A DNA stretch of 64,000 bases. It comes from Streptomyces sp. WAC 04229. Lineage in GTDB: Bacteria; Actinomycetota; Actinomycetes; Streptomycetales; Streptomycetaceae. The position numbers and the translations under genes were made by a program. Below, piece by piece: positions 1 to 64,000 of the stretch (position 1 is the first letter of the stretch; every line of letters starts with the position of its first letter). The notes under the pieces are model-generated. The model saw nothing but the letters and a program-made list of their open reading frames with translations, was not told the DNA's origin and did no database searches. Where the stretch lies: the NCBI RefSeq assembly GCF_003947455.1, contig NZ_QHJH01000009.1, positions 1 through 64,000 on the forward strand. The letters run 5' to 3'.

Positions 1-83
1 CTCGGCTCCGTGCTCGCGGACGCCTCGGGCGGGGGCGGCGAGTCCTCGGCGGCGCCCGAGGCGTCCGCGAGCACGGAGCCGAG
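1..83. repeat. Perfect 30-bp inverted repeat inside a coding region
   Basis: Bases 1-30 and 54-83 are exact reverse complements, separated by 23 bp. The repeat starts at the window edge and may extend further left. It encodes part of the Ser/Gly/Glu-rich linker of the partial protein. Confidence 0.9.
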
Positions 84-429
84 CAGCGGCAGCGACGGGT
101 CGCCGTCCGACGCCGGGGAGTTGGAGGGGAGCTGGCTGGCCACCACCGACGGCCAGGCCGTCGCGCTGATGGTGACCGGCGGCAAGGCCGCCCTCTTCGC
201 CACCGGCGGGACGGTGTGCAGCGGCACCGCCGGTGAGGACGCCGGCACCCGCATCGTCCGCCTCAAGTGCACCGACGGCAGCGACGAGCGGTCGACCGGC
301 ACGGTCGGGTCGGTGGACGGCAAGTCCCTCAAGATGATCTGGGAGGGCGGTCTCGGCGAGGAGACGTACACCAAGTCGGAGGGCGGGTCGCTGCCGCCGG
401 GGCTGCCGACGGAGGGCCTCGGCTCCTGA
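1..429 (+). CDS. C-terminal part of an exported or membrane-anchored protein (start outside window)
   Basis: The frame is open through base 1, so the gene begins upstream and only 142 residues are visible. The first ~40 are a Ser/Gly/Ala/Glu-rich linker. A compact ~85-residue part follows with two cysteines (GGTVCSGT and RLKCTDG) that could form a disulphide, then a Pro/Gly-rich tail. A low-complexity linker before a small domain is typical of extracytoplasmic actinobacterial proteins, but no signal peptide or membrane segment is in view, so location is inferred. I do not recognise the family. The linker is encoded by a perfect 30-bp inverted repeat. The gene is convergent with the next one, 24 bp away. 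Confidence 0.6.
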   Translation, partial: LGSVLADASGGGGESSAAPEASASTEPSSGSDGSPSDAGELEGSWLATTDGQAVALMVTGGKAALFATGGTVCSGTAGEDAGTRIVRLKCTDGSDERSTGTVGSVDGKSLKMIWEGGLGEETYTKSEGGSLPPGLPTEGLGS

Positions 430-453
430 ACCCGCGCCTGCTCCGGTGGCCGC

Positions 454-1590
454 CTACCGCAGGGGCCGTCGGCGGCCGACCTCGGCGTGGTCGGCCGCGC
501 GGGTGCCCTCCGTCCAGCCGGCCGCGTCACCGGCGCCGCGCAGCCGGGTCGTGGTCGTCTCGGGGAACATGCGCTCCAGCCGGTCGGTGACCGCGACGTC
601 CCGGGAGGCGAGCACCGGCAGCAGGTCCACGTCCCCGGCGCTGCCGGCCTCGGCGGCGACGGCGGCGGCGGCCCGCAACCGGGTGCCCGCGCGGTGGGCG
701 TAGGCGGCGAGGAACGACTGGCGGAAGGTCTTGGTGCGCTTGCGTCCGCACGCCCGCTGGGCCGCCTCCGCCTTGGTCATCGCGGCCTCGGCCTGCACCA
801 GCAGTGAGGTGTAGAGGAGTTCGACGGCCTCCAGGTCGGCCTCGAAACCGACGACGGTGGAGAAGCCGAGGGGCTCGTTCCACACCGCCCGGCAGTGGTT
901 GGCGTCGGCCACCGCGTCCAGCAGCACCGCCTTGGCCTGCTCGTACGGCGCCTCGACGCCGATCCGGCAGGCGCCGGGGGCGTCCGGCGAGGGCGCGTGC
1001 GCCGACAGCAGCGCCTCGTCGACGCTGTGGCGGGCCATCAGCTCCTGCGCCTTGGCGCTCAGCGCCTCCGCCTCCTGCGGATACCCGGTCGCCTCCGCCT
1101 TGGCGAGCAGCGCGCGGATGCGGGCGAGGGCGCGGGACTCGGGGCGGCTCTCCTGCCGGGGCCGCCCGGTCTCCCCCGCGTCGAGGGGCTCCAGCGTGGG
1201 CAGCCGCAGCAGCAGGCGGTACAGCTCCAGTACGGCGGTGGCGTGCGAGAAGCGGTCGGCGCGGGGCGGGGCGGCCCCGTCCGGTACGGCGTCGAGCTGC
1301 GCCGCCCAGCGGGGGCCACGCGCACGGTCGTGCGGTGCCTGCGCGCGGATCAGCGCCGCGACCAGCCGTACGTGCACGTCGTACAGTTCGCGGCGGACGA
1401 TGCGCACGAGGTCGGCGGGCTGCCAGCCGCGCCGCCAGGCCGTGGCCACGAACTCCTCACCGCGCCGCGCCAGCTCCGCGTCCGCCGCCGGGTCGGCCGC
1501 GAGCAGCGAGGCGGCGGTGTCGAGGGCGTGCTCGGCGGTGTCGTACAGGGCGGCCTCGAAGGCGCGGTCGACGGTGCGGGACGTACTCAC
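454..1590 (-). CDS. DUF2786 domain protein
   Basis: 378 residues from a GTG start. The middle holds the DUF2786 signature (ALARIRALLAKAEATG followed by EAEALSAKAQELMARHSV, about residues 155-195), a short helical motif found in actinobacterial and phage proteins of unknown function. The N-terminal third is rich in Ala/Arg helices, and the C-terminal part has the conserved-looking CRAVW and AYAHRAGTRL segments. No membrane segment, signal peptide or catalytic motif is apparent, so it is probably cytoplasmic. It stands alone, convergent with the gene to its left and divergent from the LysE gene. Function unknown; family assignment from the motif only. Confidence 0.8.
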   Translation of the reverse strand: MSTSRTVDRAFEAALYDTAEHALDTAASLLAADPAADAELARRGEEFVATAWRRGWQPADLVRIVRRELYDVHVRLVAALIRAQAPHDRARGPRWAAQLDAVPDGAAPPRADRFSHATAVLELYRLLLRLPTLEPLDAGETGRPRQESRPESRALARIRALLAKAEATGYPQEAEALSAKAQELMARHSVDEALLSAHAPSPDAPGACRIGVEAPYEQAKAVLLDAVADANHCRAVWNEPLGFSTVVGFEADLEAVELLYTSLLVQAEAAMTKAEAAQRACGRKRTKTFRQSFLAAYAHRAGTRLRAAAAVAAEAGSAGDVDLLPVLASRDVAVTDRLERMFPETTTTRLRGAGDAAGWTEGTRAADHAEVGRRRPLR

Positions 1591-1713
1591 CCGGCGATCG
1601 TGCCATGCCGGCGGGGGTGGGTTTGTGGTGGAGGGGGATGGGCGGCCGGGCTCGCCGCGATGCCGGTCTCACTCCTCGGAATTCGACCGGCGCAGGGTTC
1701 GGTGGGGCCGAGC

Positions 1714-2355
1714 ATGGCGGGCATGGTGGACATGACTCTCTACGCGGCGTTCCTCGTCGCCGCTCTCGCGCTCTGTGTCACTCCGGGACCCGACATGATG
1801 TTCATCGTGGCGATGGGCGGGAGGGGCGGCCCCACGGCGGGTGTGATGGCCGCGTTCGGGGTGGCCTGCGCGATGCTGGTGCACGCGGTCGCCGCGGCGC
1901 TCGGCCTGTCGGCGCTGTTCACGACGCTGCCCACGCTGTACCACGTGCTGCGCTGGGCGGGCGCGGCCTATCTGCTGTATCTGGCGGTGAAGGCGTTCCG
2001 GGACCGTTCGGTGCCGGGCGAGGGGGACGCGGCGGACCGGGGCACCGGGATGCGGCGGGCCTTCTGGCAGGGCGCGATCACCAACCTGCTCAACCCCAAG
2101 GTGATCCTCTTCAACGTGGCGTTCCTGCCGCAGTTCGTCGACCCCTCGCTGGGTCACGTGCCCGCGCAGCTCCTGGTGCTCGGCGGCACGCTCGTGGTGA
2201 TGGGGTTCCTGTGGGACGGCTTCGTGGGCCTGCTCTCCGGCAGGCTGGCGGGGCTGCTCAGGCGCAGTGCCCGCGTGAACCGCTGGCTCAACATCGTCTC
2301 CGGGACGGTGTTCACGGGACTCGCGGTGCGGTTGGTGGTGGCTTCCCCGAAGTAG
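1714..2355 (+). CDS. LysE/RhtB family amino acid exporter
   Basis: 213 residues. Members of this family export amino acids or related small molecules across the membrane. The N-terminus shows the family signature LCVTPGPDMMFIVAMG with its conserved Pro-Gly-Pro, and the middle has NLLNPKVILFNVAFLPQFV, the second hallmark. Five to six hydrophobic helices are apparent. The frame is open far upstream, but the protein becomes family-like only from here. ATG 1714 has a GGTGGGG ribosome site six bases upstream; ATGs at 1723 and 1732 are alternatives. Substrate cannot be told from sequence. It stands alone, upstream of the Clp-N gene. Confidence 0.88.
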   Translation: MAGMVDMTLYAAFLVAALALCVTPGPDMMFIVAMGGRGGPTAGVMAAFGVACAMLVHAVAAALGLSALFTTLPTLYHVLRWAGAAYLLYLAVKAFRDRSVPGEGDAADRGTGMRRAFWQGAITNLLNPKVILFNVAFLPQFVDPSLGHVPAQLLVLGGTLVVMGFLWDGFVGLLSGRLAGLLRRSARVNRWLNIVSGTVFTGLAVRLVVASPK

Positions 2356-2377
2356 CCGAGGAGCGCGTGGAGCGAGT

Positions 2378-2420
2378 GTCAACCAAAGGTTGACGCTCCA
2401 CGGCATGCAACCTACGGTTG
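2378..2420 (+). promoter_or_regulatory. Promoter with two overlapping inverted repeats, probably autoregulated
   Basis: A perfect palindrome GTCAACC-AAA-GGTTGAC (2378-2394) is followed by a second, shorter one CAACC-TAC-GGTTG (2408-2420). TTGACG (2390-2395) and TACGGT (2413-2418) are spaced 17 bp and form a good -35/-10 pair, each inside one repeat. Transcription would begin at about 2425, the A of the start codon, so the mRNA is likely leaderless. The downstream protein has its own helix-turn-helix and is the obvious candidate repressor. Confidence 0.7.
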
Positions 2421-2424
2421 ACAC

Positions 2425-3171
2425 ATGGCGACGAATCCGAGCATCACGTCATCCGTACGACTCGACGAGCTCATCACCGCGATCAAGAAGGTGCACCCGG
2501 AGCCCCTCGAACAGCTCCAGGACGCCGTCATCGCCGGCGAGCACCTCGGAGAGGTGGCCGACCACCTCATCGGACACTTCGTGGACCAGGCCCGGCGTTC
2601 GGGTGCTTCCTGGACGGACATCGGCAAGAGCATGGGCGTCACCCGGCAGGCGGCGCAGAAGCGCTTCGTGCCCAAGGAGTCGGCCGACCTGGACGCGAGC
2701 CAGGGCTTCAGCCGCTACACGCCGCGCGCGCAGAACGCCGTGATGGCCGCGCACAACGAGGCGGTGGCCGCCGGCGCCACCGAGGGCCTGCCCGAACACC
2801 TGATCCTGGGCGTGCTCACCGAACGCGACGGTCTGGCCGCCAAGGCGATCACCGCGCAGGGCGTGGCCCTGGACGCGATCCGCGCGGCGGCGACGGGGAA
2901 GCTGCCGCCCGCCGCCGACGAGGTCCCGGAACTGGTGCCGTACGGCCCCGCCGCGAAGAAGGTCCTGGAACTCACCTTCCGCGAGGCCCTCCGCCTCGGC
3001 CACAACTACATCGGCACCGAACACCTCCTGCTCGCCCTGCTGGAGCACGAGAACGGCGAGGGCGTACTGAGCGGACTCGGTATCGGCAAGGAGTCGACCG
3101 AGCGGTACGTCACGGAGGCACTGGCGCAGTTCATGAAGACGGAGGACGACGGCGGGGAGGGCCAGGGCTGA
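2425..3171 (+). CDS. HTH plus Clp N-terminal repeat protein
   Basis: 248 residues. The N-terminal ~90 contain a helix-turn-helix-like segment (SWTDIGKSMGVTRQAAQKRF, about residues 61-80). The rest carries two Clp_N repeats (YTPRAQNAVMAAHNEA and PYGPAAKKVLELTFREAL, the second followed by the diagnostic LGHNYIGTEHLLLALL). Clp_N repeats normally sit at the front of ClpA/ClpC ATPases and bind substrates or adaptors; here there is no ATPase module. The protein may be a DNA-binding regulator that senses Clp substrates or partners, but this is inference. The start coincides with the predicted transcription start. Such stand-alone HTH/Clp_N proteins are common in Streptomyces. Confidence 0.88.
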   Translation: MATNPSITSSVRLDELITAIKKVHPEPLEQLQDAVIAGEHLGEVADHLIGHFVDQARRSGASWTDIGKSMGVTRQAAQKRFVPKESADLDASQGFSRYTPRAQNAVMAAHNEAVAAGATEGLPEHLILGVLTERDGLAAKAITAQGVALDAIRAAATGKLPPAADEVPELVPYGPAAKKVLELTFREALRLGHNYIGTEHLLLALLEHENGEGVLSGLGIGKESTERYVTEALAQFMKTEDDGGEGQG

Positions 3172-3256
3172 CGCCCGCGGTCGCGGCCGAGGGGGGTGGC
3201 AACGCCGCCCCGGTCGCCGCGGGGGCGTTGTCAGACCCTGCTGCGACACTCGCGGC

Positions 3257-4948
3257 ATGGCCGACCGGTGGGCACTCGCCGTGGCCGAGGACGGTGGCGT
3301 GGACGTCGCCCCCCTCGGCCCCGACGGGCTGCCCGCCGGACCGGTGCGGCGCGAGGCCGGCCCCGCCGAGGCGGTACGGAGCAGGCCGGAGGTCGCGCGC
3401 TGGGTGTGGCGGTCCACCGCCGAGGTCGCTCCGCACCTGCTCGCCACGGGGGTGCGAGTCGAGCGGTGCTACGACCTGGAGGCGGCCGAGACCCTGCTCC
3501 TCGGCCACGAGGGGCGGTACGGGGAGCCGCGCTCGGCCGCGGCGGCCCTGGCCCGGCTGCGCGGCGGCCCCGTACCGGCCGATCCGCCGCAGCGCTCCGC
3601 CGAGCCGGGCGCGCAGTCCCCGCTGTTCGAACCGCAGGGGGCCCACCTGCCCCTGGACGACCTGCTCGCCGTCTACGCCGAGCAGCAGCGCCGGCACGAG
3701 CGGGCCGCCCACCCCGACCGGATGCGGCTGCTGACCGCGGCCGAGTCGGCGGGCACGCTGGTGGCGGCCGAGATGAACCATGCGGGGCTCCCCTGGCGGG
3801 CCGACGTGCACCGCGAGATCCTCCACGACCTGCTCGGCGAGCGGTACGCGGGCGGGGGCGAGCCGCGCCGCCTGGCCGAGCTGGCGGAAGAGGTGTCGGT
3901 GGCGTTCGGCCGCCGGGTGCGGCCCGACCTGCCCGCGGACGTGGTCAAGGCGTTCGGGCAGGCGGGCGTCAAGGTCGGCTCCACCCGCCGCTGGGAGCTG
4001 GAAGCGCTCGACCACCCCGCCGTGAAGCCCTTGATCGAGTACAAGAAGCTGTACCGGATCTGGGTCGCGCACGGCTGGTCCTGGCTCCAGGACTGGGTGC
4101 GCGAGGGACGGTTCCGCCCCGAGTTCCTGGCCGGCGGCACCGTCACCGGACGCTGGGTGACCAACGGCGGGGGCGGGCTGCAGATCCCCAAGGTGATCCG
4201 GCGGGCCGTCGTCGCCGACCCCGGCTGGCGGCTGGTCGTCGCGGACGCCGACCAGATGGAGCCGCGGGTACTGGCGGCGATCTCCCGTGACCCCGGGCTG
4301 ATGGAGGTGGCCGGCCGGGAGAGCGACCTCTACCAGTCGGTCTCCGACCGCGCCTTCTCCGGAGACCGCGGGCAGGCCAAACTCGCCGTGCTCGGCGCGG
4401 TGTACGGGCAGACCTCCGGCGACGGCCTGAAGAACCTCGCCGCGCTCCGACGCCGCTTCCCGCGGGCGGTGGCGTACGTGGACGACGCGGCCCGCGCGGG
4501 CGAGGAGGGGCGGCTCGTGCGGACCTGGCTCGGGCGCACCTGCCCGCCGGCGGCCGGCGCGGCCGACGGAGCCGAGGAGGCGGGCCTGCCGCAGGACGAC
4601 CCCACCGGCGCCCCGGACCGCCCGCACGAGTGGGTGCCGGGCTACGCCTCCACCGACGCCCGCGCGCGGGGCCGCTTCGCCCGCAATTTCGTCGTGCAGG
4701 GCAGCGCCGCCGACTGGGCGCTGCTACTGCTCGCCGCGTTGCGGCAGCACTGCGCGGACATGGCGGCCGAGCTGGTCTTCTTCCAGCACGACGAGGTGAT
4801 CGTGCACTGTCCCGCGGAGGATGCCGACGCGGTCGTGGCGGCGATCCGGGAGTCGGCGGAGCTGGCGGGAAGACTGACCTTCGGGACCACGCCGGTGCGG
4901 TTCCCGTTCACCACGGCGGTGGTGGAGTGCTACGGGGACGCGAAGTGA
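3257..4948 (+). CDS. Family A DNA polymerase (bifunctional 3'-5' exonuclease/DNA polymerase type)
   Basis: 563 residues, shorter than PolA and lacking the 5' nuclease domain. The C-terminal half has the three family A palm/finger motifs: motif A with DADQMEPRVLAA, a degenerate motif B (RGQAKLAVLGAVYGQTSG), and motif C with QHDEVIVH, so both metal-binding carboxylates are kept. The N-terminal part resembles a diverged 3'-5' exonuclease fold without obvious DEDD residues. These accessory PolA-like proteins are widespread in actinobacteria; a repair role is inferred, not shown. The gene stands alone and ends 159 bp before the left end of the mobile element. ATG 3257 is the only sensible start. 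Confidence 0.88.
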   Translation: MADRWALAVAEDGGVDVAPLGPDGLPAGPVRREAGPAEAVRSRPEVARWVWRSTAEVAPHLLATGVRVERCYDLEAAETLLLGHEGRYGEPRSAAAALARLRGGPVPADPPQRSAEPGAQSPLFEPQGAHLPLDDLLAVYAEQQRRHERAAHPDRMRLLTAAESAGTLVAAEMNHAGLPWRADVHREILHDLLGERYAGGGEPRRLAELAEEVSVAFGRRVRPDLPADVVKAFGQAGVKVGSTRRWELEALDHPAVKPLIEYKKLYRIWVAHGWSWLQDWVREGRFRPEFLAGGTVTGRWVTNGGGGLQIPKVIRRAVVADPGWRLVVADADQMEPRVLAAISRDPGLMEVAGRESDLYQSVSDRAFSGDRGQAKLAVLGAVYGQTSGDGLKNLAALRRRFPRAVAYVDDAARAGEEGRLVRTWLGRTCPPAAGAADGAEEAGLPQDDPTGAPDRPHEWVPGYASTDARARGRFARNFVVQGSAADWALLLLAALRQHCADMAAELVFFQHDEVIVHCPAEDADAVVAAIRESAELAGRLTFGTTPVRFPFTTAVVECYGDAK

Positions 4949-5075
4949 GCGCCCGCCCCCTCGCCGGCTCCGTTCCCCACTCCCCCTCGGGACCTCATCC
5001 CTTCACCAGGGGGCGGCACCCGTCCCGGACGACGACGCATGGCTACGCACCACCGGCCACACACCACGAAAAAGC

Positions 5076-5100
5076 CCAGCTCAGATACTGTCTGAGCTGG
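5076..5100 (-). terminator. Rho-independent terminator, originally of the tRNA-Thr gene
   Basis: Arms 5076-5085 and 5091-5100 are perfect complements with a 5-base loop. Read on the minus strand the hairpin is followed by a run of T (complement of 5069-5073). It lies just beyond the tRNA 3' fragment in the tRNA's reading direction, so it is the native terminator left behind at the left junction. Confidence 0.8.
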
Positions 5101-5107
5101 ACTTCGA

Positions 5108-5153
5108 ATGGAGCCGCCTTCGGGATTCGAACCCGAGACCTACGCATTACGAG
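5108..5153 (-). repeat. attL: left attachment site, 3' part of tRNA-Thr
   Basis: These 46 bp are identical to 42584-42629. In tRNA terms they run from the anticodon loop through the T arm and acceptor stem to CCA plus one base. Identity stops abruptly at both ends. It lacks the D arm and the 5' half of the acceptor stem, so it is not a functional tRNA. It marks the left boundary of the integrated element. Confidence 0.95.
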
Positions 5154-5838
5154 GGCCTGCAAGATCGTGCCGGGTTGTGTTTGGCGGTGCCACCGAGTCC
5201 TGTTCTCGCTGATCAGAGACCTGAAGCCTTGATCAGCATGACGCCCGATCCGCCGTGGTGCCGCCCAGTCCGCTCACGCAGCGCTCACGCTTCAGACCTA
5301 CGCCCGCATACCAGCAAGCGTCCGAACTGTCAGGGCGGATGCCGCGACCCAAGGAAATCGCCACAGAGGAGTCACACTGCCGGGGCGAGTACTAATCTTC
5401 TGGGGTCAGCGGTCCAGGTCTCACCCAGTGGTCGTACGGCGGCGGGGTGCCGACAGGGCCGAAGCAAGGACGGCCACGACGGTTGAAGCGGCAACAAACG
5501 CAGGGCGCCCGGTTCTGCTGATCCTGGTGCTAGATGGTATCGAGGGCCGCGGTGAGAACGGCGATGCCGTTCGCCTCAGCCGCCGAGCCGAGGGTGCGCA
5601 GCGTCGTCGCTGCCGGGGTAGTCACGCCCCGCTGCCCGGGCGTCGACTGGTCCTGGATGAGCGCGAGTGACATCGCAACGACAGTGCCGATACCAACCGT
5701 CTTGCCTGCCAACCAGGCAAGTTCACCGGTTGCACCGAGGGACGCGCTGGAAACCTCCGCTTCCGGAAACCTCTTCGCCCGTACCGCCGCCCTGCCTATG
5801 CTGCGACCCGCCCCCCTTCCTCGAATGACGAGGCCGAC
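5154..5838. other. Left end of the element without a convincing gene
   Basis: 685 bp between attL and the first Dnd-related gene. Several short frames exist on both strands, but none has both a ribosome site and recognisable protein. The best is a minus-strand frame ending at 5530 (separate entry). Confidence 0.6.
5530..5712 (-). CDS. Possible small protein or gene remnant, unknown
   Basis: A minus-strand frame of at least 60 residues. It stays open further upstream with plausible protein composition (ATGELAWLAGKTVGIGTVV and later LGSAAEANGIAVLTAALD). No ATG/GTG with a good ribosome site was found; the TTG at 5712 has none. It could be the tail of a decayed gene at the element edge. Low confidence. 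Confidence 0.25.
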   Translation of the reverse strand: MAGKTVGIGTVVAMSLALIQDQSTPGQRGVTTPAATTLRTLGSAAEANGIAVLTAALDTI

Positions 5839-7275
5839 ATGCAGCAGTCATGGAACAGCGACCGCCGCCGCACCGCGATCGGTCGCTCCAGCCTCTCCGT
5901 GCCGGCGCGCCAGGCTCTAGCCGACCGCCAGCTCAACGCGGACCGCACGATCCTCGACTACGGCTGCGGCCGGGGCGGCGATGTCGCCTCCCTCCAGCGC
6001 CTCGATTGCAAGATCACCGGTTGGGACCCCTACTACAGCTCGAGTGCGCCGGTGGCCCTCTCCGACGTCGTCCTCCTCACCTACGTCCTGAACATCATCG
6101 AGGACCCCGTCGAGCGTCGGCAGACGCTCAAGGAGGCATGGAGGCTCGCCGCCTCCGTACTCATCGTCTCGGCTCGCCTCACCTGGGAGCGGTCCAAAGT
6201 CCGCGGCCAGGAGTACGGCGACGGCCTCCTCACCAGCCGGCAGACGTTCCAGCACCTCTTCAGCCCGGACGAGCTCCGGTTCTATGTCGAGGAGGTCACA
6301 GGAACGCGCTGCATATCAGCGGCCCCCGGCATCGTGTACGCCTTCAAGGACGACTCAGCTCGACTGGACTACCTCGCACACCGCATCGTCCCCGACGCCG
6401 AGTGGCTCGCTTCAGCCGATACCACTTCCGCTATCGCCTCGCTGCTCGACTACGTCGAACGGCGTGGCCGCCCGCCCCGTGTCGACGAGATGCCCCGGCC
6501 GATGGCGGAACAGCTCGCACACCTGAAACCCGGCGAACTTAAGCGCCTCATACGCGACTCCGCCGACGCCGAGAGGGTCTCCGAGGGCGCCAAGCGCACG
6601 ACGCTGAACACGTTGCTGTTCCTCGCCGTCGAGCTCTTCAACGGCCGAGGTCCGTTCAGCAGCCTCCCCCTCGGCATCCAGCTCGACGTCCGTTCATTCT
6701 TCACCTCGTACAAGGAAGCCTGCAGGCGCTCCGACCGTCTGCTCCTAAAACTCCGGGATGACACCTATATCCGGGGCGCCATGAACGCATCCAGCGTCGG
6801 CAAGATCACCCCGACCGCGCTGTACGTGCACCGCCGGGCGATCGGCCGGATGCCGACAGTCCTGCGCCTGTACGAGCACTGCGCCTCCGTCGCCGCCGGC
6901 CGCCCTCAGGAATGGACCATCGCCAAGCTGAAGCACCAGGGGCGAGCCATCAGCTGGCTCGACTACCCGGAATTCGACAAGGACCCACACCCGCGGATCA
7001 CGTCCTCGTACCTCGTAGATCTCAAGACCCTCGAGACCTCGCACTTGTCCTACGCGAACTCCGCCAACCGTCCTCTGCTCCACCGCAAGCACGAATTCCT
7101 GGCGCCCGACGACCCGGACGTGCCGCGTTACCGCCGTCTGACCGAGTCCGAGCTGCGCGCTGGCCTCTACGAGAATCCGCACCTGATCGGCACCGAGAAT
7201 GGGTGGGAGGCCGAACTGACCAGGTGCGGGCGCATGCTTCGGGGACACCGGCTGGTCCGGCGCCCCGAAGACTGA
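5839..7275 (+). CDS. DNA phosphorothioation-associated putative methyltransferase
   Basis: 478 residues. An N-terminal Rossmann methyltransferase begins at about residue 37 with ILDYGCGRGGDVASL (SAM-binding motif I). GWDPYY and LLTYVLNIIEDP follow at the positions of motifs II and IV. The C-terminal ~230 residues form a family-specific region (WLDYPEFDKDPHPRI). The arrangement matches the family I know as the Dnd-related methyltransferase, usually found beside dnd genes; its substrate has not, to my knowledge, been settled. It is convergent with dndA (13 bp between stops), so it is not part of the dndBCDE transcript. ATG 5839 follows a weak AGG. Confidence 0.8.
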   Translation: MQQSWNSDRRRTAIGRSSLSVPARQALADRQLNADRTILDYGCGRGGDVASLQRLDCKITGWDPYYSSSAPVALSDVVLLTYVLNIIEDPVERRQTLKEAWRLAASVLIVSARLTWERSKVRGQEYGDGLLTSRQTFQHLFSPDELRFYVEEVTGTRCISAAPGIVYAFKDDSARLDYLAHRIVPDAEWLASADTTSAIASLLDYVERRGRPPRVDEMPRPMAEQLAHLKPGELKRLIRDSADAERVSEGAKRTTLNTLLFLAVELFNGRGPFSSLPLGIQLDVRSFFTSYKEACRRSDRLLLKLRDDTYIRGAMNASSVGKITPTALYVHRRAIGRMPTVLRLYEHCASVAAGRPQEWTIAKLKHQGRAISWLDYPEFDKDPHPRITSSYLVDLKTLETSHLSYANSANRPLLHRKHEFLAPDDPDVPRYRRLTESELRAGLYENPHLIGTENGWEAELTRCGRMLRGHRLVRRPED

Positions 7276-7288
7276 GCAGCTCAAACCG

Positions 7289-8434
7289 TCAGGTGGCCTC
7301 CGGTTGCATGTACGCGATCGTCTCCGCCAAGCCGTCCGGGTCAAAGTCCGAGACCTGCCCGGGGAACCACGAGAAGCGGAGGCCATTGGTGGCCACCTCC
7401 TCCGGGAGGCCCATTGCGGTCAGCACGTGGCTCGGCGTGTACGAGGCGCTGGTGCATGCGGAGCCAGTCGCCACGGCCACCTGATCCTTGATCCGTACGA
7501 TCAGGGCCTCGGCGTTCAGCCCGTCGAAGGTCACATTGAGGATGTGCGGGACCGCGTGGTCGGCATCGCCGTTGATCTGGAAGCGGGTCTTCCCGAGCGC
7601 GGCGAGCAGCCGCTCCCGCATCTCCTTGGCGTCCCGCTCCCAACGCGACCGGTTCTCCTGGAAGACCTTGGCTGCTTCGTACAGTCCCATGATCAGTGGC
7701 ACGGGGAGCGTCCCCGGGCGCAGCTTTCGCTCCTGCCCGCCACCGAACATGATCGGCTCCAGTGGCACCTTGTTCCAGCCGCGACGCCGGGTCACCAGAG
7801 CGCCGATCCCCTTGGGTGCACCGACCTTGTGGCCGCTGATGCTGGTCAAATCAATGGGCGCCTTCAGGTCCTCGGGAACCTTCGCGTACCCCTGCGCGGC
7901 GTCAACGTGGAGATAAGTCGGGGTCTTCTGGAGCTTCTCCGCCAGCTCGGCCACGGGCTGGATGACGCCCGTCTCATTGTTCACGTGCATTAGCGAGACG
8001 AGCAGGGTGTCCGGCCTCAGCTTCTCCAGCACGGCCTCCGTGGAGATCCGCCCAGAGGGGCCGGGCTCCAGGAAGTCGACCTCGAACCCCTGCTTCTCCT
8101 GCAGATGCAGCAGAGGCTCGATGACCGCCTTGTGCTCGATGGCGGAGGTGATGATGTGCTTTCGGGCGTACTTCTCGCCATACGGGGCCATGCCGAGCAG
8201 CGCGATGTTGTTGGACTCCGTCGCTCCACTGGTGAAGATGACCTCTTCGGTCCTCACACCGACCGTCCCGGCGAGGAACGCCCTGGCCTCCTGGACCGCT
8301 CTCTTTGCCCGGGCTCCGTACTCATGGGTGCGGCTGCCGGCGTTGCCGAAGTCTTCGGTCATCCAGTGGAGCACCACGTCAGCCACCCGCGGCTCCACAC
8401 GGGTCGTCGCCGCCACATCCAGATACGCCACCAC
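7289..8434 (-). CDS. dndA: Cysteine desulfurase DndA
   Basis: 381 residues, a PLP-dependent class V aminotransferase-fold enzyme that takes sulfur from L-cysteine for DNA phosphorothioation and helps build the DndC iron-sulfur cluster. The PLP-Lys is in TSISGHKVGAPKGIGAL. FTSGATESNN and HVDAAQGYAK (PLP-binding Asp) precede it, and the catalytic Cys loop is ATGSACTSAS. An open frame extends to TTG 8461, but homology begins with AYLDVAATTR, so GTG 8434 (or 8431), with GGGATGGG upstream, is preferred and gives the usual ~380-residue length. It is divergent from dndB across a 258-bp regulatory region, the layout described for S. lividans. Confidence 0.93.
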   Translation of the reverse strand: MVAYLDVAATTRVEPRVADVVLHWMTEDFGNAGSRTHEYGARAKRAVQEARAFLAGTVGVRTEEVIFTSGATESNNIALLGMAPYGEKYARKHIITSAIEHKAVIEPLLHLQEKQGFEVDFLEPGPSGRISTEAVLEKLRPDTLLVSLMHVNNETGVIQPVAELAEKLQKTPTYLHVDAAQGYAKVPEDLKAPIDLTSISGHKVGAPKGIGALVTRRRGWNKVPLEPIMFGGGQERKLRPGTLPVPLIMGLYEAAKVFQENRSRWERDAKEMRERLLAALGKTRFQINGDADHAVPHILNVTFDGLNAEALIVRIKDQVAVATGSACTSASYTPSHVLTAMGLPEEVATNGLRFSWFPGQVSDFDPDGLAETIAYMQPEAT

Positions 8435-8473
8435 CGCGCTCACCCATCCCAGAGCAATCAACCCGTTACCGGG

Positions 8474-8493
8474 TACGTCAAACCGTTAACGTA
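8474..8493. promoter_or_regulatory. Operator-like site near dndA (TACG-N12-CGTA)
   Basis: A 20-bp imperfect palindrome beginning TACGTCA and ending GTTAACGTA, 40 bp upstream of the dndA start. The reverse complement of the site at 8658-8677 matches it at 16 of 20 positions. The pair mirrors the divergent promoters. Binding protein unknown; DndB or an element-borne regulator is possible. Confidence 0.65.
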
Positions 8494-8624
8494 CACGCAT
8501 GCTCGCCTGACGCACAGCGCGGCGCCTTAGAGTTGCCAACGCAGACATCGACGTACGTCTTCCCGCGCAGGGACACTCTTCGCTCGAGCCGGGCGTCCCC
8601 CCTGACATGCCGGTGGGCCTTACG

Positions 8625-8641
8625 TACGTGAAGGTAACGTA
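8625..8641. promoter_or_regulatory. Third, shorter copy of the dnd operator motif
   Basis: TACGTGA...GTAACGTA with a 9-bp gap between TACG and CGTA instead of 12, preceded by another TACG (8621-8624). ACGTAC-like words also occur at 8551-8558. It is probably a weaker or alternative site. Confidence 0.45.
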
Positions 8642-8657
8642 ACTTCAGCAAGCTTCG

Positions 8658-8677
8658 TACGTTAACCAGATGACGTA
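8658..8677. promoter_or_regulatory. Operator-like site near dndB (TACG-N12-CGTA, inverted copy)
   Basis: TACGTTAAC...TGACGTA, ending 15 bp before the dndB GTG. It is the inverted counterpart of 8474-8493. Its position next to the start codon would let a bound protein block dndBCDE transcription or initiation. Confidence 0.65.
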
Positions 8678-8692
8678 CGCTAAGGTGGCCGG

Positions 8693-9832
8693 GTGGAGAT
8701 CAAAGCAGCGGCACCAGCGACCAGAGTCGTAGCTCCGCGCACCTCAACGGGGTTCGAGTACACGTTCCCTGCGATCCGCGGCATCCAGGCGGGACGCGAG
8801 TATTACGTCTCGATGTGCCCCTTGCGCCTCATCCCAAAGATTTTTATCTTCGACGAAGACGAGCTCTCGCCGGAACTGCGCGCCCAGCGGATCCTCAACA
8901 AGGGGCGCCTCCCGGCACTTACGAAGTACATTCTGGACAATCCAGGGGATTACGTCTTCAGTGCTTTGACCGCATCCGTCGACGGCGACGTGGAGTTCGA
9001 CCATCTCGGCTCCGACGGCAACGCCTTCCGTACCGGGCAGCTGCGCATCCCCATGGACTCTCGGTTCCTGATCAACGACGGCCAGCATCGGCGCGCAGCC
9101 ATCGAGCACGCCCTCAAGGAGAACCCGGACATCGGCAACGAGACGATCGCCGTCGTGTTCTTCCATGACGCAGGACTCGCCCGCTCGCAGCAGATGTTCG
9201 CGGACCTAAACCGGCACGCGGTGCGGCCTGCCCGGTCCATCGGCGTCCTCTACGACCACCGGGACGGCGAAGCTCAGGTCGCACGCACACTGGCCGGCCA
9301 GTGCAAGATCTTCAAGGGATACGTCGAGATGGAGAAGAGCACCCTCTCCGCCCGTTCCCGGATGATGTTCACCTTGAGCGCTCTCTACTACGGCACCCAG
9401 TCCCTCCTCCAGGGCCTGGAGATCGCGGCAGACGCCGCAGCTGAGCTGGCGCAGGAGTACTGGGAGCACATCGACACGACACTTCCCGAGTGGGAGATGG
9501 TTCGCAAGCGAGAGCTCTCGGCACCCGAAATGCGGCGCGACTTCATCCACAGTCACGGAATCGCATTGCACGCTCTCGGCCGCATCGGAAATTCCCTACT
9601 TCGGGAATCCATCGCGCCCAGTAAATGGAAACGGAAACTCTCTCCTCTGAAAAAGGTCGACTGGACTCGGTCGAATGCAGACTGGGAGGGACGCGCCATC
9701 GTCGGCGGCCGCGTTTCCAAGAGCCACCAAAATGTAACTCTTACAGTCAACTACCTGCGAAATCACCTGCGCCTCGGCCTCAGCCCCGAAGAGCAGCGGG
9801 TAGAGGACGCATACCTGCGAGGCGAGGCATGA
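8693..9832 (+). CDS. dndB: DndB, DGQHR-domain protein of the phosphorothioation operon
   Basis: 379 residues. The DGQHR signature is at residues 129-133 (RFLINDGQHRRAAIEHAL), with the companion FADLNRHAVRP later, as in DndB and the wider DGQHR family. In characterised systems DndB is not required for sulfur insertion; it limits modification frequency and has been described as a transcriptional regulator of the dnd operon. First gene of dndBCDE and overlaps dndC by 4 nt (ATGA). Start is GTG 8693 with AAGGTGG just upstream; the leader is probably very short. The C-terminal KRKLSPLKKVDW region is basic. Confidence 0.92.
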   Translation: MEIKAAAPATRVVAPRTSTGFEYTFPAIRGIQAGREYYVSMCPLRLIPKIFIFDEDELSPELRAQRILNKGRLPALTKYILDNPGDYVFSALTASVDGDVEFDHLGSDGNAFRTGQLRIPMDSRFLINDGQHRRAAIEHALKENPDIGNETIAVVFFHDAGLARSQQMFADLNRHAVRPARSIGVLYDHRDGEAQVARTLAGQCKIFKGYVEMEKSTLSARSRMMFTLSALYYGTQSLLQGLEIAADAAAELAQEYWEHIDTTLPEWEMVRKRELSAPEMRRDFIHSHGIALHALGRIGNSLLRESIAPSKWKRKLSPLKKVDWTRSNADWEGRAIVGGRVSKSHQNVTLTVNYLRNHLRLGLSPEEQRVEDAYLRGEA

Positions 9833-11427
9833 GCACCATCCCTCTGCAACTCGGCATCACGCCTGTCCGGCGGAAGCCGTTCGACGGGCAACCCCTCGAA
9901 GAGGTCATCGCCAAGCTCTCAGACGAGGTGCGTGAGCTCTACACCGCCGACCAGGTGCCCTGGGTCATCGGATACAGCGGCGGCAAGGACTCCACCGCGG
10001 TCCTTCAACTCGTATGGAACGCCATCGCCGCGCTGCCGGCGGAGCAGCGCACCAAGACGGTCCACGTCATCAGCACCGACACCCTCGTCGAGAACCCAGT
10101 CGTCGCGGCGTGGGTGACGACATCCCTGGTGACGATGGAGAAAGCCGCCGCCGAGCAGGGCCTCCCCATCGAGCCTCATCGCCTGACGCCGGAAATCAAG
10201 GACACCTTCTGGGTCAACCTGATCGGTCGGGGCTACCCGGCGCCGCGCCCCAAGTTCCGTTGGTGCACCGAGCGCCTCAAGATCAAGCCCTCCAACTCCT
10301 TCATCCGGAACGTCGTGGCAGCACATGGCGAGGCGATCATGGTGCTCGGTATCCGTAAGACCGAGAGCCAGGCGCGCGCCCGCGCCATGGAGAAGCACGA
10401 GAAGCGACGCGTCCGTGATCGTCTTTCCCCCAATGCAAACCTTCCCAACTCCCTCGTCTACAGCCCGGTCGAAGACTGGACCAACGATGACGTCTGGGAG
10501 TACCTGATGCAGAAGCCCAACCCGTGGGGCTACAACAATCAGGATCTCCTCACCATGTACCAGGGCGCCTCCGGCGATGGCGAGTGCCCGCTCGTGGTCG
10601 ACTCGACCACTCCCTCGTGCGGCTCCAGCCGCTTCGGGTGCTGGACGTGCACGCTCGTCGAGCAGGACAAGTCAATGTCGGCGATGATCCAGAACGACGA
10701 GGAGAAGGAGTGGATGAGGCCGCTCCTGGACCTCCGCGACAAGCTCGACGCCCCATTCGGCTATTTCGAAGAGGGCGAGGAAGGACTCCCCGCCGGCCGG
10801 AAGCTCCCGTACCCCCGCCCTGACCAGCCAGCCCGAGACTTCCGCCGCATGAACGGCAAGGTCATGGTCTACACGCGCCGGACCGACGGCGAAGAGGTCC
10901 CGATCCACGGACCGTACCTGCAGAAGTTCCGCCAGGACTGGCTCAAGGACCTGCTGGATGCCCAGACGTGGATCCGCGCCAACGCGCCGGAGCACGTCAA
11001 GAACATCGAGCTGATCACCCTCGACGAGCTGCACGAGATCCGCCGCCTCTGGGTCTTCGACAAACACGAGGTTGAGGACTCCCTGCCCCGTATCTACAAG
11101 GAGTCCACGGGCGACGACTTCCCGGGCGGACCTTTGGATGAGCAGCTCGTCATGGGCGCGGACGAGATGGAGCTCCTGAAGGAACTCTGCGAGGACGACG
11201 ACCTGCATTACGGCATGGTCCGTGAGCTGCTCTCCGTCGAGCGCAAGTACCGGACGATGTCCCGACGCGCTGGCCTCTTCCAAGCCCTGGAGACCGCCGT
11301 AAAGAAGGGTTACTACGAGGACAGCGCCGACGCCATCGACTTCGCGCAGCGCAAGAACAACTGGCGTGAGGAATCGCAGACCCACCTGACCCTGGACGAA
11401 GAAACCAATATCGATGCTCCTGCGTAA
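9829..11427 (+). CDS. dndC: DndC, PP-loop ATPase/iron-sulfur sulfurtransferase
   Basis: 532 residues. The PP-loop GYSGGKDST (residues 48-56) marks an ATP-pyrophosphatase of the PAPS-reductase type, which activates the DNA backbone phosphate for sulfur incorporation. RWCTERLKIKP gives the family's first conserved cysteine. The CPLVV and SCGSSRFGCWTC segments (about residues 255-275) supply the Cys set expected to hold the [4Fe-4S] cluster. Length matches S. lividans DndC. It overlaps dndB by 4 nt and dndD by 14 nt, so the operon is translationally coupled. Confidence 0.95.
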   Translation: MSTIPLQLGITPVRRKPFDGQPLEEVIAKLSDEVRELYTADQVPWVIGYSGGKDSTAVLQLVWNAIAALPAEQRTKTVHVISTDTLVENPVVAAWVTTSLVTMEKAAAEQGLPIEPHRLTPEIKDTFWVNLIGRGYPAPRPKFRWCTERLKIKPSNSFIRNVVAAHGEAIMVLGIRKTESQARARAMEKHEKRRVRDRLSPNANLPNSLVYSPVEDWTNDDVWEYLMQKPNPWGYNNQDLLTMYQGASGDGECPLVVDSTTPSCGSSRFGCWTCTLVEQDKSMSAMIQNDEEKEWMRPLLDLRDKLDAPFGYFEEGEEGLPAGRKLPYPRPDQPARDFRRMNGKVMVYTRRTDGEEVPIHGPYLQKFRQDWLKDLLDAQTWIRANAPEHVKNIELITLDELHEIRRLWVFDKHEVEDSLPRIYKESTGDDFPGGPLDEQLVMGADEMELLKELCEDDDLHYGMVRELLSVERKYRTMSRRAGLFQALETAVKKGYYEDSADAIDFAQRKNNWREESQTHLTLDEETNIDAPA

Positions 11428-13444
11428 GATCACTCTCGAAGAGTTCGGGGCTTACCGCGGCACCCAGTCGCTGGATCTGACCACCAAGAAGAACAAGCCA
11501 ATCGTCCTCATCGGCGGCCTCAATGGCTGCGGTAAGACGACCCTCCTCGACGCCATCCAGCTGGCACTGTACGGGCCGCGAGCACGTTGCAGCGGTCGAG
11601 GCAGCAAGTCATACGAGACGTACCTCCGCCAGAGCATCAACCGGCAGGCCGACCCGGCCCGCGGTGCGCAGATCATCCTGGAGTTCACAGTCACGGTGGA
11701 CGGCACGGAGCACTACTACAAGGTGGTCCGCAGCTGGCACACCAGCGGCAAGACGGCGCTCAAGGAATTCGTGAACGCGTTCGTCGATGAGAAGTACGGC
11801 TCCAGGGCGAAGCCAGGACAGCACGTCGAACCTGAGCTGAAGTACAGCCGGGTTCTGAGCCAGGAGTGGGCCGATCACATCGAGAGCCTGCTCCCCCTCG
11901 AAGTCGCTTCGCTGTCGTTTTTCGACGGAGAGAAGATCGAATCGCTCGCCGACCCCGAGCGCGCCGCATCGGTCATCGAGTCAGCCATCAACTCGCTGCT
12001 CGGTGTCAGCACCGTCCAGCAGCTCCGTACGGACCTGCTCGCGCTCCAGCGCCGGCAGAAGCTGTCGGACGAAGAGCAGCACCTGATGGACAAGATCCAC
12101 GCGGAGGAGCAGGAACGGCAGGCGGCCGACGCCTCTCTGGAGAACGCAGAACAGCAGGCAGCGCAGCGCAACAGCGAGCTAGTCAAAGCTCGGCGCGCTC
12201 TCGAAACGCTGGAGGCTGCCTACAAGCAGGAGGGTGGAAACCTCTTCGAGCGGCGCGTCGAGATCGAGCGCGAGTACGCGCAGGTGTCCGCTCGCCTCGC
12301 CGAAATCCGCAGCTCTCTCGTCCAGTTGGCTGCAGGCCCGCTTCCGCTCCTCATGATGGAAAGCCACCTCAAGGAGCTGCGCAAGCAGGCTGGTCGTGAG
12401 CGGAAAGCAGCCGAGTCCCACCAGGTACTGGGGGTGCTCGAAGAGCGTGACCAGTGGCTTCTGGACATGCTCCCTTCCGAGGCGAAGGCCGCCGTAATAA
12501 AGAAACTGGAGGCTGACCGCGCCAAGCGCGCCAAGTCCGCCGGCCTCAAGGTGGATCTCAGCCTCTCCCCGGACACGCTCCCCCAGCTGTCGGCACTCGA
12601 CGAGGCACTCAGTCGCGACAAGGCACGAGCCGCCGAACTCCTCCAGCAGGCTGCGGAAGCCGCCGAAGAGCATGTGCAGCTGGCGCGACAGCTGGCGGGT
12701 GTACCGGCCCAGAGCAAGGTCGAGGCCATTCAGAAGGAGCGTGAAGACCAGCTCCAGGAAGTCGCACGGCTGGAACGGGAGCACGAGAACAGCCTCAACA
12801 CCGTCGACGAGTTGAAGCGCCGCCTCGAATACGTCTCCGCCTCCCTGCAGCGTGCCCACGAAGAGTTCGTCCGCACCAAGGTGAAGGCCGAAGAGGTCGA
12901 GCGGATCATCAAGTACTCGGAGAAGGCCCGGAAGACACTAGAACAGTTCGGCGATGCCCTCCTCAAGCGCCACATCAGCCGCCTCGAGGTAGCAATGCTC
13001 ACGAGCTTCCAGACCCTCATGCGCAAGCAGGGCCTGGTGAACGACCTCCGCATCGATACCGACAAGTTCACGCTGACCCTGGCTGACACCGACGGAGAGC
13101 CGATCGACCCCGGCCGTCTCAGCGCGGGCGAGCGCCAGCTACTCGCTGTCTCCCTCCTCTGGGGCTTGATGAAGGTCGCCGGCAACCACCTGCCCAGCGT
13201 CATCGACACGCCGCTCGGCCGGCTCGACAGCCGCCACCGTGAGCACTTGGTGGACCGATACTTCCCATACGCCAGCGACCAAGTCCTCCTCCTCTCCACC
13301 GATGAGGAGATCGACGAGTACCTGCTTGGCCGCCTCAAGAAGTCTGTCGCCCACACCTACACCCTGGTCCACGACGACACCACCTTCACCACCACCGTCG
13401 TCGAGGGCTACTGGTGGAAGGTAGGAGCCAGCAATGTCGCTTGA
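11414..13444 (+). CDS. dndD: DndD, SMC-like ATPase of DNA phosphorothioation
   Basis: 676 residues. Walker A is GGLNGCGKTT (residues 34-43). A long coiled coil of Glu/Lys/Arg/Ala-rich heptads fills the middle (about 200-500). The C-terminal head has LSAGERQLLAVSLLWGL (ABC signature) and Walker B SVIDTPLGRLD. FFDGEKIESLAD is a DndD-family signature. DndD is thought to use ATP to open or nick DNA for sulfur insertion by DndC with DndE. It overlaps dndC by 14 nt and dndE by 11 nt. A second, more distant DndD-like ATPase is encoded at 17142-19220. Confidence 0.95.
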   Translation: MLLRKITLEEFGAYRGTQSLDLTTKKNKPIVLIGGLNGCGKTTLLDAIQLALYGPRARCSGRGSKSYETYLRQSINRQADPARGAQIILEFTVTVDGTEHYYKVVRSWHTSGKTALKEFVNAFVDEKYGSRAKPGQHVEPELKYSRVLSQEWADHIESLLPLEVASLSFFDGEKIESLADPERAASVIESAINSLLGVSTVQQLRTDLLALQRRQKLSDEEQHLMDKIHAEEQERQAADASLENAEQQAAQRNSELVKARRALETLEAAYKQEGGNLFERRVEIEREYAQVSARLAEIRSSLVQLAAGPLPLLMMESHLKELRKQAGRERKAAESHQVLGVLEERDQWLLDMLPSEAKAAVIKKLEADRAKRAKSAGLKVDLSLSPDTLPQLSALDEALSRDKARAAELLQQAAEAAEEHVQLARQLAGVPAQSKVEAIQKEREDQLQEVARLEREHENSLNTVDELKRRLEYVSASLQRAHEEFVRTKVKAEEVERIIKYSEKARKTLEQFGDALLKRHISRLEVAMLTSFQTLMRKQGLVNDLRIDTDKFTLTLADTDGEPIDPGRLSAGERQLLAVSLLWGLMKVAGNHLPSVIDTPLGRLDSRHREHLVDRYFPYASDQVLLLSTDEEIDEYLLGRLKKSVAHTYTLVHDDTTFTTTVVEGYWWKVGASNVA

Positions 13445-13811
13445 GAGCATCCGCCTCGCCACCGCAAGCAAGGACCGCCTGAGCCGTCTGAAGCGCACCA
13501 CCGGCATCACCCAGTGGAACGTCCTATGCCGCTGGGCCCTGACCCTCTCTTTGGCGGACGCCTCCACTCCCCTTGTCCGTGAGGTCGTCACCGACTCCAA
13601 CGTCGAGATGTCTTGGAAGACCTTCGCTGGGCCTCACGGAGACCTCTACCTCGCCCTGCTCAAGCAGCGCTGCGTGTCCGACGGACTGGAGCCGACGGAC
13701 GAGAATGTCTCCAAGACGCTGACGATCCATCTGGCCCGGGGGATCGGGTACTTGGGTGCGCACAAGGAAATGACGGCGATCGAGGGGCTCCTCGGGGCAG
13801 CTACGACGTGA
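13434..13811 (+). CDS. dndE: DndE, DNA-binding subunit of the Dnd complex
   Basis: 125 residues, the normal DndE length. The start (SLESIRLATASKDRLSRLKR, then TGITQWNVLCRWAL) and the end (LTIHLARGIGYLGAH) fit the DndE family, whose tetramer binds nicked DNA through basic surface residues. Last gene of dndBCDE, overlapping dndD by 11 nt. About 120 bp separate it from the next gene, so the following DGQHR gene may have its own promoter. Confidence 0.92.
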   Translation: MSLESIRLATASKDRLSRLKRTTGITQWNVLCRWALTLSLADASTPLVREVVTDSNVEMSWKTFAGPHGDLYLALLKQRCVSDGLEPTDENVSKTLTIHLARGIGYLGAHKEMTAIEGLLGAATT

Positions 13812-13933
13812 CCGCGCTACGAGGAGCGCGCGTACCCATGCGGGACCTTGGCCCTGTTAGAACTACCCCTGAGTGACGCAACGCACATGTAAGATCCTCC
13901 ATGTCGCTCACCACAGCCCAGGGGGGAAGAGGC

Positions 13934-15640
13934 ATGCCCGAGGAGAAGTTCGAGTATCCGGTATATGTCTCACAGGAAACCGCGACCAGTAAGCCGCTGT
14001 TGCTCTTCTCGGCCAAAGCAACCGACATTGATCGATGGGTCGGCGTCCCTCAGCGACGCCGACTCAGCGACAGTGAAACCGTTGGCTGGCAGCGGGAAGA
14101 AAATCAAGGGCGCCTGCGTGAACTGGCCAAGTTCTTCAGCGAAGAACGAAATGTAGTTCAGAACCCGCTCCTCGCTGCCCTTCAAGACCCCACAGCCGTC
14201 AGCTTCGTACCTAACGCTGAGCAGCCCAAGTTCGGCATCCTGACCATCCGCACCGAGTCGGTGGAGAACCTCACCCTGCTCGAGGCCCTCGATCGCGTGT
14301 GCGCGCGACTAGAGGAGCGGGTCCCTGCTCTCCGGGAACAACACATCGATGCCGCCCGCCGCCGGGCAATTCTTGACCAAGCCCGGCAGCAAAGCGAGTC
14401 CGTGCAGCAGCATTTTCCCGAAGAGGAAGAATCCGACCAGGAGGACTCTGACGGCGACTCCTTCCCTACCGAGGGCATCGATCCAGTTTCTGATCTCGCC
14501 TCTGCTCTCCTCATTGAAGAGACTCAGATCCTTGATTTCTACCTGGAGTTGAAGATAAGGGCATCGATCCTTCAGGAGATGCCCCCTCCACAGCGCCCGG
14601 ATAACTTGGCCGGCTTCACAATCGACGCTCTGCTTAGCTATTTGCGCCCCGTGGTACTGGTGGATGGCCAGCACCGTTTGCATGGAGCCGTCCGCGCCGC
14701 AGAAGATTTCGCAAACTCCAAGCAAGGGATGGACCTTGCAACCGTAGAGGTCGACAGTGGCGCCGAACCCGATCTAGCCCACAGGCAGGTCCTCGAATCG
14801 AAGGCCCGGTTCCTCCCGATCTCACTCTTGCTCGACTCCAACCCTTCGGAGCATGTCTTCCAGTTCGTAGTGGTGAACCAGAAGGCCACTCCCATGCAAC
14901 CGGCGCTGCTCGGTACCATCGTCTCGACCTCCCTATCGAAGGAGGAGACGGAACCCGTCGCAGATCGACTGCGCCGCGCTGGTATCCCCTTCGACGACTC
15001 CCAAGCTGTTGCCTACATGACCCGCTCTAGCGAGAGTCCTTTCATGGGACTGGTACAGACCGGCGTTGGGGGCGACGCCAGCAACCTACTCAAGTGGACG
15101 GTCCTGAAGTCTCTGACGTCTATCTTCCGTGAGCTAAGGGGTGGAAAAATCTTCGGCGGATCCGTCGATTTCGCCGACGTTTGGCGTCGGAAGCATTTTG
15201 AGAGCTCCGATCTTGTTTCCGCCGGAAGCAGCCTGGAAGAGAAATACAGCATCTGGAAAGCCCCGGATGGCCCTTGGCGTGGCGTCGCCATTCGATTCTT
15301 CTGGGAGATCAGGGATCGATTCGGTGACGATGACCAGAACGCCCATAACGCCTGGGGAAATACCACGTCAAATCTCTACAACAAGATCCATTTGACGATC
15401 CTGGCCGCCGACTACTTCCAGTTCCTCACCGAGCGCAAGATGACCTTGAATTCTATCGAGGATGTCAGCTCCACCGTTCAGTCTTGGCTCGAAGATGTGA
15501 ACAATCAGTACTTCAACCGAGATTGGCGCGTCGGACTAAAGAAAGACCAGCGAGCAGTCCGTGAGAAGTGGGCAAAAGTCTGGGTCGAGTATCGCAAGGA
15601 TCCGGAGCGTCTTCCGCGCGTAGAGAACTACACGCCCTGA
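13934..15640 (+). CDS. Second DGQHR-domain protein, partner of an HNH nuclease
   Basis: 568 residues. PVVLVDGQHRLHGAVRAA (about residues 240-258) is the DGQHR signature and FQFVVVNQKATPM is the companion motif, so this is a distant DndB relative. It is about 190 residues longer, with a very acidic insert (EEEESDQEDSDGD, about residues 163-175). ATG 13934 is chosen over ATG 13901 because a strong GGGGGGAAGAGG site lies just before it. The next gene, an HNH nuclease, starts 13 bp after its stop, so the two are co-transcribed. Role unknown; PT recognition or control of the nuclease is an inference. Confidence 0.78.
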   Translation: MPEEKFEYPVYVSQETATSKPLLLFSAKATDIDRWVGVPQRRRLSDSETVGWQREENQGRLRELAKFFSEERNVVQNPLLAALQDPTAVSFVPNAEQPKFGILTIRTESVENLTLLEALDRVCARLEERVPALREQHIDAARRRAILDQARQQSESVQQHFPEEEESDQEDSDGDSFPTEGIDPVSDLASALLIEETQILDFYLELKIRASILQEMPPPQRPDNLAGFTIDALLSYLRPVVLVDGQHRLHGAVRAAEDFANSKQGMDLATVEVDSGAEPDLAHRQVLESKARFLPISLLLDSNPSEHVFQFVVVNQKATPMQPALLGTIVSTSLSKEETEPVADRLRRAGIPFDDSQAVAYMTRSSESPFMGLVQTGVGGDASNLLKWTVLKSLTSIFRELRGGKIFGGSVDFADVWRRKHFESSDLVSAGSSLEEKYSIWKAPDGPWRGVAIRFFWEIRDRFGDDDQNAHNAWGNTTSNLYNKIHLTILAADYFQFLTERKMTLNSIEDVSSTVQSWLEDVNNQYFNRDWRVGLKKDQRAVREKWAKVWVEYRKDPERLPRVENYTP

Positions 15641-15653
15641 TCAAGGGCTCACT

Positions 15654-16619
15654 ATGGACACCCGCACCTTGGCCTCATGGATCACGGTAGCCCAACAAGC
15701 CTTCAGCTACCCATGGGAAACATCCCCGATCCATGCCCTCGCAAGAGAGTCGGTCCCCCAGCATGCACACGGCCCGCTGGGATGGCTACTAAAGTCCGAC
15801 ATACATTCCACCTGGGCCCTCTGGTACATAAACGGAATCGTCGATACTGCCGCCTACGAGACCGACACCGGATTGACCTACGCCCATTTCTACAGAGAAA
15901 TTCGCCAAGCCCTCCAGGAAGACCACAGGGGCACGCCTTGGGACGAGATCTCCCACCTGGCAAAGGCAGTCGCACAGACAGCATGGCCCGAGATTGAGTT
16001 CCGCCGGAGCGTCGACCGACGAAAGCTCACAAAGAAAGAACGCAGGGAGATCTGGAACAGTCAGCCGAACCCTAGATGCTACCTCTGCGGATACTTGTTC
16101 ACAGCCGCGGCAAGAGATCGGTTTTTATGGGTATCCGACGCGTCACAAGTAGATCCTCCAATCGCGGTTGATTTCGTTCGGCCGCGTGGACTCAGGCCAG
16201 TAGATCTCCTTCCGCAGGTGGATCATATTCGCCCTGTGGCCATCGGCGGAGAAACCTCCTTGGACAACTTGAGGCTTGCCTGCGGATGGTGCAACCGCAA
16301 GAAGTCCTCACATATCGACCTCTACGGAACTCCGTCCGCATACGCGGGCACTTTCGACCATCCGAACATGGGCAGGATCAGCGTTCCTCGCCCACTCTGG
16401 GTCGTTCGACTCGTAAAGATGCGGGGGCGCTGTGAGGACTATTCTGGCTGCAAAGCAAACATCGACAATGCAGAACTATTCGTAGCCCCCCGACGTCTAT
16501 CCGGGGCAATAAACCCCACCAACTGTGCCGTCTACTGCGATAGTCACGACCCGTGGCGTAATCAACGGTTCGTAGGAGCGAAAACCTACGCACAGAACTT
16601 CCACAAGAGTCGATTTTGA
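15654..16619 (+). CDS. HNH endonuclease linked to the Dnd island
   Basis: 321 residues. The HNH core is in the middle: CYLCG (Cys142, Cys145), QVDHIRPVAIGGETSLDNLR with the catalytic His, then CGWCNRKK. The four cysteines form the usual zinc-supporting pairs. The N-terminal ~140 residues (WYINGIVDTAAYETD) and C-terminal ~100 (with further Cys: RCEDYSGCKAN, CAVYCDSHD) are unfamiliar. It is translationally close to the DGQHR gene. Codon 158 (16125-16127) is TTA, the rarest Streptomyces codon, which makes translation depend on the bldA tRNA. GC content looks lower than in the flanking genes. A phosphorothioate-dependent or phage-directed nuclease is plausible but unproven. Confidence 0.82.
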   Translation: MDTRTLASWITVAQQAFSYPWETSPIHALARESVPQHAHGPLGWLLKSDIHSTWALWYINGIVDTAAYETDTGLTYAHFYREIRQALQEDHRGTPWDEISHLAKAVAQTAWPEIEFRRSVDRRKLTKKERREIWNSQPNPRCYLCGYLFTAAARDRFLWVSDASQVDPPIAVDFVRPRGLRPVDLLPQVDHIRPVAIGGETSLDNLRLACGWCNRKKSSHIDLYGTPSAYAGTFDHPNMGRISVPRPLWVVRLVKMRGRCEDYSGCKANIDNAELFVAPRRLSGAINPTNCAVYCDSHDPWRNQRFVGAKTYAQNFHKSRF

Positions 16620-16620
16620 T

Positions 16621-16663
16621 TTGGTGGGGTGCATCCCATGGGTGACGGGATACACCCCACCAA
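16621..16663. terminator. Hairpin between convergent Dnd operons
   Basis: Two 17-base arms (16621-16637 and 16647-16663) pair with one mismatch around a 9-base loop. The hairpin starts two bases after the HNH stop codon and ends just before the stop of the opposing operon. It probably ends transcription from both sides. Confidence 0.75.
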
Positions 16664-16668
16664 TTCCA

Positions 16669-17142
16669 CTACCAGTCCAAATCAGCGCTGGTCAGGATGT
16701 CGGCCACGTCGTCCTTCTCTTCCGTCGGTGGCGTCTGAAGACCCTCGATGACGAGGTTCGAAATGATCGAATCGAGGTCCTGGTCGGACTGACGGTTTAT
16801 GAGAGTCTGCAGGTGGGACAGGCCGGCGTTTGCGTATTCCTCGAAGATGAGAACCCGCTCAGGCTGGCGGTCCACACTAAGAATCTTCGGGTCGTCGGGG
16901 CACTCGACGGCTCCGAGCATGTCGAGGAGCACCTCCCCGTAGTCCCGGCTCTCCATGAGCGCGAGGCGGATCGGCTCATCGGCCTCGTCGAACGGCTTGC
17001 GCTCGCCTCGGCGGCGGCCGAGCAGTGCGGCGAACATCATCGCCTCGACCATGGTCGCGAACGTCCCGGTCTTTCTGTCGGTCAGCTTACCGAGCAAGTC
17101 CTCATGCGCCCGGGGCCGGCGGAATCGGTCCGTGTAGGCCAT
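16669..17142 (-). CDS. Small DNA phosphorothioation-associated protein (dnd_assoc_4-like)
   Basis: 157 residues, mostly helical and soluble. It begins with RFRRPRAHEDLLGKL and has MMFAALLGRRRG and RVLIFEEYANAGL. Size and pattern resemble the family I recall as phosphorothioation-associated protein 4, but this is from memory. Last gene of the minus-strand operon; its start directly abuts the end of the SMC-like ATPase gene (shared base at 17142). Such pairs of a small protein with a DndD-like ATPase recur near dnd genes. Biochemical role unknown. Confidence 0.6.
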   Translation of the reverse strand: MAYTDRFRRPRAHEDLLGKLTDRKTGTFATMVEAMMFAALLGRRRGERKPFDEADEPIRLALMESRDYGEVLLDMLGAVECPDDPKILSVDRQPERVLIFEEYANAGLSHLQTLINRQSDQDLDSIISNLVIEGLQTPPTEEKDDVADILTSADLDW

Positions 17143-19220
17143 CAGAAGGTCACCTTCTCCAGAACAGTGTGCTCGAAGTCGCCGTGTGACACGTACGGAA
17201 CCTCACGCTTGTTGATCACGATCGTCTCTTCACCCGCCGACTGGTTTGGCGTGTAAGAGCGCAGTACGTACATCTGATTGGCGGCCTGCTGGAGGTTCTC
17301 CAGAACCTTGCCCCGCGCCTGCGACTGCGAGAGCAGGGTGATGATCTGGCTTGTCAGCGCCGGCAGGGCCTTGGAGATCTCTTCCTGATAGGTCAGGTCG
17401 AGGCTGCCGAAGGGGGCGTCCATGACGACCGGGTAGACACCGCCGCTGCCGGTCTCGATAGTCGCCTCCCCCCTATTCTTCTTTCGAGCACTGATGTTCC
17501 TGGCAACCTCGGAAACCGCGCCGACGAAGCTGAGGCCGAGGATCTGGTTCTCACCGGTGGAGCGGATGGCAACTCCGCTCGCGGTGTGCAGTTCCAACTC
17601 GAAGTCGTCGTTCAGCTCGGGTACGTAGCTCTTGATGAAGATCCGGGAGAAGACCTCCTTGACCTTCTTGTCGAGCTGGTCGCGGACCTCCTCAGTCTTG
17701 ATCTCGAGGATCTCCTTCAGCGCGGCACGCACCTTCTCGACGAGCTCGACCTGCTTTTGAACCTTGCGGGCCTTCTCGCTCTTGACCTCAGCATTCCGGT
17801 ACTGACGGCCTGTGGCCTCTGCTTCCTGCTTGATCGAGGTGACCTTGTTCTCAGCCTCCTTGTGCGCGACGCGGGCGTCGGTCTCCTTGGAGGCGTAGTT
17901 CTTCCGGCGCTCGATGAGGCGCTGGACGTCCTGGATATTCACCCCCTCCAGCTGCCGATCGACATCGGAGCGTTCCTCTTCCAGCTCGCTGATCTCTGCG
18001 TCTGCCTTCTGAATGTCGGAAGCGTTGAGGGTGAGCTGCTCCAGGATCTCCTGGCGCCTCTCCTCCAGGTTCTTCATCTTGCCGCTGACCCGCATCCAGC
18101 TCTCCTGGACGTCCTCGAGGCCGGCGTTGTACTTGCGCTTGTCCAGCTCCTCGTACTCCTGGGTCCCCTCGCGAACCTCACGGCCGCACAAGCACAGCTG
18201 GGCTTCGAGGATGTCCTCGATGAAGCTGCGCTGGATGCCTGCGGGCAGCTGGCGGCGCTCTCGCATCTCGTCCGCGAGCTCAATCACCTTAGTGTCGATC
18301 CCGCTGGTCAGAGCCAGGAAGCCGTGCCGCGACAGCAGTTCGCGCTTGCGGCTCTTGTACTCCATGTGCCGGTCGTGCGCGGCCTTGATCCGGCGGGTCA
18401 GCGAGTCCCGCTTTTTCTGGAGCGGCTCCGCCTCCCTGTTCTGGAGCAGGGCGCGGTCAATGGCCTGGACTTCCTTCTGGAAGGCGCTGATTTCGCCGGA
18501 GAGGCGCAGCATCTCTGCAACCTCTTCCTTCTCGCGGGTGGCGAGGTGGTCCATATGGTCGGACAGCTGCTTCAGCCTGCTGTCCTCCTTGGAGTCGATC
18601 TCGCTGGCGAGCTTTCGGGAGACCTTCGGCAGGTCCTCCAGAGCACGCTCGATGGCCTCCAAGTCGAGAAGGGTCTTGATGGCCTTCTGGACCTCCTGGT
18701 TCTTGCCTTCGCCTTCCCGCTTCACGTCGCCGGAGAACATCTTCTCCATGCGCTCACCGTTGAAGAAGAAGAACTGACGCAGGCCCTTGGGCAGGATCTT
18801 CTCGATCCGATCCTGGCCGTTGAGGATGCTCTGGGCTTCGCCATCCGTCCCGATCTCCGTGACCGTCAGCTCAGGCTCAACTGGCTCCTGCTCCGCCTTC
18901 TCTTTGATAACAGTGACGTGGCGGACCACGGAGAACCGGGTCCCGTCGTGCTCGAAGTCCAGCCGAACGGAGGCCGTAATGTCCTCCCCGAACGCCGTGT
19001 CCGCCCATGCCTTGTCGTGAATGACGCGATGCTGCTGTTCCACGTCTTCCGAAAAGGTGCCGTACAGGGCCCAGGCGAACGCGTTGAGCAGGGTGGTCTT
19101 GCCGGCACCGTTGTTACCGAAGATGAGGACGGCGGGCTTGCCCTCCTCCACAGACAGGTCGAGAACCTGCTCACCGTAGAAGGCGCGAAAGTTCTTCAGC
19201 GTCAGCTTGAGCAGCTTCAC
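17142..19220 (-). CDS. SMC/Rad50-like ATPase with CxC hook, DndD relative
   Basis: 692 residues. Walker A is FGNNGAGKTT (residues 34-43), RQFFFFNGERMEKMF is a DndD-family signature, and the Walker B is VVMDAPFGSLD. The coiled coil is interrupted near residue 345 by LCLCGREV, a short Cys hook. The ABC signature is degenerate (LGLSFVGAVSEVAR). The protein is related to, but clearly distinct from, DndD at 11414-13444. GTG 19220 overlaps the preceding small gene by 4 nt. Encoded with a PLD/DEAD helicase, it probably forms a DNA-scanning or cleavage machine; that is inference from the gene set. Confidence 0.85.
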   Translation of the reverse strand: MKLLKLTLKNFRAFYGEQVLDLSVEEGKPAVLIFGNNGAGKTTLLNAFAWALYGTFSEDVEQQHRVIHDKAWADTAFGEDITASVRLDFEHDGTRFSVVRHVTVIKEKAEQEPVEPELTVTEIGTDGEAQSILNGQDRIEKILPKGLRQFFFFNGERMEKMFSGDVKREGEGKNQEVQKAIKTLLDLEAIERALEDLPKVSRKLASEIDSKEDSRLKQLSDHMDHLATREKEEVAEMLRLSGEISAFQKEVQAIDRALLQNREAEPLQKKRDSLTRRIKAAHDRHMEYKSRKRELLSRHGFLALTSGIDTKVIELADEMRERRQLPAGIQRSFIEDILEAQLCLCGREVREGTQEYEELDKRKYNAGLEDVQESWMRVSGKMKNLEERRQEILEQLTLNASDIQKADAEISELEEERSDVDRQLEGVNIQDVQRLIERRKNYASKETDARVAHKEAENKVTSIKQEAEATGRQYRNAEVKSEKARKVQKQVELVEKVRAALKEILEIKTEEVRDQLDKKVKEVFSRIFIKSYVPELNDDFELELHTASGVAIRSTGENQILGLSFVGAVSEVARNISARKKNRGEATIETGSGGVYPVVMDAPFGSLDLTYQEEISKALPALTSQIITLLSQSQARGKVLENLQQAANQMYVLRSYTPNQSAGEETIVINKREVPYVSHGDFEHTVLEKVTF

Positions 19221-19402
19221 TTGGTCAGCTCCCTCACGGCGTCGACGATCTTCGGGACGACCTTGGTCGTCTCCCTGATGTGGATGTTCTCGGTCTCCAG
19301 GTCGATGACCTTCTGGACGAGGACCTTGGCTTCCCGCGGCAGCTCGTTCAGGACGTCGCGCACCGTTCGTGCGGGAGGCTGGCCGGCTGTTTCGTCGCTC
19401 AC
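19217..19402 (-). CDS. Small helical protein, 61 residues, unknown
   Basis: Starts at GTG 19402 with a clear AGGAG six bases upstream and overlaps the SMC-like gene by 4 nt (GTGA), so it is a real coupled gene. The sequence is mostly one long helix (DVLNELPREAKVLVQKVIDL then VPKIVDAVREL). It may be a subunit of the adjacent SMC-like ATPase. No family recognised. Confidence 0.7.
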   Translation of the reverse strand: MSDETAGQPPARTVRDVLNELPREAKVLVQKVIDLETENIHIRETTKVVPKIVDAVRELTK

Positions 19403-19462
19403 GGGGTACTCCTGGTTCGAGGTAGCGGGTACGGAAGGAATGGGGGCACTTGCAGTGAGGGC

Positions 19463-21613
19463 TCAGGTGTCGAAGAGGCCGTAGCGTTCGCGCACGGGGC
19501 GGAGGACATTGAGCGTGTCCCCCTCGTTGTCAGCGAGGTAGGCAAACTCTTCGACGCGAGCCAGTTCGCGACGGAGCAGGCTGCGTTCGGTCTCGTACTG
19601 AATCGCGTCCCCGCCCGCAGGCGGCACGACGACGAAGTCGATGATGTCCGCGCGCTCCTTGCCGGGCGCCTTGCGCAGGACGCGGCCGCGGCGCTGGATG
19701 AACTGGCGGGGGTTGGAGGAACTGGACAGGAGGTAGGCGGTCCGGGAGGCCGGGACGTCCACGCCTTCGTCCAGGCAGCGCATGGAGGAGATGACCTGGA
19801 GGTCGTTGTTCTCGAAGCGGCGCAGGATGTCCAGGCGCGCCGAGCGCTTGGTCTCCGAGGTGTAGCGGGCAGCGGGCATGTGCAGCTCGTTGCCGACCAT
19901 CTCCATGACCTGGTCAATCTGACGCGAGCCGTCGGTGCCGTGTTCGTAGAACAGGGGGTGCTTGCCCTCGGCGCAGTAGATCAGCTGGTGGCTCGTGTCC
20001 CGGCGCCTCTCGATCTCCGCGTGGAGGATCTCTAGCTTGCCGCGGGCGTGGCCGATGATGTCGGCGCGCTTCTTCAGAAGTCGGCCGAGCGGGCTGTCCC
20101 GGTCGGCGGTCTCCTTCAGGTCTGTGCCGGCCGCGATCAGGCGGGCGATCTTCGCGCTGGTCTCTGCGTACAGCTCGGCTTCTTCGTCGTCCAGCTCCAC
20201 GAGGATGGGCGTGTAGGTGTAGCGGCACAGGGCGCTACGGCGGATGGCTTCGCCGATGCCCATCTCGAAGACGACTCGGTCGAAGTAGTCGGTGAGGGCG
20301 TCGGTGCCCTCCTCATCGAACCAGCGCTCCGGGGTGGCTGAGAGGCCGAGGCGGTACTGGGCCTTCTCCGGGAGGCGGGTACGCAGGTGCGCGGCACCGA
20401 GGTTGTGGGCCTCGTCCGCGATGAGGAGGAGGTGCCCCTGGTAGGAGCTGAGCAGGTTCTGGAAGGCATCGCCGCCGAAGGTGGCGTTGGTGGTGACGAT
20501 GACGCCGCCTCGCGTACCGCCCAGAGCAATGTTCTGGAGCAGGCTGTGAGCGCGCGGGGACCATCTGCTGGTCGCCTCGTAGGCCCGCAACGGTGTCACG
20601 CCGAACCACTCGATGTCCTTGGCCCATTGGTCGACCAAATGCTGGTACGGGGCCACGACGACGGTGAGGAGTGAGGCGGACGCATCGTTCTTCCGAAGGA
20701 GCGTGCCAAGCTGGGAGGCAGCGGAAAGTGCGGTCAGGGTCTTGCCCGTGCCTGTGGCCATGCGGAGGATGCCTCGACACTGGTTGCGGAACCAGTTCTG
20801 GACAGCTTCCTTCTGGTAGTCGCGAACCTTCAGGCTTGGCGGGATCGCAAGCGTGCCAGGAGGAGGCAGCGGCGTGGTGCGGATGGGGGTTCCGCCGGTC
20901 GGGAGGTCGTCCAGCTCGTACTGGTCGGCGGTGGCCCGGGCGCTGCGCTCGACGATCACCTTGGCGGCATCGGTGAACGGGATGACGCGCAGCATCTGCG
21001 TGCGGTTCTCCCAGAGGTCATCGAAGTCCTTGCTTATGCGCGCGGCCCGGCGTGCATCGCTCGGGTCCCAGCTCCGATAGACCTCGATCGCCTCGAAGTT
21101 GCCCACGAGACCGGAGCGGGTCTCGTTGGCGCTGCCCTTGAAGGCGATGACGTCTCGACCGTCCCGGAAGACACCGATCTTCTCGTGGTACATGCCAACG
21201 CGGCCACGCTCTTTGACATAGGCCAGCTTGAAATCGACTCGGCGCTCGGCGACCAGTCGTCCGAGCTTGCCGAGGCCGCGGGCTGCCCGCGCGTCCTCGA
21301 CCGCCTGCTCCAGGTCGCGGAGGGCAGCACGCTGGAGGACTTTGCGCAGCTCGTAGCCGTCCTCAATCTCCTTGATGTCGGCCGGGTCAAGGTAGGGGGA
21401 GGCGATGATCCGCATAGTGCCGCCGCGCGAGGTGAACTCGTCGATTCCCTGCCCGAGCGTGGCGATCACGGACGCAGCGAAGTAGCCGACGGCCCGGTCG
21501 TAGGCGGTGGAGGCGGCGAGGGCAGGCAGGTAGAAGTCCTCGACAAGGTTGTTGCGGTCGCTGCGGTAGTCGGACTCCGCGCCGCATTCGCGGAGGAGAG
21601 GGGAAGCCGCCAT
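19463..21613 (-). CDS. PLD-nuclease/DEAD-box helicase, putative phosphorothioation restriction enzyme
   Basis: 716 residues. The N-terminal ~230 form a phospholipase D-like nuclease with one HxK motif (MYHEKIGVF, His143) followed by FKGSANETRSGL. An SF2 helicase follows: motif I ATGTGKT, motif II LLIADEAHNLG, motif III LSATPERW, and motif VI FIQRRGRVLRKAPGKE. The combination matches the family I recall as the Dnd-system restriction enzyme. Expected action is ATP-driven movement on DNA with cleavage; whether it avoids PT-marked DNA must be tested. The start ATG shares a base with the upstream stop (TGATG). No dndFGH genes are present, so this is the leading restriction candidate. Confidence 0.85.
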   Translation of the reverse strand: MAASPLLRECGAESDYRSDRNNLVEDFYLPALAASTAYDRAVGYFAASVIATLGQGIDEFTSRGGTMRIIASPYLDPADIKEIEDGYELRKVLQRAALRDLEQAVEDARAARGLGKLGRLVAERRVDFKLAYVKERGRVGMYHEKIGVFRDGRDVIAFKGSANETRSGLVGNFEAIEVYRSWDPSDARRAARISKDFDDLWENRTQMLRVIPFTDAAKVIVERSARATADQYELDDLPTGGTPIRTTPLPPPGTLAIPPSLKVRDYQKEAVQNWFRNQCRGILRMATGTGKTLTALSAASQLGTLLRKNDASASLLTVVVAPYQHLVDQWAKDIEWFGVTPLRAYEATSRWSPRAHSLLQNIALGGTRGGVIVTTNATFGGDAFQNLLSSYQGHLLLIADEAHNLGAAHLRTRLPEKAQYRLGLSATPERWFDEEGTDALTDYFDRVVFEMGIGEAIRRSALCRYTYTPILVELDDEEAELYAETSAKIARLIAAGTDLKETADRDSPLGRLLKKRADIIGHARGKLEILHAEIERRRDTSHQLIYCAEGKHPLFYEHGTDGSRQIDQVMEMVGNELHMPAARYTSETKRSARLDILRRFENNDLQVISSMRCLDEGVDVPASRTAYLLSSSSNPRQFIQRRGRVLRKAPGKERADIIDFVVVPPAGGDAIQYETERSLLRRELARVEEFAYLADNEGDTLNVLRPVRERYGLFDT

Positions 21614-23412
21614 CAGAACAACCCCAGGTGGTCCATGAGGTCGTCCACGTCGGGGGCCTCGTCGACGGGGTGGGGCTGCTGCTCAGCCGACGCATCGGTC
21701 TCAGCGGTGCGGACTGCGGGGACAGCTGCTTCCTCGGAGCCAGTGTCCAGGTCTTCACCTATACGGCGGACGATCCCTCCGCGTGCGGTGAAGGGCGCAA
21801 TGGACATGGCGGCCCGCAGGCTGGACTCCTTGATGTCGAAGTCTCGGCGGAGAAGCGCCACGACCTTGTCTGCCTCAACCTGGCCGCCGTGCGCATCGAC
21901 CATGTCAGAGATCAGTTCCTTGATCGGCTTGTACACCGGGAGGTGCCACTCGGTCAGCGCCCACTGGTTCCGCTGGCTCCGGCTGAAGCGGGCATCCCCT
22001 TCGATCTGCTGCCGGAGGTACTGGATCCCGATGGCGACGCCCGTGCGCTCCTTCAGTTCCTCGACAGTCAGCGGGGTGTCCGCCTCGCGCAAGGCGGCCT
22101 CCACCTTGTCGAGGCGCTCGCGCTCACGCTGAAGCCCGCCGCGCGAGCCGACGCCGCCAGCAGCCTCGGTGGTCGAGGCGGACGCTTCTTCTTCTCGGGA
22201 GGAAAGTCCCTGGGCCGGGATCACTGCAGCGGAGGGTGCAGTCGTGTCGGAACCGTCCTGGAGGCACCAGGCTCCCCTGGCCGTGATCGCGAAGCGCACA
22301 TCCGTGAAGAGCGCCTCTGTCACTTCTCCCTGTGGCACGACGCCGTCCAGTGCACCCTCGATGAGCGAGGTGCTCATGCCCTCAGCGCAGCCTTCGAGGA
22401 GCTGCGCGATGAGATCTCCAGGCGACGCCTCCAGGCCCGCTTCGCCGGCATCCTCCAACATGCCTGCAAGCGGAATGGATCCGTCACTCTCGGCTTCCTT
22501 GTTTTTGACTTCTTCGGTCGCACTCGAAGGGCTACTACCCTCCGTAGTATTCTGCTCCGCCAAGGTTCCTTCGCTTCGCACTGCCCGACGGCGCTCGGAA
22601 TCGGTGGAGCGATCCGGCACAACCCAGCCCTCGCCCGCCGTGAAGGTCGCGTCGCGGAGCATGCGCGAGACCACTCCAAGCTCCCCGTCCGCCGTCTCCG
22701 CCTCGCCAAGCAGGTCACCGAGAGTAAGAGTACCCTCGCCGTTTCTGTTTATTAGGAGGAGGGCGGACAGCTGTTCAACCAGCTCGGACAGCCCGCCAGG
22801 GACGACAGCGGTCTCAGTCGGCTGGGGCTTGGAGCGAGTCAACGAGATCTGGGTGCCCTCACAGTCAAGACCGCAGTGGTTCAGCCACTGCCCCAGGGTG
22901 TCGAGATCGCTGGGGACAGGCACCTGGTGTGCGTCGAGAAGAGCAGAGGCTGTCGACTGGCTCATCACCTCGTCGACATCAAGATCAAGGGCTCTCACCG
23001 TGGCGGCGCCGCACTCTTCCAGATCATCCATAAAGATCCACTGTCCCGTCGGGGACGTGGAGGTGGTTGCGTCCAGCCAGCGCATGCCGGTGAACAGGCG
23101 GAGGACGGTGAGCCTGTCCCCAATGTTCTCGCCAAGCCAGGCGTGGCGGTCCAGAAACGAACTGACGAGGCAAGGTTTCCGCAGGTCAAGCTCAGCGTGC
23201 TCTATCCAGACACGGAGAACCGAATCCCCCTCGACACAGCGGTTGAACTCGTCCATGAGGAAGTTTCGGCACTGCCGCGCAGTCTCCCGAAGAAGGGCAT
23301 GCTGAGACGCAAGTTCGCCCAGCGGAACTGGATCCTCTGCGCAGAAGTGCTGCAGGACGAGGTCTCGGTTGAAGCTGCTGAGCCCCTTGTACCAACGGTC
23401 GAATGCGTTCAT
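21613..23412 (-). CDS. Winged-helix-repeat DNA-binding-type protein, first gene of the Dnd-linked operon
   Basis: 599 residues, family not firmly recognised. The N-terminus (NAFDRWYKGLSSFNRDLVLQ, then PVPLGELASQHALLRETARQ) looks like a sigma-70 region 4-type HTH. Further on, three segments share a winged-helix-like ending, D-x-x-F followed by W: DATFTAGEGWVV, DVRFAITARGAWCL and DARFSRSQRNQWAL. The third sits after LTVEELKERTGV. A long Ser/Glu-rich, low-complexity part lies between. ATG 23412 is preferred to GTG 23469 because the extra residues look unstructured. It probably provides DNA or target recognition for the helicase and ATPase downstream; this is inference. Confidence 0.65.
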   Translation of the reverse strand: MNAFDRWYKGLSSFNRDLVLQHFCAEDPVPLGELASQHALLRETARQCRNFLMDEFNRCVEGDSVLRVWIEHAELDLRKPCLVSSFLDRHAWLGENIGDRLTVLRLFTGMRWLDATTSTSPTGQWIFMDDLEECGAATVRALDLDVDEVMSQSTASALLDAHQVPVPSDLDTLGQWLNHCGLDCEGTQISLTRSKPQPTETAVVPGGLSELVEQLSALLLINRNGEGTLTLGDLLGEAETADGELGVVSRMLRDATFTAGEGWVVPDRSTDSERRRAVRSEGTLAEQNTTEGSSPSSATEEVKNKEAESDGSIPLAGMLEDAGEAGLEASPGDLIAQLLEGCAEGMSTSLIEGALDGVVPQGEVTEALFTDVRFAITARGAWCLQDGSDTTAPSAAVIPAQGLSSREEEASASTTEAAGGVGSRGGLQRERERLDKVEAALREADTPLTVEELKERTGVAIGIQYLRQQIEGDARFSRSQRNQWALTEWHLPVYKPIKELISDMVDAHGGQVEADKVVALLRRDFDIKESSLRAAMSIAPFTARGGIVRRIGEDLDTGSEEAAVPAVRTAETDASAEQQPHPVDEAPDVDDLMDHLGLF

Positions 23413-23769
23413 GGCCTTCAGAGGTAGGGGTGGACGATGGTCAGCGCGCTGGGAGCAGCGCCTCACCACACGCGGCGATCGGGTTGCCAGTCACCGCGCG
23501 TTTAAGGCGCCATTAGGTTGTTCGTTCCACAGCCCACCCCTGTGCCTCTCCCCCCTCCTGGTACACCAGCGACAGCACTGATGCCTCCAACGTTACGGGC
23601 GATGCCTTGAACCGATCCACGGTTCCTGAACTGCAGCAGCCGCGGAACGGCGGCTGCGGTCCTACAGCCTCACCCACGCCTCCATGTAGCGAGTATTGCT
23701 CCAGATCGGATCCAAAAGCTCTGCGAAGCCGGAGCCATGACCTCAGCGACGGGTCTGATGCAGGTTCGG
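23413..23769. other. Intergenic region, no gene seen
   Basis: About 360 bp between the Dnd-linked operon and the IS remnant. It must hold the promoter of the minus-strand operon; no convincing -35/-10 pair or palindrome was identified. Part of it may be flanking IS debris. Confidence 0.5.
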
Positions 23770-24725
23770 TCACGCGGTCTGGAGAGCCGGCGTGGTCATG
23801 ACGGTCTCGAATTCGATGGGGATCAGCCGGCTGAGTGAGGCTTGTCTGCGGCGCCTGTGGTAGGTCCGCTCCACCCGTCGACGTCTCCACGCCGGGCGAC
23901 GGCATTATCCAGGGCTGCCACGGCAGGGCGGGACTTCATCCGAGCGTCGATGGAGTAGCCCACGGTCCTATTGCTATAGACGTCCTTGACCGCGCAGAGA
24001 TAGAGCTTGCCTTCGCGGGTGGCATGCTCGGTGATGTCAGCAAGCCACAACCGGTTCGCACAGGTCGCGGTGAAGTCACGGCGGACCAGGTCGTCGTGCA
24101 CCGGAGGGCCGACCCTCTTGCCCTCGCCGCGCTTCTTGCCAAACACGCACCAGCGGTTGTCCCGGCAGATCCGCCATGCAGTCCGGTCCGCCATCACGGC
24201 CCCGGCGCCGCGCGCTTCGTCGGCCAGGGAGCGGTAGCCGAACTCCGGGTCGTCACGGTGCGCGTCATACAGCGCGTTCGCGCGATACGCGTCCTCCAGC
24301 ACGGCGCCGGTCACCGGCTGGTTCAGCCAGCGGTAGTAGGGCTGTCTGGCGAGCTTCATCGCCCGGCACGCAACCGTGACGGGCACCCCGTCCCCGGCCG
24401 ACTCCTTCACGAGCGGGTAGATCCTTTTCCCGGAAGATGCGCCTGCGACAGGTAGGCCGCCGCCCGCCGCAGGACCTCGTTCTCCTGCTCCAGCAGCTTG
24501 ATCCGCCGACGCGCTTCCCGAAGCTCTGCGCTCTCTTGGCTGGTCGTCCCGGGCTTGGCCCCGTCGTCGATCTCCGCGCGACGCATCCACTTCCACAACG
24601 TCATCGTGGACTCCGAAGTCGGTGGCCACCTGGTCGACCGTCACACCCGGCCCGCGGTTCCTCGCGACCCGCATGACGTCCTGGCGGAACTCTTCCGGAT
24701 ACGGCTGGACACAGCGACATCCTTC
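23770..24725 (-). pseudogene. IS3-family transposase remnant with frameshift and internal deletion
   Basis: Read on the minus strand. orfA begins YPEEFRQDVMRVARNRG, VDQVATDFGVH; a frameshift then moves the rest into another frame (TLWKWMRRAEIDDGAK, RRIKLLEQENEVLRRAAAYL). orfB has VKESAGDGVPVTVACRAMKL, DPEFGYRSLADE and the first catalytic Asp region NRLWLADITEH, and runs to GDVDGW. There the sequence jumps in another frame to ERTYHRRRRQASLSRL, IPIEFETVMTTPALQTA and a stop at 23770. The stretch that should carry the second Asp and the Glu of the DDE triad is missing, so the enzyme is dead. No terminal inverted repeats were located. Confidence 0.85.
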
Positions 24726-24822
24726 CCACCCGCCCCGCAGGGCAAGCCAGTTTAGATGTCACCCGATCGTGCGGCAGACCCGTAGGGCTTGAGCGAGACC
24801 CGCCCTGGGCACGAACCACGAC

Positions 24823-25386
24823 ATGGATGAATTGTTCGGTGAGTGGGCGATGGAAGTAGCAGAAGCCGAACTCAGCAGTCCGCTTCCACGGCGGTGGGCA
24901 CATACACAAGGAGTGGCTGAACGCGCGGTTGAAGTACGCCAGGTTCTCGGCGCAGACGCTGGCCTGCTCCTTGCTGCCGCCACGCTTCATGACGTCGGGT
25001 ATGCACCCCGGCTCGCGACCACGGGCTTCCATCCTCTGGACGGAGCCCGCTTCCTTCGTGACGAGTATGGGACGGACCAGCGGCTGGTGCGGCTTGTCGC
25101 GAACCACTCGTTCGCCCTTCTCGAGGCTGAAGAGCGCGGGCTGATGGCGGACCTCGCAACGGAGTTCCCGCTGTTGGAGCAGCCTCTGCTTGTGGATGCC
25201 CTCGTGTACTGCGACATGACAACGACACCGGACGGCGACCGGACGACCGCACACGACCGGGTCGCGGAAATCGTCGGGCGGTACGGCACGGACAGCATGG
25301 TCGGTCGATTCATCCGGCGGGCGGCACCGGAGATCTTCTCCACTGTCGAGAGGATTGAGGCCGCCTTGGCGGCTCAGCCGAGGTAG
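24823..25386 (+). CDS. HD-domain phosphohydrolase
   Basis: 187 residues. RRWAHTQGVAERA and LAAATLHDVGYAPRL give the metal-binding His and His-Asp pair, and VRLVANHSFALLEAEERGL the later His, as in HD phosphohydrolases. These enzymes cleave phosphomonoesters or phosphodiesters, often of nucleotides; the substrate cannot be told here. The protein is short and has no partner domain. Its 3' end overlaps the convergent NUDIX gene by 13 bp. ATG 24823 is the natural start. The first cargo gene after the IS remnant. Confidence 0.85.
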   Translation: MDELFGEWAMEVAEAELSSPLPRRWAHTQGVAERAVEVRQVLGADAGLLLAAATLHDVGYAPRLATTGFHPLDGARFLRDEYGTDQRLVRLVANHSFALLEAEERGLMADLATEFPLLEQPLLVDALVYCDMTTTPDGDRTTAHDRVAEIVGRYGTDSMVGRFIRRAAPEIFSTVERIEAALAAQPR

Positions 25387-25841
25387 GGATAGGTGCCGGC
25401 GAGGTAGTCGCCGATCTGCTGGCGCATGCTCGGGTGGATGTCGTACTGGTCCAGGTCTGCGGGCTGGACGAAGCGGACGCCGTCAGCCTCGTCGTTGACT
25501 GTGGGCTCGCCGCCGACAGGGCGGCCGATGTAGGTGTTCTCGTACTGCTGGCGGATCTCACCGTCGGTGTAGGCGACGATGTGGTTCGGGTTGGTGTAGA
25601 CGCCGAGGAAGCCGGTGATCTCCGCGATGATGCCGGTCTCCTCCAGGCACTCGCGGACCGCGCACTGGGCCGCGGTCTCGCCGATGTCCTGGGCTCCGCC
25701 GGGGAGTGCCCACTGTCCGGTATCGCGGCGGCGCTGGAGGAGGATGGCACCCGTCTCGTCGGCGACGAGCAGGTTGCTGGCCGGGATGAGGGTGTTCGCT
25801 TTCGGCGCGGCCGGGTCGTTGTAGTACTCAGTCCTGCCCAT
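25374..25841 (-). CDS. NUDIX hydrolase
   Basis: 155 residues. A complete Nudix box is present (GGAQDIGETAAQCAVRECLE followed directly by ETGI; GX5EX7REUXEEXGU satisfied), so it should hydrolyse a nucleoside diphosphate linked to another group. LLQRRRDTGQWALPGG precedes it as usual. The frame is open upstream to 26051, but those residues belong to the overlapping HTH gene; ATG 25841 gives a typical NUDIX length. It overlaps the HTH/PLD-like gene by 14 nt, so the two are co-translated. Substrate unknown. Confidence 0.9.
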   Translation of the reverse strand: MGRTEYYNDPAAPKANTLIPASNLLVADETGAILLQRRRDTGQWALPGGAQDIGETAAQCAVRECLEETGIIAEITGFLGVYTNPNHIVAYTDGEIRQQYENTYIGRPVGGEPTVNDEADGVRFVQPADLDQYDIHPSMRQQIGDYLAGTYPYLG

Positions 25842-26610
25842 GGTCGGCGGTCCTCTCCTGGTCGGGTGCCCATGGCCGTGCGGCGGCCCAGACGGCGTCG
25901 AAGCTCTGAGCGTAGTTGTCGAACCACCCCATGCCGTCGGCTCTCCTGAGGTGGAGGAGGGGGTTGGCGCTGGCCGGCTGCCCCCAGATGTGGGGATTGA
26001 CGAGGAGGTCGTCGTCGTAGCAGAACATGGACGTGTAGAGCGTGGTGTCATGCAGACGCACCGCGCACCCGGCCTCGCCCAGCAGGGGGCGGTAGTACGT
26101 CAGCGAGGCGCGGATCTTGGCGGCGAGTGTGTCGCCGATTCCCTCTTCGCGGCCCCGGACGGCGACCGCCTGTCCGTCGGGGTCACCGAAGCACAGGCGA
26201 ACCCGGACGCCCTCGGCGGCGCGTTCGGAGAGCATCTTGGCGACGTGCGGGTTGGACTGTGCGAAGAACGTGCCCGAGAAGACGAGGACGCTGATCTCCT
26301 GCCGTGCCTCCCGCAGCAGCGAGAGCCATACGTCCCGCGGCACGCTGGCTCGGTTCTGGTAGGCGCCGACCAGTTCGGTGCCTAATCCGTCGCGGGGTGG
26401 ACCGGGCCGCTTGGAGGGCGTCGGCCAGAGGAAGGTCTCCTCCACGCGCAGATGACCGGCCACGCGAAAGCGATGCCGCGCGTGAGGAACGCGTCCTCCC
26501 AGCCACCGGCTCACTGTCTTGGGGTCGACCTCGCAGATCTCCGCGAGCGCATCGGGTGAGACCCCTCGTTGGGCGAGCACGGTATGCAGTCGGTCGTTCA
26601 CAGAAACCAT
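25828..26610 (-). CDS. HTH regulator with PLD-like C-terminal domain
   Basis: 260 residues. An N-terminal XRE-type helix-turn-helix (RLHTVLAQRGVSPDALAEIC, then DPKTVSRWLGG) is followed by a domain from about residue 85 with WLSLLREARQEISVLVFSG, EGVRVRLCFGDPDG and VRLHDTTLYTSMF. This resembles the PLD-fold domain (DUF5919 type) attached to actinobacterial XRE proteins, though the HxK nuclease motif is not clear. It overlaps the NUDIX gene, which it may regulate. Divergent from the HAD gene. A sensory rather than nuclease role is more likely. Confidence 0.75.
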   Translation of the reverse strand: MVSVNDRLHTVLAQRGVSPDALAEICEVDPKTVSRWLGGRVPHARHRFRVAGHLRVEETFLWPTPSKRPGPPRDGLGTELVGAYQNRASVPRDVWLSLLREARQEISVLVFSGTFFAQSNPHVAKMLSERAAEGVRVRLCFGDPDGQAVAVRGREEGIGDTLAAKIRASLTYYRPLLGEAGCAVRLHDTTLYTSMFCYDDDLLVNPHIWGQPASANPLLHLRRADGMGWFDNYAQSFDAVWAAARPWAPDQERTADHGQD

Positions 26611-26699
26611 GCAAGCGGTGCAACGCGTGATCGCGCAAGGACGTTGTGGGACGTTGTCGCGGAATCACAGTGCCACCGGCTGCTGCTTACGCTGGCGTC

Positions 26700-27425
26700 A
26701 TGGAGCTCATCGTCCTGTGGGACATCGACCACACCCTCATCGAGAACGCGGGGGTGAGCAAGGAGATCTACGCCGCCGCCTTCGCGGCGCTTGCGGGGCG
26801 CGAGCCGACGGGGCCGGCACGCACCGAGGGGCGTACGGACCGACTGATCATGCGCGACATGTTCGTTCGGGAGGGGCTGCCCGTACCCGACTGGCCCGGC
26901 ATCGAGGCGGCCCTCGAACGGGCAGGGAGTGAGCGCCGGGACGCTCTGCGTTCGCGCGGATGGGCCTTGCCAGGAGCCCATGAAGCACTGGAGGCCGCCT
27001 CGGCACGGAGCGGCTGGGTCTCCTCTGTCCTGACCGGCAACATCGAGGCCAACGCCCGTGTGAAGCTCTCCGCGTTCGGCCTCGACTCCTTGCTGGACCT
27101 GCCGGTGGGCGCCTACGGAGCGGACGCCGATCTCCGTCCCGACTTGGTCGCGGTCGCCCGCGAGCGAGTGCTGCGGCTTCGTGGTGTCCGGGTCGACACG
27201 CCCATCGTCCTGGTCGGGGACACCCCTCGTGATGTGGAGGCTGCCCTGGCCACGGGGTGCGGGATCGTCGCCGTCGCCTCTGGTCTGCACGACCGCGCGG
27301 AACTCGCAGCGGCCGGCGCCCCCAAGGTCCTGCCGGACCTGGCAGACGCCAAGCGCCTTCTAAGCGTCCTTGAGTCGTTCGCAGGTGACGGAAAACGTCC
27401 CAGGACGTCCTCGGGCCGTCCCTGA
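26700..27425 (+). CDS. HAD-superfamily phosphatase
   Basis: 241 residues. Motif I is VLWDIDHTLIE (nucleophile Asp and the general acid Asp), motif II is SVLTGN, and motif III/IV is PIVLVGDTPRDVEAAL, so all catalytic residues are present. A helical cap lies between residues 15 and 90, as in phosphoglycolate phosphatase-like subfamily I. It should remove phosphate from a small metabolite. ATG 26700 is preferred to upstream in-frame starts because the protein begins directly with motif I. Followed after 72 bp by the radical SAM operon. Confidence 0.88.
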   Translation: MELIVLWDIDHTLIENAGVSKEIYAAAFAALAGREPTGPARTEGRTDRLIMRDMFVREGLPVPDWPGIEAALERAGSERRDALRSRGWALPGAHEALEAASARSGWVSSVLTGNIEANARVKLSAFGLDSLLDLPVGAYGADADLRPDLVAVARERVLRLRGVRVDTPIVLVGDTPRDVEAALATGCGIVAVASGLHDRAELAAAGAPKVLPDLADAKRLLSVLESFAGDGKRPRTSSGRP

Positions 27426-27497
27426 ACGCGGTGACGAGGTCCCCGGGCAGACAGCCACGATCGGGTTCCCGAAAGGCAGCCAGCCGAAGGAGCCCAA

Positions 27498-28400
27498 GTG
27501 ATCAGGGAAGTCACCGGGATCAGGAAGATCCGGATGCTGTACCTGCAGCTGCTCTACCGCTGCAACTTCACGTGCCTGCACTGCTTCCACGGCAAGCGGC
27601 TTCAGTACGCGGACGCCTTCACCTCCGACGAAGCCGCCAGCCTCCTCACCCTGATGCGCGACGAGTACGGCACGGTGGAGGTCACCCTGCTCGGCGGGGA
27701 GCCCTTCGTCCACCGGGACCTCCCGCAGATCGTCCGCCACGCCAAGGAAGAACTGGGCCAGCGCGTCGAGATCTGCACCAACGGGTACCGGATCGAGCGA
27801 CGCCTGACAGAGATCGCGCCGCACCTGGACCTCCTCAGGGTCTCCCTGGAGGGCGTCGGATCGACCAACGACGGCATCCGCAGGCACGGCAGCTACCAGA
27901 GCGCCCTCAACGCACTGAGCCTGGCACGGGACCTCGGAGTGCCGACCGGCGCGACCATGACCGTGACCTCACGAAACATCGGTGAGGTACTCCCCCTCGC
28001 CGGCATCCTGGCCCGACTCGGGGTCCAGCAACTCAAGCTCCACCACCTGCGGCCCGTAGGCAACGCCGCCAACCACCCCGAGCTACTGGTCACCGAGCCT
28101 GCCGCCTACGGCCGGCTCCGCGAAGAACTCGCGGCGGCCGACCTGCCTCTGGAGGTGATCGTCGACGAGGACCTCTCCGAGCACGGCGCCCCACAGCTCT
28201 GCGCCCCGACCGGAGGGCCCCGCGAGATCGACCGCATCGAGGCCGACCCGCGTGGTGCCCTGACCATGTCCTGCAAGGCCGTGGGCAAGGATTCCCACGC
28301 CTTCTGGTACGAGAAGAGCGCTGGCCGCATCGTTCACCAGCCCTCGGCCAGCGACGAGCTCACGCTCGCGGTGCCGGACGTGGTGTACGCCCGTGCCTGA
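27498..28400 (+). CDS. Radical SAM protein
   Basis: 300 residues. LLYRCNFTCLHCFH holds the CxxxCxxC [4Fe-4S] motif (about residues 19-26), VTLLGGEPFVH is the GGE SAM-binding motif, and VEICTNGYRI follows. The C-terminus has two more cysteines (PQLCAPTGG, TMSCKAVG) but not a full SPASM domain. Substrate unknown; cofactor or peptide chemistry is usual for such proteins. GTG 27498 has AAGGAG upstream. It overlaps the kinase gene by 8 nt and opens a tightly packed operon of five genes (to 30608). Confidence 0.88.
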   Translation: MIREVTGIRKIRMLYLQLLYRCNFTCLHCFHGKRLQYADAFTSDEAASLLTLMRDEYGTVEVTLLGGEPFVHRDLPQIVRHAKEELGQRVEICTNGYRIERRLTEIAPHLDLLRVSLEGVGSTNDGIRRHGSYQSALNALSLARDLGVPTGATMTVTSRNIGEVLPLAGILARLGVQQLKLHHLRPVGNAANHPELLVTEPAAYGRLREELAAADLPLEVIVDEDLSEHGAPQLCAPTGGPREIDRIEADPRGALTMSCKAVGKDSHAFWYEKSAGRIVHQPSASDELTLAVPDVVYARA

Positions 28401-29034
28401 CCACCCGCGATTCGAGAGCCTGGAGGGCTTACGGGGCACCGGCAAGTCGACCATCGCCCCGATGCTCGCCGCCGCGCGCCACGCCGTCCTCGTCCCCACC
28501 GTGCCCGCTCTGTACCAGCCCCTCAGAGCGGCCGTGGACCAGCGGACCAACGTCGACGCGCGGATGTGCCTCTACCTCTCCGCGCTATTCACCGCGACCG
28601 AGGAAATCCAGAGCCACCTCGACGCCGGCGTCCCCGTAGTCGTCGAGAGCTACTTCGCCCGGTGCCTCGCCACCCACCAGGCCATGGGGGCTCGGCTCGG
28701 CGTCACGCTGCCGCGCTGGCTCCCGACACCCGTCACGTACTACCTCGTCTGCGGCGACGACGAACGCCGCCGTCGTCTGGCCGCCCGGGACAAGCCAGCG
28801 ACGCAGTGGGACGCGCTGATCGAAACCGTCCCGGACCAGGTGACCGACGCCTACGCCTCGTTCCGGATGCGTCGCGTCGACACCATGGGGCGCAGCCCCG
28901 AAGAGGTGCTCCGTGTGATCACAGAAACCGACAGGCAAGGAGCGAACTCCCATGCAGACTCAGAGCCTGTGGGAGCACACCCTCACTTTCTTCCCTCAGT
29001 TCCTCGGCACACTGCGCGAGCGTGTCGCCCCTGA
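28393..29034 (+). CDS. P-loop kinase related to thymidylate kinase
   Basis: 213 residues. The P-loop is FESLEGLRGTGKSTIAPML, VPVVVESYFARCLATHQAMG corresponds to the DRY region of dTMP kinase, and LVCGDDERRRRLAARDKP resembles the lid. A nucleotide or nucleoside phosphate is a likely substrate, but the usual thymidylate-specific residues are altered, so identity is uncertain. It overlaps the upstream radical SAM gene by 8 nt and the downstream methyltransferase by 83 nt; the last ~28 residues look like out-of-frame translation of the methyltransferase start. See findings. Confidence 0.75.
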   Translation: MPDHPRFESLEGLRGTGKSTIAPMLAAARHAVLVPTVPALYQPLRAAVDQRTNVDARMCLYLSALFTATEEIQSHLDAGVPVVVESYFARCLATHQAMGARLGVTLPRWLPTPVTYYLVCGDDERRRRLAARDKPATQWDALIETVPDQVTDAYASFRMRRVDTMGRSPEEVLRVITETDRQGANSHADSEPVGAHPHFLPSVPRHTARACRP

Positions 29035-29614
29035 CGCCACTGTCGCGGTCGTCGGCGCGAGCGACGGCAAGTTCGTCCTGCCGTTGGCCGCCGCCGGCTA
29101 CCACGTCGTCGCCATCGAACGCGACGCGCTCGCCCTACACGGAGGCGAGGTACGCCTTCCGGGTGACAGTGAGGCCCACGCGATGGGCCTGATCGACCGG
29201 CTGAAGCTCGAAGAACTCCATGCCCGCGTCCACGTGGTTGAGGACGACTTCCTCGAGGGCAAGCCCCTGGGCGTGCAGTGCGAGGCGGTCTGGACGAGCT
29301 GCTCGTGGCACTACAGTGCCAACCACCACCGCCCGCTCGCCGAGTTCGTCGACCGCATGCAACGCCTGGTCCGCCCGGGCGGTGTGTTCGGTGCGGAGTT
29401 CATGATGCCCGTCGAAAGACGCCACCACATGACCGAGCACTACACCTCTCCCGAGCGCCTTCTCCCTCACTTCATCGGTGACTGGGAAATCCTGCTCACC
29501 CTGCGTACGAACGAGTTCACGGAACGGGCCCACGTCGGCCAGCCGAACGACCACACCCACCGCATGGGCCTGCTCATGGCAGCCCGAACGTCCCCTTTCA
29601 CCGACCACTTCTGA
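28952..29614 (+). CDS. Class I SAM-dependent methyltransferase
   Basis: 220 residues. Motif I is TVAVVGASDGKFVLPLAAAG with the acidic IERD after it. VHVVEDDFLEG and AVWTSCSWHYSANHH correspond to motifs III and IV. ATG 28952 has AAGGAG ten bases upstream. Substrate unknown. It sits inside the radical SAM-kinase-methyltransferase-CYTH operon, so it probably modifies the same small molecule or protein. Confidence 0.82.
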   Translation: MQTQSLWEHTLTFFPQFLGTLRERVAPDATVAVVGASDGKFVLPLAAAGYHVVAIERDALALHGGEVRLPGDSEAHAMGLIDRLKLEELHARVHVVEDDFLEGKPLGVQCEAVWTSCSWHYSANHHRPLAEFVDRMQRLVRPGGVFGAEFMMPVERRHHMTEHYTSPERLLPHFIGDWEILLTLRTNEFTERAHVGQPNDHTHRMGLLMAARTSPFTDHF

Positions 29615-29626
29615 GAGAAGGACCCC

Positions 29627-30214
29627 ATGGATCACGAGTACGAGGCGAAGTTCCTGGCCGTCGACGCCGCTGGTCTTCAGGCCAAGCTGGCCGCCCTCGG
29701 AGCCGTCCAGGCGTTCCCCCGCACCCTCCTCACCCGCAAGATCTTCGAGAACGACTCCCTCGACGGTGGGGCCTGGGTCCGCCTTCGGGACGAAGGCACC
29801 CGGTCTACGCTCACGCTCAAGCAGGTCACCGACGCCACCACGATCGACGGCACCAAGGAGATCGAGACCGAGGTGTCCGACCTGCACGCCACGGCCGACA
29901 TCCTGCGCCGGGTCGGCCTCACCGAGGTGCGCTACCAGGAGAACTACCGCGAGGAGTGGCGCTTGGGCGAGGTCGCCTTCGACTTCGACACCTGGCCCGA
30001 CCTCCCCACCTTCCTGGAGATCGAGGGGCCCGACGAGGCATCGGTCCGGCAGGCCGCCGCGCTGCTGGACCTCGACTACTCCGAAGCCCGCTTCGGCAGC
30101 GTCGACGAGATCTACAAGAGCGAGGCCGGCCGCGACATCCTCGCCGAGCCCACCCTCCTGTTCTCCGACGCCGAGAAGCGGGAGGACGCTTCCTCCGCTG
30201 TCCGCAGCCACTGA
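29627..30214 (+). CDS. CYTH-domain protein (class IV adenylate cyclase/triphosphatase-like)
   Basis: 195 residues. The ExExK signature is at the very start (DHEYEAKFLAVD), and WVRLRDEG, TLTLKQV and PTFLEIEGPDE provide the other charged strands of the triphosphate tunnel. CYTH enzymes act on triphosphates: class IV adenylate cyclase, thiamine triphosphatase or inorganic triphosphatase. The sequence alone does not choose between them. It begins 12 bp after the methyltransferase stop with GAGAAGGACC as ribosome site. Confidence 0.88.
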   Translation: MDHEYEAKFLAVDAAGLQAKLAALGAVQAFPRTLLTRKIFENDSLDGGAWVRLRDEGTRSTLTLKQVTDATTIDGTKEIETEVSDLHATADILRRVGLTEVRYQENYREEWRLGEVAFDFDTWPDLPTFLEIEGPDEASVRQAAALLDLDYSEARFGSVDEIYKSEAGRDILAEPTLLFSDAEKREDASSAVRSH

Positions 30215-30233
30215 TCAAGGGGGCGGACAAGCC

Positions 30234-30608
30234 ATGCTCACGGAAGCCGCATTACGGCACAGGGTGATCCCCGGTATCGCCGAGTTCGCACGCGGTGGAC
30301 TGCCAGCCCCAGCGGCCACCGATGACGGCAACGAGTGGGTCGACGGGCCCTGCTGGCTCTACTGCGGGCAGCGGTGGACTCGTGTCCTGTGGATCGGCCC
30401 CGCCCGTGTCGCGGGCGTCCAAGCACCGATGTACGCCTGCGGACCCTGCATCCGAGCGCTACAGGAACGGGTCTGGCAGTCCCTCCTCAGCAAGGACTGC
30501 CCCGGCGACTCCACCCAGTCGAACGACGACTCCGTGGTGGGACAACCGACGGCTGGCCGGAGGCCCGGCAAGCACCGGGGCCAAAGCAGGTTCCTCCGCA
30601 GAGGTTAG
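30234..30608 (+). CDS. Small cysteine-containing protein, unknown
   Basis: 124 residues. C-x3-C and C-x2-C pairs (PCWLYCGQRW and YACGPCIRAL) could bind zinc. The C-terminus is basic and probably unstructured. ATG 30234 follows an AAGGGGG site 20 bp after the CYTH stop, so it is the last gene of the operon and is followed by a terminator hairpin. Similar small Cys-pair proteins are common in Streptomyces. Function unknown. Confidence 0.65.
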   Translation: MLTEAALRHRVIPGIAEFARGGLPAPAATDDGNEWVDGPCWLYCGQRWTRVLWIGPARVAGVQAPMYACGPCIRALQERVWQSLLSKDCPGDSTQSNDDSVVGQPTAGRRPGKHRGQSRFLRRG

Positions 30609-30930
30609 CTCCCGCCGTGGTCGCATGCGCCCGCCGTCCCCCCGCGGTGTGAGCGCTGGCGGCCAGGGAGGGTAATGGCGTTCGGGCCTTCCCTGAGACG
30701 AAGGCCCGAACGCTTCCCTCTGCCTGCGGGGCCAGCGATTCGGACCGGACAGAGCGACGGCTCAATCTTCGGAGAGCGCGAGAGATGACCGGGATCGTTT
30801 GGCGACGGCATAGATGGTGTGCCGGCGGGCGCTGCGGCTCGCAGGATGTGGGCAGGACTGCGCCCGATGTGCTGGACGCGCCCCACTGACCCGCCGCGTC
30901 GAGGTTTCAGGGGCCGTTACGGTCAGGACC
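30609..30930. other. Intergenic region with a terminator, no gene seen
   Basis: About 320 bp. The first part holds the operon terminator at 30678-30713. The rest presumably contains the promoter for the FAD oxidoreductase gene; no clear element was identified. Confidence 0.6.
30678..30713 (+). terminator. Terminator hairpin after the radical SAM operon
   Basis: Arms 30678-30691 and 30700-30713 are perfect 14-bp complements with an 8-base loop, 70 bp after the last stop codon. No strong T run follows, as is common in Streptomyces. Confidence 0.75.
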
Positions 30931-31893
30931 ATGGCCGCAGGGAAGCGTGTTGTCGTTGTCGGGGCCGGCGTGGCAGGGATCACCACCGCTGTCGTTCTCG
31001 CCGAGACCGGCGTCTCGGTGCATGTCATCGCCAAGGAGGTGCCGGGCGTCACCTCGCTGGCGGCCGGGGCGATGTGGGGGCCGTATCTGGTCGAGCCGAA
31101 GAACAAGGTCGACCAGTGGGGACAACGATCGCTAGAGATCTTCCGAAGGCTGGCAGAGGATCCGGCCACGGGCGTCCGGCTCGCCAGTGGAATCGAGGCA
31201 TCCCGCACGGCCGAAGCGCCACCGGACTGGGCCACCCCCCTGCCCGGCTTCCGGCCATGCGGGCCGGCTGAACTGCCAGCCGGGTTCTCGGCCGGCTACC
31301 GGTTCACGATGCCGCTGATCGACATGCCCACCTACCTTGACTACCTCCTACGGCGACTCGATGCCGCAGGAGGAACAGTCGAGCGGCGCCGCCTGGCCTC
31401 ACTCGCGGACGCCGGTCCAGCCACCGTGCTCGTCAACTGCACGGGCCTCAGCGCCAAGGCTCTACTTCCCGACCCTGGGCTTCGGCCCACCCGCGGCCAA
31501 CACGTCGTCGTCACCAACCCCGGGCTGACCGAGTTCTTCTCCAAGGACACCGGCCTCTCATCGGACCTGCTGTGCTTCTACCCGCACGGCGACACCGTCG
31601 TCCTGGGCGGCACGGCCATTGACGGTGAGGGGGGCCTAGCCTCCGACGACACGGCGGCGGCGGCGGCGGCGAGCATCCTGGCGCGCTGTGCCGAGGTCGA
31701 ACCCCGTCTTGCCGCAGCCCGCGTTCTGGAGCATCGTCTCGGTGTCCGGCCCACGCGGGCCACGGTCCGGGTGGAGGCTGACCGGCGAGAGGACGATGCT
31801 GTGGTCGTGCACAACTACGGGCACGGCGGGGCTGGCGTCACGCTGTCATGGGGTTGTGCCGAGGAAGTTCGTGGGCTGCTCCCGGACAAGTGA
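30931..31893 (+). CDS. FAD-dependent oxidoreductase, D-amino-acid oxidase family
   Basis: 320 residues. The FAD-binding Rossmann motif opens the protein (RVVVVGAGVAGITTAVVLAE). LAAGAMWGPYL, FTMPLIDMPTYLDYLLRRL, LVNCTGLSAKAL and the C-terminal VVHNYGHGGAGVTLSWGCA are typical of DAO-family enzymes. It should oxidise a D-amino acid or similar amine. ATG 30931 places the Rossmann motif at the very N-terminus; the longer open frame adds only unlikely residues. It stands alone, near the end of the cargo region. Confidence 0.9.
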   Translation: MAAGKRVVVVGAGVAGITTAVVLAETGVSVHVIAKEVPGVTSLAAGAMWGPYLVEPKNKVDQWGQRSLEIFRRLAEDPATGVRLASGIEASRTAEAPPDWATPLPGFRPCGPAELPAGFSAGYRFTMPLIDMPTYLDYLLRRLDAAGGTVERRRLASLADAGPATVLVNCTGLSAKALLPDPGLRPTRGQHVVVTNPGLTEFFSKDTGLSSDLLCFYPHGDTVVLGGTAIDGEGGLASDDTAAAAAASILARCAEVEPRLAAARVLEHRLGVRPTRATVRVEADRREDDAVVVHNYGHGGAGVTLSWGCAEEVRGLLPDK

Positions 31894-31977
31894 AGCAAAA
31901 CAGTCCAGGACGCTTGCCTGTATCGGCTTCCCTAATATGCCGAACAGGGTCACGACTGCTTAGAAACCCGCTCCTCT

Positions 31978-32517
31978 TTAAGTGGGTTCGATTTCAATTG
32001 GCGCTTTCGAGCGCAGACGATCATTTTCCTCCTCCAGGGCCTTGACTCGTCGCTCAAGTTCGGCTCGCGCTGGCTTCTTTGGAGATGCCGGAGGCGGCGG
32101 GGCCTTGGTCTTCGGCGGCTCGGCAAGTAGTCCGATGGGTTCGAAGGCTACGATCGTCAAGCGGTCTTTTCCACATTCAGAGCATGGTTTCCAGTAACCT
32201 CCCGCATCGATTGGGTTAGTGTACGTGTAATGCGCCTTGGTCTCGATGATGTGGCCGCAGTACAGTCGGACACGCCATCGCATGATCTCGTGATCCTCCG
32301 TCTTGAAGGACTGCGGCAGTCTCGCGGCGTTCTCGAATGCCTGGCGACGACGCTCTGCCCTAACCGGATCTGCCCGGCATTTGGCGTTATCCTCGGCTAC
32401 CTGTCGCCGGATATGCTCGCTACTCTCCTCGCTCTCCTTCTGGCGCTGGTGATCCCAACGACTGAGTTTGTATTCCTCTAACGGGACGCCGTTGCTCCGA
32501 TATTCCACCTCGTTCAC
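31978..32517 (-). CDS. Hypothetical protein with zinc-ribbon-like centre and coiled-coil tail
   Basis: 179 residues from GTG 32517. The N-terminal ~65 are highly charged and helical. The centre has VRLYCGHIIETKAHY and KPCSECGKDRLTIV, a likely Zn-binding set (C-x-H and C-x2-C). A Pro/Lys linker and a short coiled coil (AELERRVKALEEENDRLRSK) end the protein. No known family. It is a single gene between the cargo block and the mobility operon. Confidence 0.6.
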   Translation of the reverse strand: MNEVEYRSNGVPLEEYKLSRWDHQRQKESEESSEHIRRQVAEDNAKCRADPVRAERRRQAFENAARLPQSFKTEDHEIMRWRVRLYCGHIIETKAHYTYTNPIDAGGYWKPCSECGKDRLTIVAFEPIGLLAEPPKTKAPPPPASPKKPARAELERRVKALEEENDRLRSKAPIEIEPT

Positions 32518-33003
32518 GACAGGAAGCGTAGTAACGATGCGCGACGCGGCCGAGGAGTTGAAGCGTCTTGGTCGACTATCTCGCGCGGTGTGATCATTTA
32601 TGGCGGGAGGAGCTCATACGTGACTGCGCTCTTTCCAACCAGTCGGGTTAATTGGGCAGTGCGGCTGACAGACAGGCGAAGCCCCGGCCACCCGTAAGCA
32701 TCCTCGACGACTCGGGAAGGTTGTCTCTCGCATAAAACGTGAGCGACCCCGGGCGCTCCTGCAGGCCCTGACCGCCTAGAGCTGGCGAGGAGGTGCCCGG
32801 TGATTCACCTCGCCAGCTGAAACGGCGCATTATACGCACCAGTTGCCTGAAGAAGACCTGGTCCGTGCCTGGACCCCTCGAACGGGACAGCTTCCTCGAC
32901 CTCATTCGGCAGTGCGCGTATCACCAAAGAAAGGGTCCCAGCCGGTGGGTTCAACACCGGAGGTGGAGCCATAGCCCAGCTCCCGTAACGGAGGAGACAA
33001 AGC
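32518..33003. other. Intergenic region with a hairpin, no gene seen
   Basis: 486 bp between divergently oriented genes. It contains the inverted repeat at 32780-32818 and must carry promoters for both sides. No reading frame here is convincing. Confidence 0.55.
32780..32818. repeat. Inverted repeat upstream of the DUF6907 operon
   Basis: Arms 32780-32790 and 32808-32818 are perfect 11-bp complements (AGCTGGCGAGG and CCTCGCCAGCT). It could be a terminator or a protein site. It lies about 190 bp before the next gene. Confidence 0.6.
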
Positions 33004-33582
33004 ATGGAAAACACGCCAACGGCCACCAATGGTGGCTGCCACGAGGGCCACACCAGCCAGCCTCTCGGGAACGCTGGCCAGGTCGCCCGGCTTCAGCCCG
33101 TTCCCGCAGCTCCGTACGACAGCGAGCCCGCCGCGGGAGGGTCCCCTGTCCAGCGGGCGTTCACCTTCACCAGCACCGTCACGGGCGAAGAAGTGACCGT
33201 GACCTGCATGCCCGGCTGCATGGTCGACCACAAGGCAGACAGCGACACGCCCACGCACCCACACGACATCTACTGCGATATACCCGGCACAGCCGACGAA
33301 CTGCCCCTCTACGGCCCGCTGTGCACCACGCGAGGCCCGGAGGACTTCCGCTTCCTCAGCTGGCAGATCCAGTCCCACCCCTTCTCGGGCCGGCCAGCGG
33401 AGAGGCTGCCGTTCGTGGTCATTGAGGTCTTCGATGACCACTACATCGAGTACCTCGAACCGGACACACTGCAGGTGATCATCGGCTGCCTACAGAAGCG
33501 GGTCGATTCCCTGCGCGAGGCCCACGCCCAACTCGTCAACGTCCGCACCGAGTACGTCAAACTTCCGGGGGTGGCAGCATGA
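33004..33582 (+). CDS. DUF6907-like protein of Streptomyces mobile elements
   Basis: 192 residues. The N-terminal ~40 are low complexity. The body has VTCMPGCMVDHKADSDTPTH with cysteines and histidines that may bind metal, then DIYCDIPGT and LSWQIQSHPFSG. The pattern recalls the DUF6907 family found in Streptomyces plasmids and integrative elements; function unknown. ATG 33004 has CGGAGGAGA upstream. It overlaps the next gene by 4 nt (ATGA), forming a three-gene operon. Confidence 0.65.
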   Translation: MENTPTATNGGCHEGHTSQPLGNAGQVARLQPVPAAPYDSEPAAGGSPVQRAFTFTSTVTGEEVTVTCMPGCMVDHKADSDTPTHPHDIYCDIPGTADELPLYGPLCTTRGPEDFRFLSWQIQSHPFSGRPAERLPFVVIEVFDDHYIEYLEPDTLQVIIGCLQKRVDSLREAHAQLVNVRTEYVKLPGVAA

Positions 33583-33785
33583 AGGCAACGTCCGTCACCG
33601 AACGCGCCATCGCTGAGGTGGAAGCGTTCCGTACCAAGATGCGGGAAATCGGCTCGTGCTCGCCTGCCGTGGAGAAGTTCGCCGACGACGTGATCGTCGG
33701 CATCATCGTCTGCGGATCTCCGAGGGCCGCCGTCGAAGCGGCGATGCGTAACGTCCTCAGCGAGTCGACGGAGGTGACGGTATGA
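33579..33785 (+). CDS. Small hypothetical protein of the DUF6907 operon
   Basis: 68 residues, helical, with DDVIVGIIVCGSPRAAVEAAM. It overlaps both neighbours by 4 nt (ATGA at each side), so it is translated as part of the operon. No family recognised. Confidence 0.65.
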   Translation: MKATSVTERAIAEVEAFRTKMREIGSCSPAVEKFADDVIVGIIVCGSPRAAVEAAMRNVLSESTEVTV

Positions 33786-34204
33786 CGACGTTGACCACAC
33801 GTGCTGGCTTCGATGCCTTCCGTGACCGCATGTGCGACCACTTCGGGCGGCTGCCCAACGGGCTTGACAGCCAGCACCTCCACATCGAGCAGGCCCCGCT
33901 CGGCCCGGATGAGTACTTCACTCACCGGCTCGACAACGGCGGCCACCACATCGTCTACGACCCGCGGCAGACCAGCGGGCTCATGGTGCGCCAGTTCCTC
34001 GGTATTTACGCGACCTTCACCGAGGACTCGATCCGCGAGGGCGTCCGCGACGCCTACTACAAGGAAGATGTGGCGGGCGTTCGGGAAATTTTGGAGATCG
34101 TCCTCAGCGAGATCGACCGCACCCAGGATTCTGCGGGTGTGATGGGCTGGCTACGGGAGCTGCTGCAACAGGCCCGCACGAAAACCAAGCCAATGGCCGC
34201 GTGA
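33782..34204 (+). CDS. Hypothetical protein, third gene of the DUF6907 operon
   Basis: 140 residues. DSQHLHIEQAPLGPDEYF, then GHHIVYDPRQTSGLMVRQFL. Soluble, mixed alpha/beta by eye. Coupled to the preceding gene by a 4-nt overlap. It ends 136 bp before the 3' end of the convergent relaxase gene. Function unknown. Confidence 0.65.
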   Translation: MTTLTTRAGFDAFRDRMCDHFGRLPNGLDSQHLHIEQAPLGPDEYFTHRLDNGGHHIVYDPRQTSGLMVRQFLGIYATFTEDSIREGVRDAYYKEDVAGVREILEIVLSEIDRTQDSAGVMGWLRELLQQARTKTKPMAA

Positions 34205-34340
34205 GGACGACCGCGAAGACCGCGGGGGTCGGGGGTGTGCAGTTCCTGGACAGCCCCGGCCGCGTTGCCCAGCCCGCACCTGACAGCGAGCCTCTCAGAG
34301 AAAAGTGCGCGGACCGGGCTTGATGGCTGAGCCCGCGCCC

Positions 34341-36053
34341 TTACCGCCGTGGACGGTTGTTCGGGTGCACGGACACCAATGGCGAGGCGGGCTGTGCCCC
34401 ATCCAGTGCGGGTCCAAGCGCGGATAGCCGCATGGTGGTCCGTCGGCGGGCGGCTTCAGCTCGGAGGTTCGGCGCCGGGTTGCGGCTCGTGTGCTGGATG
34501 CGTGTGATCAGGACCCGTGCGGGTTGGTGGGCGGTGGTGAGTTCACGTTGGGCAGCGGCTTCCTTGAGGAGCTGGTGGGGCTTGTGGCCGCCGGCTTCGG
34601 CATCGGCGAGGACGGTGGCGAGAGCGGGCCAGGCGGGATCGCTGAGAATGCGGTCGGCGTGGTTGGGGATGGCGGCGCGGACGTCGTGGACGAGGGTCCG
34701 GCGAGCCTGCTCGCTCGGTTGACGGGTGGCGAGGCCGTCGAGAACGGGTGTGAGGGCCTGATCGGCTGCCACCTGAAGGTGGCGAAGGGCCTGGCGGGCG
34801 GCTTCGGTCTGGTGAGCGTGGCTCTTCGCGTCGTGCCAGTGGGCGGCGAGGACCGTAGCCCAAACGAGGGCGGCGAGCAGGGTGGCCAGGACGCTTGCGT
34901 CGGGCCCGGTGGCGGTGTGGGCGATGTCGCGGGCGGCAGCGCGCAGGGTGTAGGCGGTCTGGTTCTCGGCGCGAACCTGGGAACGCTGGGCACGGGCGAA
35001 AGCTCGTGACGCGGCTCGGAGTTCGGCCTGAAGGTGAGCGGGGGCTTTCTGGGCAGTCGCTTCGATGAGTTCGCCGAGCGCGGTGATGTGGGCCTGGGCA
35101 TGAGTGCCGTCGGCCATGTCGGTGTGGAGGGCGTCGAGGGCGTCGGTGGCCTCGTTCCAGGGGGTGGCAGGTTGGTCGCGGCGGGCGGTGGGGTGCTCCT
35201 CCGGCACGGTGGTTTCGAGGCGGGCCTTGAGTTTGGGGAGCGTGAGGTCGGGGGCGATCTTTCCGCCGGGGTAGAAGATCTGTTCGCCGTCGTTGTTGAG
35301 GTCGCCGGGTCGGCCGACGGCGTAGCCGAGGAGGTCTCCGGACGGTCCGCGGCGGGGTTTGACCACGATGCCGCCTGCTTCGAGGTAGGCGAGGAGTTCC
35401 TCCGCGCTGCTGGCGTGGGGAATGGCGGCGCGGATGCGGTCCTGGAGCCAATCGCGGCTGGTCTGCTCCCAGCCGAGCCGTTCGGTCTTGTGCATCTCGG
35501 CTTGGGTGGGCCGGCGTCCGGCGGTGCGGTCGCCCTTCTTCAGCTGGCGTAGGCCGTAGTCCTTCTCGATCTGGCGGCAGGCGTCGCCGACGCGGGCGCC
35601 GCTGTCGTGGAGCCTGGGGCGGCGGCCGTCTTCGCGGACGGTGGTGGCAAGGATGTGGATGTGGTCGTCGGCGTGGCGTACGGCGATCCAACGGCAGCCA
35701 AGGTCCTCTCCGGCGGGGGCGATGCCGGCGGCTTCGACGATCCGCTGGGCGATCTCGGCCCACTCGGCGTCGGAGAGGCTGCGGTCTTCGGGGGCTGCGC
35801 GTATGGGGCAGTGCCAGACATGGTCGGTGACCTTCTTACCGAACTCGCTGTTCCGAAGCAGGACAGGCTCGTCGAGGTGGCGGGCGAGCTGGGTGAGGGT
35901 GGCGTCTTGGTCACGGCCGGGGTCTGGCATGCCGAGCATGGCGAAGCCGGCGACGATGTGCGGGTCGGTGTGCTCGTCGTGGCGGCCGGGGCCGTAGAGG
36001 TAGGCGAGCAGGCCACGGGTGTTGGACCCGGCCGGTTTGATGGCGGCGATCAC
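34341..36053 (-). CDS. Relaxase/mobilization nuclease
   Basis: 570 residues. Relaxases nick one strand at oriT and stay covalently attached to lead DNA transfer. The N-terminal domain has the metal-binding histidine motif VRHADDHIHILATT (about residues 125-138). A Tyr near the start (LLAYLYGPGRHDE) is a candidate nucleophile, as in actinobacterial MobA/VirD2-like proteins. The C-terminal half is Ala/His/Arg-rich and helical. GTG 36053 overlaps mobC by 4 nt. No coupling protein or secretion genes are present in the element, so it probably relies on a helper. Confidence 0.85.
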   Translation of the reverse strand: MIAAIKPAGSNTRGLLAYLYGPGRHDEHTDPHIVAGFAMLGMPDPGRDQDATLTQLARHLDEPVLLRNSEFGKKVTDHVWHCPIRAAPEDRSLSDAEWAEIAQRIVEAAGIAPAGEDLGCRWIAVRHADDHIHILATTVREDGRRPRLHDSGARVGDACRQIEKDYGLRQLKKGDRTAGRRPTQAEMHKTERLGWEQTSRDWLQDRIRAAIPHASSAEELLAYLEAGGIVVKPRRGPSGDLLGYAVGRPGDLNNDGEQIFYPGGKIAPDLTLPKLKARLETTVPEEHPTARRDQPATPWNEATDALDALHTDMADGTHAQAHITALGELIEATAQKAPAHLQAELRAASRAFARAQRSQVRAENQTAYTLRAAARDIAHTATGPDASVLATLLAALVWATVLAAHWHDAKSHAHQTEAARQALRHLQVAADQALTPVLDGLATRQPSEQARRTLVHDVRAAIPNHADRILSDPAWPALATVLADAEAGGHKPHQLLKEAAAQRELTTAHQPARVLITRIQHTSRNPAPNLRAEAARRRTTMRLSALGPALDGAQPASPLVSVHPNNRPRR

Positions 36054-36784
36054 GCGGCCTGGTCCTTTATGCTGCCGGCGGGTTCACGCAGGGCCTCGGC
36101 GATCAGCTCCAGCAGGCGGTCCAGCTCGCCGAGCCGGTGACGGATGTCGGGCGGAGTCAGGTCGCTGTTGAGGGCACGGGCGATCTGGTTGACGTTGACG
36201 CCGATGCGGTTGAGCTCGCGCAGCACCTGGGCACGGAACATATGAGTGCGGCGGCGGCCCTCGGACAGCGGCAGATTCGCCGTGAACCGGCCACTGATGA
36301 AGGCGAGGACGATGTCGGCGGCGAAGCCGGACTCCCCCTTGTAGCCGTGCTCGGCGGCGGCCTCCTGGAGCCTGACGTGCTCGACGCTGGTGAACCGCAT
36401 CGGACCGACACGGATGGTCCGCTTCGTGCCACTGAAACGACGGATCGCCGGCTGAACGCTCTGCACGTCTCCCTCAACGGCCGCCGGGGTGGCTGCGGAC
36501 TCGGGGCGGAGAATCTGCTGCTGGACAGCGTGCAAAGTGTCTGGATCGGGGCTGCCCTCGGCCCCGACCTCCTGGTCCGGCGCCCCCTGGCGTCGGGCCG
36601 TCTCCGCCACCCCCGGGGCGGAGACCCCCGAAGACCGGCCTTGAGTCGGACTCGGGGTACTACTGGCTCCGCCAGGGGCCGTCCGTCCGAACGCCCGCCG
36701 CAAGCGTCCCAGCAGCGTTGGGGAGTGCGACGACAAAGGTGTCTCAACGTCGGTGTCTTCAGGCGGGTGCTCGTAGTGCGTCAA
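36050..36784 (-). CDS. mobC: MobC-like mobilization accessory protein
   Basis: 244 residues. The N-terminal ~110 are low-complexity Ser/Pro/Gly. The C-terminal part has VGPMRFTSVEHVRLQEAAAE and the MobC signature VLRELNRIGVNVNQIARALN (exactly the 'NQIAR' relaxosome motif). MobC proteins bind oriT and extend strand separation for the relaxase. It is coupled to the relaxase gene by a GTGA overlap. oriT is expected near this operon but I could not identify it. Confidence 0.82.
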   Translation of the reverse strand: MTHYEHPPEDTDVETPLSSHSPTLLGRLRRAFGRTAPGGASSTPSPTQGRSSGVSAPGVAETARRQGAPDQEVGAEGSPDPDTLHAVQQQILRPESAATPAAVEGDVQSVQPAIRRFSGTKRTIRVGPMRFTSVEHVRLQEAAAEHGYKGESGFAADIVLAFISGRFTANLPLSEGRRRTHMFRAQVLRELNRIGVNVNQIARALNSDLTPPDIRHRLGELDRLLELIAEALREPAGSIKDQAA

Positions 36785-36887
36785 GGAAGCTGCTCCAGGT
36801 ACGGCCGGCAGGCGGAGCGGAGATGCCTGTCCGGCAGGGTCGTCGTGCTGTCCACAGGGTGTGGAGATTGGCTGGGCGGTTGGCCGT

Positions 36888-36926
36888 CTGCTCGGGTGAC
36901 CGGAAGGGTTCCGGTCACCCGAGCAG
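36888..36926 (-). terminator. Hairpin following the DUF2637 gene
   Basis: Perfect 17-bp arms (36888-36904 and 36910-36926) with a 5-base loop, lying 8 bp beyond the DUF2637 stop on the minus strand. Most likely a terminator. Its place upstream of mobC also makes it a possible oriT hairpin. Confidence 0.75.
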
Positions 36927-36933
36927 GCGGCGG

Positions 36934-37785
36934 TCAGCGCTTGGAGACCTCGATCCCGGCGGCTTCTAGTTCCGGCCGAAGCAGTTCCATCACCTCGGTC
37001 TGCCGCTCACTGCCGATCGTCAGGTCCCGGTCCTTCACTGCCGCTCGGAGCAGGCCGCGCGTGAGTTTGCCGTGCTGGTGGCCGGCGGCCCGGCCGATAT
37101 CCGCCAGCTCCGCGATGGTCGCCTTCGCCGGACGGCCACCGCTCGGCCTGCCCTCCGGAACCTGTGCCGCGGGTTCCGTCCGCTCACCGCCGGCGGCTCG
37201 TGAACCGGCAGGAGCGGCGTCTGGCAGGTGGCTGTGACTGAAGTCGCCGACCGCTTGCTCCTGCGTCTGTACGGAACCGGTGTTCGGGGAGTCGTCGGAC
37301 GGTGCGACGAGCTGGTGGATCTGTCGCATGAGGACGCCGAACGCGACCATCGCGGCGGCCGGAGGGACGGCGGCGACCACGTAGTCGAGGAACGGGACAG
37401 GGTGTGCGTTGCCCGTGCCGCTGACCCCAGCGACGTTCAGCGCTATGGAGCCGACCGATCCGACGGCGGTCACGGCGATCGCCCACGGGTCCGTGACGCG
37501 GCGCAGTGCCGCGCGCAGCATGAGCAGTTCGCCCGCGACGATGAACGCGTCCACGGTGGCGGGCCAGGCCCAGCGGCGAATGGGCGACGCTCCGAGCCCG
37601 TGCTGGCCGGCGACGTCAGCCAGGTGCGCGTAGGAGAGCCAGAACGCTCCGGCGGTCAGGGTGACGATGACGATGCCGGCCGCGCCGAGCGCGAACTGCT
37701 CGGCGTCAGCCTTCCTTTTCGGTCGCCCTTCGCTGGGGACGTCATCGTGCGGCTGCGGGGCTTGCATGAGGGGCGGAGTGGTCAA
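36934..37785 (-). CDS. DUF2637 (SpdB-like) membrane protein
   Basis: 283 residues. Four hydrophobic segments: GAAGIVIVTLTAGAFWLSYA, RRWAWPATVDAFIVAGELLM, AIAVTAVGSVGSIALNVAGV and PFLDYVVAAVPPAAAMVAFG. This is the DUF2637 pattern, common in Streptomyces plasmids where such proteins are linked to spreading of the plasmid through mycelium. The C-terminal ~120 residues are soluble and carry an HTH-like end (GRPAKATIAELADIGRAAGH). TTG 37785 is chosen for its AGGAG eight bases upstream; ATG 37767 has no ribosome site. Confidence 0.82.
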   Translation of the reverse strand: MTTPPLMQAPQPHDDVPSEGRPKRKADAEQFALGAAGIVIVTLTAGAFWLSYAHLADVAGQHGLGASPIRRWAWPATVDAFIVAGELLMLRAALRRVTDPWAIAVTAVGSVGSIALNVAGVSGTGNAHPVPFLDYVVAAVPPAAAMVAFGVLMRQIHQLVAPSDDSPNTGSVQTQEQAVGDFSHSHLPDAAPAGSRAAGGERTEPAAQVPEGRPSGGRPAKATIAELADIGRAAGHQHGKLTRGLLRAAVKDRDLTIGSERQTEVMELLRPELEAAGIEVSKR

Positions 37786-38230
37786 GCGGAAGGCTCCTGG
37801 GGGTAGCGGTGTGCGGCGTCTTTGCCGTCTCGGCCGTTGCACGTGCAGGTCAGGGCGGGACGGCAGCTCTCCTGATGTGCCGTCCCGGCGGGTGCTGGCG
37901 TCTTGTCCCACGTCGGGACAGGTATGCGGCGTTCTTGTCCCGACTCGGGACAAGAACGGCGCCGTCGGGGCGGGCTTGCTTGGGTCGGTGTGTCCCGTGA
38001 AGGGACGGCTGCGCAGCACCGTCCGTCCCAATAGGCAGGGCTGTGAGCTGCGGCGATACGGCATGGACGCCTGGGACGTGGCAAGACGGATCCCGGCAGC
38101 GTCTCCGGCGGGCAGCACTCCTGGAAACGCCTGCATTGCCGTCTTGTCCCTGGCTGACGTCTTGCCGGTGTGCTGTCTGACCTGCGAGATCACGGCAGGG
38201 ACGGCAAGTACGGCAACCAGGAGCCGCGGA
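37786..38230. other. Intergenic region with iterated palindromes
   Basis: 445 bp between the DUF3631 stop and the DUF2637 start. It holds three TGTCCC-N5-GGGACA-type palindromes (37904-38007). No convincing gene. Confidence 0.7.
37904..38007. promoter_or_regulatory. Three TGTCCC-N5-GGGACA palindromes
   Basis: Copies: 37904-37920 (N5 ACGTC), 37935-37953 (TTGTCCC-GACTC-GGGACAA; arms extend to 12 bp at 37932-37956 with a 1-base centre) and 37991-38007 (N5 GTGAA, last base G instead of A). The first two centres are 32 bp apart, about three helical turns. Likely a dimeric regulator's operator or an iteron set. Confidence 0.75.
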
Positions 38231-39532
38231 TCAGCTCTCGCCGCGGCGGGCGTCGACTGGGTGGACGGCCGGACAGTACCGCCGCCACGCGTCGAGGAAC
38301 TTGTGGCGCATGTAGCCCTTGCGCTGAGTCCGGTCGGCCATGCGTACATTGCCGGGCCGGATGTCGTAATCGCGCAGCATCGCGCCGAGTTCGCGGGCGG
38401 TCAGGCCGTAGCGGCCTCGTTCTCCCCACGGGGCTTCGGCGTCCGCGTTCAGGTAGTGCAGAAGATCCTCAGTGGAGAGGCTGTCCGCTTCCCTCTGGGC
38501 GAAGAAGACCCGACGGATGTCGGCGAGGATGCGCGCCCCGCTGGGGTGGTCCTCTTCTGCCGCCACCTCGGCGGCGACCATCCGCGCGCAGGCGATCCGC
38601 GCCAGCCGGGGCCAGCGACCGCCCGCCAGGTCGGCGACGATCACCAAGGGCTCCCACGTGTCGGCGGCGCGGTCTTCAACCGGCATATCCGGCTCCAGGT
38701 TCGCGGCGTCTTCCAGCAGCGGCCTGGCCAGTGCGTGGATGCGGTCGCGCAGCTCGTGCAGGGCGGGGATGTCCCGGCGGGAGCGGAAGGGCTTGACCTT
38801 CTCACCCTCGGCCCGGCGCCGCATGCGGATGACCACCGACCGGTCCATGACTGTGTCCGGCAGGTCCCCGATTCCCGCGATGGCCGCCATCGCGAAGGTG
38901 GCGAACTTGTGCGGGGTGTGGTCGTTACCGACGACCCGGGTGACGTACCGGCCGCGCTGATGGCCGGCGTTGAGCAGGCCGCGCGTCTCCTCGTTCTTCT
39001 CCGCGACCTTGGGGCCGAAGATGGTGTCGGCCTCGTCCACCAGCAACGTCGGCGGCTCGTCCTCGTGGATCGAGCGGAAGATGGCCGCCGGTGTGGTGTT
39101 GATGGTGAGCATGGGCTCGTGGACCGTCTCGGTCAGCACGTCCAGCAACCGCGACTTGCCGCAGCGCTTCGCCGGCCCCACCACTGCCAACCGAGGGGCG
39201 TGCTGCCACGCCGGCTGGAGATGTGTCGCTGCCACCCACAGAGTGATCGCGTCCAGTGCCTCAGAGGAGGGCGGGATCACGAACCGGGCTATCTGCGAGC
39301 GCAGCTCGTCCAGAGCCTTCGAGCCGACCGTCGGCTCCGCGTCGGGCATGGCATCCAGGCCGATCGCCGGGTCCGCCTCGTTGGTGCTGTCATCGGCCCT
39401 ACTGTCGCTCGGGTCCGCCCTGCCGTCGGCCTGCGCGGGACGCAGGTGGGCTCCGGGCTGGCCGGGAATGGCCGTGGCGGGCCAGGCCGCTCGTGCGGGG
39501 ACGGAATAGGTCTCGGGGTTCTCGGGTTGCAC
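38231..39532 (-). CDS. DUF3631 ATPase
   Basis: 433 residues. Walker A is AVVGPAKRCGKSRLLDVL, Walker B is TLLVDEADTIFG, followed by GDLPDTVMDRSVVIRMRRR with a possible arginine finger. The C-terminal part (DLLHYLNADAEAPWGERGRYG, then GLTARELGAMLRDYDI) is the DUF3631 domain. Such proteins are frequent in Streptomyces integrative elements, where a replication or helicase-like role is suspected but not shown. GTG 39532 has CGAGGAG upstream; the open frame beyond it is Arg/Pro-rich and unlikely to be translated. Confidence 0.8.
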   Translation of the reverse strand: MQPENPETYSVPARAAWPATAIPGQPGAHLRPAQADGRADPSDSRADDSTNEADPAIGLDAMPDAEPTVGSKALDELRSQIARFVIPPSSEALDAITLWVAATHLQPAWQHAPRLAVVGPAKRCGKSRLLDVLTETVHEPMLTINTTPAAIFRSIHEDEPPTLLVDEADTIFGPKVAEKNEETRGLLNAGHQRGRYVTRVVGNDHTPHKFATFAMAAIAGIGDLPDTVMDRSVVIRMRRRAEGEKVKPFRSRRDIPALHELRDRIHALARPLLEDAANLEPDMPVEDRAADTWEPLVIVADLAGGRWPRLARIACARMVAAEVAAEEDHPSGARILADIRRVFFAQREADSLSTEDLLHYLNADAEAPWGERGRYGLTARELGAMLRDYDIRPGNVRMADRTQRKGYMRHKFLDAWRRYCPAVHPVDARRGES

Positions 39533-39765
39533 TGGGCGGCTCCTCGTCTGGCGGTTTCGGGTTTGCACACCCCTGCCGCCGGGTCGGTTCTCACGGGATT
39601 GCTGGGGAGTCTCGGGGCCTCCGGCGTTGCACCGCCGGAGGCTCCCCCTCTTCTCGCGGGCCTCTCGGCACCGCGAGCGACCACGGACAGTACGTCCACG
39701 CCGTGCCACAGTCCAGCGTTTCTGTGTCAGCTCAGCGCAGAAGCGTCTGTTACGCGTCAGGTCCT

Positions 39766-39996
39766 TCACGCTGCCAGCCCCAGCAAAGCCAACAAGTCTG
39801 CGGTCACCACCCGGTAGGTGTTTCCGAGACGGAGCACCTTGCACGGGTACTGGCCGCGCTTGGCGAGCTCGTACCCCTTGCTCCGCCCCAGTCCCAGCGC
39901 CCGATTGCCCGTCTCCAGGTCAACGGCCGCGGGGAGCTCAAGGAGCTCCTCGCGGCTCATCCCCTTCGCTCGGCCAACCTCTTCCTTCTCGCGCAT
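39766..39996 (-). CDS. xis: Excisionase/MerR-type HTH protein
   Basis: 76 residues. ALGLGRSKGYELAKRGQYPC is a winged-HTH of the excisionase type, followed by KVLRLGNTYRVVTADLLALL. Excisionases bend attachment-site DNA and direct the integrase toward excision. ATG 39996 has GGAG four bases away; ATG 39960 is an alternative. It is divergent from the XRE gene, the usual order xis-regulator-int near an attachment site. Confidence 0.85.
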   Translation of the reverse strand: MREKEEVGRAKGMSREELLELPAAVDLETGNRALGLGRSKGYELAKRGQYPCKVLRLGNTYRVVTADLLALLGLAA

Positions 39997-40080
39997 GCGC
40001 GCTCCATCCACGACTGAGCCCACGGCGAACGCGCCCATCGCGCCCGTCTCCAGGTCTTGGAATCAACGCTAAGCGAGCTA

Positions 40081-40099
40081 CTGTGTCTAAATGACACAG
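40081..40099. promoter_or_regulatory. Operator overlapping the XRE start codon
   Basis: CTGTGTC-TAAAT-GACACAG, a perfect 7-bp inverted repeat whose centre contains the start codon ATG (40091). No ribosome site precedes it, so the transcript is probably leaderless and the site is a candidate for autorepression. Confidence 0.75.
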
Positions 40100-40792
40100 C
40101 GCCGTAGCGATCCTGGATCTAAGAAGGTCGACGACGAGGACGACGTCCCGGAGTGGGTGGATCAGGTCATGGCCACCGTGGCCGCCGAAGTCCGCAGACG
40201 ACGGAAGGAACTGAGTTGGAGTGCACAGGACTTGGCCGACAAGTGCGAGGAGATCGGCCACCCGATCCCCCGCAACGTCATCGCCAACATGGAGTCCGGA
40301 CGCCGCTCCAACCTTCCCCTGGTCGACGTCATCGTCTTGGCCGAAGCCCTGAACACCCCGCCCATCTGCCTCGTCTACCCGGTCGGATACGTCGACGACG
40401 TGCAGCGACTCCCGCTTCAGCACCCCACCACGGCGCTGGACGCGCTGCGCCGCTTCACCGGGGAGGAGACCGACCTCGGCACGGACGACGACATGCTCCG
40501 CTACTTCCGCGCCCACCACGCCGCCGAGGAGCAACTACGGAAGGCGCGCCGCGACGAGGACCACGCGCGCTACCACGCCGAGACCGCCCCGAACGCCGAC
40601 CGTAAAGCCGAGGCCCTCCGCTCTCAGGCGCGTGCCGCCGAGGCGGCCGACGACGCCGCCAGCCAACTGCGCAGAATCCGCGCGTTCATCCGGGAAGAGG
40701 GCGTCACTCCCCCGTCCCTGTGGCCAGACGTGGCCACCGCGATCGACTCATCTGGGAGCGATCCCGAGACCACCGAGGAGAATGATCTTTGA
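40091..40792 (+). CDS. XRE-family regulator of the integration module
   Basis: 233 residues. HTH region: VAAEVRRRRKELSWSAQDLA, then IPRNVIANMESGRRSNLPLV, typical XRE. The C-terminal half is a charged helix (EEQLRKARRDEDHARYHAET), perhaps for dimerisation. Its start lies inside a palindrome. It overlaps the integrase gene by 4 nt (TTGA), so it probably controls its own and integrase expression and hence maintenance of the element. Confidence 0.85.
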   Translation: MTQRRSDPGSKKVDDEDDVPEWVDQVMATVAAEVRRRRKELSWSAQDLADKCEEIGHPIPRNVIANMESGRRSNLPLVDVIVLAEALNTPPICLVYPVGYVDDVQRLPLQHPTTALDALRRFTGEETDLGTDDDMLRYFRAHHAAEEQLRKARRDEDHARYHAETAPNADRKAEALRSQARAAEAADDAASQLRRIRAFIREEGVTPPSLWPDVATAIDSSGSDPETTEENDL

Positions 40793-42459
40793 AGGGCTCC
40801 ACCTACCGCCGCTGCTCCTGTCGCGACCCGAAGACCGGCAAGGAACTCGGCACCTCCTGCCCCAAGCGCAACAGCAGGAACCACTGCACCTACTCCGTAC
40901 GCCAGGAGCTCTCGCCCCGCGAGGACGGCAGTCGGCGTTCCTTCGCCCGAGGCGGGTACAGCAGCCTCAAGGCGGCCCAGGCCGACCTCGACCACGTGCG
41001 CGCCCTCCTCGGGCTGGCCGAATCGGACGACCCCGAGGGCACCGAACTGATCGCCGAGATGCTGGCCGAGGTCAGCCGCGAACGGTCCTCTCTGCCCGAG
41101 GTCGAGGAGACGAGGCGGCGTCTCAACTCCGGCCAGGACCTCATCGGCAGCTTGACCGTGGCCGAGTGGCTCGACCGGTGGCTGCCTGGCAAGCGCATAC
41201 GCAAGTCCGGCCTCAACCGCTACGAGACCGACATCCGCGTGCACCTGAAGCCTCGCATCGGGAACCGCCGCCTGGACCGACTCCGCGTGAGCCACCTCAG
41301 CGAGATGTTCACGGACATCCGCGACGCGAACGCCCAGATCCTGGAGGACAACGCTCAACGGCGCGCCGCACTCGACGAGCTGGCGACCATACCGTGGAAG
41401 GGCGGGGAGCGCGCCCGCCGCAAGTCGATGAAGACCGCGATCGACGAGATGCCGCCCTTCCGCCGCATCACCGGTCCCGCCACGCGCCAGCACGTCAAGG
41501 CCACCCTCCGTGCGGCCCTGAACGACGCGATCGGGCAGCAGATCATCACCTTCAACCCCGCCGCCCACGTCGAGATCGATCCCGTACGCAAGCCGAAGGC
41601 GCTCGTGTGGACGGACGAGCGGGTCGCCAAGTGGGAGCAGACGGGCGAGAAGCCGTCACCGGTGATGGTCTGGACGCCGCAGCAGACAGGAGCGTTCCTC
41701 GACTTCGTCGCCGAAGACCGGCTGTACGCGATGTGGCACCTGATCGCCTTCCGTGGCCTTCGCCGTGGCGAGGCGTGCGGGCAGCCGTGGTCGGAGACGA
41801 ACCTCGACACGCACGCCCTGACCGTCTCCTCCCAACTCGTGCAGGACGGCTGGGGGGTCGAGGCGTCCGATCCCAAGACGGACAGCGGGTATCGCGTGGT
41901 CGCGCTCGACGACGACACCGTGGACGTCCTGAAGCGGCACCGTGCGCGGCAGGAGGCCGACCGCCAGGAGTGGGGCACCGCCTGGGTCGAGACGGGGAAC
42001 GTCTTCACCCAGGAGGACGGGTCCTGGCTCCACCCGGGCAAGGTGACCGATCTCTTCGAGCGTCTCGTCGCCGCATCCGGACTTCCGCCGATCCGTCTGC
42101 ACGACCTCCGCCACGGCGCCGCCACCCTGATGCTCGCCGCTGACATCGACATCAAGATCGTGTCGGACACCCTCGGTCACAGTGATACCCGGATCACTCG
42201 GGACATCTACCAGAGCGTCCTGCCCCAGGTCGGCAGGAGCGCCGCCGAGGCGACCGCGAAGCTGGTCCCACTTCAGCGCAAGACCGAGGCCGAGAAGGCG
42301 GCGCGCAAGGCCGCGAAGAAGGAGAAGGCGAAGAAGGAGAAGGCCAAGAAGGCTGCGGCCAAGAACGCCGGCAAGGCGAAGGGCGGCAAGCCGAAGACCA
42401 AGGCGAACGCCCCAGGCAAGGGCGCCAAGAAGCCCAAGCGCGGCAAGTCCCAGAAGTAG
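40789..42459 (+). CDS. int: Tyrosine site-specific integrase
   Basis: 556 residues. Catalytic motifs: FRGLRRGEACG (Arg I), LHDLRHGAATLML (HxxR), LGHSDTRITRDIYQSV (His/Tyr nucleophile). The N-terminal domain has KGSTYRRCSCRDPKTGKELG, a Cys-containing Arm-binding region seen in Streptomyces element integrases. The last ~55 residues are a Lys/Ala-rich tail (AKKEKAKKEKAKKAAAKNAG) resembling histone H1. TTG 40789 follows GAGGAG eight bases upstream. The gene ends 124 bp before attR in the tRNA-Thr gene. Confidence 0.95.
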   Translation: MKGSTYRRCSCRDPKTGKELGTSCPKRNSRNHCTYSVRQELSPREDGSRRSFARGGYSSLKAAQADLDHVRALLGLAESDDPEGTELIAEMLAEVSRERSSLPEVEETRRRLNSGQDLIGSLTVAEWLDRWLPGKRIRKSGLNRYETDIRVHLKPRIGNRRLDRLRVSHLSEMFTDIRDANAQILEDNAQRRAALDELATIPWKGGERARRKSMKTAIDEMPPFRRITGPATRQHVKATLRAALNDAIGQQIITFNPAAHVEIDPVRKPKALVWTDERVAKWEQTGEKPSPVMVWTPQQTGAFLDFVAEDRLYAMWHLIAFRGLRRGEACGQPWSETNLDTHALTVSSQLVQDGWGVEASDPKTDSGYRVVALDDDTVDVLKRHRARQEADRQEWGTAWVETGNVFTQEDGSWLHPGKVTDLFERLVAASGLPPIRLHDLRHGAATLMLAADIDIKIVSDTLGHSDTRITRDIYQSVLPQVGRSAAEATAKLVPLQRKTEAEKAARKAAKKEKAKKEKAKKAAAKNAGKAKGGKPKTKANAPGKGAKKPKRGKSQK

Positions 42460-42550
42460 GTTCCCGAGCGGCTCCGCTCACGCATCGCTCACGCAAGCAA
42501 AGTCACGGCACCTCGGCCGTGTGACGCGTCATGCCCCACGCAACAGAAAA

Positions 42551-42579
42551 CCCCAGGTCACGAGCTATGCGACCTAGGG
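42551..42579 (-). terminator. Terminator carried by the element after tRNA-Thr
   Basis: Arms 42551-42559 and 42571-42579 pair over 9 bp (one G-T pair). On the minus strand a T run follows (complement of 42547-42550). It replaces the native tRNA terminator displaced to 5076-5100. Confidence 0.75.
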
Positions 42580-42583
42580 TTCG

Positions 42584-42629
42584 ATGGAGCCGCCTTCGGG
42601 ATTCGAACCCGAGACCTACGCATTACGAG
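42584..42629 (-). repeat. attR: right attachment site within tRNA-Thr
   Basis: Identical to 5108-5153 over 46 bp. It forms the 3' part of the complete tRNA-Thr gene, from the anticodon loop to just past CCA, so integration keeps the tRNA functional. Confidence 0.95.
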
Positions 42630-42661
42630 TGCGTTGCTCTGGCCATCTGAGCTAAGGCGGC
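42585..42661 (-). tRNA. tRNA-Thr (anticodon CGU)
   Basis: Read on the minus strand it folds as a full cloverleaf: acceptor GCCGCCU/AGGCGGC, D arm GCTC/GAGC, anticodon stem ACGCA/TGCGT around loop CTCGTAA, T arm TCGGG/CCCGA, discriminator T and an encoded CCA. Anticodon CGU decodes ACG threonine. It is the integration target of the element. Confidence 0.95.
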
Positions 42662-42788
42662 TTGTGCTGGGCACCATGGTGCGATCAGCGACGTCGGTAA
42701 GTCTACACAGTTTCCGGGGGTGCTCCGTACCCGCCCCGGAGGCCAAGGTTCCGGGGCGGGCGGCGCAGGTGGGGTGGGTGAGGGGCGG

Positions 42789-44405
42789 CTACGAGCAGCG
42801 CTTGCCGTCCTCGGGGGCGGTGCCGCGGAGCAGGTACGTGTCGATCGCCGAGTCGATGCAGGTGCTGCCGCGGCCGTACGCGGTGTGGCCGTCTCCCTCG
42901 TAGGTGAGGAGGCGGCCGGAGGAGAGCTGGTCGGCCAGGGCCTCGGCCCAGCGGTAGGGGGTGGCCGGGTCGCGGGTGGTGCCGACCACGACGATCGGGC
43001 TGGCACCGGCGGCCTCGATGCGGTGGGGCTCGCCCGAGGCCTGCACCGGCCAGTACGTGCAGTTCAGGGAGGCCCAGGCCAGGCCCTCACCGAAGACGGG
43101 GGACGCCTTCTCGAAGTCGGGGAGGGAGTCGCGGACCTCGTCGGGCGAGGAGAAGGCCGCGGGGAGGTCGAGGCAGTTCACGGCGGCGTTCGCGAACATC
43201 AGGTTGCTGTAGCCGCCGTCGGCCTCGCGCTCGTAGTAGCTGTCGGACAGGGCGAGCAGGCCGGCGCCGTCGTTCTCCTTCGTCGCCGAGGTCAGCGACT
43301 CGCGCAGCCGCTGCCAGGCGCCCTCGTCGTACATCGCCGCGATCACGCCGGTGGTGGCCAGGGACTCGGTGAGCTTGCGCCCGTCGGCGTCGCCGGTGGG
43401 GATCGGCTTGGCGTCCAGGTCGCCGAAGAACGCCTTCAGGTTCTTGCCCACCTGGGTGGGGGTGGTGTTCTTGTCGCCGAGGGGGCAGTCGGCGCGGCGT
43501 ACGCAGTCCTTCGCGAAGGACTGGAAGGCGGTGTCGAAGCCCGCCGTCTGCTCCAGGTTCAGCCGGCGGGCGGGCAGCGACGGGTCCATCGCGCCGTCCA
43601 GCACCAGGCGCCCGGCCCGGTCCGGGAAGAGCCCCGCGTACGTCGCGCCGAGGAGCGTGCCGTACGACGCTCCGACATAGGTCAGTTTGTCGTCGCCCAG
43701 CACCGCGCGCAGGACGTCCATGTCGCGGGCGGCCTCGACCGTCGAGACGTGGCGCAGCAGCTTCGGCGAGTCCGCCCCGCAGCCCTCGGCGAACTCCTTG
43801 TACGCGTCGACCAGCTCATCCGTCTCGTCCTGGTCGTCCGGGGTGACGTCGGTCCGCGTGTACGCGTCCATCTCGCGGCCGTCCAGGCACTCGATGGGCT
43901 CGCTGCGGGCCACGCCACGCGGATCGACCGCCACCATGTCGTACTGGGCGCGGACCTTCTCCGGGTAGCCGATGCCCGCGTACTGCTGCAGGTAGCCGAT
44001 GGCCGAGCCGCCGGGTCCGCCCGGGTTGACCAGGAGGGAGCCGAGGCGCTTGCCGGGGCCGGTGGCCTTCTTGCGGGCCACCGCGAGGCGGACGTCGCCC
44101 TCGGCCGGTTTCGCGTAGTCGAGCGGGGCCTTCATGGTGGCGCACTGGAAGCCGGGGACACCGCAGTCGCGCCAGCCGAGCTTCTGCTCGTAGTACGGCG
44201 ACAGCTCGGCGGGCGTGGCCTTCGGCAGCGAGGCCAGGGACGCCGTCGCCGACTCCGTCGCCCCTGCCGCCTGAGCCGCCGGGCCGGCGGACGTCGACGC
44301 GCCCCCCGCCGAGCAGGCGGTGGCGAGCAGCGCGGCGGCGAGGAACGTGGCTCGGATCCGGATGCCGCCGATGCGGGTCCTGCGGTGAGTGCGCCTTGTG
44401 TGCAT
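42789..44405 (-). CDS. Secreted lipoprotein alpha/beta hydrolase (tripeptidyl aminopeptidase-like)
   Basis: 538 residues. An Arg-rich N-terminus and hydrophobic stretch end in ATACSAGG, a lipobox-type cleavage site, so it is likely exported and lipid-anchored. LGSLLVNPGGPGGSAIGYL is the oxyanion region, TYVGASYGTLLGATYAG carries the nucleophile Ser, and the C-terminus (VVVGTTRDPATPYRWA, EGDGHTAYG) carries the Asp and His, matching the Streptomyces tripeptidyl aminopeptidase (TAP) family. It should cleave peptides from their N-terminus outside the cell. Backbone gene, just right of tRNA-Thr. Confidence 0.88.
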   Translation of the reverse strand: MHTRRTHRRTRIGGIRIRATFLAAALLATACSAGGASTSAGPAAQAAGATESATASLASLPKATPAELSPYYEQKLGWRDCGVPGFQCATMKAPLDYAKPAEGDVRLAVARKKATGPGKRLGSLLVNPGGPGGSAIGYLQQYAGIGYPEKVRAQYDMVAVDPRGVARSEPIECLDGREMDAYTRTDVTPDDQDETDELVDAYKEFAEGCGADSPKLLRHVSTVEAARDMDVLRAVLGDDKLTYVGASYGTLLGATYAGLFPDRAGRLVLDGAMDPSLPARRLNLEQTAGFDTAFQSFAKDCVRRADCPLGDKNTTPTQVGKNLKAFFGDLDAKPIPTGDADGRKLTESLATTGVIAAMYDEGAWQRLRESLTSATKENDGAGLLALSDSYYEREADGGYSNLMFANAAVNCLDLPAAFSSPDEVRDSLPDFEKASPVFGEGLAWASLNCTYWPVQASGEPHRIEAAGASPIVVVGTTRDPATPYRWAEALADQLSSGRLLTYEGDGHTAYGRGSTCIDSAIDTYLLRGTAPEDGKRCS

Positions 44406-44512
44406 TCAGCGAGCGTAACTCTCCGCGACGACGCTGATGCGGTGCGTGGTTCGCGTGCCTCGTTCGTGTTACCCCGTCAAGCGGATGCGGCGCGCCAGGA
44501 GGGCGGCCGGGC

Positions 44513-45718
44513 TCAGCCCGCTCTGAGCGCCATGGTCATCGCCTCCACCGCCAGCAGCGGCGGCACATTGCGGTCCAGGGCGTCACCGCAGGCGGCGATC
44601 GCCTCGATGCGGCGCAGGGTCGCTTCGGGTGAGCTGGCGTGGGTCAGCCGGTCCAGGGCGTCCTGCGCGTCGGCGTTGGCGATCGCCACGCGGGAGCCGA
44701 GCTGGAGGGCGAGGACGTCGCGGTAGAAGGCGGTGAGGTCGGTCAGGGCGAGGTCGAGGCTGTTGCGTTGCGTGCGCGTTCTGCGGCGCTTCTGGTCGGC
44801 CTCCAGATCCTTGATCACGCCTGCCGTGCCGCGTGGCAGCCGGCCGCCCTGGGCCGCGCCCAGCGCCGCCTTCAGCTCCTCGGTCTCCTTGGTCTCGACC
44901 TCCTCGGCGAGCTGCTTGGCGTCCTCCGCCGCCGCGTCGACCAGTTCCTGCGCCGCCCGGAGGGCGCCGCCGACGTCCTCTACCCGCAGCGGCATCTTCA
45001 GCACGGCGGCCCGGCGCTCCCGGGCGGCCGGGTCGGTGGCCAGGCGGCGGGCGTGCTCGACGTGGCCCTGGGTGGCCCGGGCCGCCGCGGCGGCGAGGTC
45101 CGGTTCGATGCCCTCCCGGCGTACGAGCATGTCGGCGACGGCGTCCACCGATGGTGTGCGCAGGTTCAGGTGGCGGCAGCGGGAGCGGATGGTGGGCAGG
45201 ACGTCCTCGATGGACGGGGCGCACAGCATCCAGACGGTCCGCGGGGCGGGCTCCTCGACGGCCTTGAGGACGGCGTTGGCCGACTTCTCGTTGAGCCGCT
45301 CGGCGTCCTCGACGAGGATGATCTGCCAGCGCCCGTTCGCCGGCGAGGTGAACGACTTGCGGACCGTGTCCCGCATGTCCCGCACCAGGATCTCCGCGCC
45401 CACCGCGCTCACCGTGCTGACGTCCGCGTGGGTGCCGAGGAGCGCCGTGTGGCAGCCGTCGCAGAAGCCGCAGCCGGGGACGCCCCCGAGGGCGCGGTCG
45501 GGGCTCACGCACTGGAGCGCGGCGGCGAAGGCCCGCGCCGTCTGTGTGACTCCCGCGCCGGGCGGGCCGGTGAACAGCCAGGCGTGCGTCATGCTCGACG
45601 CCTCCGGCGGCGGGCCCGCCGCCGCGGCGGCGGTGACGAAGGCGTCGGCGTCCCGGGCAGCGGTGGTGAGCTGCTCGCTCACCTTCTCCTGCCCGACGAG
45701 GTCGTCCCACACGGTCAT
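44513..45718 (-). CDS. holB: DNA polymerase III subunit delta-prime
   Basis: 401 residues, clamp-loader AAA+ subunit. AWLFTGPPGAGVTQTARAFA is the Walker A region, degenerate as usual for delta-prime. A four-cysteine zinc module is present in part (CVSPDRALGGVPGCGFCDGC). IILVEDAERLNEKSANAVLK and VWMLCAPSIEDVLPTIRSRC are the Walker B and sensor/SRC motifs. It lies downstream of tmk on the same strand with 132 bp between, the usual Streptomyces order. ATG 45718. Confidence 0.92.
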   Translation of the reverse strand: MTVWDDLVGQEKVSEQLTTAARDADAFVTAAAAAGPPPEASSMTHAWLFTGPPGAGVTQTARAFAAALQCVSPDRALGGVPGCGFCDGCHTALLGTHADVSTVSAVGAEILVRDMRDTVRKSFTSPANGRWQIILVEDAERLNEKSANAVLKAVEEPAPRTVWMLCAPSIEDVLPTIRSRCRHLNLRTPSVDAVADMLVRREGIEPDLAAAAARATQGHVEHARRLATDPAARERRAAVLKMPLRVEDVGGALRAAQELVDAAAEDAKQLAEEVETKETEELKAALGAAQGGRLPRGTAGVIKDLEADQKRRRTRTQRNSLDLALTDLTAFYRDVLALQLGSRVAIANADAQDALDRLTHASSPEATLRRIEAIAACGDALDRNVPPLLAVEAMTMALRAG

Positions 45719-45850
45719 GGGTCACGCCGTCCTTCCGTCACGCTCCGCCGTCGCACCGCGCCGCACCCGTCCGCGACGCGCCTTCCATTGTGCGGGGCGG
45801 CACTGACAACGAGGCCGGGCCCCGCGACCGACGGGCCCGGGGCCCGGGGC

Positions 45851-48800
45851 TCAGCGGCGCCCGCGGCCCTTGCCCCGGCGGCCATCGTCGCCACCGCGGC
45901 CGCCGGGGCCCTCGTCGCCCCGGCCGTGCTCGTCCTCGCGCGGCCCGAGCAGTTCGTCCGCCAGGGTCGGCAGGTCGTCGAGCGGCGTCTCCTCGGCCCA
46001 GTCGGAACGGCGCCGGCGGGGCGGCGCCTGGTCCGGGTCGATCTGGGGCAGCTCGCGCGTACGGTCCCGTGCCTCGGCCTCCCGGGTGCGGTCGGCACCA
46101 CCGTCGCCGGGGCCGTCCTCCCGGAAGTAGCCCGGCGGGACCCGGTCGGCGGGGTCGTCGCCGCGTACGGGCGGCAGCACCGCCGTCTCGTCCGCGGCGC
46201 CCGGCGTCACCGGGGGCAGGACCGCCGTCTCGTCGACGTCCCGCGGCTCCACGGCCGGCAGCACCGTCGTCTCGTCCGCCGAACCGGCCGGCTCGGGCGG
46301 CTTGGGCAGCTCGGCCGTCACCTCGGACTCGGACTCCAGGGACCCGGACGCCGCGGATGCTCCGGACGCCCCGTCGGCCCGGGATCCGTGCCCGGATCCG
46401 TCCTCGGTGTCGCCGTCCCGCGTGTCCCGCACCGGCCGCAGGACGGCCGTGTCCTCCACGGGGCCGCCGGAGGCGTTCGTCGGGGTCACCACCGGCGTCG
46501 GCACGGTCGCGGCGTCCGCGGGGGCCGCGGTCCGCTTGGGCCGGGGCGCGTCGGCGGCGGGCGGCGCCGACGCCTTGGGGCCCGCGGAGGCCGCGGCAGC
46601 CGCAGCCTCCGCCGCCCGGCGCGCCTCCTCGGCCCGCAGCAGGGCCTCCTCGGCCTTGCGCTGCTTCTCCAGCCGCCGGGCCTCGGCCTCGGCGTGCAGC
46701 CGGGCCTCCTCCTCGGCCTGCCTGCGGCGGCGTTCCTCCTCGGCCCGCAGCCGCGCCTCCTCCTCGGCGCGTGCCTTCTCCTCGGCGAGGAGCCGTACCC
46801 GCTCCTCCTCTGCCTTCCGGCTCGCTTCCTCGGCCCGGAGCCGGGCCTCCTCCGCCTGCCGCTCGGCCTCGCGCCGCTGCGCCTCCTCCAGTTCGCGGCG
46901 CTTGCGCTCCTCCTCCTCGGCGCGCAGCCGCTCCAGCTGCTCGAGGCGCTCGCGCTCCAGGCGCTCCTCCTCGGCCTTGCGCGCGGCCTCTTCCTCGGCC
47001 TTGCGGCGGGCCTCCTCCTCGGCCTTGCGGCGCGCCTCCTCCCGGGCCTTGATCTCGGCCTCGGACAGCGGCAGCACCTGGTCGAGCCGGTGGCGTACGA
47101 CGGTGCCGACGGCCTCGGGCTCCTGGCCCGCGTCGACGACGAGGTAGCGCCCCGGGTCGGCGGCGGCGAGGGTGAGGAAACCGGAGCGCACCCGCGCGTG
47201 GAACTCGGCGGGCTCCGACTCCAGCCGGTCCGGCGCCTCGGTGAACCGCTCGCGCGCGGTCTCCGGGGAGACGTCCAGCAGCACGGTCAGGTGCGGTACG
47301 AGCCCGTTGGTGGCCCAGCGGTTGATGCGGGCGATCTCGGTCGGCGACAGGTCGCGTCCGGCGCCCTGGTAGGCGACCGAGGAGTCGATGTAGCGGTCGG
47401 AGATGACCACGGCGCCGCGCTCCAGCGCGGGCCGGACCACGGTGTCGACGTGCTCCGCGCGGTCGGCGGCGTACAGCAGCGCCTCCGCGCGGTGCGACAG
47501 ACCGGCGCTGGAGACGTCCAGCAGGATGGAGCGCAGGCGCTTGCCCACCGGGGTCGCCCCCGGCTCGCGCGTGAGCACGACTTCGTGCCCCTTGCCCCGG
47601 ATCCACTCGGCGAGGGCCTCGGCCTGGGTGGACTTCCCGGCGCCGTCACCGCCCTCCAGGGCGATGAAGAAGCCGCCCGTCGCGGGCGTCGGCACCGGGT
47701 CGTCGCCGCCGAGCAGGGCGTCCCGCAGGTCGTGCCGGAGCGGAACGCCGGACCGGTCGTCGACCTTGGCCAGCACCAGCGCGGCCACCGGCAGCAGCAG
47801 CGCGCCGACGAGCATCAGGACGAACGCGGCGCCGCCGTGCGCGAAGACGAACTTGCCGCTCTCCAGGCGGTGCGGGCCGATCGCCGCGGCGACCACGGGT
47901 GCGACGACGGCGCCGAGGGCCACGCAGACCCGGACGACCGCGTGCAGGTGCTCGGTCGTGCGGGCCCGGCGGCCGTCCTCGGTCTCCTGGTCGAGCAGCG
48001 CGTGCCCGGTGTTCGCGGTCACGCCCGCGCCGACACCGGCCAGCACGAGGAGCAGCAGCACGGTGGTGTCGTCCGGGACGAGGCCGGCGGCCAGCAGGGC
48101 GACGCCGGCGAAGGCGATCGCCAGCGCGAGCAGGCGGCGTCGCGACAGGGAGGGCAGCAGGGCGGGGGCCGTGCGGATGCCGACTACGACGCCACCGGTG
48201 AGCGCGCCCACCATCAGCCCGTACAACACGGGGCCGCCGCCCAGGTCCTTGGCGTGCAGCACCGCCACGGCGACCACGGCGGCCACGACGGCGGCGACCG
48301 CCGCGCAGGCGAAGACCAGCAGGGGCAGGACGCCGGTGCGGCCCTTGTCGACGCCGGTGCCGCTCTTGGGACGGCGCAGGCCCTCCAGCGGCGACCGCGC
48401 GCGCGGGGTGCGGACGCCGGGCAGCTCCAGGAAGGTCACCACGGACAGGGACGCGGCGAAGAGACCGGCCGCGACGTACGAGGCGAGCGCCGCCTGGTGC
48501 TCGGCGAACCAGTCGATGCCGGCGCCCAGCAGGTTGTTCACCAGTGCCGCGACGACCAGTACGGCGGCGGCGAGCGGGATCGCGACGAAGCCCGTGCGCA
48601 GCGACAGGCGGCGCAGCGTGTCCATGTGGTCGGGCAGCGGCCGTACGGTCGCGCCCTCCAGGGGCGGCGCCGGCAGCAGCGCGGGGGCCGCGCTCTCGCG
48701 GCACACCGTCCAGAAGCGCTCGGCGACGCCGGTGACGAAGGCGGTCACCAGGAGCACGGCGAGGGCGTTGTCCGGCGTCCAGTCGATCCACAGGGGGGCG

Positions 48801-49198
48801 ACGATCAGCAGGGCGGCCCGCAGCCCGTCGGCGCCGACCATGGTCCAGCGGCGGTCGAGCGGGCCGTCCTGCGAAGTGAGTGAGGTGAGGGGCCCGAGCA
48901 GGACGGCGCCGAAGAGCAGCGTCGCCAGGATGCGGACGCCGAAGACGGTCGCCACCGCGAACGCCACGCCCCGGTAGCCGCCGCCGAACGAGCCCGCGCC
49001 GATCGCCGCCTGGACGGCGAGGAGGACCAGCACCAGCAGGGCGAGGATGTCGCCGACACCCCCCACGAGCTGTGCGCTCCACAAACGCCGCAGCTGCGGC
49101 CGGCGCAGCAGGGCGCGGACGGCGCGCTCGCGGGAGTCCGCGACCAGGGCGTCGTCCGGGGCGGGGTGAGGGGCCGTTGGTTGCTCGGCTCGCGTCAT
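45851..49198 (-). CDS. tmk: Thymidylate kinase fused to an N-terminal membrane domain and charged C-terminal tail
   Basis: 1115 residues, about five times a normal dTMP kinase. Residues ~40-490 form a major-facilitator-like membrane domain with 10-12 hydrophobic segments. The kinase follows (about 509-715): P-loop ALEGGDGAGKSTQAEALAEW, LTREPGATPVGKRLRSIL and the DRY motif VISDRYIDSSVAYQGAGRDL. Next is a long Glu/Arg/Lys coiled coil (about 720-870) and a Pro/Glu/Asp-rich tail. The kinase makes dTDP from dTMP for DNA synthesis; the membrane part is of unknown function. The fusion is a continuous frame and is known from other Streptomyces genomes. Confidence 0.9.
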   Translation of the reverse strand: MTRAEQPTAPHPAPDDALVADSRERAVRALLRRPQLRRLWSAQLVGGVGDILALLVLVLLAVQAAIGAGSFGGGYRGVAFAVATVFGVRILATLLFGAVLLGPLTSLTSQDGPLDRRWTMVGADGLRAALLIVAPLWIDWTPDNALAVLLVTAFVTGVAERFWTVCRESAAPALLPAPPLEGATVRPLPDHMDTLRRLSLRTGFVAIPLAAAVLVVAALVNNLLGAGIDWFAEHQAALASYVAAGLFAASLSVVTFLELPGVRTPRARSPLEGLRRPKSGTGVDKGRTGVLPLLVFACAAVAAVVAAVVAVAVLHAKDLGGGPVLYGLMVGALTGGVVVGIRTAPALLPSLSRRRLLALAIAFAGVALLAAGLVPDDTTVLLLLVLAGVGAGVTANTGHALLDQETEDGRRARTTEHLHAVVRVCVALGAVVAPVVAAAIGPHRLESGKFVFAHGGAAFVLMLVGALLLPVAALVLAKVDDRSGVPLRHDLRDALLGGDDPVPTPATGGFFIALEGGDGAGKSTQAEALAEWIRGKGHEVVLTREPGATPVGKRLRSILLDVSSAGLSHRAEALLYAADRAEHVDTVVRPALERGAVVISDRYIDSSVAYQGAGRDLSPTEIARINRWATNGLVPHLTVLLDVSPETARERFTEAPDRLESEPAEFHARVRSGFLTLAAADPGRYLVVDAGQEPEAVGTVVRHRLDQVLPLSEAEIKAREEARRKAEEEARRKAEEEAARKAEEERLERERLEQLERLRAEEEERKRRELEEAQRREAERQAEEARLRAEEASRKAEEERVRLLAEEKARAEEEARLRAEEERRRRQAEEEARLHAEAEARRLEKQRKAEEALLRAEEARRAAEAAAAAASAGPKASAPPAADAPRPKRTAAPADAATVPTPVVTPTNASGGPVEDTAVLRPVRDTRDGDTEDGSGHGSRADGASGASAASGSLESESEVTAELPKPPEPAGSADETTVLPAVEPRDVDETAVLPPVTPGAADETAVLPPVRGDDPADRVPPGYFREDGPGDGGADRTREAEARDRTRELPQIDPDQAPPRRRRSDWAEETPLDDLPTLADELLGPREDEHGRGDEGPGGRGGDDGRRGKGRGRR

Positions 49199-49250
49199 GC
49201 GTTCAGCCTATCGGTCGCCGCCGACAGTCCGGCATGCCCGGCGGCACGTA

Positions 49251-49291
49251 CGAACGCCCCGGCATCCGAATGATGCCGGGGCGTTCGTTTT
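49251..49291 (+). terminator. Strong hairpin between topA and tmk
   Basis: Perfect 15-bp stem (49251-49265 with 49273-49287), 7-base loop, followed by TTTT on the plus strand. Both neighbours are transcribed leftward, so the T run is on the opposite side from the expected direction. It may still stop topA transcripts. Confidence 0.75.
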
Positions 49292-49361
49292 GCGAAGGTG
49301 CGTGCGGGCCGGCCGGTCCGCACCCGGCGTTCTCCCGGTCGCTCCCGGTTCTGAGCCGGGC

Positions 49362-52220
49362 TCAGTCCTCCGACGCCCGCGAGGCGGTCGCCTCCTTGGT
49401 GACCGTCTTCTTCGCGGTGCTCTTGGCGGCGGTGGTCTTCTTGGCGGCCGTGGTCTTCGCCGCGGCCGTCTTCTTGGTCGCCGCCGCCTTCTTGGCCGGG
49501 GCCTTCTTGGCCGGAGCCTTCTTGGCGGCCGTCTTCTTGGTGGCCTTCTTCGCCGTCTTCTTGGCGGGCCCCTTGGCGCGCTTCTCGGCGAGCAGCTCGT
49601 AGCCGCGCTCCGGCGTGATCTCCTCGACGCTGTCGCCGGAGCGCAGGGTCGCGTTGGTCTCGCCGTCGGTGACGTACGCGCCGAAGCGGCCGTCCTTGAC
49701 CACGACCGGCTTCTCGCTGACCGGGTCGGTGCCCAGCTCCTTCAGCGGCGGCTTGGCCGCGGCCCGGCCACGCTGCTTGGGCTGGGCGTAGATCGCCAGC
49801 GCCTCCTCCAGCGTGATCGTGAAGAGCTGCTCCTCGGCCTGGAGGGACCGCGAGTCGGTGCCCTTCTTCAGGTAGGGCCCGTAGCGGCCGTTCTGCGCGG
49901 TGATCTCGACGCCCTCGGCGTCGGCACCGACGACGCGCGGCAGCGACATGAGCTTCAGGGCGTCGTCCAGGGTGACGGTGTCCAGCGCCATCGACTTGAA
50001 CAGCGAGGCCGTGCGCGGCTTCACGGCGTTCTTGCCGGTCTTCGGGGTGCCCTCGGGGAGCACCTCGGTGACGTACGGGCCGTAGCGGCCGTCCTTGGCG
50101 ACGATGGTGTGGCCGGTGGCCGGGTCGGTGCCCAGCTCGAAGTCGCCGCTCGGCTTGGCGAGCAGTTCCTCCGCCAGCTCGACGGACAGCTCGTCCGGGG
50201 CCAGGTCGTCGGGGACGTCGGCGCGCTGGTGGTTCTCGGCGTCCTTCTCGCCGCGCTCGACGTAGGGGCCGTAGCGGCCCACGCGCAGCTTGATGTCGTT
50301 GCCGACGGGGAAGGACGACACCTCACGGGCGTCGATCGCGCCGAGGTCGGTGACGAGTTCCTTGAGGCCGCCCAGGTGGTCGCCGTCGCCGTTGCCCGCC
50401 TCGGCCGCGCCGCCGGTCCCGGTGCCCTCACCGAAGTAGAAGCGCCGCAGCCACGGCACCGCCTGCGCCTCGCCGCGCGCGATGGCGTCGAGGTCGTCCT
50501 CCATCTTGGCGGTGAAGTCGTAGTCGACGAGCCGCCCGAAGTGCTTCTCCAGGAGGTTGACCACGGCGAAGGAGAGGAAGGACGGGACGAGTGCCGTGCC
50601 CTTCTTGAAGACGTAGCCGCGGTCCAGGATGGTGCCGATGATCGACGCGTACGTCGACGGGCGGCCGATCTCGCGCTCTTCCAGCTCCTTGACCAGCGAC
50701 GCCTCGGTGTAGCGGGCCGGGGGCTTGGTGGCGTGGCCGTCGACCGTGATCTCCTCGGCCGTCAGCGCGTCGCCCTGGGCGACCTGCGGCAGACGGCGCT
50801 CGCGGTCGTCCAGCTCGGCGTTCGGGTCGTCGGCGCCCTCGACGTAGGCCTTGAGGAAGCCGTGGAAGGTGATGGTCTTGCCGGAGGCGCTGAACTCGAC
50901 GTCGCGGCCGTCGGAGGCGGCGCCGCCGATCTTCACGGTGACGCTGTTGCCGGTCGCGTCCTTCATCTGGGAGGCGACGGTCCGCTTCCAGATCAGCTCG
51001 TACAGCTTGAACTGGTCACCGGTCAGCCCGGTCTCGGCGGGCGTGCGGAAACGATCACCCGAGGGACGGATCGCCTCGTGCGCCTCCTGGGCGTTCTTGA
51101 CCTTGCCGGCGTACGTCCGCGGCTGGGGCGGCAGGTAGTCGGCGCCGTACAGCTGCGTGACCTGGGCGCGGGCGGCGGAGACCGCCGTGTCGCTCAGGGT
51201 CGTCGAGTCCGTACGCATGTAGGTGATGTAGCCGTTCTCGTACAGCTTCTGGGCGATCTGCATGGTCGCCTTGGCGCCGAAGCCGAGCTTGCGGCTCGCC
51301 TCCTGCTGGAGCGTCGTCGTACGGAACGGGGCGTACGGCGAGCGGCGGTACGGCTTGGACTCGACCGAGCGGACGGCGAAGCGCGTGTTCTCCAGGGCGG
51401 CGGCGAGCGCGCGGGCGTTCGCCTCGTCGAGGTGGAGGGTGTTGGCGCTCTTGAGCTGCCCCAGGGAGTCGAAGTCGCGGCCCTGGGCGACCCGCCGGCC
51501 GTCGACCGTCTGGAGGCGGGCGACCAGCGACGACGGGTCGGAGGCGTCGCCCGCGCGGCCGGTGGCGAAGGTGCCGGTGAGGTCCCAGTACTCGGCGGAG
51601 CGGAACGCGATGCGCTCGCGTTCCCGCTCGACGACGAGGCGGGTGGCGACGGACTGGACGCGGCCCGCCGACAGCTTCGGCATGACCTTCTTCCACAGGA
51701 CCGGCGAGACCTCGTAGCCGTAGAGGCGGTCGAGGATGCGGCGGGTCTCCTGGGCGTCGACCAGCTTCTGGTTGAGCTGGCGCGGGTTGGCCACGGCCGC
51801 CCGGATCGCGTCCTTGGTGATCTCGTGGAACACCATGCGCTTGACGGGGATCTTCGGCTTGAGGACTTCCTGGAGGTGCCAGGCGATGGCCTCGCCCTCG
51901 CGGTCCTCATCGGTGGCGAGGAAGAGCTCGTCGGAGTCCTTCAGCAGGTCCTTGAGCTTCCTCACCTGCGCCTTTTTGTCGGCGTTGACCACATAGATCG
52001 GCTGGAAGTCGTGTTCGACGTCCACACCGAGGCGGCGGACCTCGCCGGTGTACTTCTCGGGCACCTCGGCGGCACCGCTGGGAAGGTCGCGAATGTGCCC
52101 GACGCTCGCCTCGACGACGTAGCCAGGGCCGAGATAGCCCTTGATCGTCTTCGCCTTGGCAGGCGACTCGACGATGACGAGTCGGCGGCCGCCGTTCGCG
52201 GTCTCGCTGGTCGGGGACAA
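49362..52220 (-). CDS. topA: DNA topoisomerase I (type IA)
   Basis: 952 residues. TOPRIM start is RRLVIVESPAKAKTIKGYLG, the acidic triad is in FLATDEDREGEAIAWHLQ, and the active-site Tyr is in NGYITYMRTDSTTLSDTA. Repeated C-terminal segments (GRYGPYVERG, GRYGPYVTEV, GRYGPYLKKG, GRFGAYVTDG) follow. The end is a ~70-residue Lys/Ala-rich tail (AKKAPAKKAPAKKAAATKKT) typical of Streptomyces TopA. It relaxes negative supercoils. TTG 52220 is chosen over the open frame to 52412 because the TOPRIM domain begins ~12 residues later and the extension is Arg/Pro-rich. Confidence 0.95.
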   Translation of the reverse strand: MSPTSETANGGRRLVIVESPAKAKTIKGYLGPGYVVEASVGHIRDLPSGAAEVPEKYTGEVRRLGVDVEHDFQPIYVVNADKKAQVRKLKDLLKDSDELFLATDEDREGEAIAWHLQEVLKPKIPVKRMVFHEITKDAIRAAVANPRQLNQKLVDAQETRRILDRLYGYEVSPVLWKKVMPKLSAGRVQSVATRLVVERERERIAFRSAEYWDLTGTFATGRAGDASDPSSLVARLQTVDGRRVAQGRDFDSLGQLKSANTLHLDEANARALAAALENTRFAVRSVESKPYRRSPYAPFRTTTLQQEASRKLGFGAKATMQIAQKLYENGYITYMRTDSTTLSDTAVSAARAQVTQLYGADYLPPQPRTYAGKVKNAQEAHEAIRPSGDRFRTPAETGLTGDQFKLYELIWKRTVASQMKDATGNSVTVKIGGAASDGRDVEFSASGKTITFHGFLKAYVEGADDPNAELDDRERRLPQVAQGDALTAEEITVDGHATKPPARYTEASLVKELEEREIGRPSTYASIIGTILDRGYVFKKGTALVPSFLSFAVVNLLEKHFGRLVDYDFTAKMEDDLDAIARGEAQAVPWLRRFYFGEGTGTGGAAEAGNGDGDHLGGLKELVTDLGAIDAREVSSFPVGNDIKLRVGRYGPYVERGEKDAENHQRADVPDDLAPDELSVELAEELLAKPSGDFELGTDPATGHTIVAKDGRYGPYVTEVLPEGTPKTGKNAVKPRTASLFKSMALDTVTLDDALKLMSLPRVVGADAEGVEITAQNGRYGPYLKKGTDSRSLQAEEQLFTITLEEALAIYAQPKQRGRAAAKPPLKELGTDPVSEKPVVVKDGRFGAYVTDGETNATLRSGDSVEEITPERGYELLAEKRAKGPAKKTAKKATKKTAAKKAPAKKAPAKKAAATKKTAAAKTTAAKKTTAAKSTAKKTVTKEATASRASED

Positions 52221-52490
52221 CTTCGCTCTTCTCTCCGGTCGACGCTGGGCCTCCCCGGGCCGTGGTCCCCGGGGTCGGGTCGTACTGCGTTTCGGTCGTG
52301 ACGCTGCGGAGTGTGACGGTACCTCCCGCCCCCGTGTCAAACGGGAAAAGCCCGCAACGGCCACTCGAACGGTAACCCGACGAACCCTGTTCCTGCCGCC
52401 CGGAGTGGTCACCGGCCCCGATCCGGATATCCGGAGCGCGATCTCCCGATTACGCGGGGGAGAGTGCGGCGGGGGACCGGAACCGGCCTC

Positions 52491-52688
52491 TCACACGTGC
52501 GACAGGCACCATGCCCCGAGGGCCAGCGCGACCACGGCGGCGACGCTCGCGACGGTCGCCGATGCGACGGGGCTCACACCGTGCGCGACGGACCGGCCGT
52601 GCCGCACCCGCGTCGTGGTCCACACCAGCAGACCGGCCCCGAACAGGGCGAACACCAATCCCGCGAAGATCGCCGGCCCGCTCTCCAT
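52491..52688 (-). CDS. Small two-helix membrane protein
   Basis: 65 residues with two membrane spans (AIFAGLVFALFGAGLLVWTT and VASVAAVVALALGAWCLSHV) joined by a basic loop. ATG 52688 is preferred to longer in-frame starts, which add Arg/Gly-rich sequence. It lies upstream of topA on the same strand. A conserved Streptomyces protein of unknown role. Confidence 0.65.
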   Translation of the reverse strand: MESGPAIFAGLVFALFGAGLLVWTTTRVRHGRSVAHGVSPVASATVASVAAVVALALGAWCLSHV

Positions 52689-52893
52689 GGTCCCCGTGCC
52701 CCTTTTCTCCACCCCGCGCGTGTGCAGCATCGGGGACGCTGTCACGCGTGGGCGGCGGGCAGGCGAACCCGAGGTGAACGGGGAGCCGACGGGCGGTCGG
52801 CCACCGCGCGTGGCTCGTTCTTCCCGTTCGGCGACGGAAGGCCGGGACCGGTGAGGCACGTCTCCGGAAGACACGTCTCCGCGCGGCATGTCT

Positions 52894-54408
52894 CTACGCC
52901 GGTTCGAGGAAGCCCTGCTCCACCAGCAGCCGGATCTGGGCGGGCGTGCGGTCGCGCAGCGCCACCGGGTCCTCGCCGACCAGCTGGGCGATGGCGTCCA
53001 GGATGCGGCCCGCGCTCATGGTGCCGTCGCAGACGCCGGCGAAACCGGCGCCGACCGTGTCGACCCGGGTGGCCCGGCGCATGCCGCGGTTCTGGCGCAG
53101 GACGACGTGCTCCGGATCCTCGGCGCCGGGCAGCCCGACCTGCTCCTGGACGACCTCGCCGGCCAGCGTGAAGTGCGCTTCGAGCAGCGCGGCGTCGTCG
53201 TGGGCGCGGAGGTAGTCGACGCGGTCGAAGTGCGCGCGCACCGTCTCGCCGAGCGGCTGCTCGATCGGGTGCGGCCACTCCTCGGCGACGACCGAGGGCT
53301 CGGCGGCCCCGGTCCGGCGCAGCGTGATCCAGCCGAAGCCGACGGCCTTGACCTTGCGCGCTTCGAACTCGTCCAGCCACGCGTCGTACCGCGCCTGGTA
53401 CTCGCCGGCGTCACCGCGGTGGTCGCCCGCGTCCCTGAGCCACAGCTCGGCGTACTGCGTGATGTCCTGCACCTCGCGCTGCACGATCCAGGCGTCGCAG
53501 CCGCGCGGCACCCACGAGCGCAGCCGGTCCGTCCAGTCCTCCCCCTCCACGTGCTGCCAGTTGGCGAGGAAGTGCGCGAACCCGCCCGGGTTCAGCCGCT
53601 CCCCCGTCTCCTGAACGAGCCGGCGGCACAGATCGTCCCCGCCCATGCCGCCGTCGCGGTAGGTGAGGCGGGCGCCGGGCGAGATCACGAAGGGCGGGTT
53701 GGAGACGATCAGGTCGTACGTCGCGTCCTCGTCGACCGGCTCGTACAGCGAGCCCTCGCGCAGCTCGGCCGCCGAAGCCCCGGACAGGGCGAGCGTGAGC
53801 GAGGTGATGTGCAGCGCGCGCGGGTTGACGTCGGTCGCGGTCACGCGCGTGGCGTGCGCGGCGGCGTGCAGCGCCTGGATGCCGGAGCCGGTGCCGAGGT
53901 CGAGGGCGGCGGAGACGGGCGTGCGCACGGTGAGGCCCGCGAGGGTCGTGGAGGCGCCGCCGACGCCGAGGACGACGCCCGGGGCGTGGTTGCCGATGCC
54001 TCCGGCGCCGCCGACCGCGCAGCCCAGGTCGGAGACGATGAACCAGTCCTCGCCGCCGGGTCCGCCGTAGGGCCGTACGTCCACCGTGGCCGCCACCTCG
54101 TCTTCCGCCCGGACCAGCCAGCCGGCCTCCAGGCAGGCGTCGACGGGCAGAACGTCCGTCACGCGCGCGTGGGGCACGGGTTGCTGGAGCAGGAACAGCC
54201 GGACGAGCAGTTCGAGCGGCGTGTCGCCGCGGGTGGCCCGGAGCGCGGGCACGGTCTCGCTGCGCGACAGCGCCGCGTAGGCGGGGGCGCCGAGCAGCTC
54301 CAGCAGTCCGTCGGCGGTGAAGGAGGCCCCGAGCAGGGCGTCCCGCAGCCGGGCGGTGACGTCGGGGCGGTCGGCGGAGGGCAGGGGGGACAGGCTGGCG
54401 TTACTCAC
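52894..54408 (-). CDS. Class I SAM-dependent methyltransferase (HemK/RsmC-like fold)
   Basis: 504 residues. SAALDLGTGSGIQALHAAAH (motif I, about residues 165-185), ATDVNPRALHIT (motif II) and LIVSNPPFVISPG (motif IV, the NPPF of N-methylating enzymes) indicate methylation of an amino group in nucleic acid or protein. An N-terminal ~150-residue helical domain and a C-terminal domain of ~190 residues flank it. Backbone gene, conserved at this place in Streptomyces. Substrate not known from sequence. Confidence 0.88.
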   Translation of the reverse strand: MSNASLSPLPSADRPDVTARLRDALLGASFTADGLLELLGAPAYAALSRSETVPALRATRGDTPLELLVRLFLLQQPVPHARVTDVLPVDACLEAGWLVRAEDEVAATVDVRPYGGPGGEDWFIVSDLGCAVGGAGGIGNHAPGVVLGVGGASTTLAGLTVRTPVSAALDLGTGSGIQALHAAAHATRVTATDVNPRALHITSLTLALSGASAAELREGSLYEPVDEDATYDLIVSNPPFVISPGARLTYRDGGMGGDDLCRRLVQETGERLNPGGFAHFLANWQHVEGEDWTDRLRSWVPRGCDAWIVQREVQDITQYAELWLRDAGDHRGDAGEYQARYDAWLDEFEARKVKAVGFGWITLRRTGAAEPSVVAEEWPHPIEQPLGETVRAHFDRVDYLRAHDDAALLEAHFTLAGEVVQEQVGLPGAEDPEHVVLRQNRGMRRATRVDTVGAGFAGVCDGTMSAGRILDAIAQLVGEDPVALRDRTPAQIRLLVEQGFLEPA

Positions 54409-54460
54409 ACCCCCATTGTGGCCCCGCTCTCCGCCCTCCGCCCCGTGTCCGCCCGGGGGA

Positions 54461-55033
54461 TCAGCCCGCCGCGGCCGACGGCGTCACGGAAGCCGCCTTG
54501 CAGCTCTCCTGCTTCGCCATCGCCTGGCCGACCTCACCCTCCTCCAGGGTCTTCAGCGCGTCGCTGCCGCTCTTGCTGAGCTTGTTCAGCTCGGTGGCGA
54601 TGTCCTTCAGGCCGTCGGCGAACTTCGCCTGGTCCTTGGTGTCGAGGTCCTCCACCTGCTTCCTGAGGGAGGCGTACGACGAGGAGAGGCCGTTCAGCTC
54701 GGTGACCGCGTCCTTCTGCTTCTTCTCGCCGTCCTCGACATCCGGAGCACCGGCCTTCTGGACGGTGGCGCCCATCGCCTTGTAGGCGTCGGACATGTCC
54801 TGGAACGCCTTCGCGTCGGTCTTCTGGACCTCCGCCGGAGTGCTGTTGTCCGAGGTCTCCTTCTGGATCGCCGCGTTGGCCGCCTCGATCTTCTTGGCCT
54901 GCGGCTGCACGCCGTCGCAGACGTCCTTAGCCCAGGAGTTCAGCTTCTCGTTGTCGTCGCTGCCACCGCATCCCGTCAGCGCCAGTGCCAGTACCGCACC
55001 GCCGGACAGTGCGACCGCGAGCTTCTTGTTCAC
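54461..55033 (-). CDS. Small lipoprotein with helical coiled-coil body
   Basis: 190 residues. Signal peptide NKKLAVALSGGAVLALALTG is followed by the lipidated Cys (LTGCGG). The mature part is a Lys/Glu/Ala-rich helix bundle (KQKDAVTELNGLSSSYASLR). GTG 55033 is chosen since GAAGGGA lies eight bases before and the signal peptide then starts in the usual way; ATG 55051 is an alternative. Anchored on the outer face of the membrane. Function unknown. Confidence 0.8.
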   Translation of the reverse strand: MNKKLAVALSGGAVLALALTGCGGSDDNEKLNSWAKDVCDGVQPQAKKIEAANAAIQKETSDNSTPAEVQKTDAKAFQDMSDAYKAMGATVQKAGAPDVEDGEKKQKDAVTELNGLSSSYASLRKQVEDLDTKDQAKFADGLKDIATELNKLSKSGSDALKTLEEGEVGQAMAKQESCKAASVTPSAAAG

Positions 55034-55258
55034 CGGTTTGGTCCCTTCCATGGCTCTCGGCCCCGGAACATACACGCCGGATGGGGGACATCCGCCGGAC
55101 GAACATCCGTTAAGACCGTATTGAAGCCATTTGCACCAAGAGAGAGAAGGGTCACGGCGAAGGGAGCGCACGGGTACGGGCCGGGCGGACGACGCGCCAA
55201 CACGCGCCGTCCGCCCGGCCCTTGAGCTGCACCTCCTACGAGGGCTCCGCGCCGCCCG

Positions 55259-57664
55259 CTACGAAACCACGGCCGGATCGGCCGACTTGGGCTCGTGGCC
55301 GGCGTTGTCTTCGTCACCCATCGCGATCCCGCGCCGCTTGGACACGTAGACCGCCCCCGCGATGACGAGGAACGCGAGAACCGCGATCACCACCCGCACG
55401 CCGATGCTCTCGTCGGCGCCGTAGGAGAACTTGATGACGGCGGGCGCGATGAGCAGTGCCACCAGGTTCATGACCTTCAGCAGCGGGTTGATGGCCGGTC
55501 CCGCGGTGTCCTTGAACGGGTCGCCGACCGTGTCGCCGATCACGGTGGCGGCGTGGGCCTCACTGCCCTTGCCGCCGTGGTGGCCGTCCTCGACGAGCTT
55601 CTTGGCGTTGTCCCAGGAGCCGCCGGAGTTGGCGAGGAAGACCGCCATCAGCGTGCCCGCGCCGATGGCGCCCGCGAGGAACGCGCCGAGCGCGCCCACG
55701 CCGAGCGTGAACCCGATGAAGATCGGCGCCAGCACGGCGAGCAGTCCGGGCGTGGCGAGTTCCCGCAGGGCGTCCCTGGTGCAGATGTCGACGACCTTGC
55801 CGTACTCCGGCTTCTCGCTGTGGTCCATGATTCCGGGCCGCTCCCGGAACTGCCGCCGCACCTCGTAGACCACCGCGCCCGCCGACCGCGACACCGCGTT
55901 GATCGCCAGCCCCGAGAAGAGGAAGACGACCGCCGCGCCCGCGATGAGCCCGACCAGGTTGTTGGGCTGCGAGATGTCCATCATCAGGCTCATCGGCGCG
56001 CCCTCGCCGCTGAGTTTCTCGCCGACGTCCGCCGCGCCGGTGGTGATGGCGTCGCGGTACGACCCGAACAGGGCCGCCGCCGCGAGGACCGCGGTGGCGA
56101 TGGCGATGCCCTTGGTGATGGCCTTGGTGGTGTTGCCGACGGCGTCCAGGTCGGTGAGCACCTGGGCGCCGGCACCCTCGACGTCACCGGACATCTCGGC
56201 GATGCCCTGCGCGTTGTCGGAGACCGGGCCGAAGGTGTCCATGGCGACGATCACCCCGACCGTGGTGAGCAGGCCCGTGCCGGCCAGCGCCACCGCGAAC
56301 AGCGCCAGCATGATCGAGGCTCCGCCGAGCAGGAACGCCCCGTAGACGCCGAGTCCGATCAACAGGGCGGTGTAGACGGCGGATTCGAGACCGAGGGAGA
56401 TACCGGCGAGGACGACGGTGGCGGGACCGGTGAGCGAGGTCTTGCCGATGTCCTTGACGGGACGCCTGGTGGTCTCGGTGAAGTAGCCGGTGAGCTGCTG
56501 GATCAGCGCGGCGAGCACGATGCCGATGGCCACCGCGACCAGCGCGAGGATCCGCGGGTCACCGCTCTTTCCCGCGATCGCCGCGTCGGTGACGCCGTCC
56601 AGCTCCGAGTACTTCCCGGGCAGATAGACGAAGACGGCCACCGCGACCAGGACGAGCGAGATCACCGCGGAGATGAAGAAGCCCCGGTTGATCGCGCTCA
56701 TGCCGCTGCGGTCGGAGCGCCGGGGCGCCACCGCGAAGATGCCGATCATGGCGGTGATCACACCGATCGCCGGCACCAGCAGCGGGAACGCCAGCCCGGA
56801 GTCGCCGAAGGCCACCTTGCCGAGGATCAGTGCGGCCACCAGGGTGACGGCGTAGGACTCGAAGAGGTCGGCGGCCATTCCCGCGCAGTCGCCGACGTTG
56901 TCGCCCACGTTGTCGGCGATGGTCGCGGCATTGCGCGGATCGTCTTCCGGAATGCCCTGCTCGACCTTGCCGACCAGGTCGGCGCCGACGTCGGCGGCCT
57001 TGGTGAAGATGCCGCCGCCGACCCGCATGAACATCGCGATCAACGCGGCACCGAGGCCGAAGCCCTCCAGGACCTTCGGCGCGTCGGCCGCGTACACGAG
57101 CACCACGCAGCAGGCGCCCAGCAGGCCGAGCCCCACCGTGAACATGCCGACCACGCCGCCCGTGCGAAAAGCGATCTTCGTCGCCTTGTGCGAGACGAGA
57201 GTGAGATCCTTTTCCGGTTCGCCCGGGGCCGGGGTCGCTTCCCGCGCCGCCGCGGCGACGCGCACATTGCTGCGCACGGCGAGCCACATGCCGATATAGC
57301 CGGTGGCCGCCGAGAACGCCGCGCCGATCAGGAAGAAGATCGATCTCCCGGCTCGTTGATTCCAGTCGTCCGCGGGCAGCAGCATGAGCAGAAAGAACAC
57401 GACGACGGCGAATACGCCGAGCGTGCGAAGCTGCCTGGCCAGATAGGCGTTCGCGCCTTCCTGGACGGCCGCCGCGATCTCTTTCATGCTCTCGGTGCCC
57501 TCGTCCGCCGCGAGCACCTGGCGCACCAGGATTCCCGCGAGCACCAGGGCGGCCAGTGCGACGACGGCGATGACCGCGATCAGGACACGGTTTCCGTCGG
57601 TGAGCACGGCGGCCGCGAGGGTCGAGGAGTCGCCCAACTGATGAGGGGTGGAAAGCTCCGCCAT
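55259..57664 (-). CDS. hppA: Proton-translocating pyrophosphatase, K+-insensitive type
   Basis: 801 residues with about 16 membrane segments. Couples pyrophosphate hydrolysis to H+ pumping. The catalytic loop DVGADLVGKVEQGIPEDDPR with the following NVGDNVGDCAGMAADLFE is intact, as are the C-terminal GGSWDNAKK and GDTVGDPFKDTAGP motifs. NTTKAITKG carries the Lys that marks the K+-insensitive subfamily. ATG 57664 has a strong AAGGAGG site a few bases upstream. Single gene with a long AT-richer leader to its right. Confidence 0.96.
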   Translation of the reverse strand: MAELSTPHQLGDSSTLAAAVLTDGNRVLIAVIAVVALAALVLAGILVRQVLAADEGTESMKEIAAAVQEGANAYLARQLRTLGVFAVVVFFLLMLLPADDWNQRAGRSIFFLIGAAFSAATGYIGMWLAVRSNVRVAAAAREATPAPGEPEKDLTLVSHKATKIAFRTGGVVGMFTVGLGLLGACCVVLVYAADAPKVLEGFGLGAALIAMFMRVGGGIFTKAADVGADLVGKVEQGIPEDDPRNAATIADNVGDNVGDCAGMAADLFESYAVTLVAALILGKVAFGDSGLAFPLLVPAIGVITAMIGIFAVAPRRSDRSGMSAINRGFFISAVISLVLVAVAVFVYLPGKYSELDGVTDAAIAGKSGDPRILALVAVAIGIVLAALIQQLTGYFTETTRRPVKDIGKTSLTGPATVVLAGISLGLESAVYTALLIGLGVYGAFLLGGASIMLALFAVALAGTGLLTTVGVIVAMDTFGPVSDNAQGIAEMSGDVEGAGAQVLTDLDAVGNTTKAITKGIAIATAVLAAAALFGSYRDAITTGAADVGEKLSGEGAPMSLMMDISQPNNLVGLIAGAAVVFLFSGLAINAVSRSAGAVVYEVRRQFRERPGIMDHSEKPEYGKVVDICTRDALRELATPGLLAVLAPIFIGFTLGVGALGAFLAGAIGAGTLMAVFLANSGGSWDNAKKLVEDGHHGGKGSEAHAATVIGDTVGDPFKDTAGPAINPLLKVMNLVALLIAPAVIKFSYGADESIGVRVVIAVLAFLVIAGAVYVSKRRGIAMGDEDNAGHEPKSADPAVVS

Positions 57665-57959
57665 TCGTCCTCCTTGACGCTTGGGCTGAGCTCAAGATGT
57701 GGACGGGATTGTAGGTACCGGAAGCTGATCAAAACAGTGCACGACAAAAGGAAATGACCTGTCAACCACAAGGACCCGAGAAGTAGTAATGCCCTTCCCG
57801 CATTAACGTCTTGGTTTCCTGTTGTGATCCATTTACCGCGCCATTGATCGTGAATGAATTCACTTGGCGCCCGCACGGCACCACTGTATGTCCGCACATG
57901 ACGAAGGGCCCTACGAGGTAGGGCCCTTCGGGTGAAACGGGTGAGTGAGGCGGGAGCGG
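57665..57959. other. hppA upstream region and bldG-operon end
   Basis: 295 bp. A minus-strand TTGACA (57760-57765) with a weak -10 about 18 bp on may be an hppA promoter. The hairpin at 57902-57930 lies at the other end. No gene seen. Confidence 0.5.
57902..57930 (-). terminator. Terminator after the bldG operon
   Basis: Perfect 13-bp stem (57902-57914 with 57918-57930) and 3-base loop, about 30 bp beyond the stop of the anti-sigma gene on its strand. Confidence 0.8.
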
Positions 57960-58391
57960 TCAGACCGGCGGGAGCACCGCCGGCGCGGTCGGCCAGGTCA
58001 TGCGGATCAGTCCGCCGTCCTCACCGGCCTTGACCTCCACGTCGTCGACGAGTCCGCTGATGACCGCGAGGCCCATCTCGTCCTCCTCGGCCTCCGGTTC
58101 GTCGGCCCCGGAGCCCGGGGTCCGGTCACCGGGGACCGCGTGCGGCGCCTCGTCGCCGACCTCGATGGAGAACTGCTTCTCCTCCTCGATCAGCGACACC
58201 TTGACCGGCGCCGTGATGCCGACGTGCTGATGCAGGCCCACAGCCCGCGTGCATGCCTCACCGACGGCGAGCCTGACCTCGTCGAGGACGGCCTCGTCCA
58301 CTCCGGCCCTGCGTGCCACGGCGGCCGCCACCAGACGGGCGGTACGGACATGCTCGGGCAGCGCGCTGAAGCGGAGTTCAACGGTGGCCAT
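57960..58391 (-). CDS. Anti-sigma factor/serine kinase of the bldG locus
   Basis: 143 residues, a SpoIIAB/RsbW-type GHKL ATPase fold: LDEVRLAVGEACTRAVGLHQ (N box region; the usual Asn of the kinase is replaced here) and MGLAVISGLVDDVEV (G box). An acidic insert (SGADEPEAEEDE) lies between them. It is encoded directly downstream of bldG, and the homologous S. coelicolor protein is described as the partner that BldG antagonises, controlling sigma factors for development and antibiotic production. Kinase activity is uncertain because of the altered N box. Confidence 0.88.
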   Translation of the reverse strand: MATVELRFSALPEHVRTARLVAAAVARRAGVDEAVLDEVRLAVGEACTRAVGLHQHVGITAPVKVSLIEEEKQFSIEVGDEAPHAVPGDRTPGSGADEPEAEEDEMGLAVISGLVDDVEVKAGEDGGLIRMTWPTAPAVLPPV

Positions 58392-58498
58392 GCATCCCCC
58401 TCGGAACTACGGGCGTGCTTCCGAGGGTCCGGGCCGCCGACGGCCCGGACCCCCCTCGTTCTCTCACCGTCCCGGGCTCGCGGGCCCGGGACCGGTCG

Positions 58499-58840
58499 TC
58501 AGTCGGTGGCCGCCACCGCTTCCTCGACCGAGGTGTGAATGGGGAACACCTTGGTGAGGCCGGTGATACGGAAGATCTTGAGAATGCGCTCCTGGTTGCA
58601 GACCAGGCGCAGCGAGCCCTCATGGGCGCGCACCCGCTTCAGTCCGCCGACCAGCACGCCGAGCCCCGTGGAGTCGAGGAAGTCCACGCCCTCCATGTCG
58701 ACGACGAGGTGGAAACTCCCGTCGTTCACGAGCTCGACCAGCTGCTCACGCAGCTTGGGCGCGGTGTATACGTCAATTTCGCCACCGACCTCGACGACCG
58801 TACGATCGCCGACGGTACGGGTCGACAGGGACAGGTCCAC
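58499..58840 (-). CDS. bldG: BldG anti-sigma factor antagonist
   Basis: 113 residues, a STAS-domain protein. [20 protein letters not shown] carries the phosphorylatable Ser57. The unphosphorylated form binds anti-sigma factors and frees sigma factors; bldG is needed for aerial growth and antibiotic production in Streptomyces. GTG 58840 has GGAGG four bases upstream. It is followed by its anti-sigma partner (107 bp gap) and is divergent from the helicase gene, an arrangement that identifies the locus. Confidence 0.97.
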
Positions 58841-58922
58841 GGATCCTCCAGCACCTTGCTATCGAGCGGTCGTCCATCGGGACACCTCGGCTTGAAGCCC
58901 CCAGGACGGTACGCCAGCCGCG

Positions 58923-61508
58923 ATGGCATTCAATCACTTACCGGCAGGCGCGCACGACGCCTTGGTCCCATTGTCCGTCACGCCAGTGACAGACTCGGTG
59001 CCGATGGCCAAGAATCACCGACCCGATCGACCCCCGGCGGAGCCCGGCTCCCGGCCGGAACCAGGCACGGTCCTGGACCGGCTCGCCGCGGGACCGAGTC
59101 GGGCTGCGCGCATCACTCATACGGAGCACTTGCCCCCGCGTGCGGGCCGTCATGCCGTCTGGCCGGACCGGATTCGCCCGGAGGTCGTCGCCGCCGTGCA
59201 GGCCGCGGGCATCGAACATCCGTGGGCCCACCAGGCACGCGTCGCCGAGCACGCCCTGGACGGCGACTCCGTCGTGGTCGCCACCGGCACCGCCTCCGGC
59301 AAGTCGCTGGCCTATCTGGTGCCGGTGCTGTCGACGCTCCTGGACGGCTCCGAGGCCCCCAACGGACGCGGCGCCACCACCCTCTACCTGGCCCCGACCA
59401 AGGCACTCGCGGCCGACCAGTGCCGGTCGGTGAAGGAACTTTCACAACCTCTCGGCACGGCCGTCCGCGCCGCGGTCTACGACGGCGACACGCCGTTCGA
59501 GGAACGCGAGTGGATCCGCCAGTACGGCACCTACGTGCTGACCAACCCGGACATGCTGCACCGCGGCATCCTGCCGTCCCACCCCCGCTGGTCCTCCTTC
59601 CTGAAGTCGTTGAAGTACGTCGTCATCGACGAATGCCACACCTACCGCGGCGTCTTCGGCTCCCACGTCGCACAGGTGCTGCGCAGGCTGCGCCGACTGT
59701 GCGCCCGCTACGGCGCGTCGCCCGTGTTCCTGCTCGCCTCCGCCACGGCCGCCGAGCCGTCGGTGGCGGCCCGCCGGCTCACCGGGCTCCCGGTCGTCGA
59801 GGTCGCGGACGACGCCTCCCCGCGCGGTGAACTGGTGTTCGCCCTCTGGGAGCCGCCGCTGACCGAGCTGGAGGGCGAGAAGGGCGCCCCGGTGCGCCGC
59901 ACGGCCACCGCCGAGGCCGCCGACCTGCTCACCGACCTCACTGTCCAGGGGATGCGGTCGATCACCTTCGTACGGTCCCGGCGCGGCGCCGAGCTGATCT
60001 CGGTGATCGCCCAGGAGCGCCTCGCCGAGGTCGACCGCTCCCTGACCCGGCGCGTGGCGGCCTACCGCGGCGGCTACCTCCCCGAGGAACGCCGCGCCCT
60101 GGAGCGCGCCCTGCACTCCGGCGAACTCCTGGGGCTCGCGGCGACGAACGCCCTCGAACTCGGCCTCGACATCTCCGGCCTGGACGCCGTGGTGATCGCG
60201 GGGTACCCGGGCACACGGGCTTCGCTGTGGCAGCAGGCGGGCCGGGCGGGTCGCGCGGGTCAGGGGGCCCTGGCGGTGCTGGTCGCCCGGGACGACCCGC
60301 TGGACACCTTCCTCGTCCACCACCCCGAGGCGCTCTTCGACCAGCCCGTCGAGTCCACCGTCCTCGATCCCGACAACCCCTACGTCCTCGCCCCCCACCT
60401 GTGCGCGGCGGCGGCCGAGCTGCCCCTGACGGAGGAGGACCTGAAGCTCTTCGGCCCCGCCTGCGAGGAGCTGCTGCCCCAGCTGGAGGCGGCCAAGCTG
60501 CTCCGCCGGCGGACCCGGGCCTGGCACTGGACACGCCGGGAGCGGGCCGCCGACCTGACGGACATCCGCGGGGAGGGCGGACGTCCGGTCCAGGTCGTCG
60601 AGGCCGGGACGGGGCGGCTGCTGGGCACGGTGGACGCCGGTGCCGCCCACACCAGCGTCCACGAGGGCGCCGTACACCTCCACCAGGGGCGCACCTATCT
60701 CGTCCGCTCCCTCGACCTGGAGGACTCCGTCGCGCTCGTCGAACAGGCCACCCCCGCCTACTCGACGGTCGCCCGCGACACGACGGCGATCTCGGTCCTG
60801 GAGACCGACATCGAGGTCCCCTGGGGCGACGGGCGCCTGTGCTACGGCTCCGTCGAGGTCACCAACCAAGTGGTCTCCTTCCTGCGCCGGCGCCTCATCA
60901 CCGGCGAGGTCCTGGGCGAGACGAAGCTCGACCTCCCTCCTCGGACGCTGCGCACGCGCGCGGTGTGGTGGACGGTCACCGAGGACCAGCTCGACGCGGC
61001 CCGGATCAACCCGGAGATCCTCGGCGGCGCCCTGCACGCCGCCGAGCACGCCTCCATCGGCATGCTGCCGCTGTTCGCGACCTGCGACCGCTGGGACATC
61101 GGCGGGGTGTCGGTCCCGCTGCACCCGGACACGCTGCTCCCCACCGTCTTCGTGTACGACGGCCACCCCGGCGGCGCGGGATTCGCCGAGCGCGCCTTCC
61201 ACACGGCCCGCGAATGGCTCACGGCCACCCGGGAGGCCATCGCCTCCTGCGAGTGCGACGCCGGCTGCCCGTCCTGCATCCAGTCCCCCAAGTGCGGCAA
61301 CGGGAACGATCCGTTGCACAAGCGGGGAGCGGTGCGGCTGCTCACGGTGCTGCTGCGGGGCGCGGAGGCGGCGGCAGCGGCGGTGGAGGCAGAGCTGCCT
61401 CGGGCGGGGCAGGTGGGACGGACGGAACAGACGGACGAGCCTGAAGCGGAGCAGGCTGAAGCGGAGCAGGCTGAAGCGGAGCAGGCTGAAGCGGAGCAGG
61501 CTCAGTAG
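58923..61508 (+). CDS. DEAD/DEAH helicase with DUF1998 zinc module (MrfA/YprA-like)
   Basis: 861 residues. Motif I is VVATGTASGKSLAYLVPVL, motif II is VVIDECHTYRG (DECH), motif III is LLASATAAEP, and motif VI is GRAGRAGQGALAVLV. The C-terminal four-Cys module CECDAGCPSCIQSPKCGNGN is that of MrfA-type repair helicases. The end is a tandem AEAEQ repeat. If translation starts at ATG 58923, codon 6 (58938-58940) is TTA, which implies bldA control; the alternative ATG 59004 avoids it. It is divergent from bldG, as in S. coelicolor. Its last 167 bp overlap the opposing pilus gene. Confidence 0.92.
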   Translation: MAFNHLPAGAHDALVPLSVTPVTDSVPMAKNHRPDRPPAEPGSRPEPGTVLDRLAAGPSRAARITHTEHLPPRAGRHAVWPDRIRPEVVAAVQAAGIEHPWAHQARVAEHALDGDSVVVATGTASGKSLAYLVPVLSTLLDGSEAPNGRGATTLYLAPTKALAADQCRSVKELSQPLGTAVRAAVYDGDTPFEEREWIRQYGTYVLTNPDMLHRGILPSHPRWSSFLKSLKYVVIDECHTYRGVFGSHVAQVLRRLRRLCARYGASPVFLLASATAAEPSVAARRLTGLPVVEVADDASPRGELVFALWEPPLTELEGEKGAPVRRTATAEAADLLTDLTVQGMRSITFVRSRRGAELISVIAQERLAEVDRSLTRRVAAYRGGYLPEERRALERALHSGELLGLAATNALELGLDISGLDAVVIAGYPGTRASLWQQAGRAGRAGQGALAVLVARDDPLDTFLVHHPEALFDQPVESTVLDPDNPYVLAPHLCAAAAELPLTEEDLKLFGPACEELLPQLEAAKLLRRRTRAWHWTRRERAADLTDIRGEGGRPVQVVEAGTGRLLGTVDAGAAHTSVHEGAVHLHQGRTYLVRSLDLEDSVALVEQATPAYSTVARDTTAISVLETDIEVPWGDGRLCYGSVEVTNQVVSFLRRRLITGEVLGETKLDLPPRTLRTRAVWWTVTEDQLDAARINPEILGGALHAAEHASIGMLPLFATCDRWDIGGVSVPLHPDTLLPTVFVYDGHPGGAGFAERAFHTAREWLTATREAIASCECDAGCPSCIQSPKCGNGNDPLHKRGAVRLLTVLLRGAEAAAAAVEAELPRAGQVGRTEQTDEPEAEQAEAEQAEAEQAEAEQAQ

Positions 61509-61872
61509 GCAGGTGTTCGGCGGGCTGAGGTTCGGTGGGCAGGCCCGGGCCCGCCCTCGCACGGACCTCCGCCGCGAACGGGCCCCGGCCCGACGCCGCC
61601 GACACGTCCGAGACCTGGCCGGTCAGCACGCAGCGCACCAGCCGCGCACCCTGGGCCCGCGTGACCCGGTCGGCCTCGGCACACGCCGCCGAGCCGCCAC
61701 GGGCCCAGTGGTCCGCCGCCGCCAGCGCCGCCAGATCGGCACCCCCGGCGGCGCGGTGCCGGGCCACCACCGCCTGCCCCAGGGCCAGCACGATACCGAA
61801 CACCAGGCACAGGACGGCGACGGCGCCCACACTCCAGACGGTGGCGGACCCCTGGTCGTGAGCGCCCCTCAC
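61342..61872 (-). CDS. TadG-like pilus-assembly protein with Pro-rich tail
   Basis: 176 residues. GSATVWSVGAVAVLCLVFGI starts a single membrane helix of the Tad/Flp pseudopilin type, followed by QAVVARHRAAGGADLAALAA. The C-terminal ~60 residues are Pro-rich and include PAPLQ repeated four times. GTG 61872 overlaps the TadE-like gene by 4 nt (GTGA). The 3' end overlaps the opposing helicase gene by 167 bp. Member of the tad cluster that continues beyond the window. Confidence 0.78.
   Translation of the reverse strand: MRGAHDQGSATVWSVGAVAVLCLVFGIVLALGQAVVARHRAAGGADLAALAAADHWARGGSAACAEADRVTRAQGARLVRCVLTGQVSDVSAASGRGPFAAEVRARAGPGLPTEPQPAEHLPTEPAPLQPAPLQPAPLQPAPLQARPSVPSVPPAPPEAALPPPPLPPPPRPAAAP
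61441..61500. repeat. 15-bp tandem repeat, four perfect copies, coding on both strands
   Basis: Unit CTGAAGCGGAGCAGG four times without change. On the plus strand it encodes AEAEQ repeats at the helicase C-terminus; on the minus strand it encodes PAPLQ repeats of the pilus protein. 15 bp keeps both frames open. Confidence 0.95.
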
Positions 61873-62294
61873 GGCTCCGCCCCCACCGCGCGCTCCGCCG
61901 ACGCCACGGCCTCCGCCCGTACCTCGAAGGGCAGGCCGTGCAACGCCGGTGGCGCGGCCACCACGACCACACGGACCAGGCCCCCCTCCCGGGCGACCGT
62001 GACGCGTGCCCCGCGCGGCGCCGCCTCCCGGGCGAGCTCCACGACCGCGCCGTCCGGGTCCTGGCGTGCCGCCGCGCGTGCGCCCGAGCGGGCCGCGTCC
62101 ACGCACTGGATCTGGGCGGCCACCGCCAGCAGCCCCCACACCAGTGCCATCGCGAACACCACCAACACCGGCAGCACCACGGCCGTCTCGGCGGTCACGA
62201 ACCCCTCGTCCGAGCGGCGCCCACCCGGCGGACCGCACCCCCGGCGGGCTCCGGGCACGGCCTCCGTCCCCGCCGTCCGCTCACATCCGCGCAT
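61869..62294 (-). CDS. TadE-like pilus protein
   Basis: 141 residues. GFVTAETAVVLPVLVVFAMA is the classic TadE start, with a Glu in the first helix. The remainder (QIQCVDAARSGARAAARQDP and VVVVAAPPAL) is typical. It overlaps both neighbours (GTGA with the downstream gene, 14 nt with the pilin gene). The first ~30 residues before SDEGFVTAE may not be translated; a later start is possible. Confidence 0.85.
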   Translation of the reverse strand: MRGCERTAGTEAVPGARRGCGPPGGRRSDEGFVTAETAVVLPVLVVFAMALVWGLLAVAAQIQCVDAARSGARAAARQDPDGAVVELAREAAPRGARVTVAREGGLVRVVVVAAPPALHGLPFEVRAEAVASAERAVGAEP

Positions 62295-62508
62295 CGAGCG
62301 CCCGCTTCACGATTCCCTGCAACTCGGCGCTGACCGTACCGCTCGTCACGACCTTGTAGAGCACCACGGCGAAGGCCACCGCCGCGACGATCCCCATCGC
62401 GTACTCCGACGTGACCATGCCCCCGTCCCGCCCCGCGCCCCGTCGCCGCAACGCCGTCCGTGCGCCGCACACCAGGGCACTCAGCCCTGCCCGTACCACC
62501 TGATACAT
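62281..62508 (-). CDS. Flp-type pilin (DUF4244)
   Basis: 75 residues. MVTSEYAMGIVAAVAFAVVL is a prepilin-like cleavage and membrane region, then YKVVTSGTVSAELQGIVKRA. It matches the DUF4244 family found as the pilin of actinobacterial tad clusters. ATG 62508 has GGGGG upstream. First of three overlapping genes. Confidence 0.85.
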   Translation of the reverse strand: MYQVVRAGLSALVCGARTALRRRGAGRDGGMVTSEYAMGIVAAVAFAVVLYKVVTSGTVSAELQGIVKRALDARM

Positions 62509-62598
62509 CTCAACCCCCGTGAGGTTCGATCCCGTTGTTCACTCGCTCGTCCTGCTGGTCACTCGCTCTCCGGCTTCCCGCCGGTACGCCCCGTTCCG

Positions 62599-63399
62599 TC
62601 AGCGACCGCCTCCCCCGTCTCCCAACACACCGCCGGCCAGCCCGATGACGACCGGCAGTACGCCTACCGCGATGAAGGCGGGCAGGAAGCACAGCCCCAC
62701 CGGCGCGGTGACCATGACGGCCGCCCGGCGGGCCCGAGCCGTCGTGGTGCGGGCCCAGTCGGCGCGGGCCTGGGCGGCGAGCCGGGCGGCCGGATCTGCC
62801 GCGGGCAGCCCCGACACGTCGGCCCGTTCCAGCAGCCGCGCCAGTGGACCGGCGCCCGGGATCTCGGCCAACCTCCGCCAGGCACCCTCAGGTTCGCCGC
62901 CGAGTCGCACCTCCGCCGCGCCACGCCCCAACGCCTCTCCCACGGGCCCGTCCAAGGCCTCGCCCACCGCCCGCGCGGCGGCCACCGGACTCGCGCCCGC
63001 CGCGACACAGGCCGCCAGCAGATCGGCTGCCAGGGGCAGTTGACGCGCGGCCTGCGCGGCGGTGACTCCCGCCTCGGACGCACCGGCGGCCGGGCGTCGG
63101 GAGCGTCGCCGCCACAGCAACGCCGCGCCCGCCAGCCCCATTACGGCACCGGCGGCACCCCCGACCACGACCCAGCCGGCACCCACCGTGCCCAGCAGCG
63201 GCAGCCACGCGCGGGCGACGGCCCGCACTTCCTCGGTGCGTCGTGGGGTCGTGGGGGACGGGCCTGTCGCCAGCAGCCCCGTGAGCCGCCTGTGCACCGT
63301 CCGCTCCCGCCGCGCGGCTCCTAGCACCCGCACCGGCCAGACGGCCGCCGCCAGAGCCCCCACCACTACCCCCAGCCTGTGGACAACGTCCCCGCTCAC
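62599..63399 (-). CDS. TadC-like type II secretion F-domain protein
   Basis: 266 residues with membrane segments near residues 10-25, 68-95 and at the C-terminus (LCFLPAFIAVGVLPVVIGLA). The cytoplasmic part LPLAADLLAACVAAGASPVA, GEPEGAWRRLAEIPGAGPLA is the T2SSF domain. It is an inner-membrane platform protein for Tad pilus assembly. GTG 63399 overlaps the TadB-like gene by 4 nt. Confidence 0.87.
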   Translation of the reverse strand: MSGDVVHRLGVVVGALAAAVWPVRVLGAARRERTVHRRLTGLLATGPSPTTPRRTEEVRAVARAWLPLLGTVGAGWVVVGGAAGAVMGLAGAALLWRRRSRRPAAGASEAGVTAAQAARQLPLAADLLAACVAAGASPVAAARAVGEALDGPVGEALGRGAAEVRLGGEPEGAWRRLAEIPGAGPLARLLERADVSGLPAADPAARLAAQARADWARTTTARARRAAVMVTAPVGLCFLPAFIAVGVLPVVIGLAGGVLGDGGGGR

Positions 63400-64000
63400 G
63401 ACACCGCCTCCGCTCCGCGCACGATCCGCGTCACCCACCACACGCCCAGGCCCTCCAGCAGCCCGCCGCCCAGCAGGCAGCCGAGCCCTGCTCCGGTGTG
63501 CAGCAGCACGTGCAGCGGATCGGAGCCCAGGGCGACGCCAAGCAGGAGGCCGAGCACCGGCAGGCCCGCGAGCATCACCGCCGTGGCCCTGGCGCCCGCC
63601 AACTGGGCGCGCAGGTCGGCGCGCTGGTCCCGCTCGGCGCGCAACGCGCCCTCCAGCCGGTCGAGTCCGGCGGCCAGCCCCGCCCCTTGGTCGACGGCGA
63701 CCCGCCAGCAGGCGGCGAGGCCCCGCAGCCCCTCGGCGCCCGGCTGCCGCGCCGCCGCCGCGAGCGCCGCGGGAACGTCCCCGCCGAACCGGGCCGCCGC
63801 CAGCACGGCGGCCTGCGCGGTCCCCAGCCCGCCGGAGTCACGCTCGGCGTACAACAGCGCCTCACCGGGCTGCCGCCCCGCCCGCACCTCCCCGGCGAGC
63901 GCGCCGCAGAGCGCGAGCACCGCGTCCTGCCGCCGCTCCCGGGCCCTCCTCGCATCGCCGGCCCGCCGCGTCCGCCGCAGTGCCGGCACCCCGGCCGCTC
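63396..64000 (-). CDS. TadB-like type II secretion F-domain protein (N-terminus outside window)
   Basis: About 200 residues are visible and the frame is open to the window edge, so the start lies beyond 64000. ALCGALAGEVRAGRQPGEAL, FGGDVPAALAAAARQPGAEG and VAVDQGAGLAAGLDRLEGAL are the T2SSF repeat motifs, then two membrane helices (TAVMLAGLPVLGLLLGVALG). Partner of TadC. It is read toward the other tad genes in one operon. Confidence 0.85.
   Translation of the reverse strand, partial: AAGVPALRRTRRAGDARRARERRQDAVLALCGALAGEVRAGRQPGEALLYAERDSGGLGTAQAAVLAAARFGGDVPAALAAAARQPGAEGLRGLAACWRVAVDQGAGLAAGLDRLEGALRAERDQRADLRAQLAGARATAVMLAGLPVLGLLLGVALGSDPLHVLLHTGAGLGCLLGGGLLEGLGVWWVTRIVRGAEAVS

What the first reader, a model, noticed from the sequence alone, without database searches (positions are those of the whole stretch)
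13934..16619. DGQHR protein plus HNH nuclease pair inserted between the Dnd operons
A long, acidic-insert DGQHR protein is co-transcribed with an HNH endonuclease directly after dndE. DGQHR proteins include DndB; a DndB-like specificity factor guiding a nuclease would be a new type of phosphorothioate-linked restriction.
Basis: partly seen in the sequence, partly recalled or inferred. Interest (0 to 1): 0.75.

Follow-up and report, generated by a model that had tools for sequence, protein, structure and literature searches.

The report
Sensor-nuclease pair beside DNA-sulfur genes
Next to the genes that put sulfur into a soil bacterium's DNA sits a two-gene pair, a probable DNA-mark sensor and a cutting enzyme, whose relatives sit beside two chemically different DNA-marking systems, so it may be a new self-versus-foreign DNA check against viruses.

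Summary
The pair is real: a 568-aa DGQHR protein (13934-15640) and a 321-aa HNH nuclease (15654-16619), 13 nt apart, between dndBCDE and a convergent PbeABCD-type operon. The DGQHR protein is not DndB: it is below every curated DGQHR-family cut-off and outside the DndB and DpdB clades. A genome scan not conditioned on dnd gave 29 relatives, each followed by an HNH-type ORF. 25 are Dnd-linked: 21 have dnd genes in the 10-kb flank; the other four genomes have dndC elsewhere. Four, and a plasmid relative, form a sister clade, all five beside 7-deazaguanine (Dpd) genes. DGQHR and the nuclease His/Asn residues are invariant (33 of 33). The predicted sensor fold aligns best, but weakly, with ParB, SspE and BrxU. 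Best reading: a two-gene analogue of SspE/DndI, in which a ParB-fold NTPase reads the host's own mark and controls an HNH nickase acting on unmarked DNA. Mark sensing and direction of control are inferred. I found no description in the papers searched.

The parts
7289..8461 (-). dndA, cysteine desulfurase (context)
   Evidence: PF00266; position; homologous to DndA genes beside other pairs
8693..9832 (+). dndB (true DndB, for comparison)
   Evidence: TIGR03233 551 bits
9829..11427 (+). dndC, PT sulfurtransferase
   Evidence: TIGR03183 726.6 bits; start chosen by eye
11414..13444 (+). dndD ABC ATPase
   Evidence: TIGR03185 734.6 bits
13434..13811 (+). dndE
   Evidence: TIGR03184 122.3 bits
13934..15640 (+). 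long DGQHR protein (568 aa): proposed ParB-fold, mark-sensing NTPase subunit; DGQHR at residues 244-248; acidic, low-confidence insert about 161-195
15654..16619 (+). HNH endonuclease (321 aa): helical N-terminal domain, HNH at about 121-222 (C142, C145, H191, N205, C210, C213, N214, K217), second Cys cluster C260/C266/C295
16616..16672 (.). hairpin between the convergent units, probable two-way terminator (no T-run)
   Evidence: -30.8 kcal/mol, z -4.42; sequence
16669..17142 (-). pbeD-position gene, DNA phosphorothioation-associated protein 4 (context)
   Evidence: TIGR04062 94.3 bits, over cut-off
17142..19220 (-). pbeC, ABC ATPase (context)
   Evidence: PDLC02739 914 bits
19463..21613 (-). 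pbeA, PLD + SF2 helicase (context)
   Evidence: PDLC02704 865 bits; TIGR04095 594.5 bits (cut-off 600)
21613..23469 (-). pbeB-position ORF (618 aa; named by position only)
   Evidence: no NCBIfam or PADLOC match; PaaX-like winged helix below cut-off
5839..7275 (+). methyltransferase-like protein that recurs beside dnd in related loci (context)
   Evidence: PF13489 26.2 bits, just under the 27 cut-off; homologues

Best explanation
The two genes make one restriction effector, split over two chains, that works with the host's own DNA mark. Shown by computation: the two genes are inherited as a unit, keep the sensor motif and nuclease residues intact, and travel with a host DNA-modification system (Dnd for this type, Dpd for its sister clade). 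Inferred: the DGQHR chain folds as a ParB/Srx-type NTPase that reads phosphorothioate on host DNA, and NTP binding or hydrolysis set off by that contact controls the HNH chain, which nicks or cuts DNA without the mark (phage, plasmid). Whether control is SspE-like (the mark licenses the nuclease) or DndI-like (the nuclease is on by default and the mark makes it let go of self DNA) cannot be told from sequence.
For: Pairing: 31 of 31 collection loci have the HNH-type ORF directly downstream, gap -4 to +24 nt by the starts my script chose. Co-inheritance: distances of the two proteins correlate at r=0.957 (32 pairs) and 0.915 within the Dnd-linked set (27), 0 of 2000 permutations as high; in the 18 with DndC in hand 0.921, against 0.796 for DGQHR with DndC. 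Integrity: D244-R248 and H191, N205, N214, K217 invariant in 33 of 33. Link to modification: 25 of 25 Dnd-type scan loci have dnd genes in the flank (21) or dndC in the genome (4), while dndC passes its cut-off in only 20 of 297 Streptomycetaceae and 8 of 394 class genomes. The 3 pair-bearing genomes of the 297 are all among the 20 (chance 2.6e-4; leaving out the window's own genome 2 of 2 among 19 of 296, 0.004 by my arithmetic). Clade follows chemistry: 21 Dnd-linked DGQHRs (window, Agrobacterium and 19 of the 25 scan loci) and 5 Dpd-linked ones form one clade (99/98) split into two (100/99, 99/95), apart from DndB and DpdB. Fold: best rows are ParB N-domain (Z 6.2), SspE (Z 4.2, 147 residues), BrxU (Z 3.1); HNH: GmeHNH nicking endonuclease Z 4.7, EcoKMcrA Z 4.5, and by sequence profile GmeHNH E 1.6e-4, a Cas9 HNH E 5e-8. 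Independence from Pbe: 9 of 24 searched pair genomes have only generic-helicase-level matches to the PbeA model. Precedent: SspE (PMC13251355) and DndI (PMC11662687) couple a ParB-superfamily NTPase domain that senses PT to an HNH domain (passages).
Against: No activity, NTP binding, complex or PT binding was tested. Fold scores are below Z 8, which the tool warns can be a common arrangement, and Foldseek alone gave nothing at E<=0.001. No Pfam match to the GmrSD-type (DUF262/DUF1524) families of SspE and DndI. In 15 of 24 searched genomes a PbeA-like match (E under 1e-40) is also present, so another restriction arm exists and the pair could be auxiliary. Rakesh et al. (PMC10853773, section 17) suggest that standalone nucleases beside dnd are suicide back-ups. 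Only 3 of the 20 dndC-positive Streptomycetaceae genomes carry the pair, so Dnd does not need it. In two scan loci (L031, L034) physical linkage to dnd is unresolved.
Confidence: 0.6

Rival explanations
1. Back-up suicide nuclease: the DGQHR chain holds the HNH chain inactive and releases it on failure or inhibition of the Dnd/Pbe defence, killing the cell; it does not read the mark.
For: Rakesh et al. propose this for standalone nucleases near dnd (PMC10853773 section 17); PbeA-like match (E under 1e-40) in 15 of 24 searched pair genomes; strict two-gene pairing resembles toxin and partner.
Against: The sensor clades split by modification chemistry, and 9 of 24 searched genomes show no PbeA beyond generic helicases; a pure back-up need not follow the chemistry of the mark.
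Confidence: 0.2
2. Type IV-style enzyme: the pair cuts DNA that carries the modification (incoming modified DNA, or self DNA when the modification is misplaced).
For: GmrSD-like systems with ParB-fold plus HNH, including GrwAB, act against phages with modified DNA, 7-deazaguanine included (PMC12137116 section 11).
Against: It is encoded beside, or in the same genome as, the host's own Dnd or Dpd modification genes, so such an enzyme would attack its host unless otherwise held back.
Confidence: 0.1
3. Regulatory pair: the DGQHR chain is a DndB-like repressor of dnd and the HNH protein is a partner or relic.
For: DndB, a ParB-superfamily DGQHR protein, is described as an ATP-dependent repressor of dnd (passages of PMC10853773 and PMC12704722).
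Against: A true dndB is present in the window (551 bits); the DGQHR chain is outside the DndB clade; HNH catalytic residues are invariant in 33 of 33.
Confidence: 0.06
4. Unrelated defence genes that share a defence island with dnd by chance clustering.
For: Gene order and strand relative to dnd vary; other defence-type genes lie near.
Against: 25 of 25 Dnd-type genomes have dnd genes although dndC is rare; all five sister-clade loci have dpd genes.
Confidence: 0.04

Closest known systems
DndI (IscS-DndBCDE-DndI)
   Same: Dnd-linked; ParB-superfamily domain plus HNH nuclease; PT stimulates its ATPase and spares self DNA (PMC11662687, passages)
   Different: One chain with DUF262 and DUF1524; here two chains, a DGQHR-type sensor and a PF01844-type HNH, and no GmrSD-type Pfam match
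SspE (SspABCD-SspE)
   Same: PT-sensing NTPase domain with an essential Arg of DGQQR controls an HNH nickase (PMC13251355, passages); weak fold match Z 4.2
   Different: One chain; works with Ssp single-strand PT, not Dnd; different HNH family
GmrSD / BrxU / GrwAB
   Same: ParB/Srx-fold domain related to DGQHR plus HNH, sometimes two genes (PMC4619093, passages; PMC12137116, section 11); BrxU Z 3.1
   Different: Described against phages with modified DNA; here the pair goes with the host's own modification genes
DndB and DpdB
   Same: DGQHR/DGQQR motif, ParB superfamily; encoded in the same loci
   Different: Separate clades, shorter, in the modification operon; DpdB is said to help insert the 7-deazaguanine mark (PMC12839542, passage)
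ScoMcrA-type wHTH(SBD)-SRA-HNH
   Same: HNH nuclease found in Dnd loci (PMC10853773 section 17)
   Different: One chain with SBD and SRA; only HNH families matched P0002; ScoMcrA cleaves PT DNA (PMC3009677, search listing)

Membership tests
DndB (TIGR03233 / PF14072) | score over curated cut-off | tested here: not met
   No TIGR03233 match at E<=1; PF14072 16.3 bits against 29.1; outside the DndB clade
DpdB (NF041060) | score over curated cut-off | tested here: not met
   27.8 bits against 300; separate clade
DNA phosphorothioation-associated DGQHR protein 1 (TIGR04172) | score over curated cut-off | tested here: not met
   14.6 bits against 450
DGQHR domain (TIGR03187) | score over cut-off and DGQHR pentapeptide | tested here: inconclusive
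   41.4 bits against 58.85; pentapeptide invariant in 33 of 33
ParB/Srx fold | fold match to ParB N-domain | tested here: inconclusive
   5k5a Z 6.2, 219 residues, rmsd 5.7; SspE Z 4.2; BrxU Z 3.1; Foldseek E 0.69 for 5k5a
HNH endonuclease (PF01844) | score over cut-off and catalytic His/Asn | tested here: met
   37.3 bits against 21.4; H191, N205, N214 invariant in 33 of 33
SspE / DndI | DUF262 and DUF1524 in one chain | tested here: not met
   neither matched at E<=1 in either protein; two separate ORFs
SspE / DndI | PT-stimulated NTPase that controls nicking | not testable with these tools
   needs proteins
GmrSD Type IV enzymes | DUF262 and DUF1524 families | tested here: not met
ScoMcrA-type | SBD/SRA domains on the HNH chain | tested here: not met
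   only HNH families matched in P0002 at E<=1
PADLOC-DB 2.0.0 systems | a model specific for either protein | tested here: not met
   only a weak DpdB match (29.9 bits) for P0001 and weak PtuB/REase matches to the HNH core (18 bits or less) for P0002

The most novel reading that the evidence does not exclude
One two-gene sensor-nuclease scaffold has been tuned to read two chemically unrelated self marks, sulfur in the DNA backbone (Dnd) and a 7-deazaguanine base (Dpd), making it a general, retargetable self-mark-reading restriction effector and a previously undescribed restriction arm for both systems.
Probability: 0.45. Interest if true: 0.82.

Novelty: new variant of a known kind. Interest (0 to 1): 0.66.

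Why it matters
Many Dnd loci lack DndFGH, and what restricts foreign DNA there is an open question (Rakesh et al., PMC10853773, section 17). This pair is a concrete, testable candidate with catalytic residues to mutate. Its sister clade beside Dpd allows a direct comparison: sensor residues that differ consistently between the types (for example L249, L294, S297, P304, conserved in at least 95% of the 28 Dnd-type rows and replaced by one other residue in all five Dpd rows) are candidates for telling one mark from another, subject to the alignment being right.

Tried and rejected
Single-protein pattern scan of genome contigs with P0001 found no relatives; the alignment-based scan worked. A scan of viral contigs with one Dpd-type member found none; phage records none. 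Profile search of solved structures with the DGQHR alignment gave two matches, E 0.6 and 0.99, over the acidic stretch of cytochrome bc1 subunit 6, taken as chance. Foldseek alone gave no match at E<=0.001 for either model.

In the phylum and class searches (396 and 394 genomes, the window's own in each) the only full match was the window's own. The weak extra matches were a Dpd-linked DGQHR with HNH upstream (L050; its DpdB L051) and two places, L060 (a DpdB-like ORF) and L061 (beside a dpdA-like ORF), in whose 3.3 kb no pair was seen. DndH (TIGR03237) gave no match in 24 genomes, but no control rang, so this is not evidence of absence; the PbeA model rings weakly in all 14 controls, so only strong matches were counted; L020 and L032 were not held for either. 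L023's 'dndD' is its pbeC and was not counted as dnd. L031 and L034 have the pair near a contig end and dndC apparently on another contig (contig numbers differ), so their linkage is unresolved. The distances run from the DGQHR gene, so for dnd genes downstream they include the HNH gene; I corrected for this with the HNH ends.

The Dpd-type sample is small, and A1 held one Dpd-type row (L004), which helped to find it; the pattern scan is not exhaustive, so members without dnd or dpd could have been missed. The plasmid dndC count (43) is by tblastn at 1e-40, 30 of them over 80% of the query. L021 is the same genome as G106. L048 and L049 are near-copies of Streptomyces loci and were left out of the tree and the correlation; six more scan loci (L020, L022, L023, L029, L030, L042) were left out of the tree to shorten it. 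Four stray DGQHR rows in the tree have very long branches. 'Defence island by chance' and 'DndB duplicate' were rejected on the counts and the tree.

Papers: PMC10853773 outline, passages and section 17; PMC12704722, PMC12839542, PMC11662687, PMC4619093, PMC13251355, PMC12458937 passages; PMC12137116 passages and section 11; PMC3009677 and PMC4507180 search listings only. That the pair is not in print rests on searches of one open-access library, of which only listings and the passages named were seen; figures and supplements were not.
Full report
WHAT IS THERE. The window, from a Streptomyces-like genome, carries dndA (-) and dndBCDE (+) at 7289-13811. 122 nt after dndE on the same strand lies a 568-aa protein with the motif VLVDGQHRL, and 13 nt after its stop a 321-aa HNH protein. 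A strong hairpin follows at once, and the next genes converge from the right. They are not a second dnd operon but a PbeABCD-type set: TIGR04062, an ABC ATPase best matched by PbeC models, a PLD-helicase best matched by PbeA models, and a fourth ORF assigned by position only. No + strand terminator-like site was listed between dndE and the pair, so read-through is possible but not shown.

THE DGQHR PROTEIN IS NOT DndB. It scores 41.4 bits to the DGQHR domain model (cut-off 58.85), 27.8 to DpdB (300), 14.6 to the Dnd-associated DGQHR protein 1 (450), and does not match the DndB equivalog at E<=1; the true DndB upstream scores 551. In a tree of 43 DGQHR proteins the pair's sensors form a clade of their own (99/98), apart from DndB (98/95) and DpdB (100/99). 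Four stray DGQHR rows there have very long branches and their places are unsure.

THE PAIR IS A UNIT. Relatives came from a scan of genome contigs that knew nothing of dnd (29 loci), a viral-contig scan (2), Streptomycetaceae genomes (3 of 297 with the window's own) and plasmids (3 records of 72,556). In all 31 collection loci the next ORF is an HNH-type protein, -4 to +24 nt away by the starts chosen; one, L039, lacks one Cys in each CxxC but keeps His and Asn. Distances of the two proteins are tightly correlated, more than sensor with DndC. DGQHR and the His/Asn/Asn/Lys of the nuclease are invariant in 33 of 33 aligned pairs.

IT FOLLOWS HOST DNA MODIFICATION. Of the 25 scan loci of the window's type, 21 hold dnd genes in the flank and the other four genomes hold dndC: about 19 kb away (L023), just beyond the flank (L036), or apparently on another contig with the pair near a contig end (L031, L034). 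dndC is rare otherwise: 20 of 297 Streptomycetaceae over cut-off, 8 of 394 in the class, 43 of 72,556 plasmids (both Dnd-type pair plasmids are among them, but they are near-copies). The 3 pair-bearing genomes of the 297 are all among the 20; conversely 17 of the 20 lack the pair. Side and strand relative to dnd vary: nearest dnd gene upstream on the same strand in 8 of 21, at 3.1 kb or more; downstream and convergent in 8, in three of them with only 60-74 nt between HNH and dndE; other arrangements in 5. So it is a module beside dnd, not a dnd operon gene. Hosts include Actinomycetota, Pseudomonadota, Acidobacteriota and Cyanobacteriota.

A SISTER CLADE SITS BESIDE Dpd. Four scan loci (Sphingomonas, Myxococcus, a Burkholderiales MAG, Scytonema) and a Bradyrhizobium plasmid carry a shorter version of the sensor with an HNH gene behind it; all five have dpdA and dpdB in the stretch fetched. 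Three of the four scan genomes gave no dndC match; Scytonema has dndC elsewhere. Two further Dpd-linked relatives have HNH upstream of DGQHR: one in an actinobacterium, about 19 kb from dpdA/dpdB on the same contig, and one in an A. vitis plasmid where an insertion sequence separates the genes. The two clades split by chemistry with a single change on the tree.

FOLD. The sensor model (pLDDT 85) aligns first with ParB N-domains (Z 6.2), then SspE (Z 4.2) and BrxU (Z 3.1); of 995 chains only 8 reach Z 2. These scores are low, and Foldseek alone was not significant, but these families are those expected from the DGQHR-DUF262 kinship described for GmrSD (PMC4619093, passages). The nuclease model (pLDDT 92) aligns with a nicking HNH endonuclease and EcoKMcrA, and its profile matches HNH domains in solved structures by sequence.

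HOW IT MOST LIKELY WORKS. SspE and DndI, each one chain, use a ParB-superfamily NTPase domain to sense PT and so control an HNH nuclease (PMC13251355, PMC11662687; passages). The pair has the same two parts on two chains, with a different sensor family and a different HNH family. Best reading: the sensor touches the host mark, NTP turnover changes, and the HNH chain acts on unmarked DNA only. Shown: pairing, intact residues, modification linkage, match of clade and chemistry. Inferred: NTPase activity, mark reading, complex formation, direction of control. Main rival: a back-up suicide nuclease, as suggested for standalone nucleases near dnd (PMC10853773, section 17). In 9 of 24 searched genomes nothing better than generic helicases matched the PbeA model, while 15 of 24 have a PbeA-like match, so the pair does not depend on Pbe but often keeps it company.

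NOVELTY. In the papers searched I found no description of the pair; Rakesh et al. list HNH nucleases among dnd neighbours, but the section read names the SBD-SRA-HNH type (figures and supplements not seen). PADLOC-DB 2.0.0 has no specific model for either protein. I rate it a new variant of a known kind (ParB-fold sensor plus HNH), with the two-chemistry sister clades as the surprising part.

Noticed in passing
L029:6153-9813 and L025:6041 onward: Between dndE and the DGQHR-HNH pair lies another DGQHR protein (about 724 aa), followed in L029 by an Mrr-type (PF04471) nuclease, with a related gene in L025: a second DGQHR-nuclease pair in Dnd loci.
   Followed up: partly
L058:9819-12831 (A. vitis plasmid): Dpd cluster with an HNH gene and a DGQHR gene separated by an IS5-family transposase gene; gene order is HNH first.
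   Followed up: partly
L039:3318-5184: An extra DGQHR protein (TIGR03187 122.8 bits) with an unknown 295-aa neighbour between the pair and dndE.
   Followed up: no
L050:677-2613 (G326): Short DGQHR (370 aa) with an HNH-type ORF upstream, about 19 kb from dpdA/dpdB on the same contig: a third arrangement.
   Followed up: partly
window 21613-23469: 618-aa ORF in the pbeB position without NCBIfam or PADLOC match; weak PaaX-like winged helix at 519-556.
   Followed up: no
L020/L021/L022 about 6900-9150: A GHKL-ATPase-type gene (L021 copy: HATPase_c_3 over cut-off, MzaB/BbrUII-like below cut-off) sits between dndE and the pair in several Streptomycetaceae loci.
   Followed up: no
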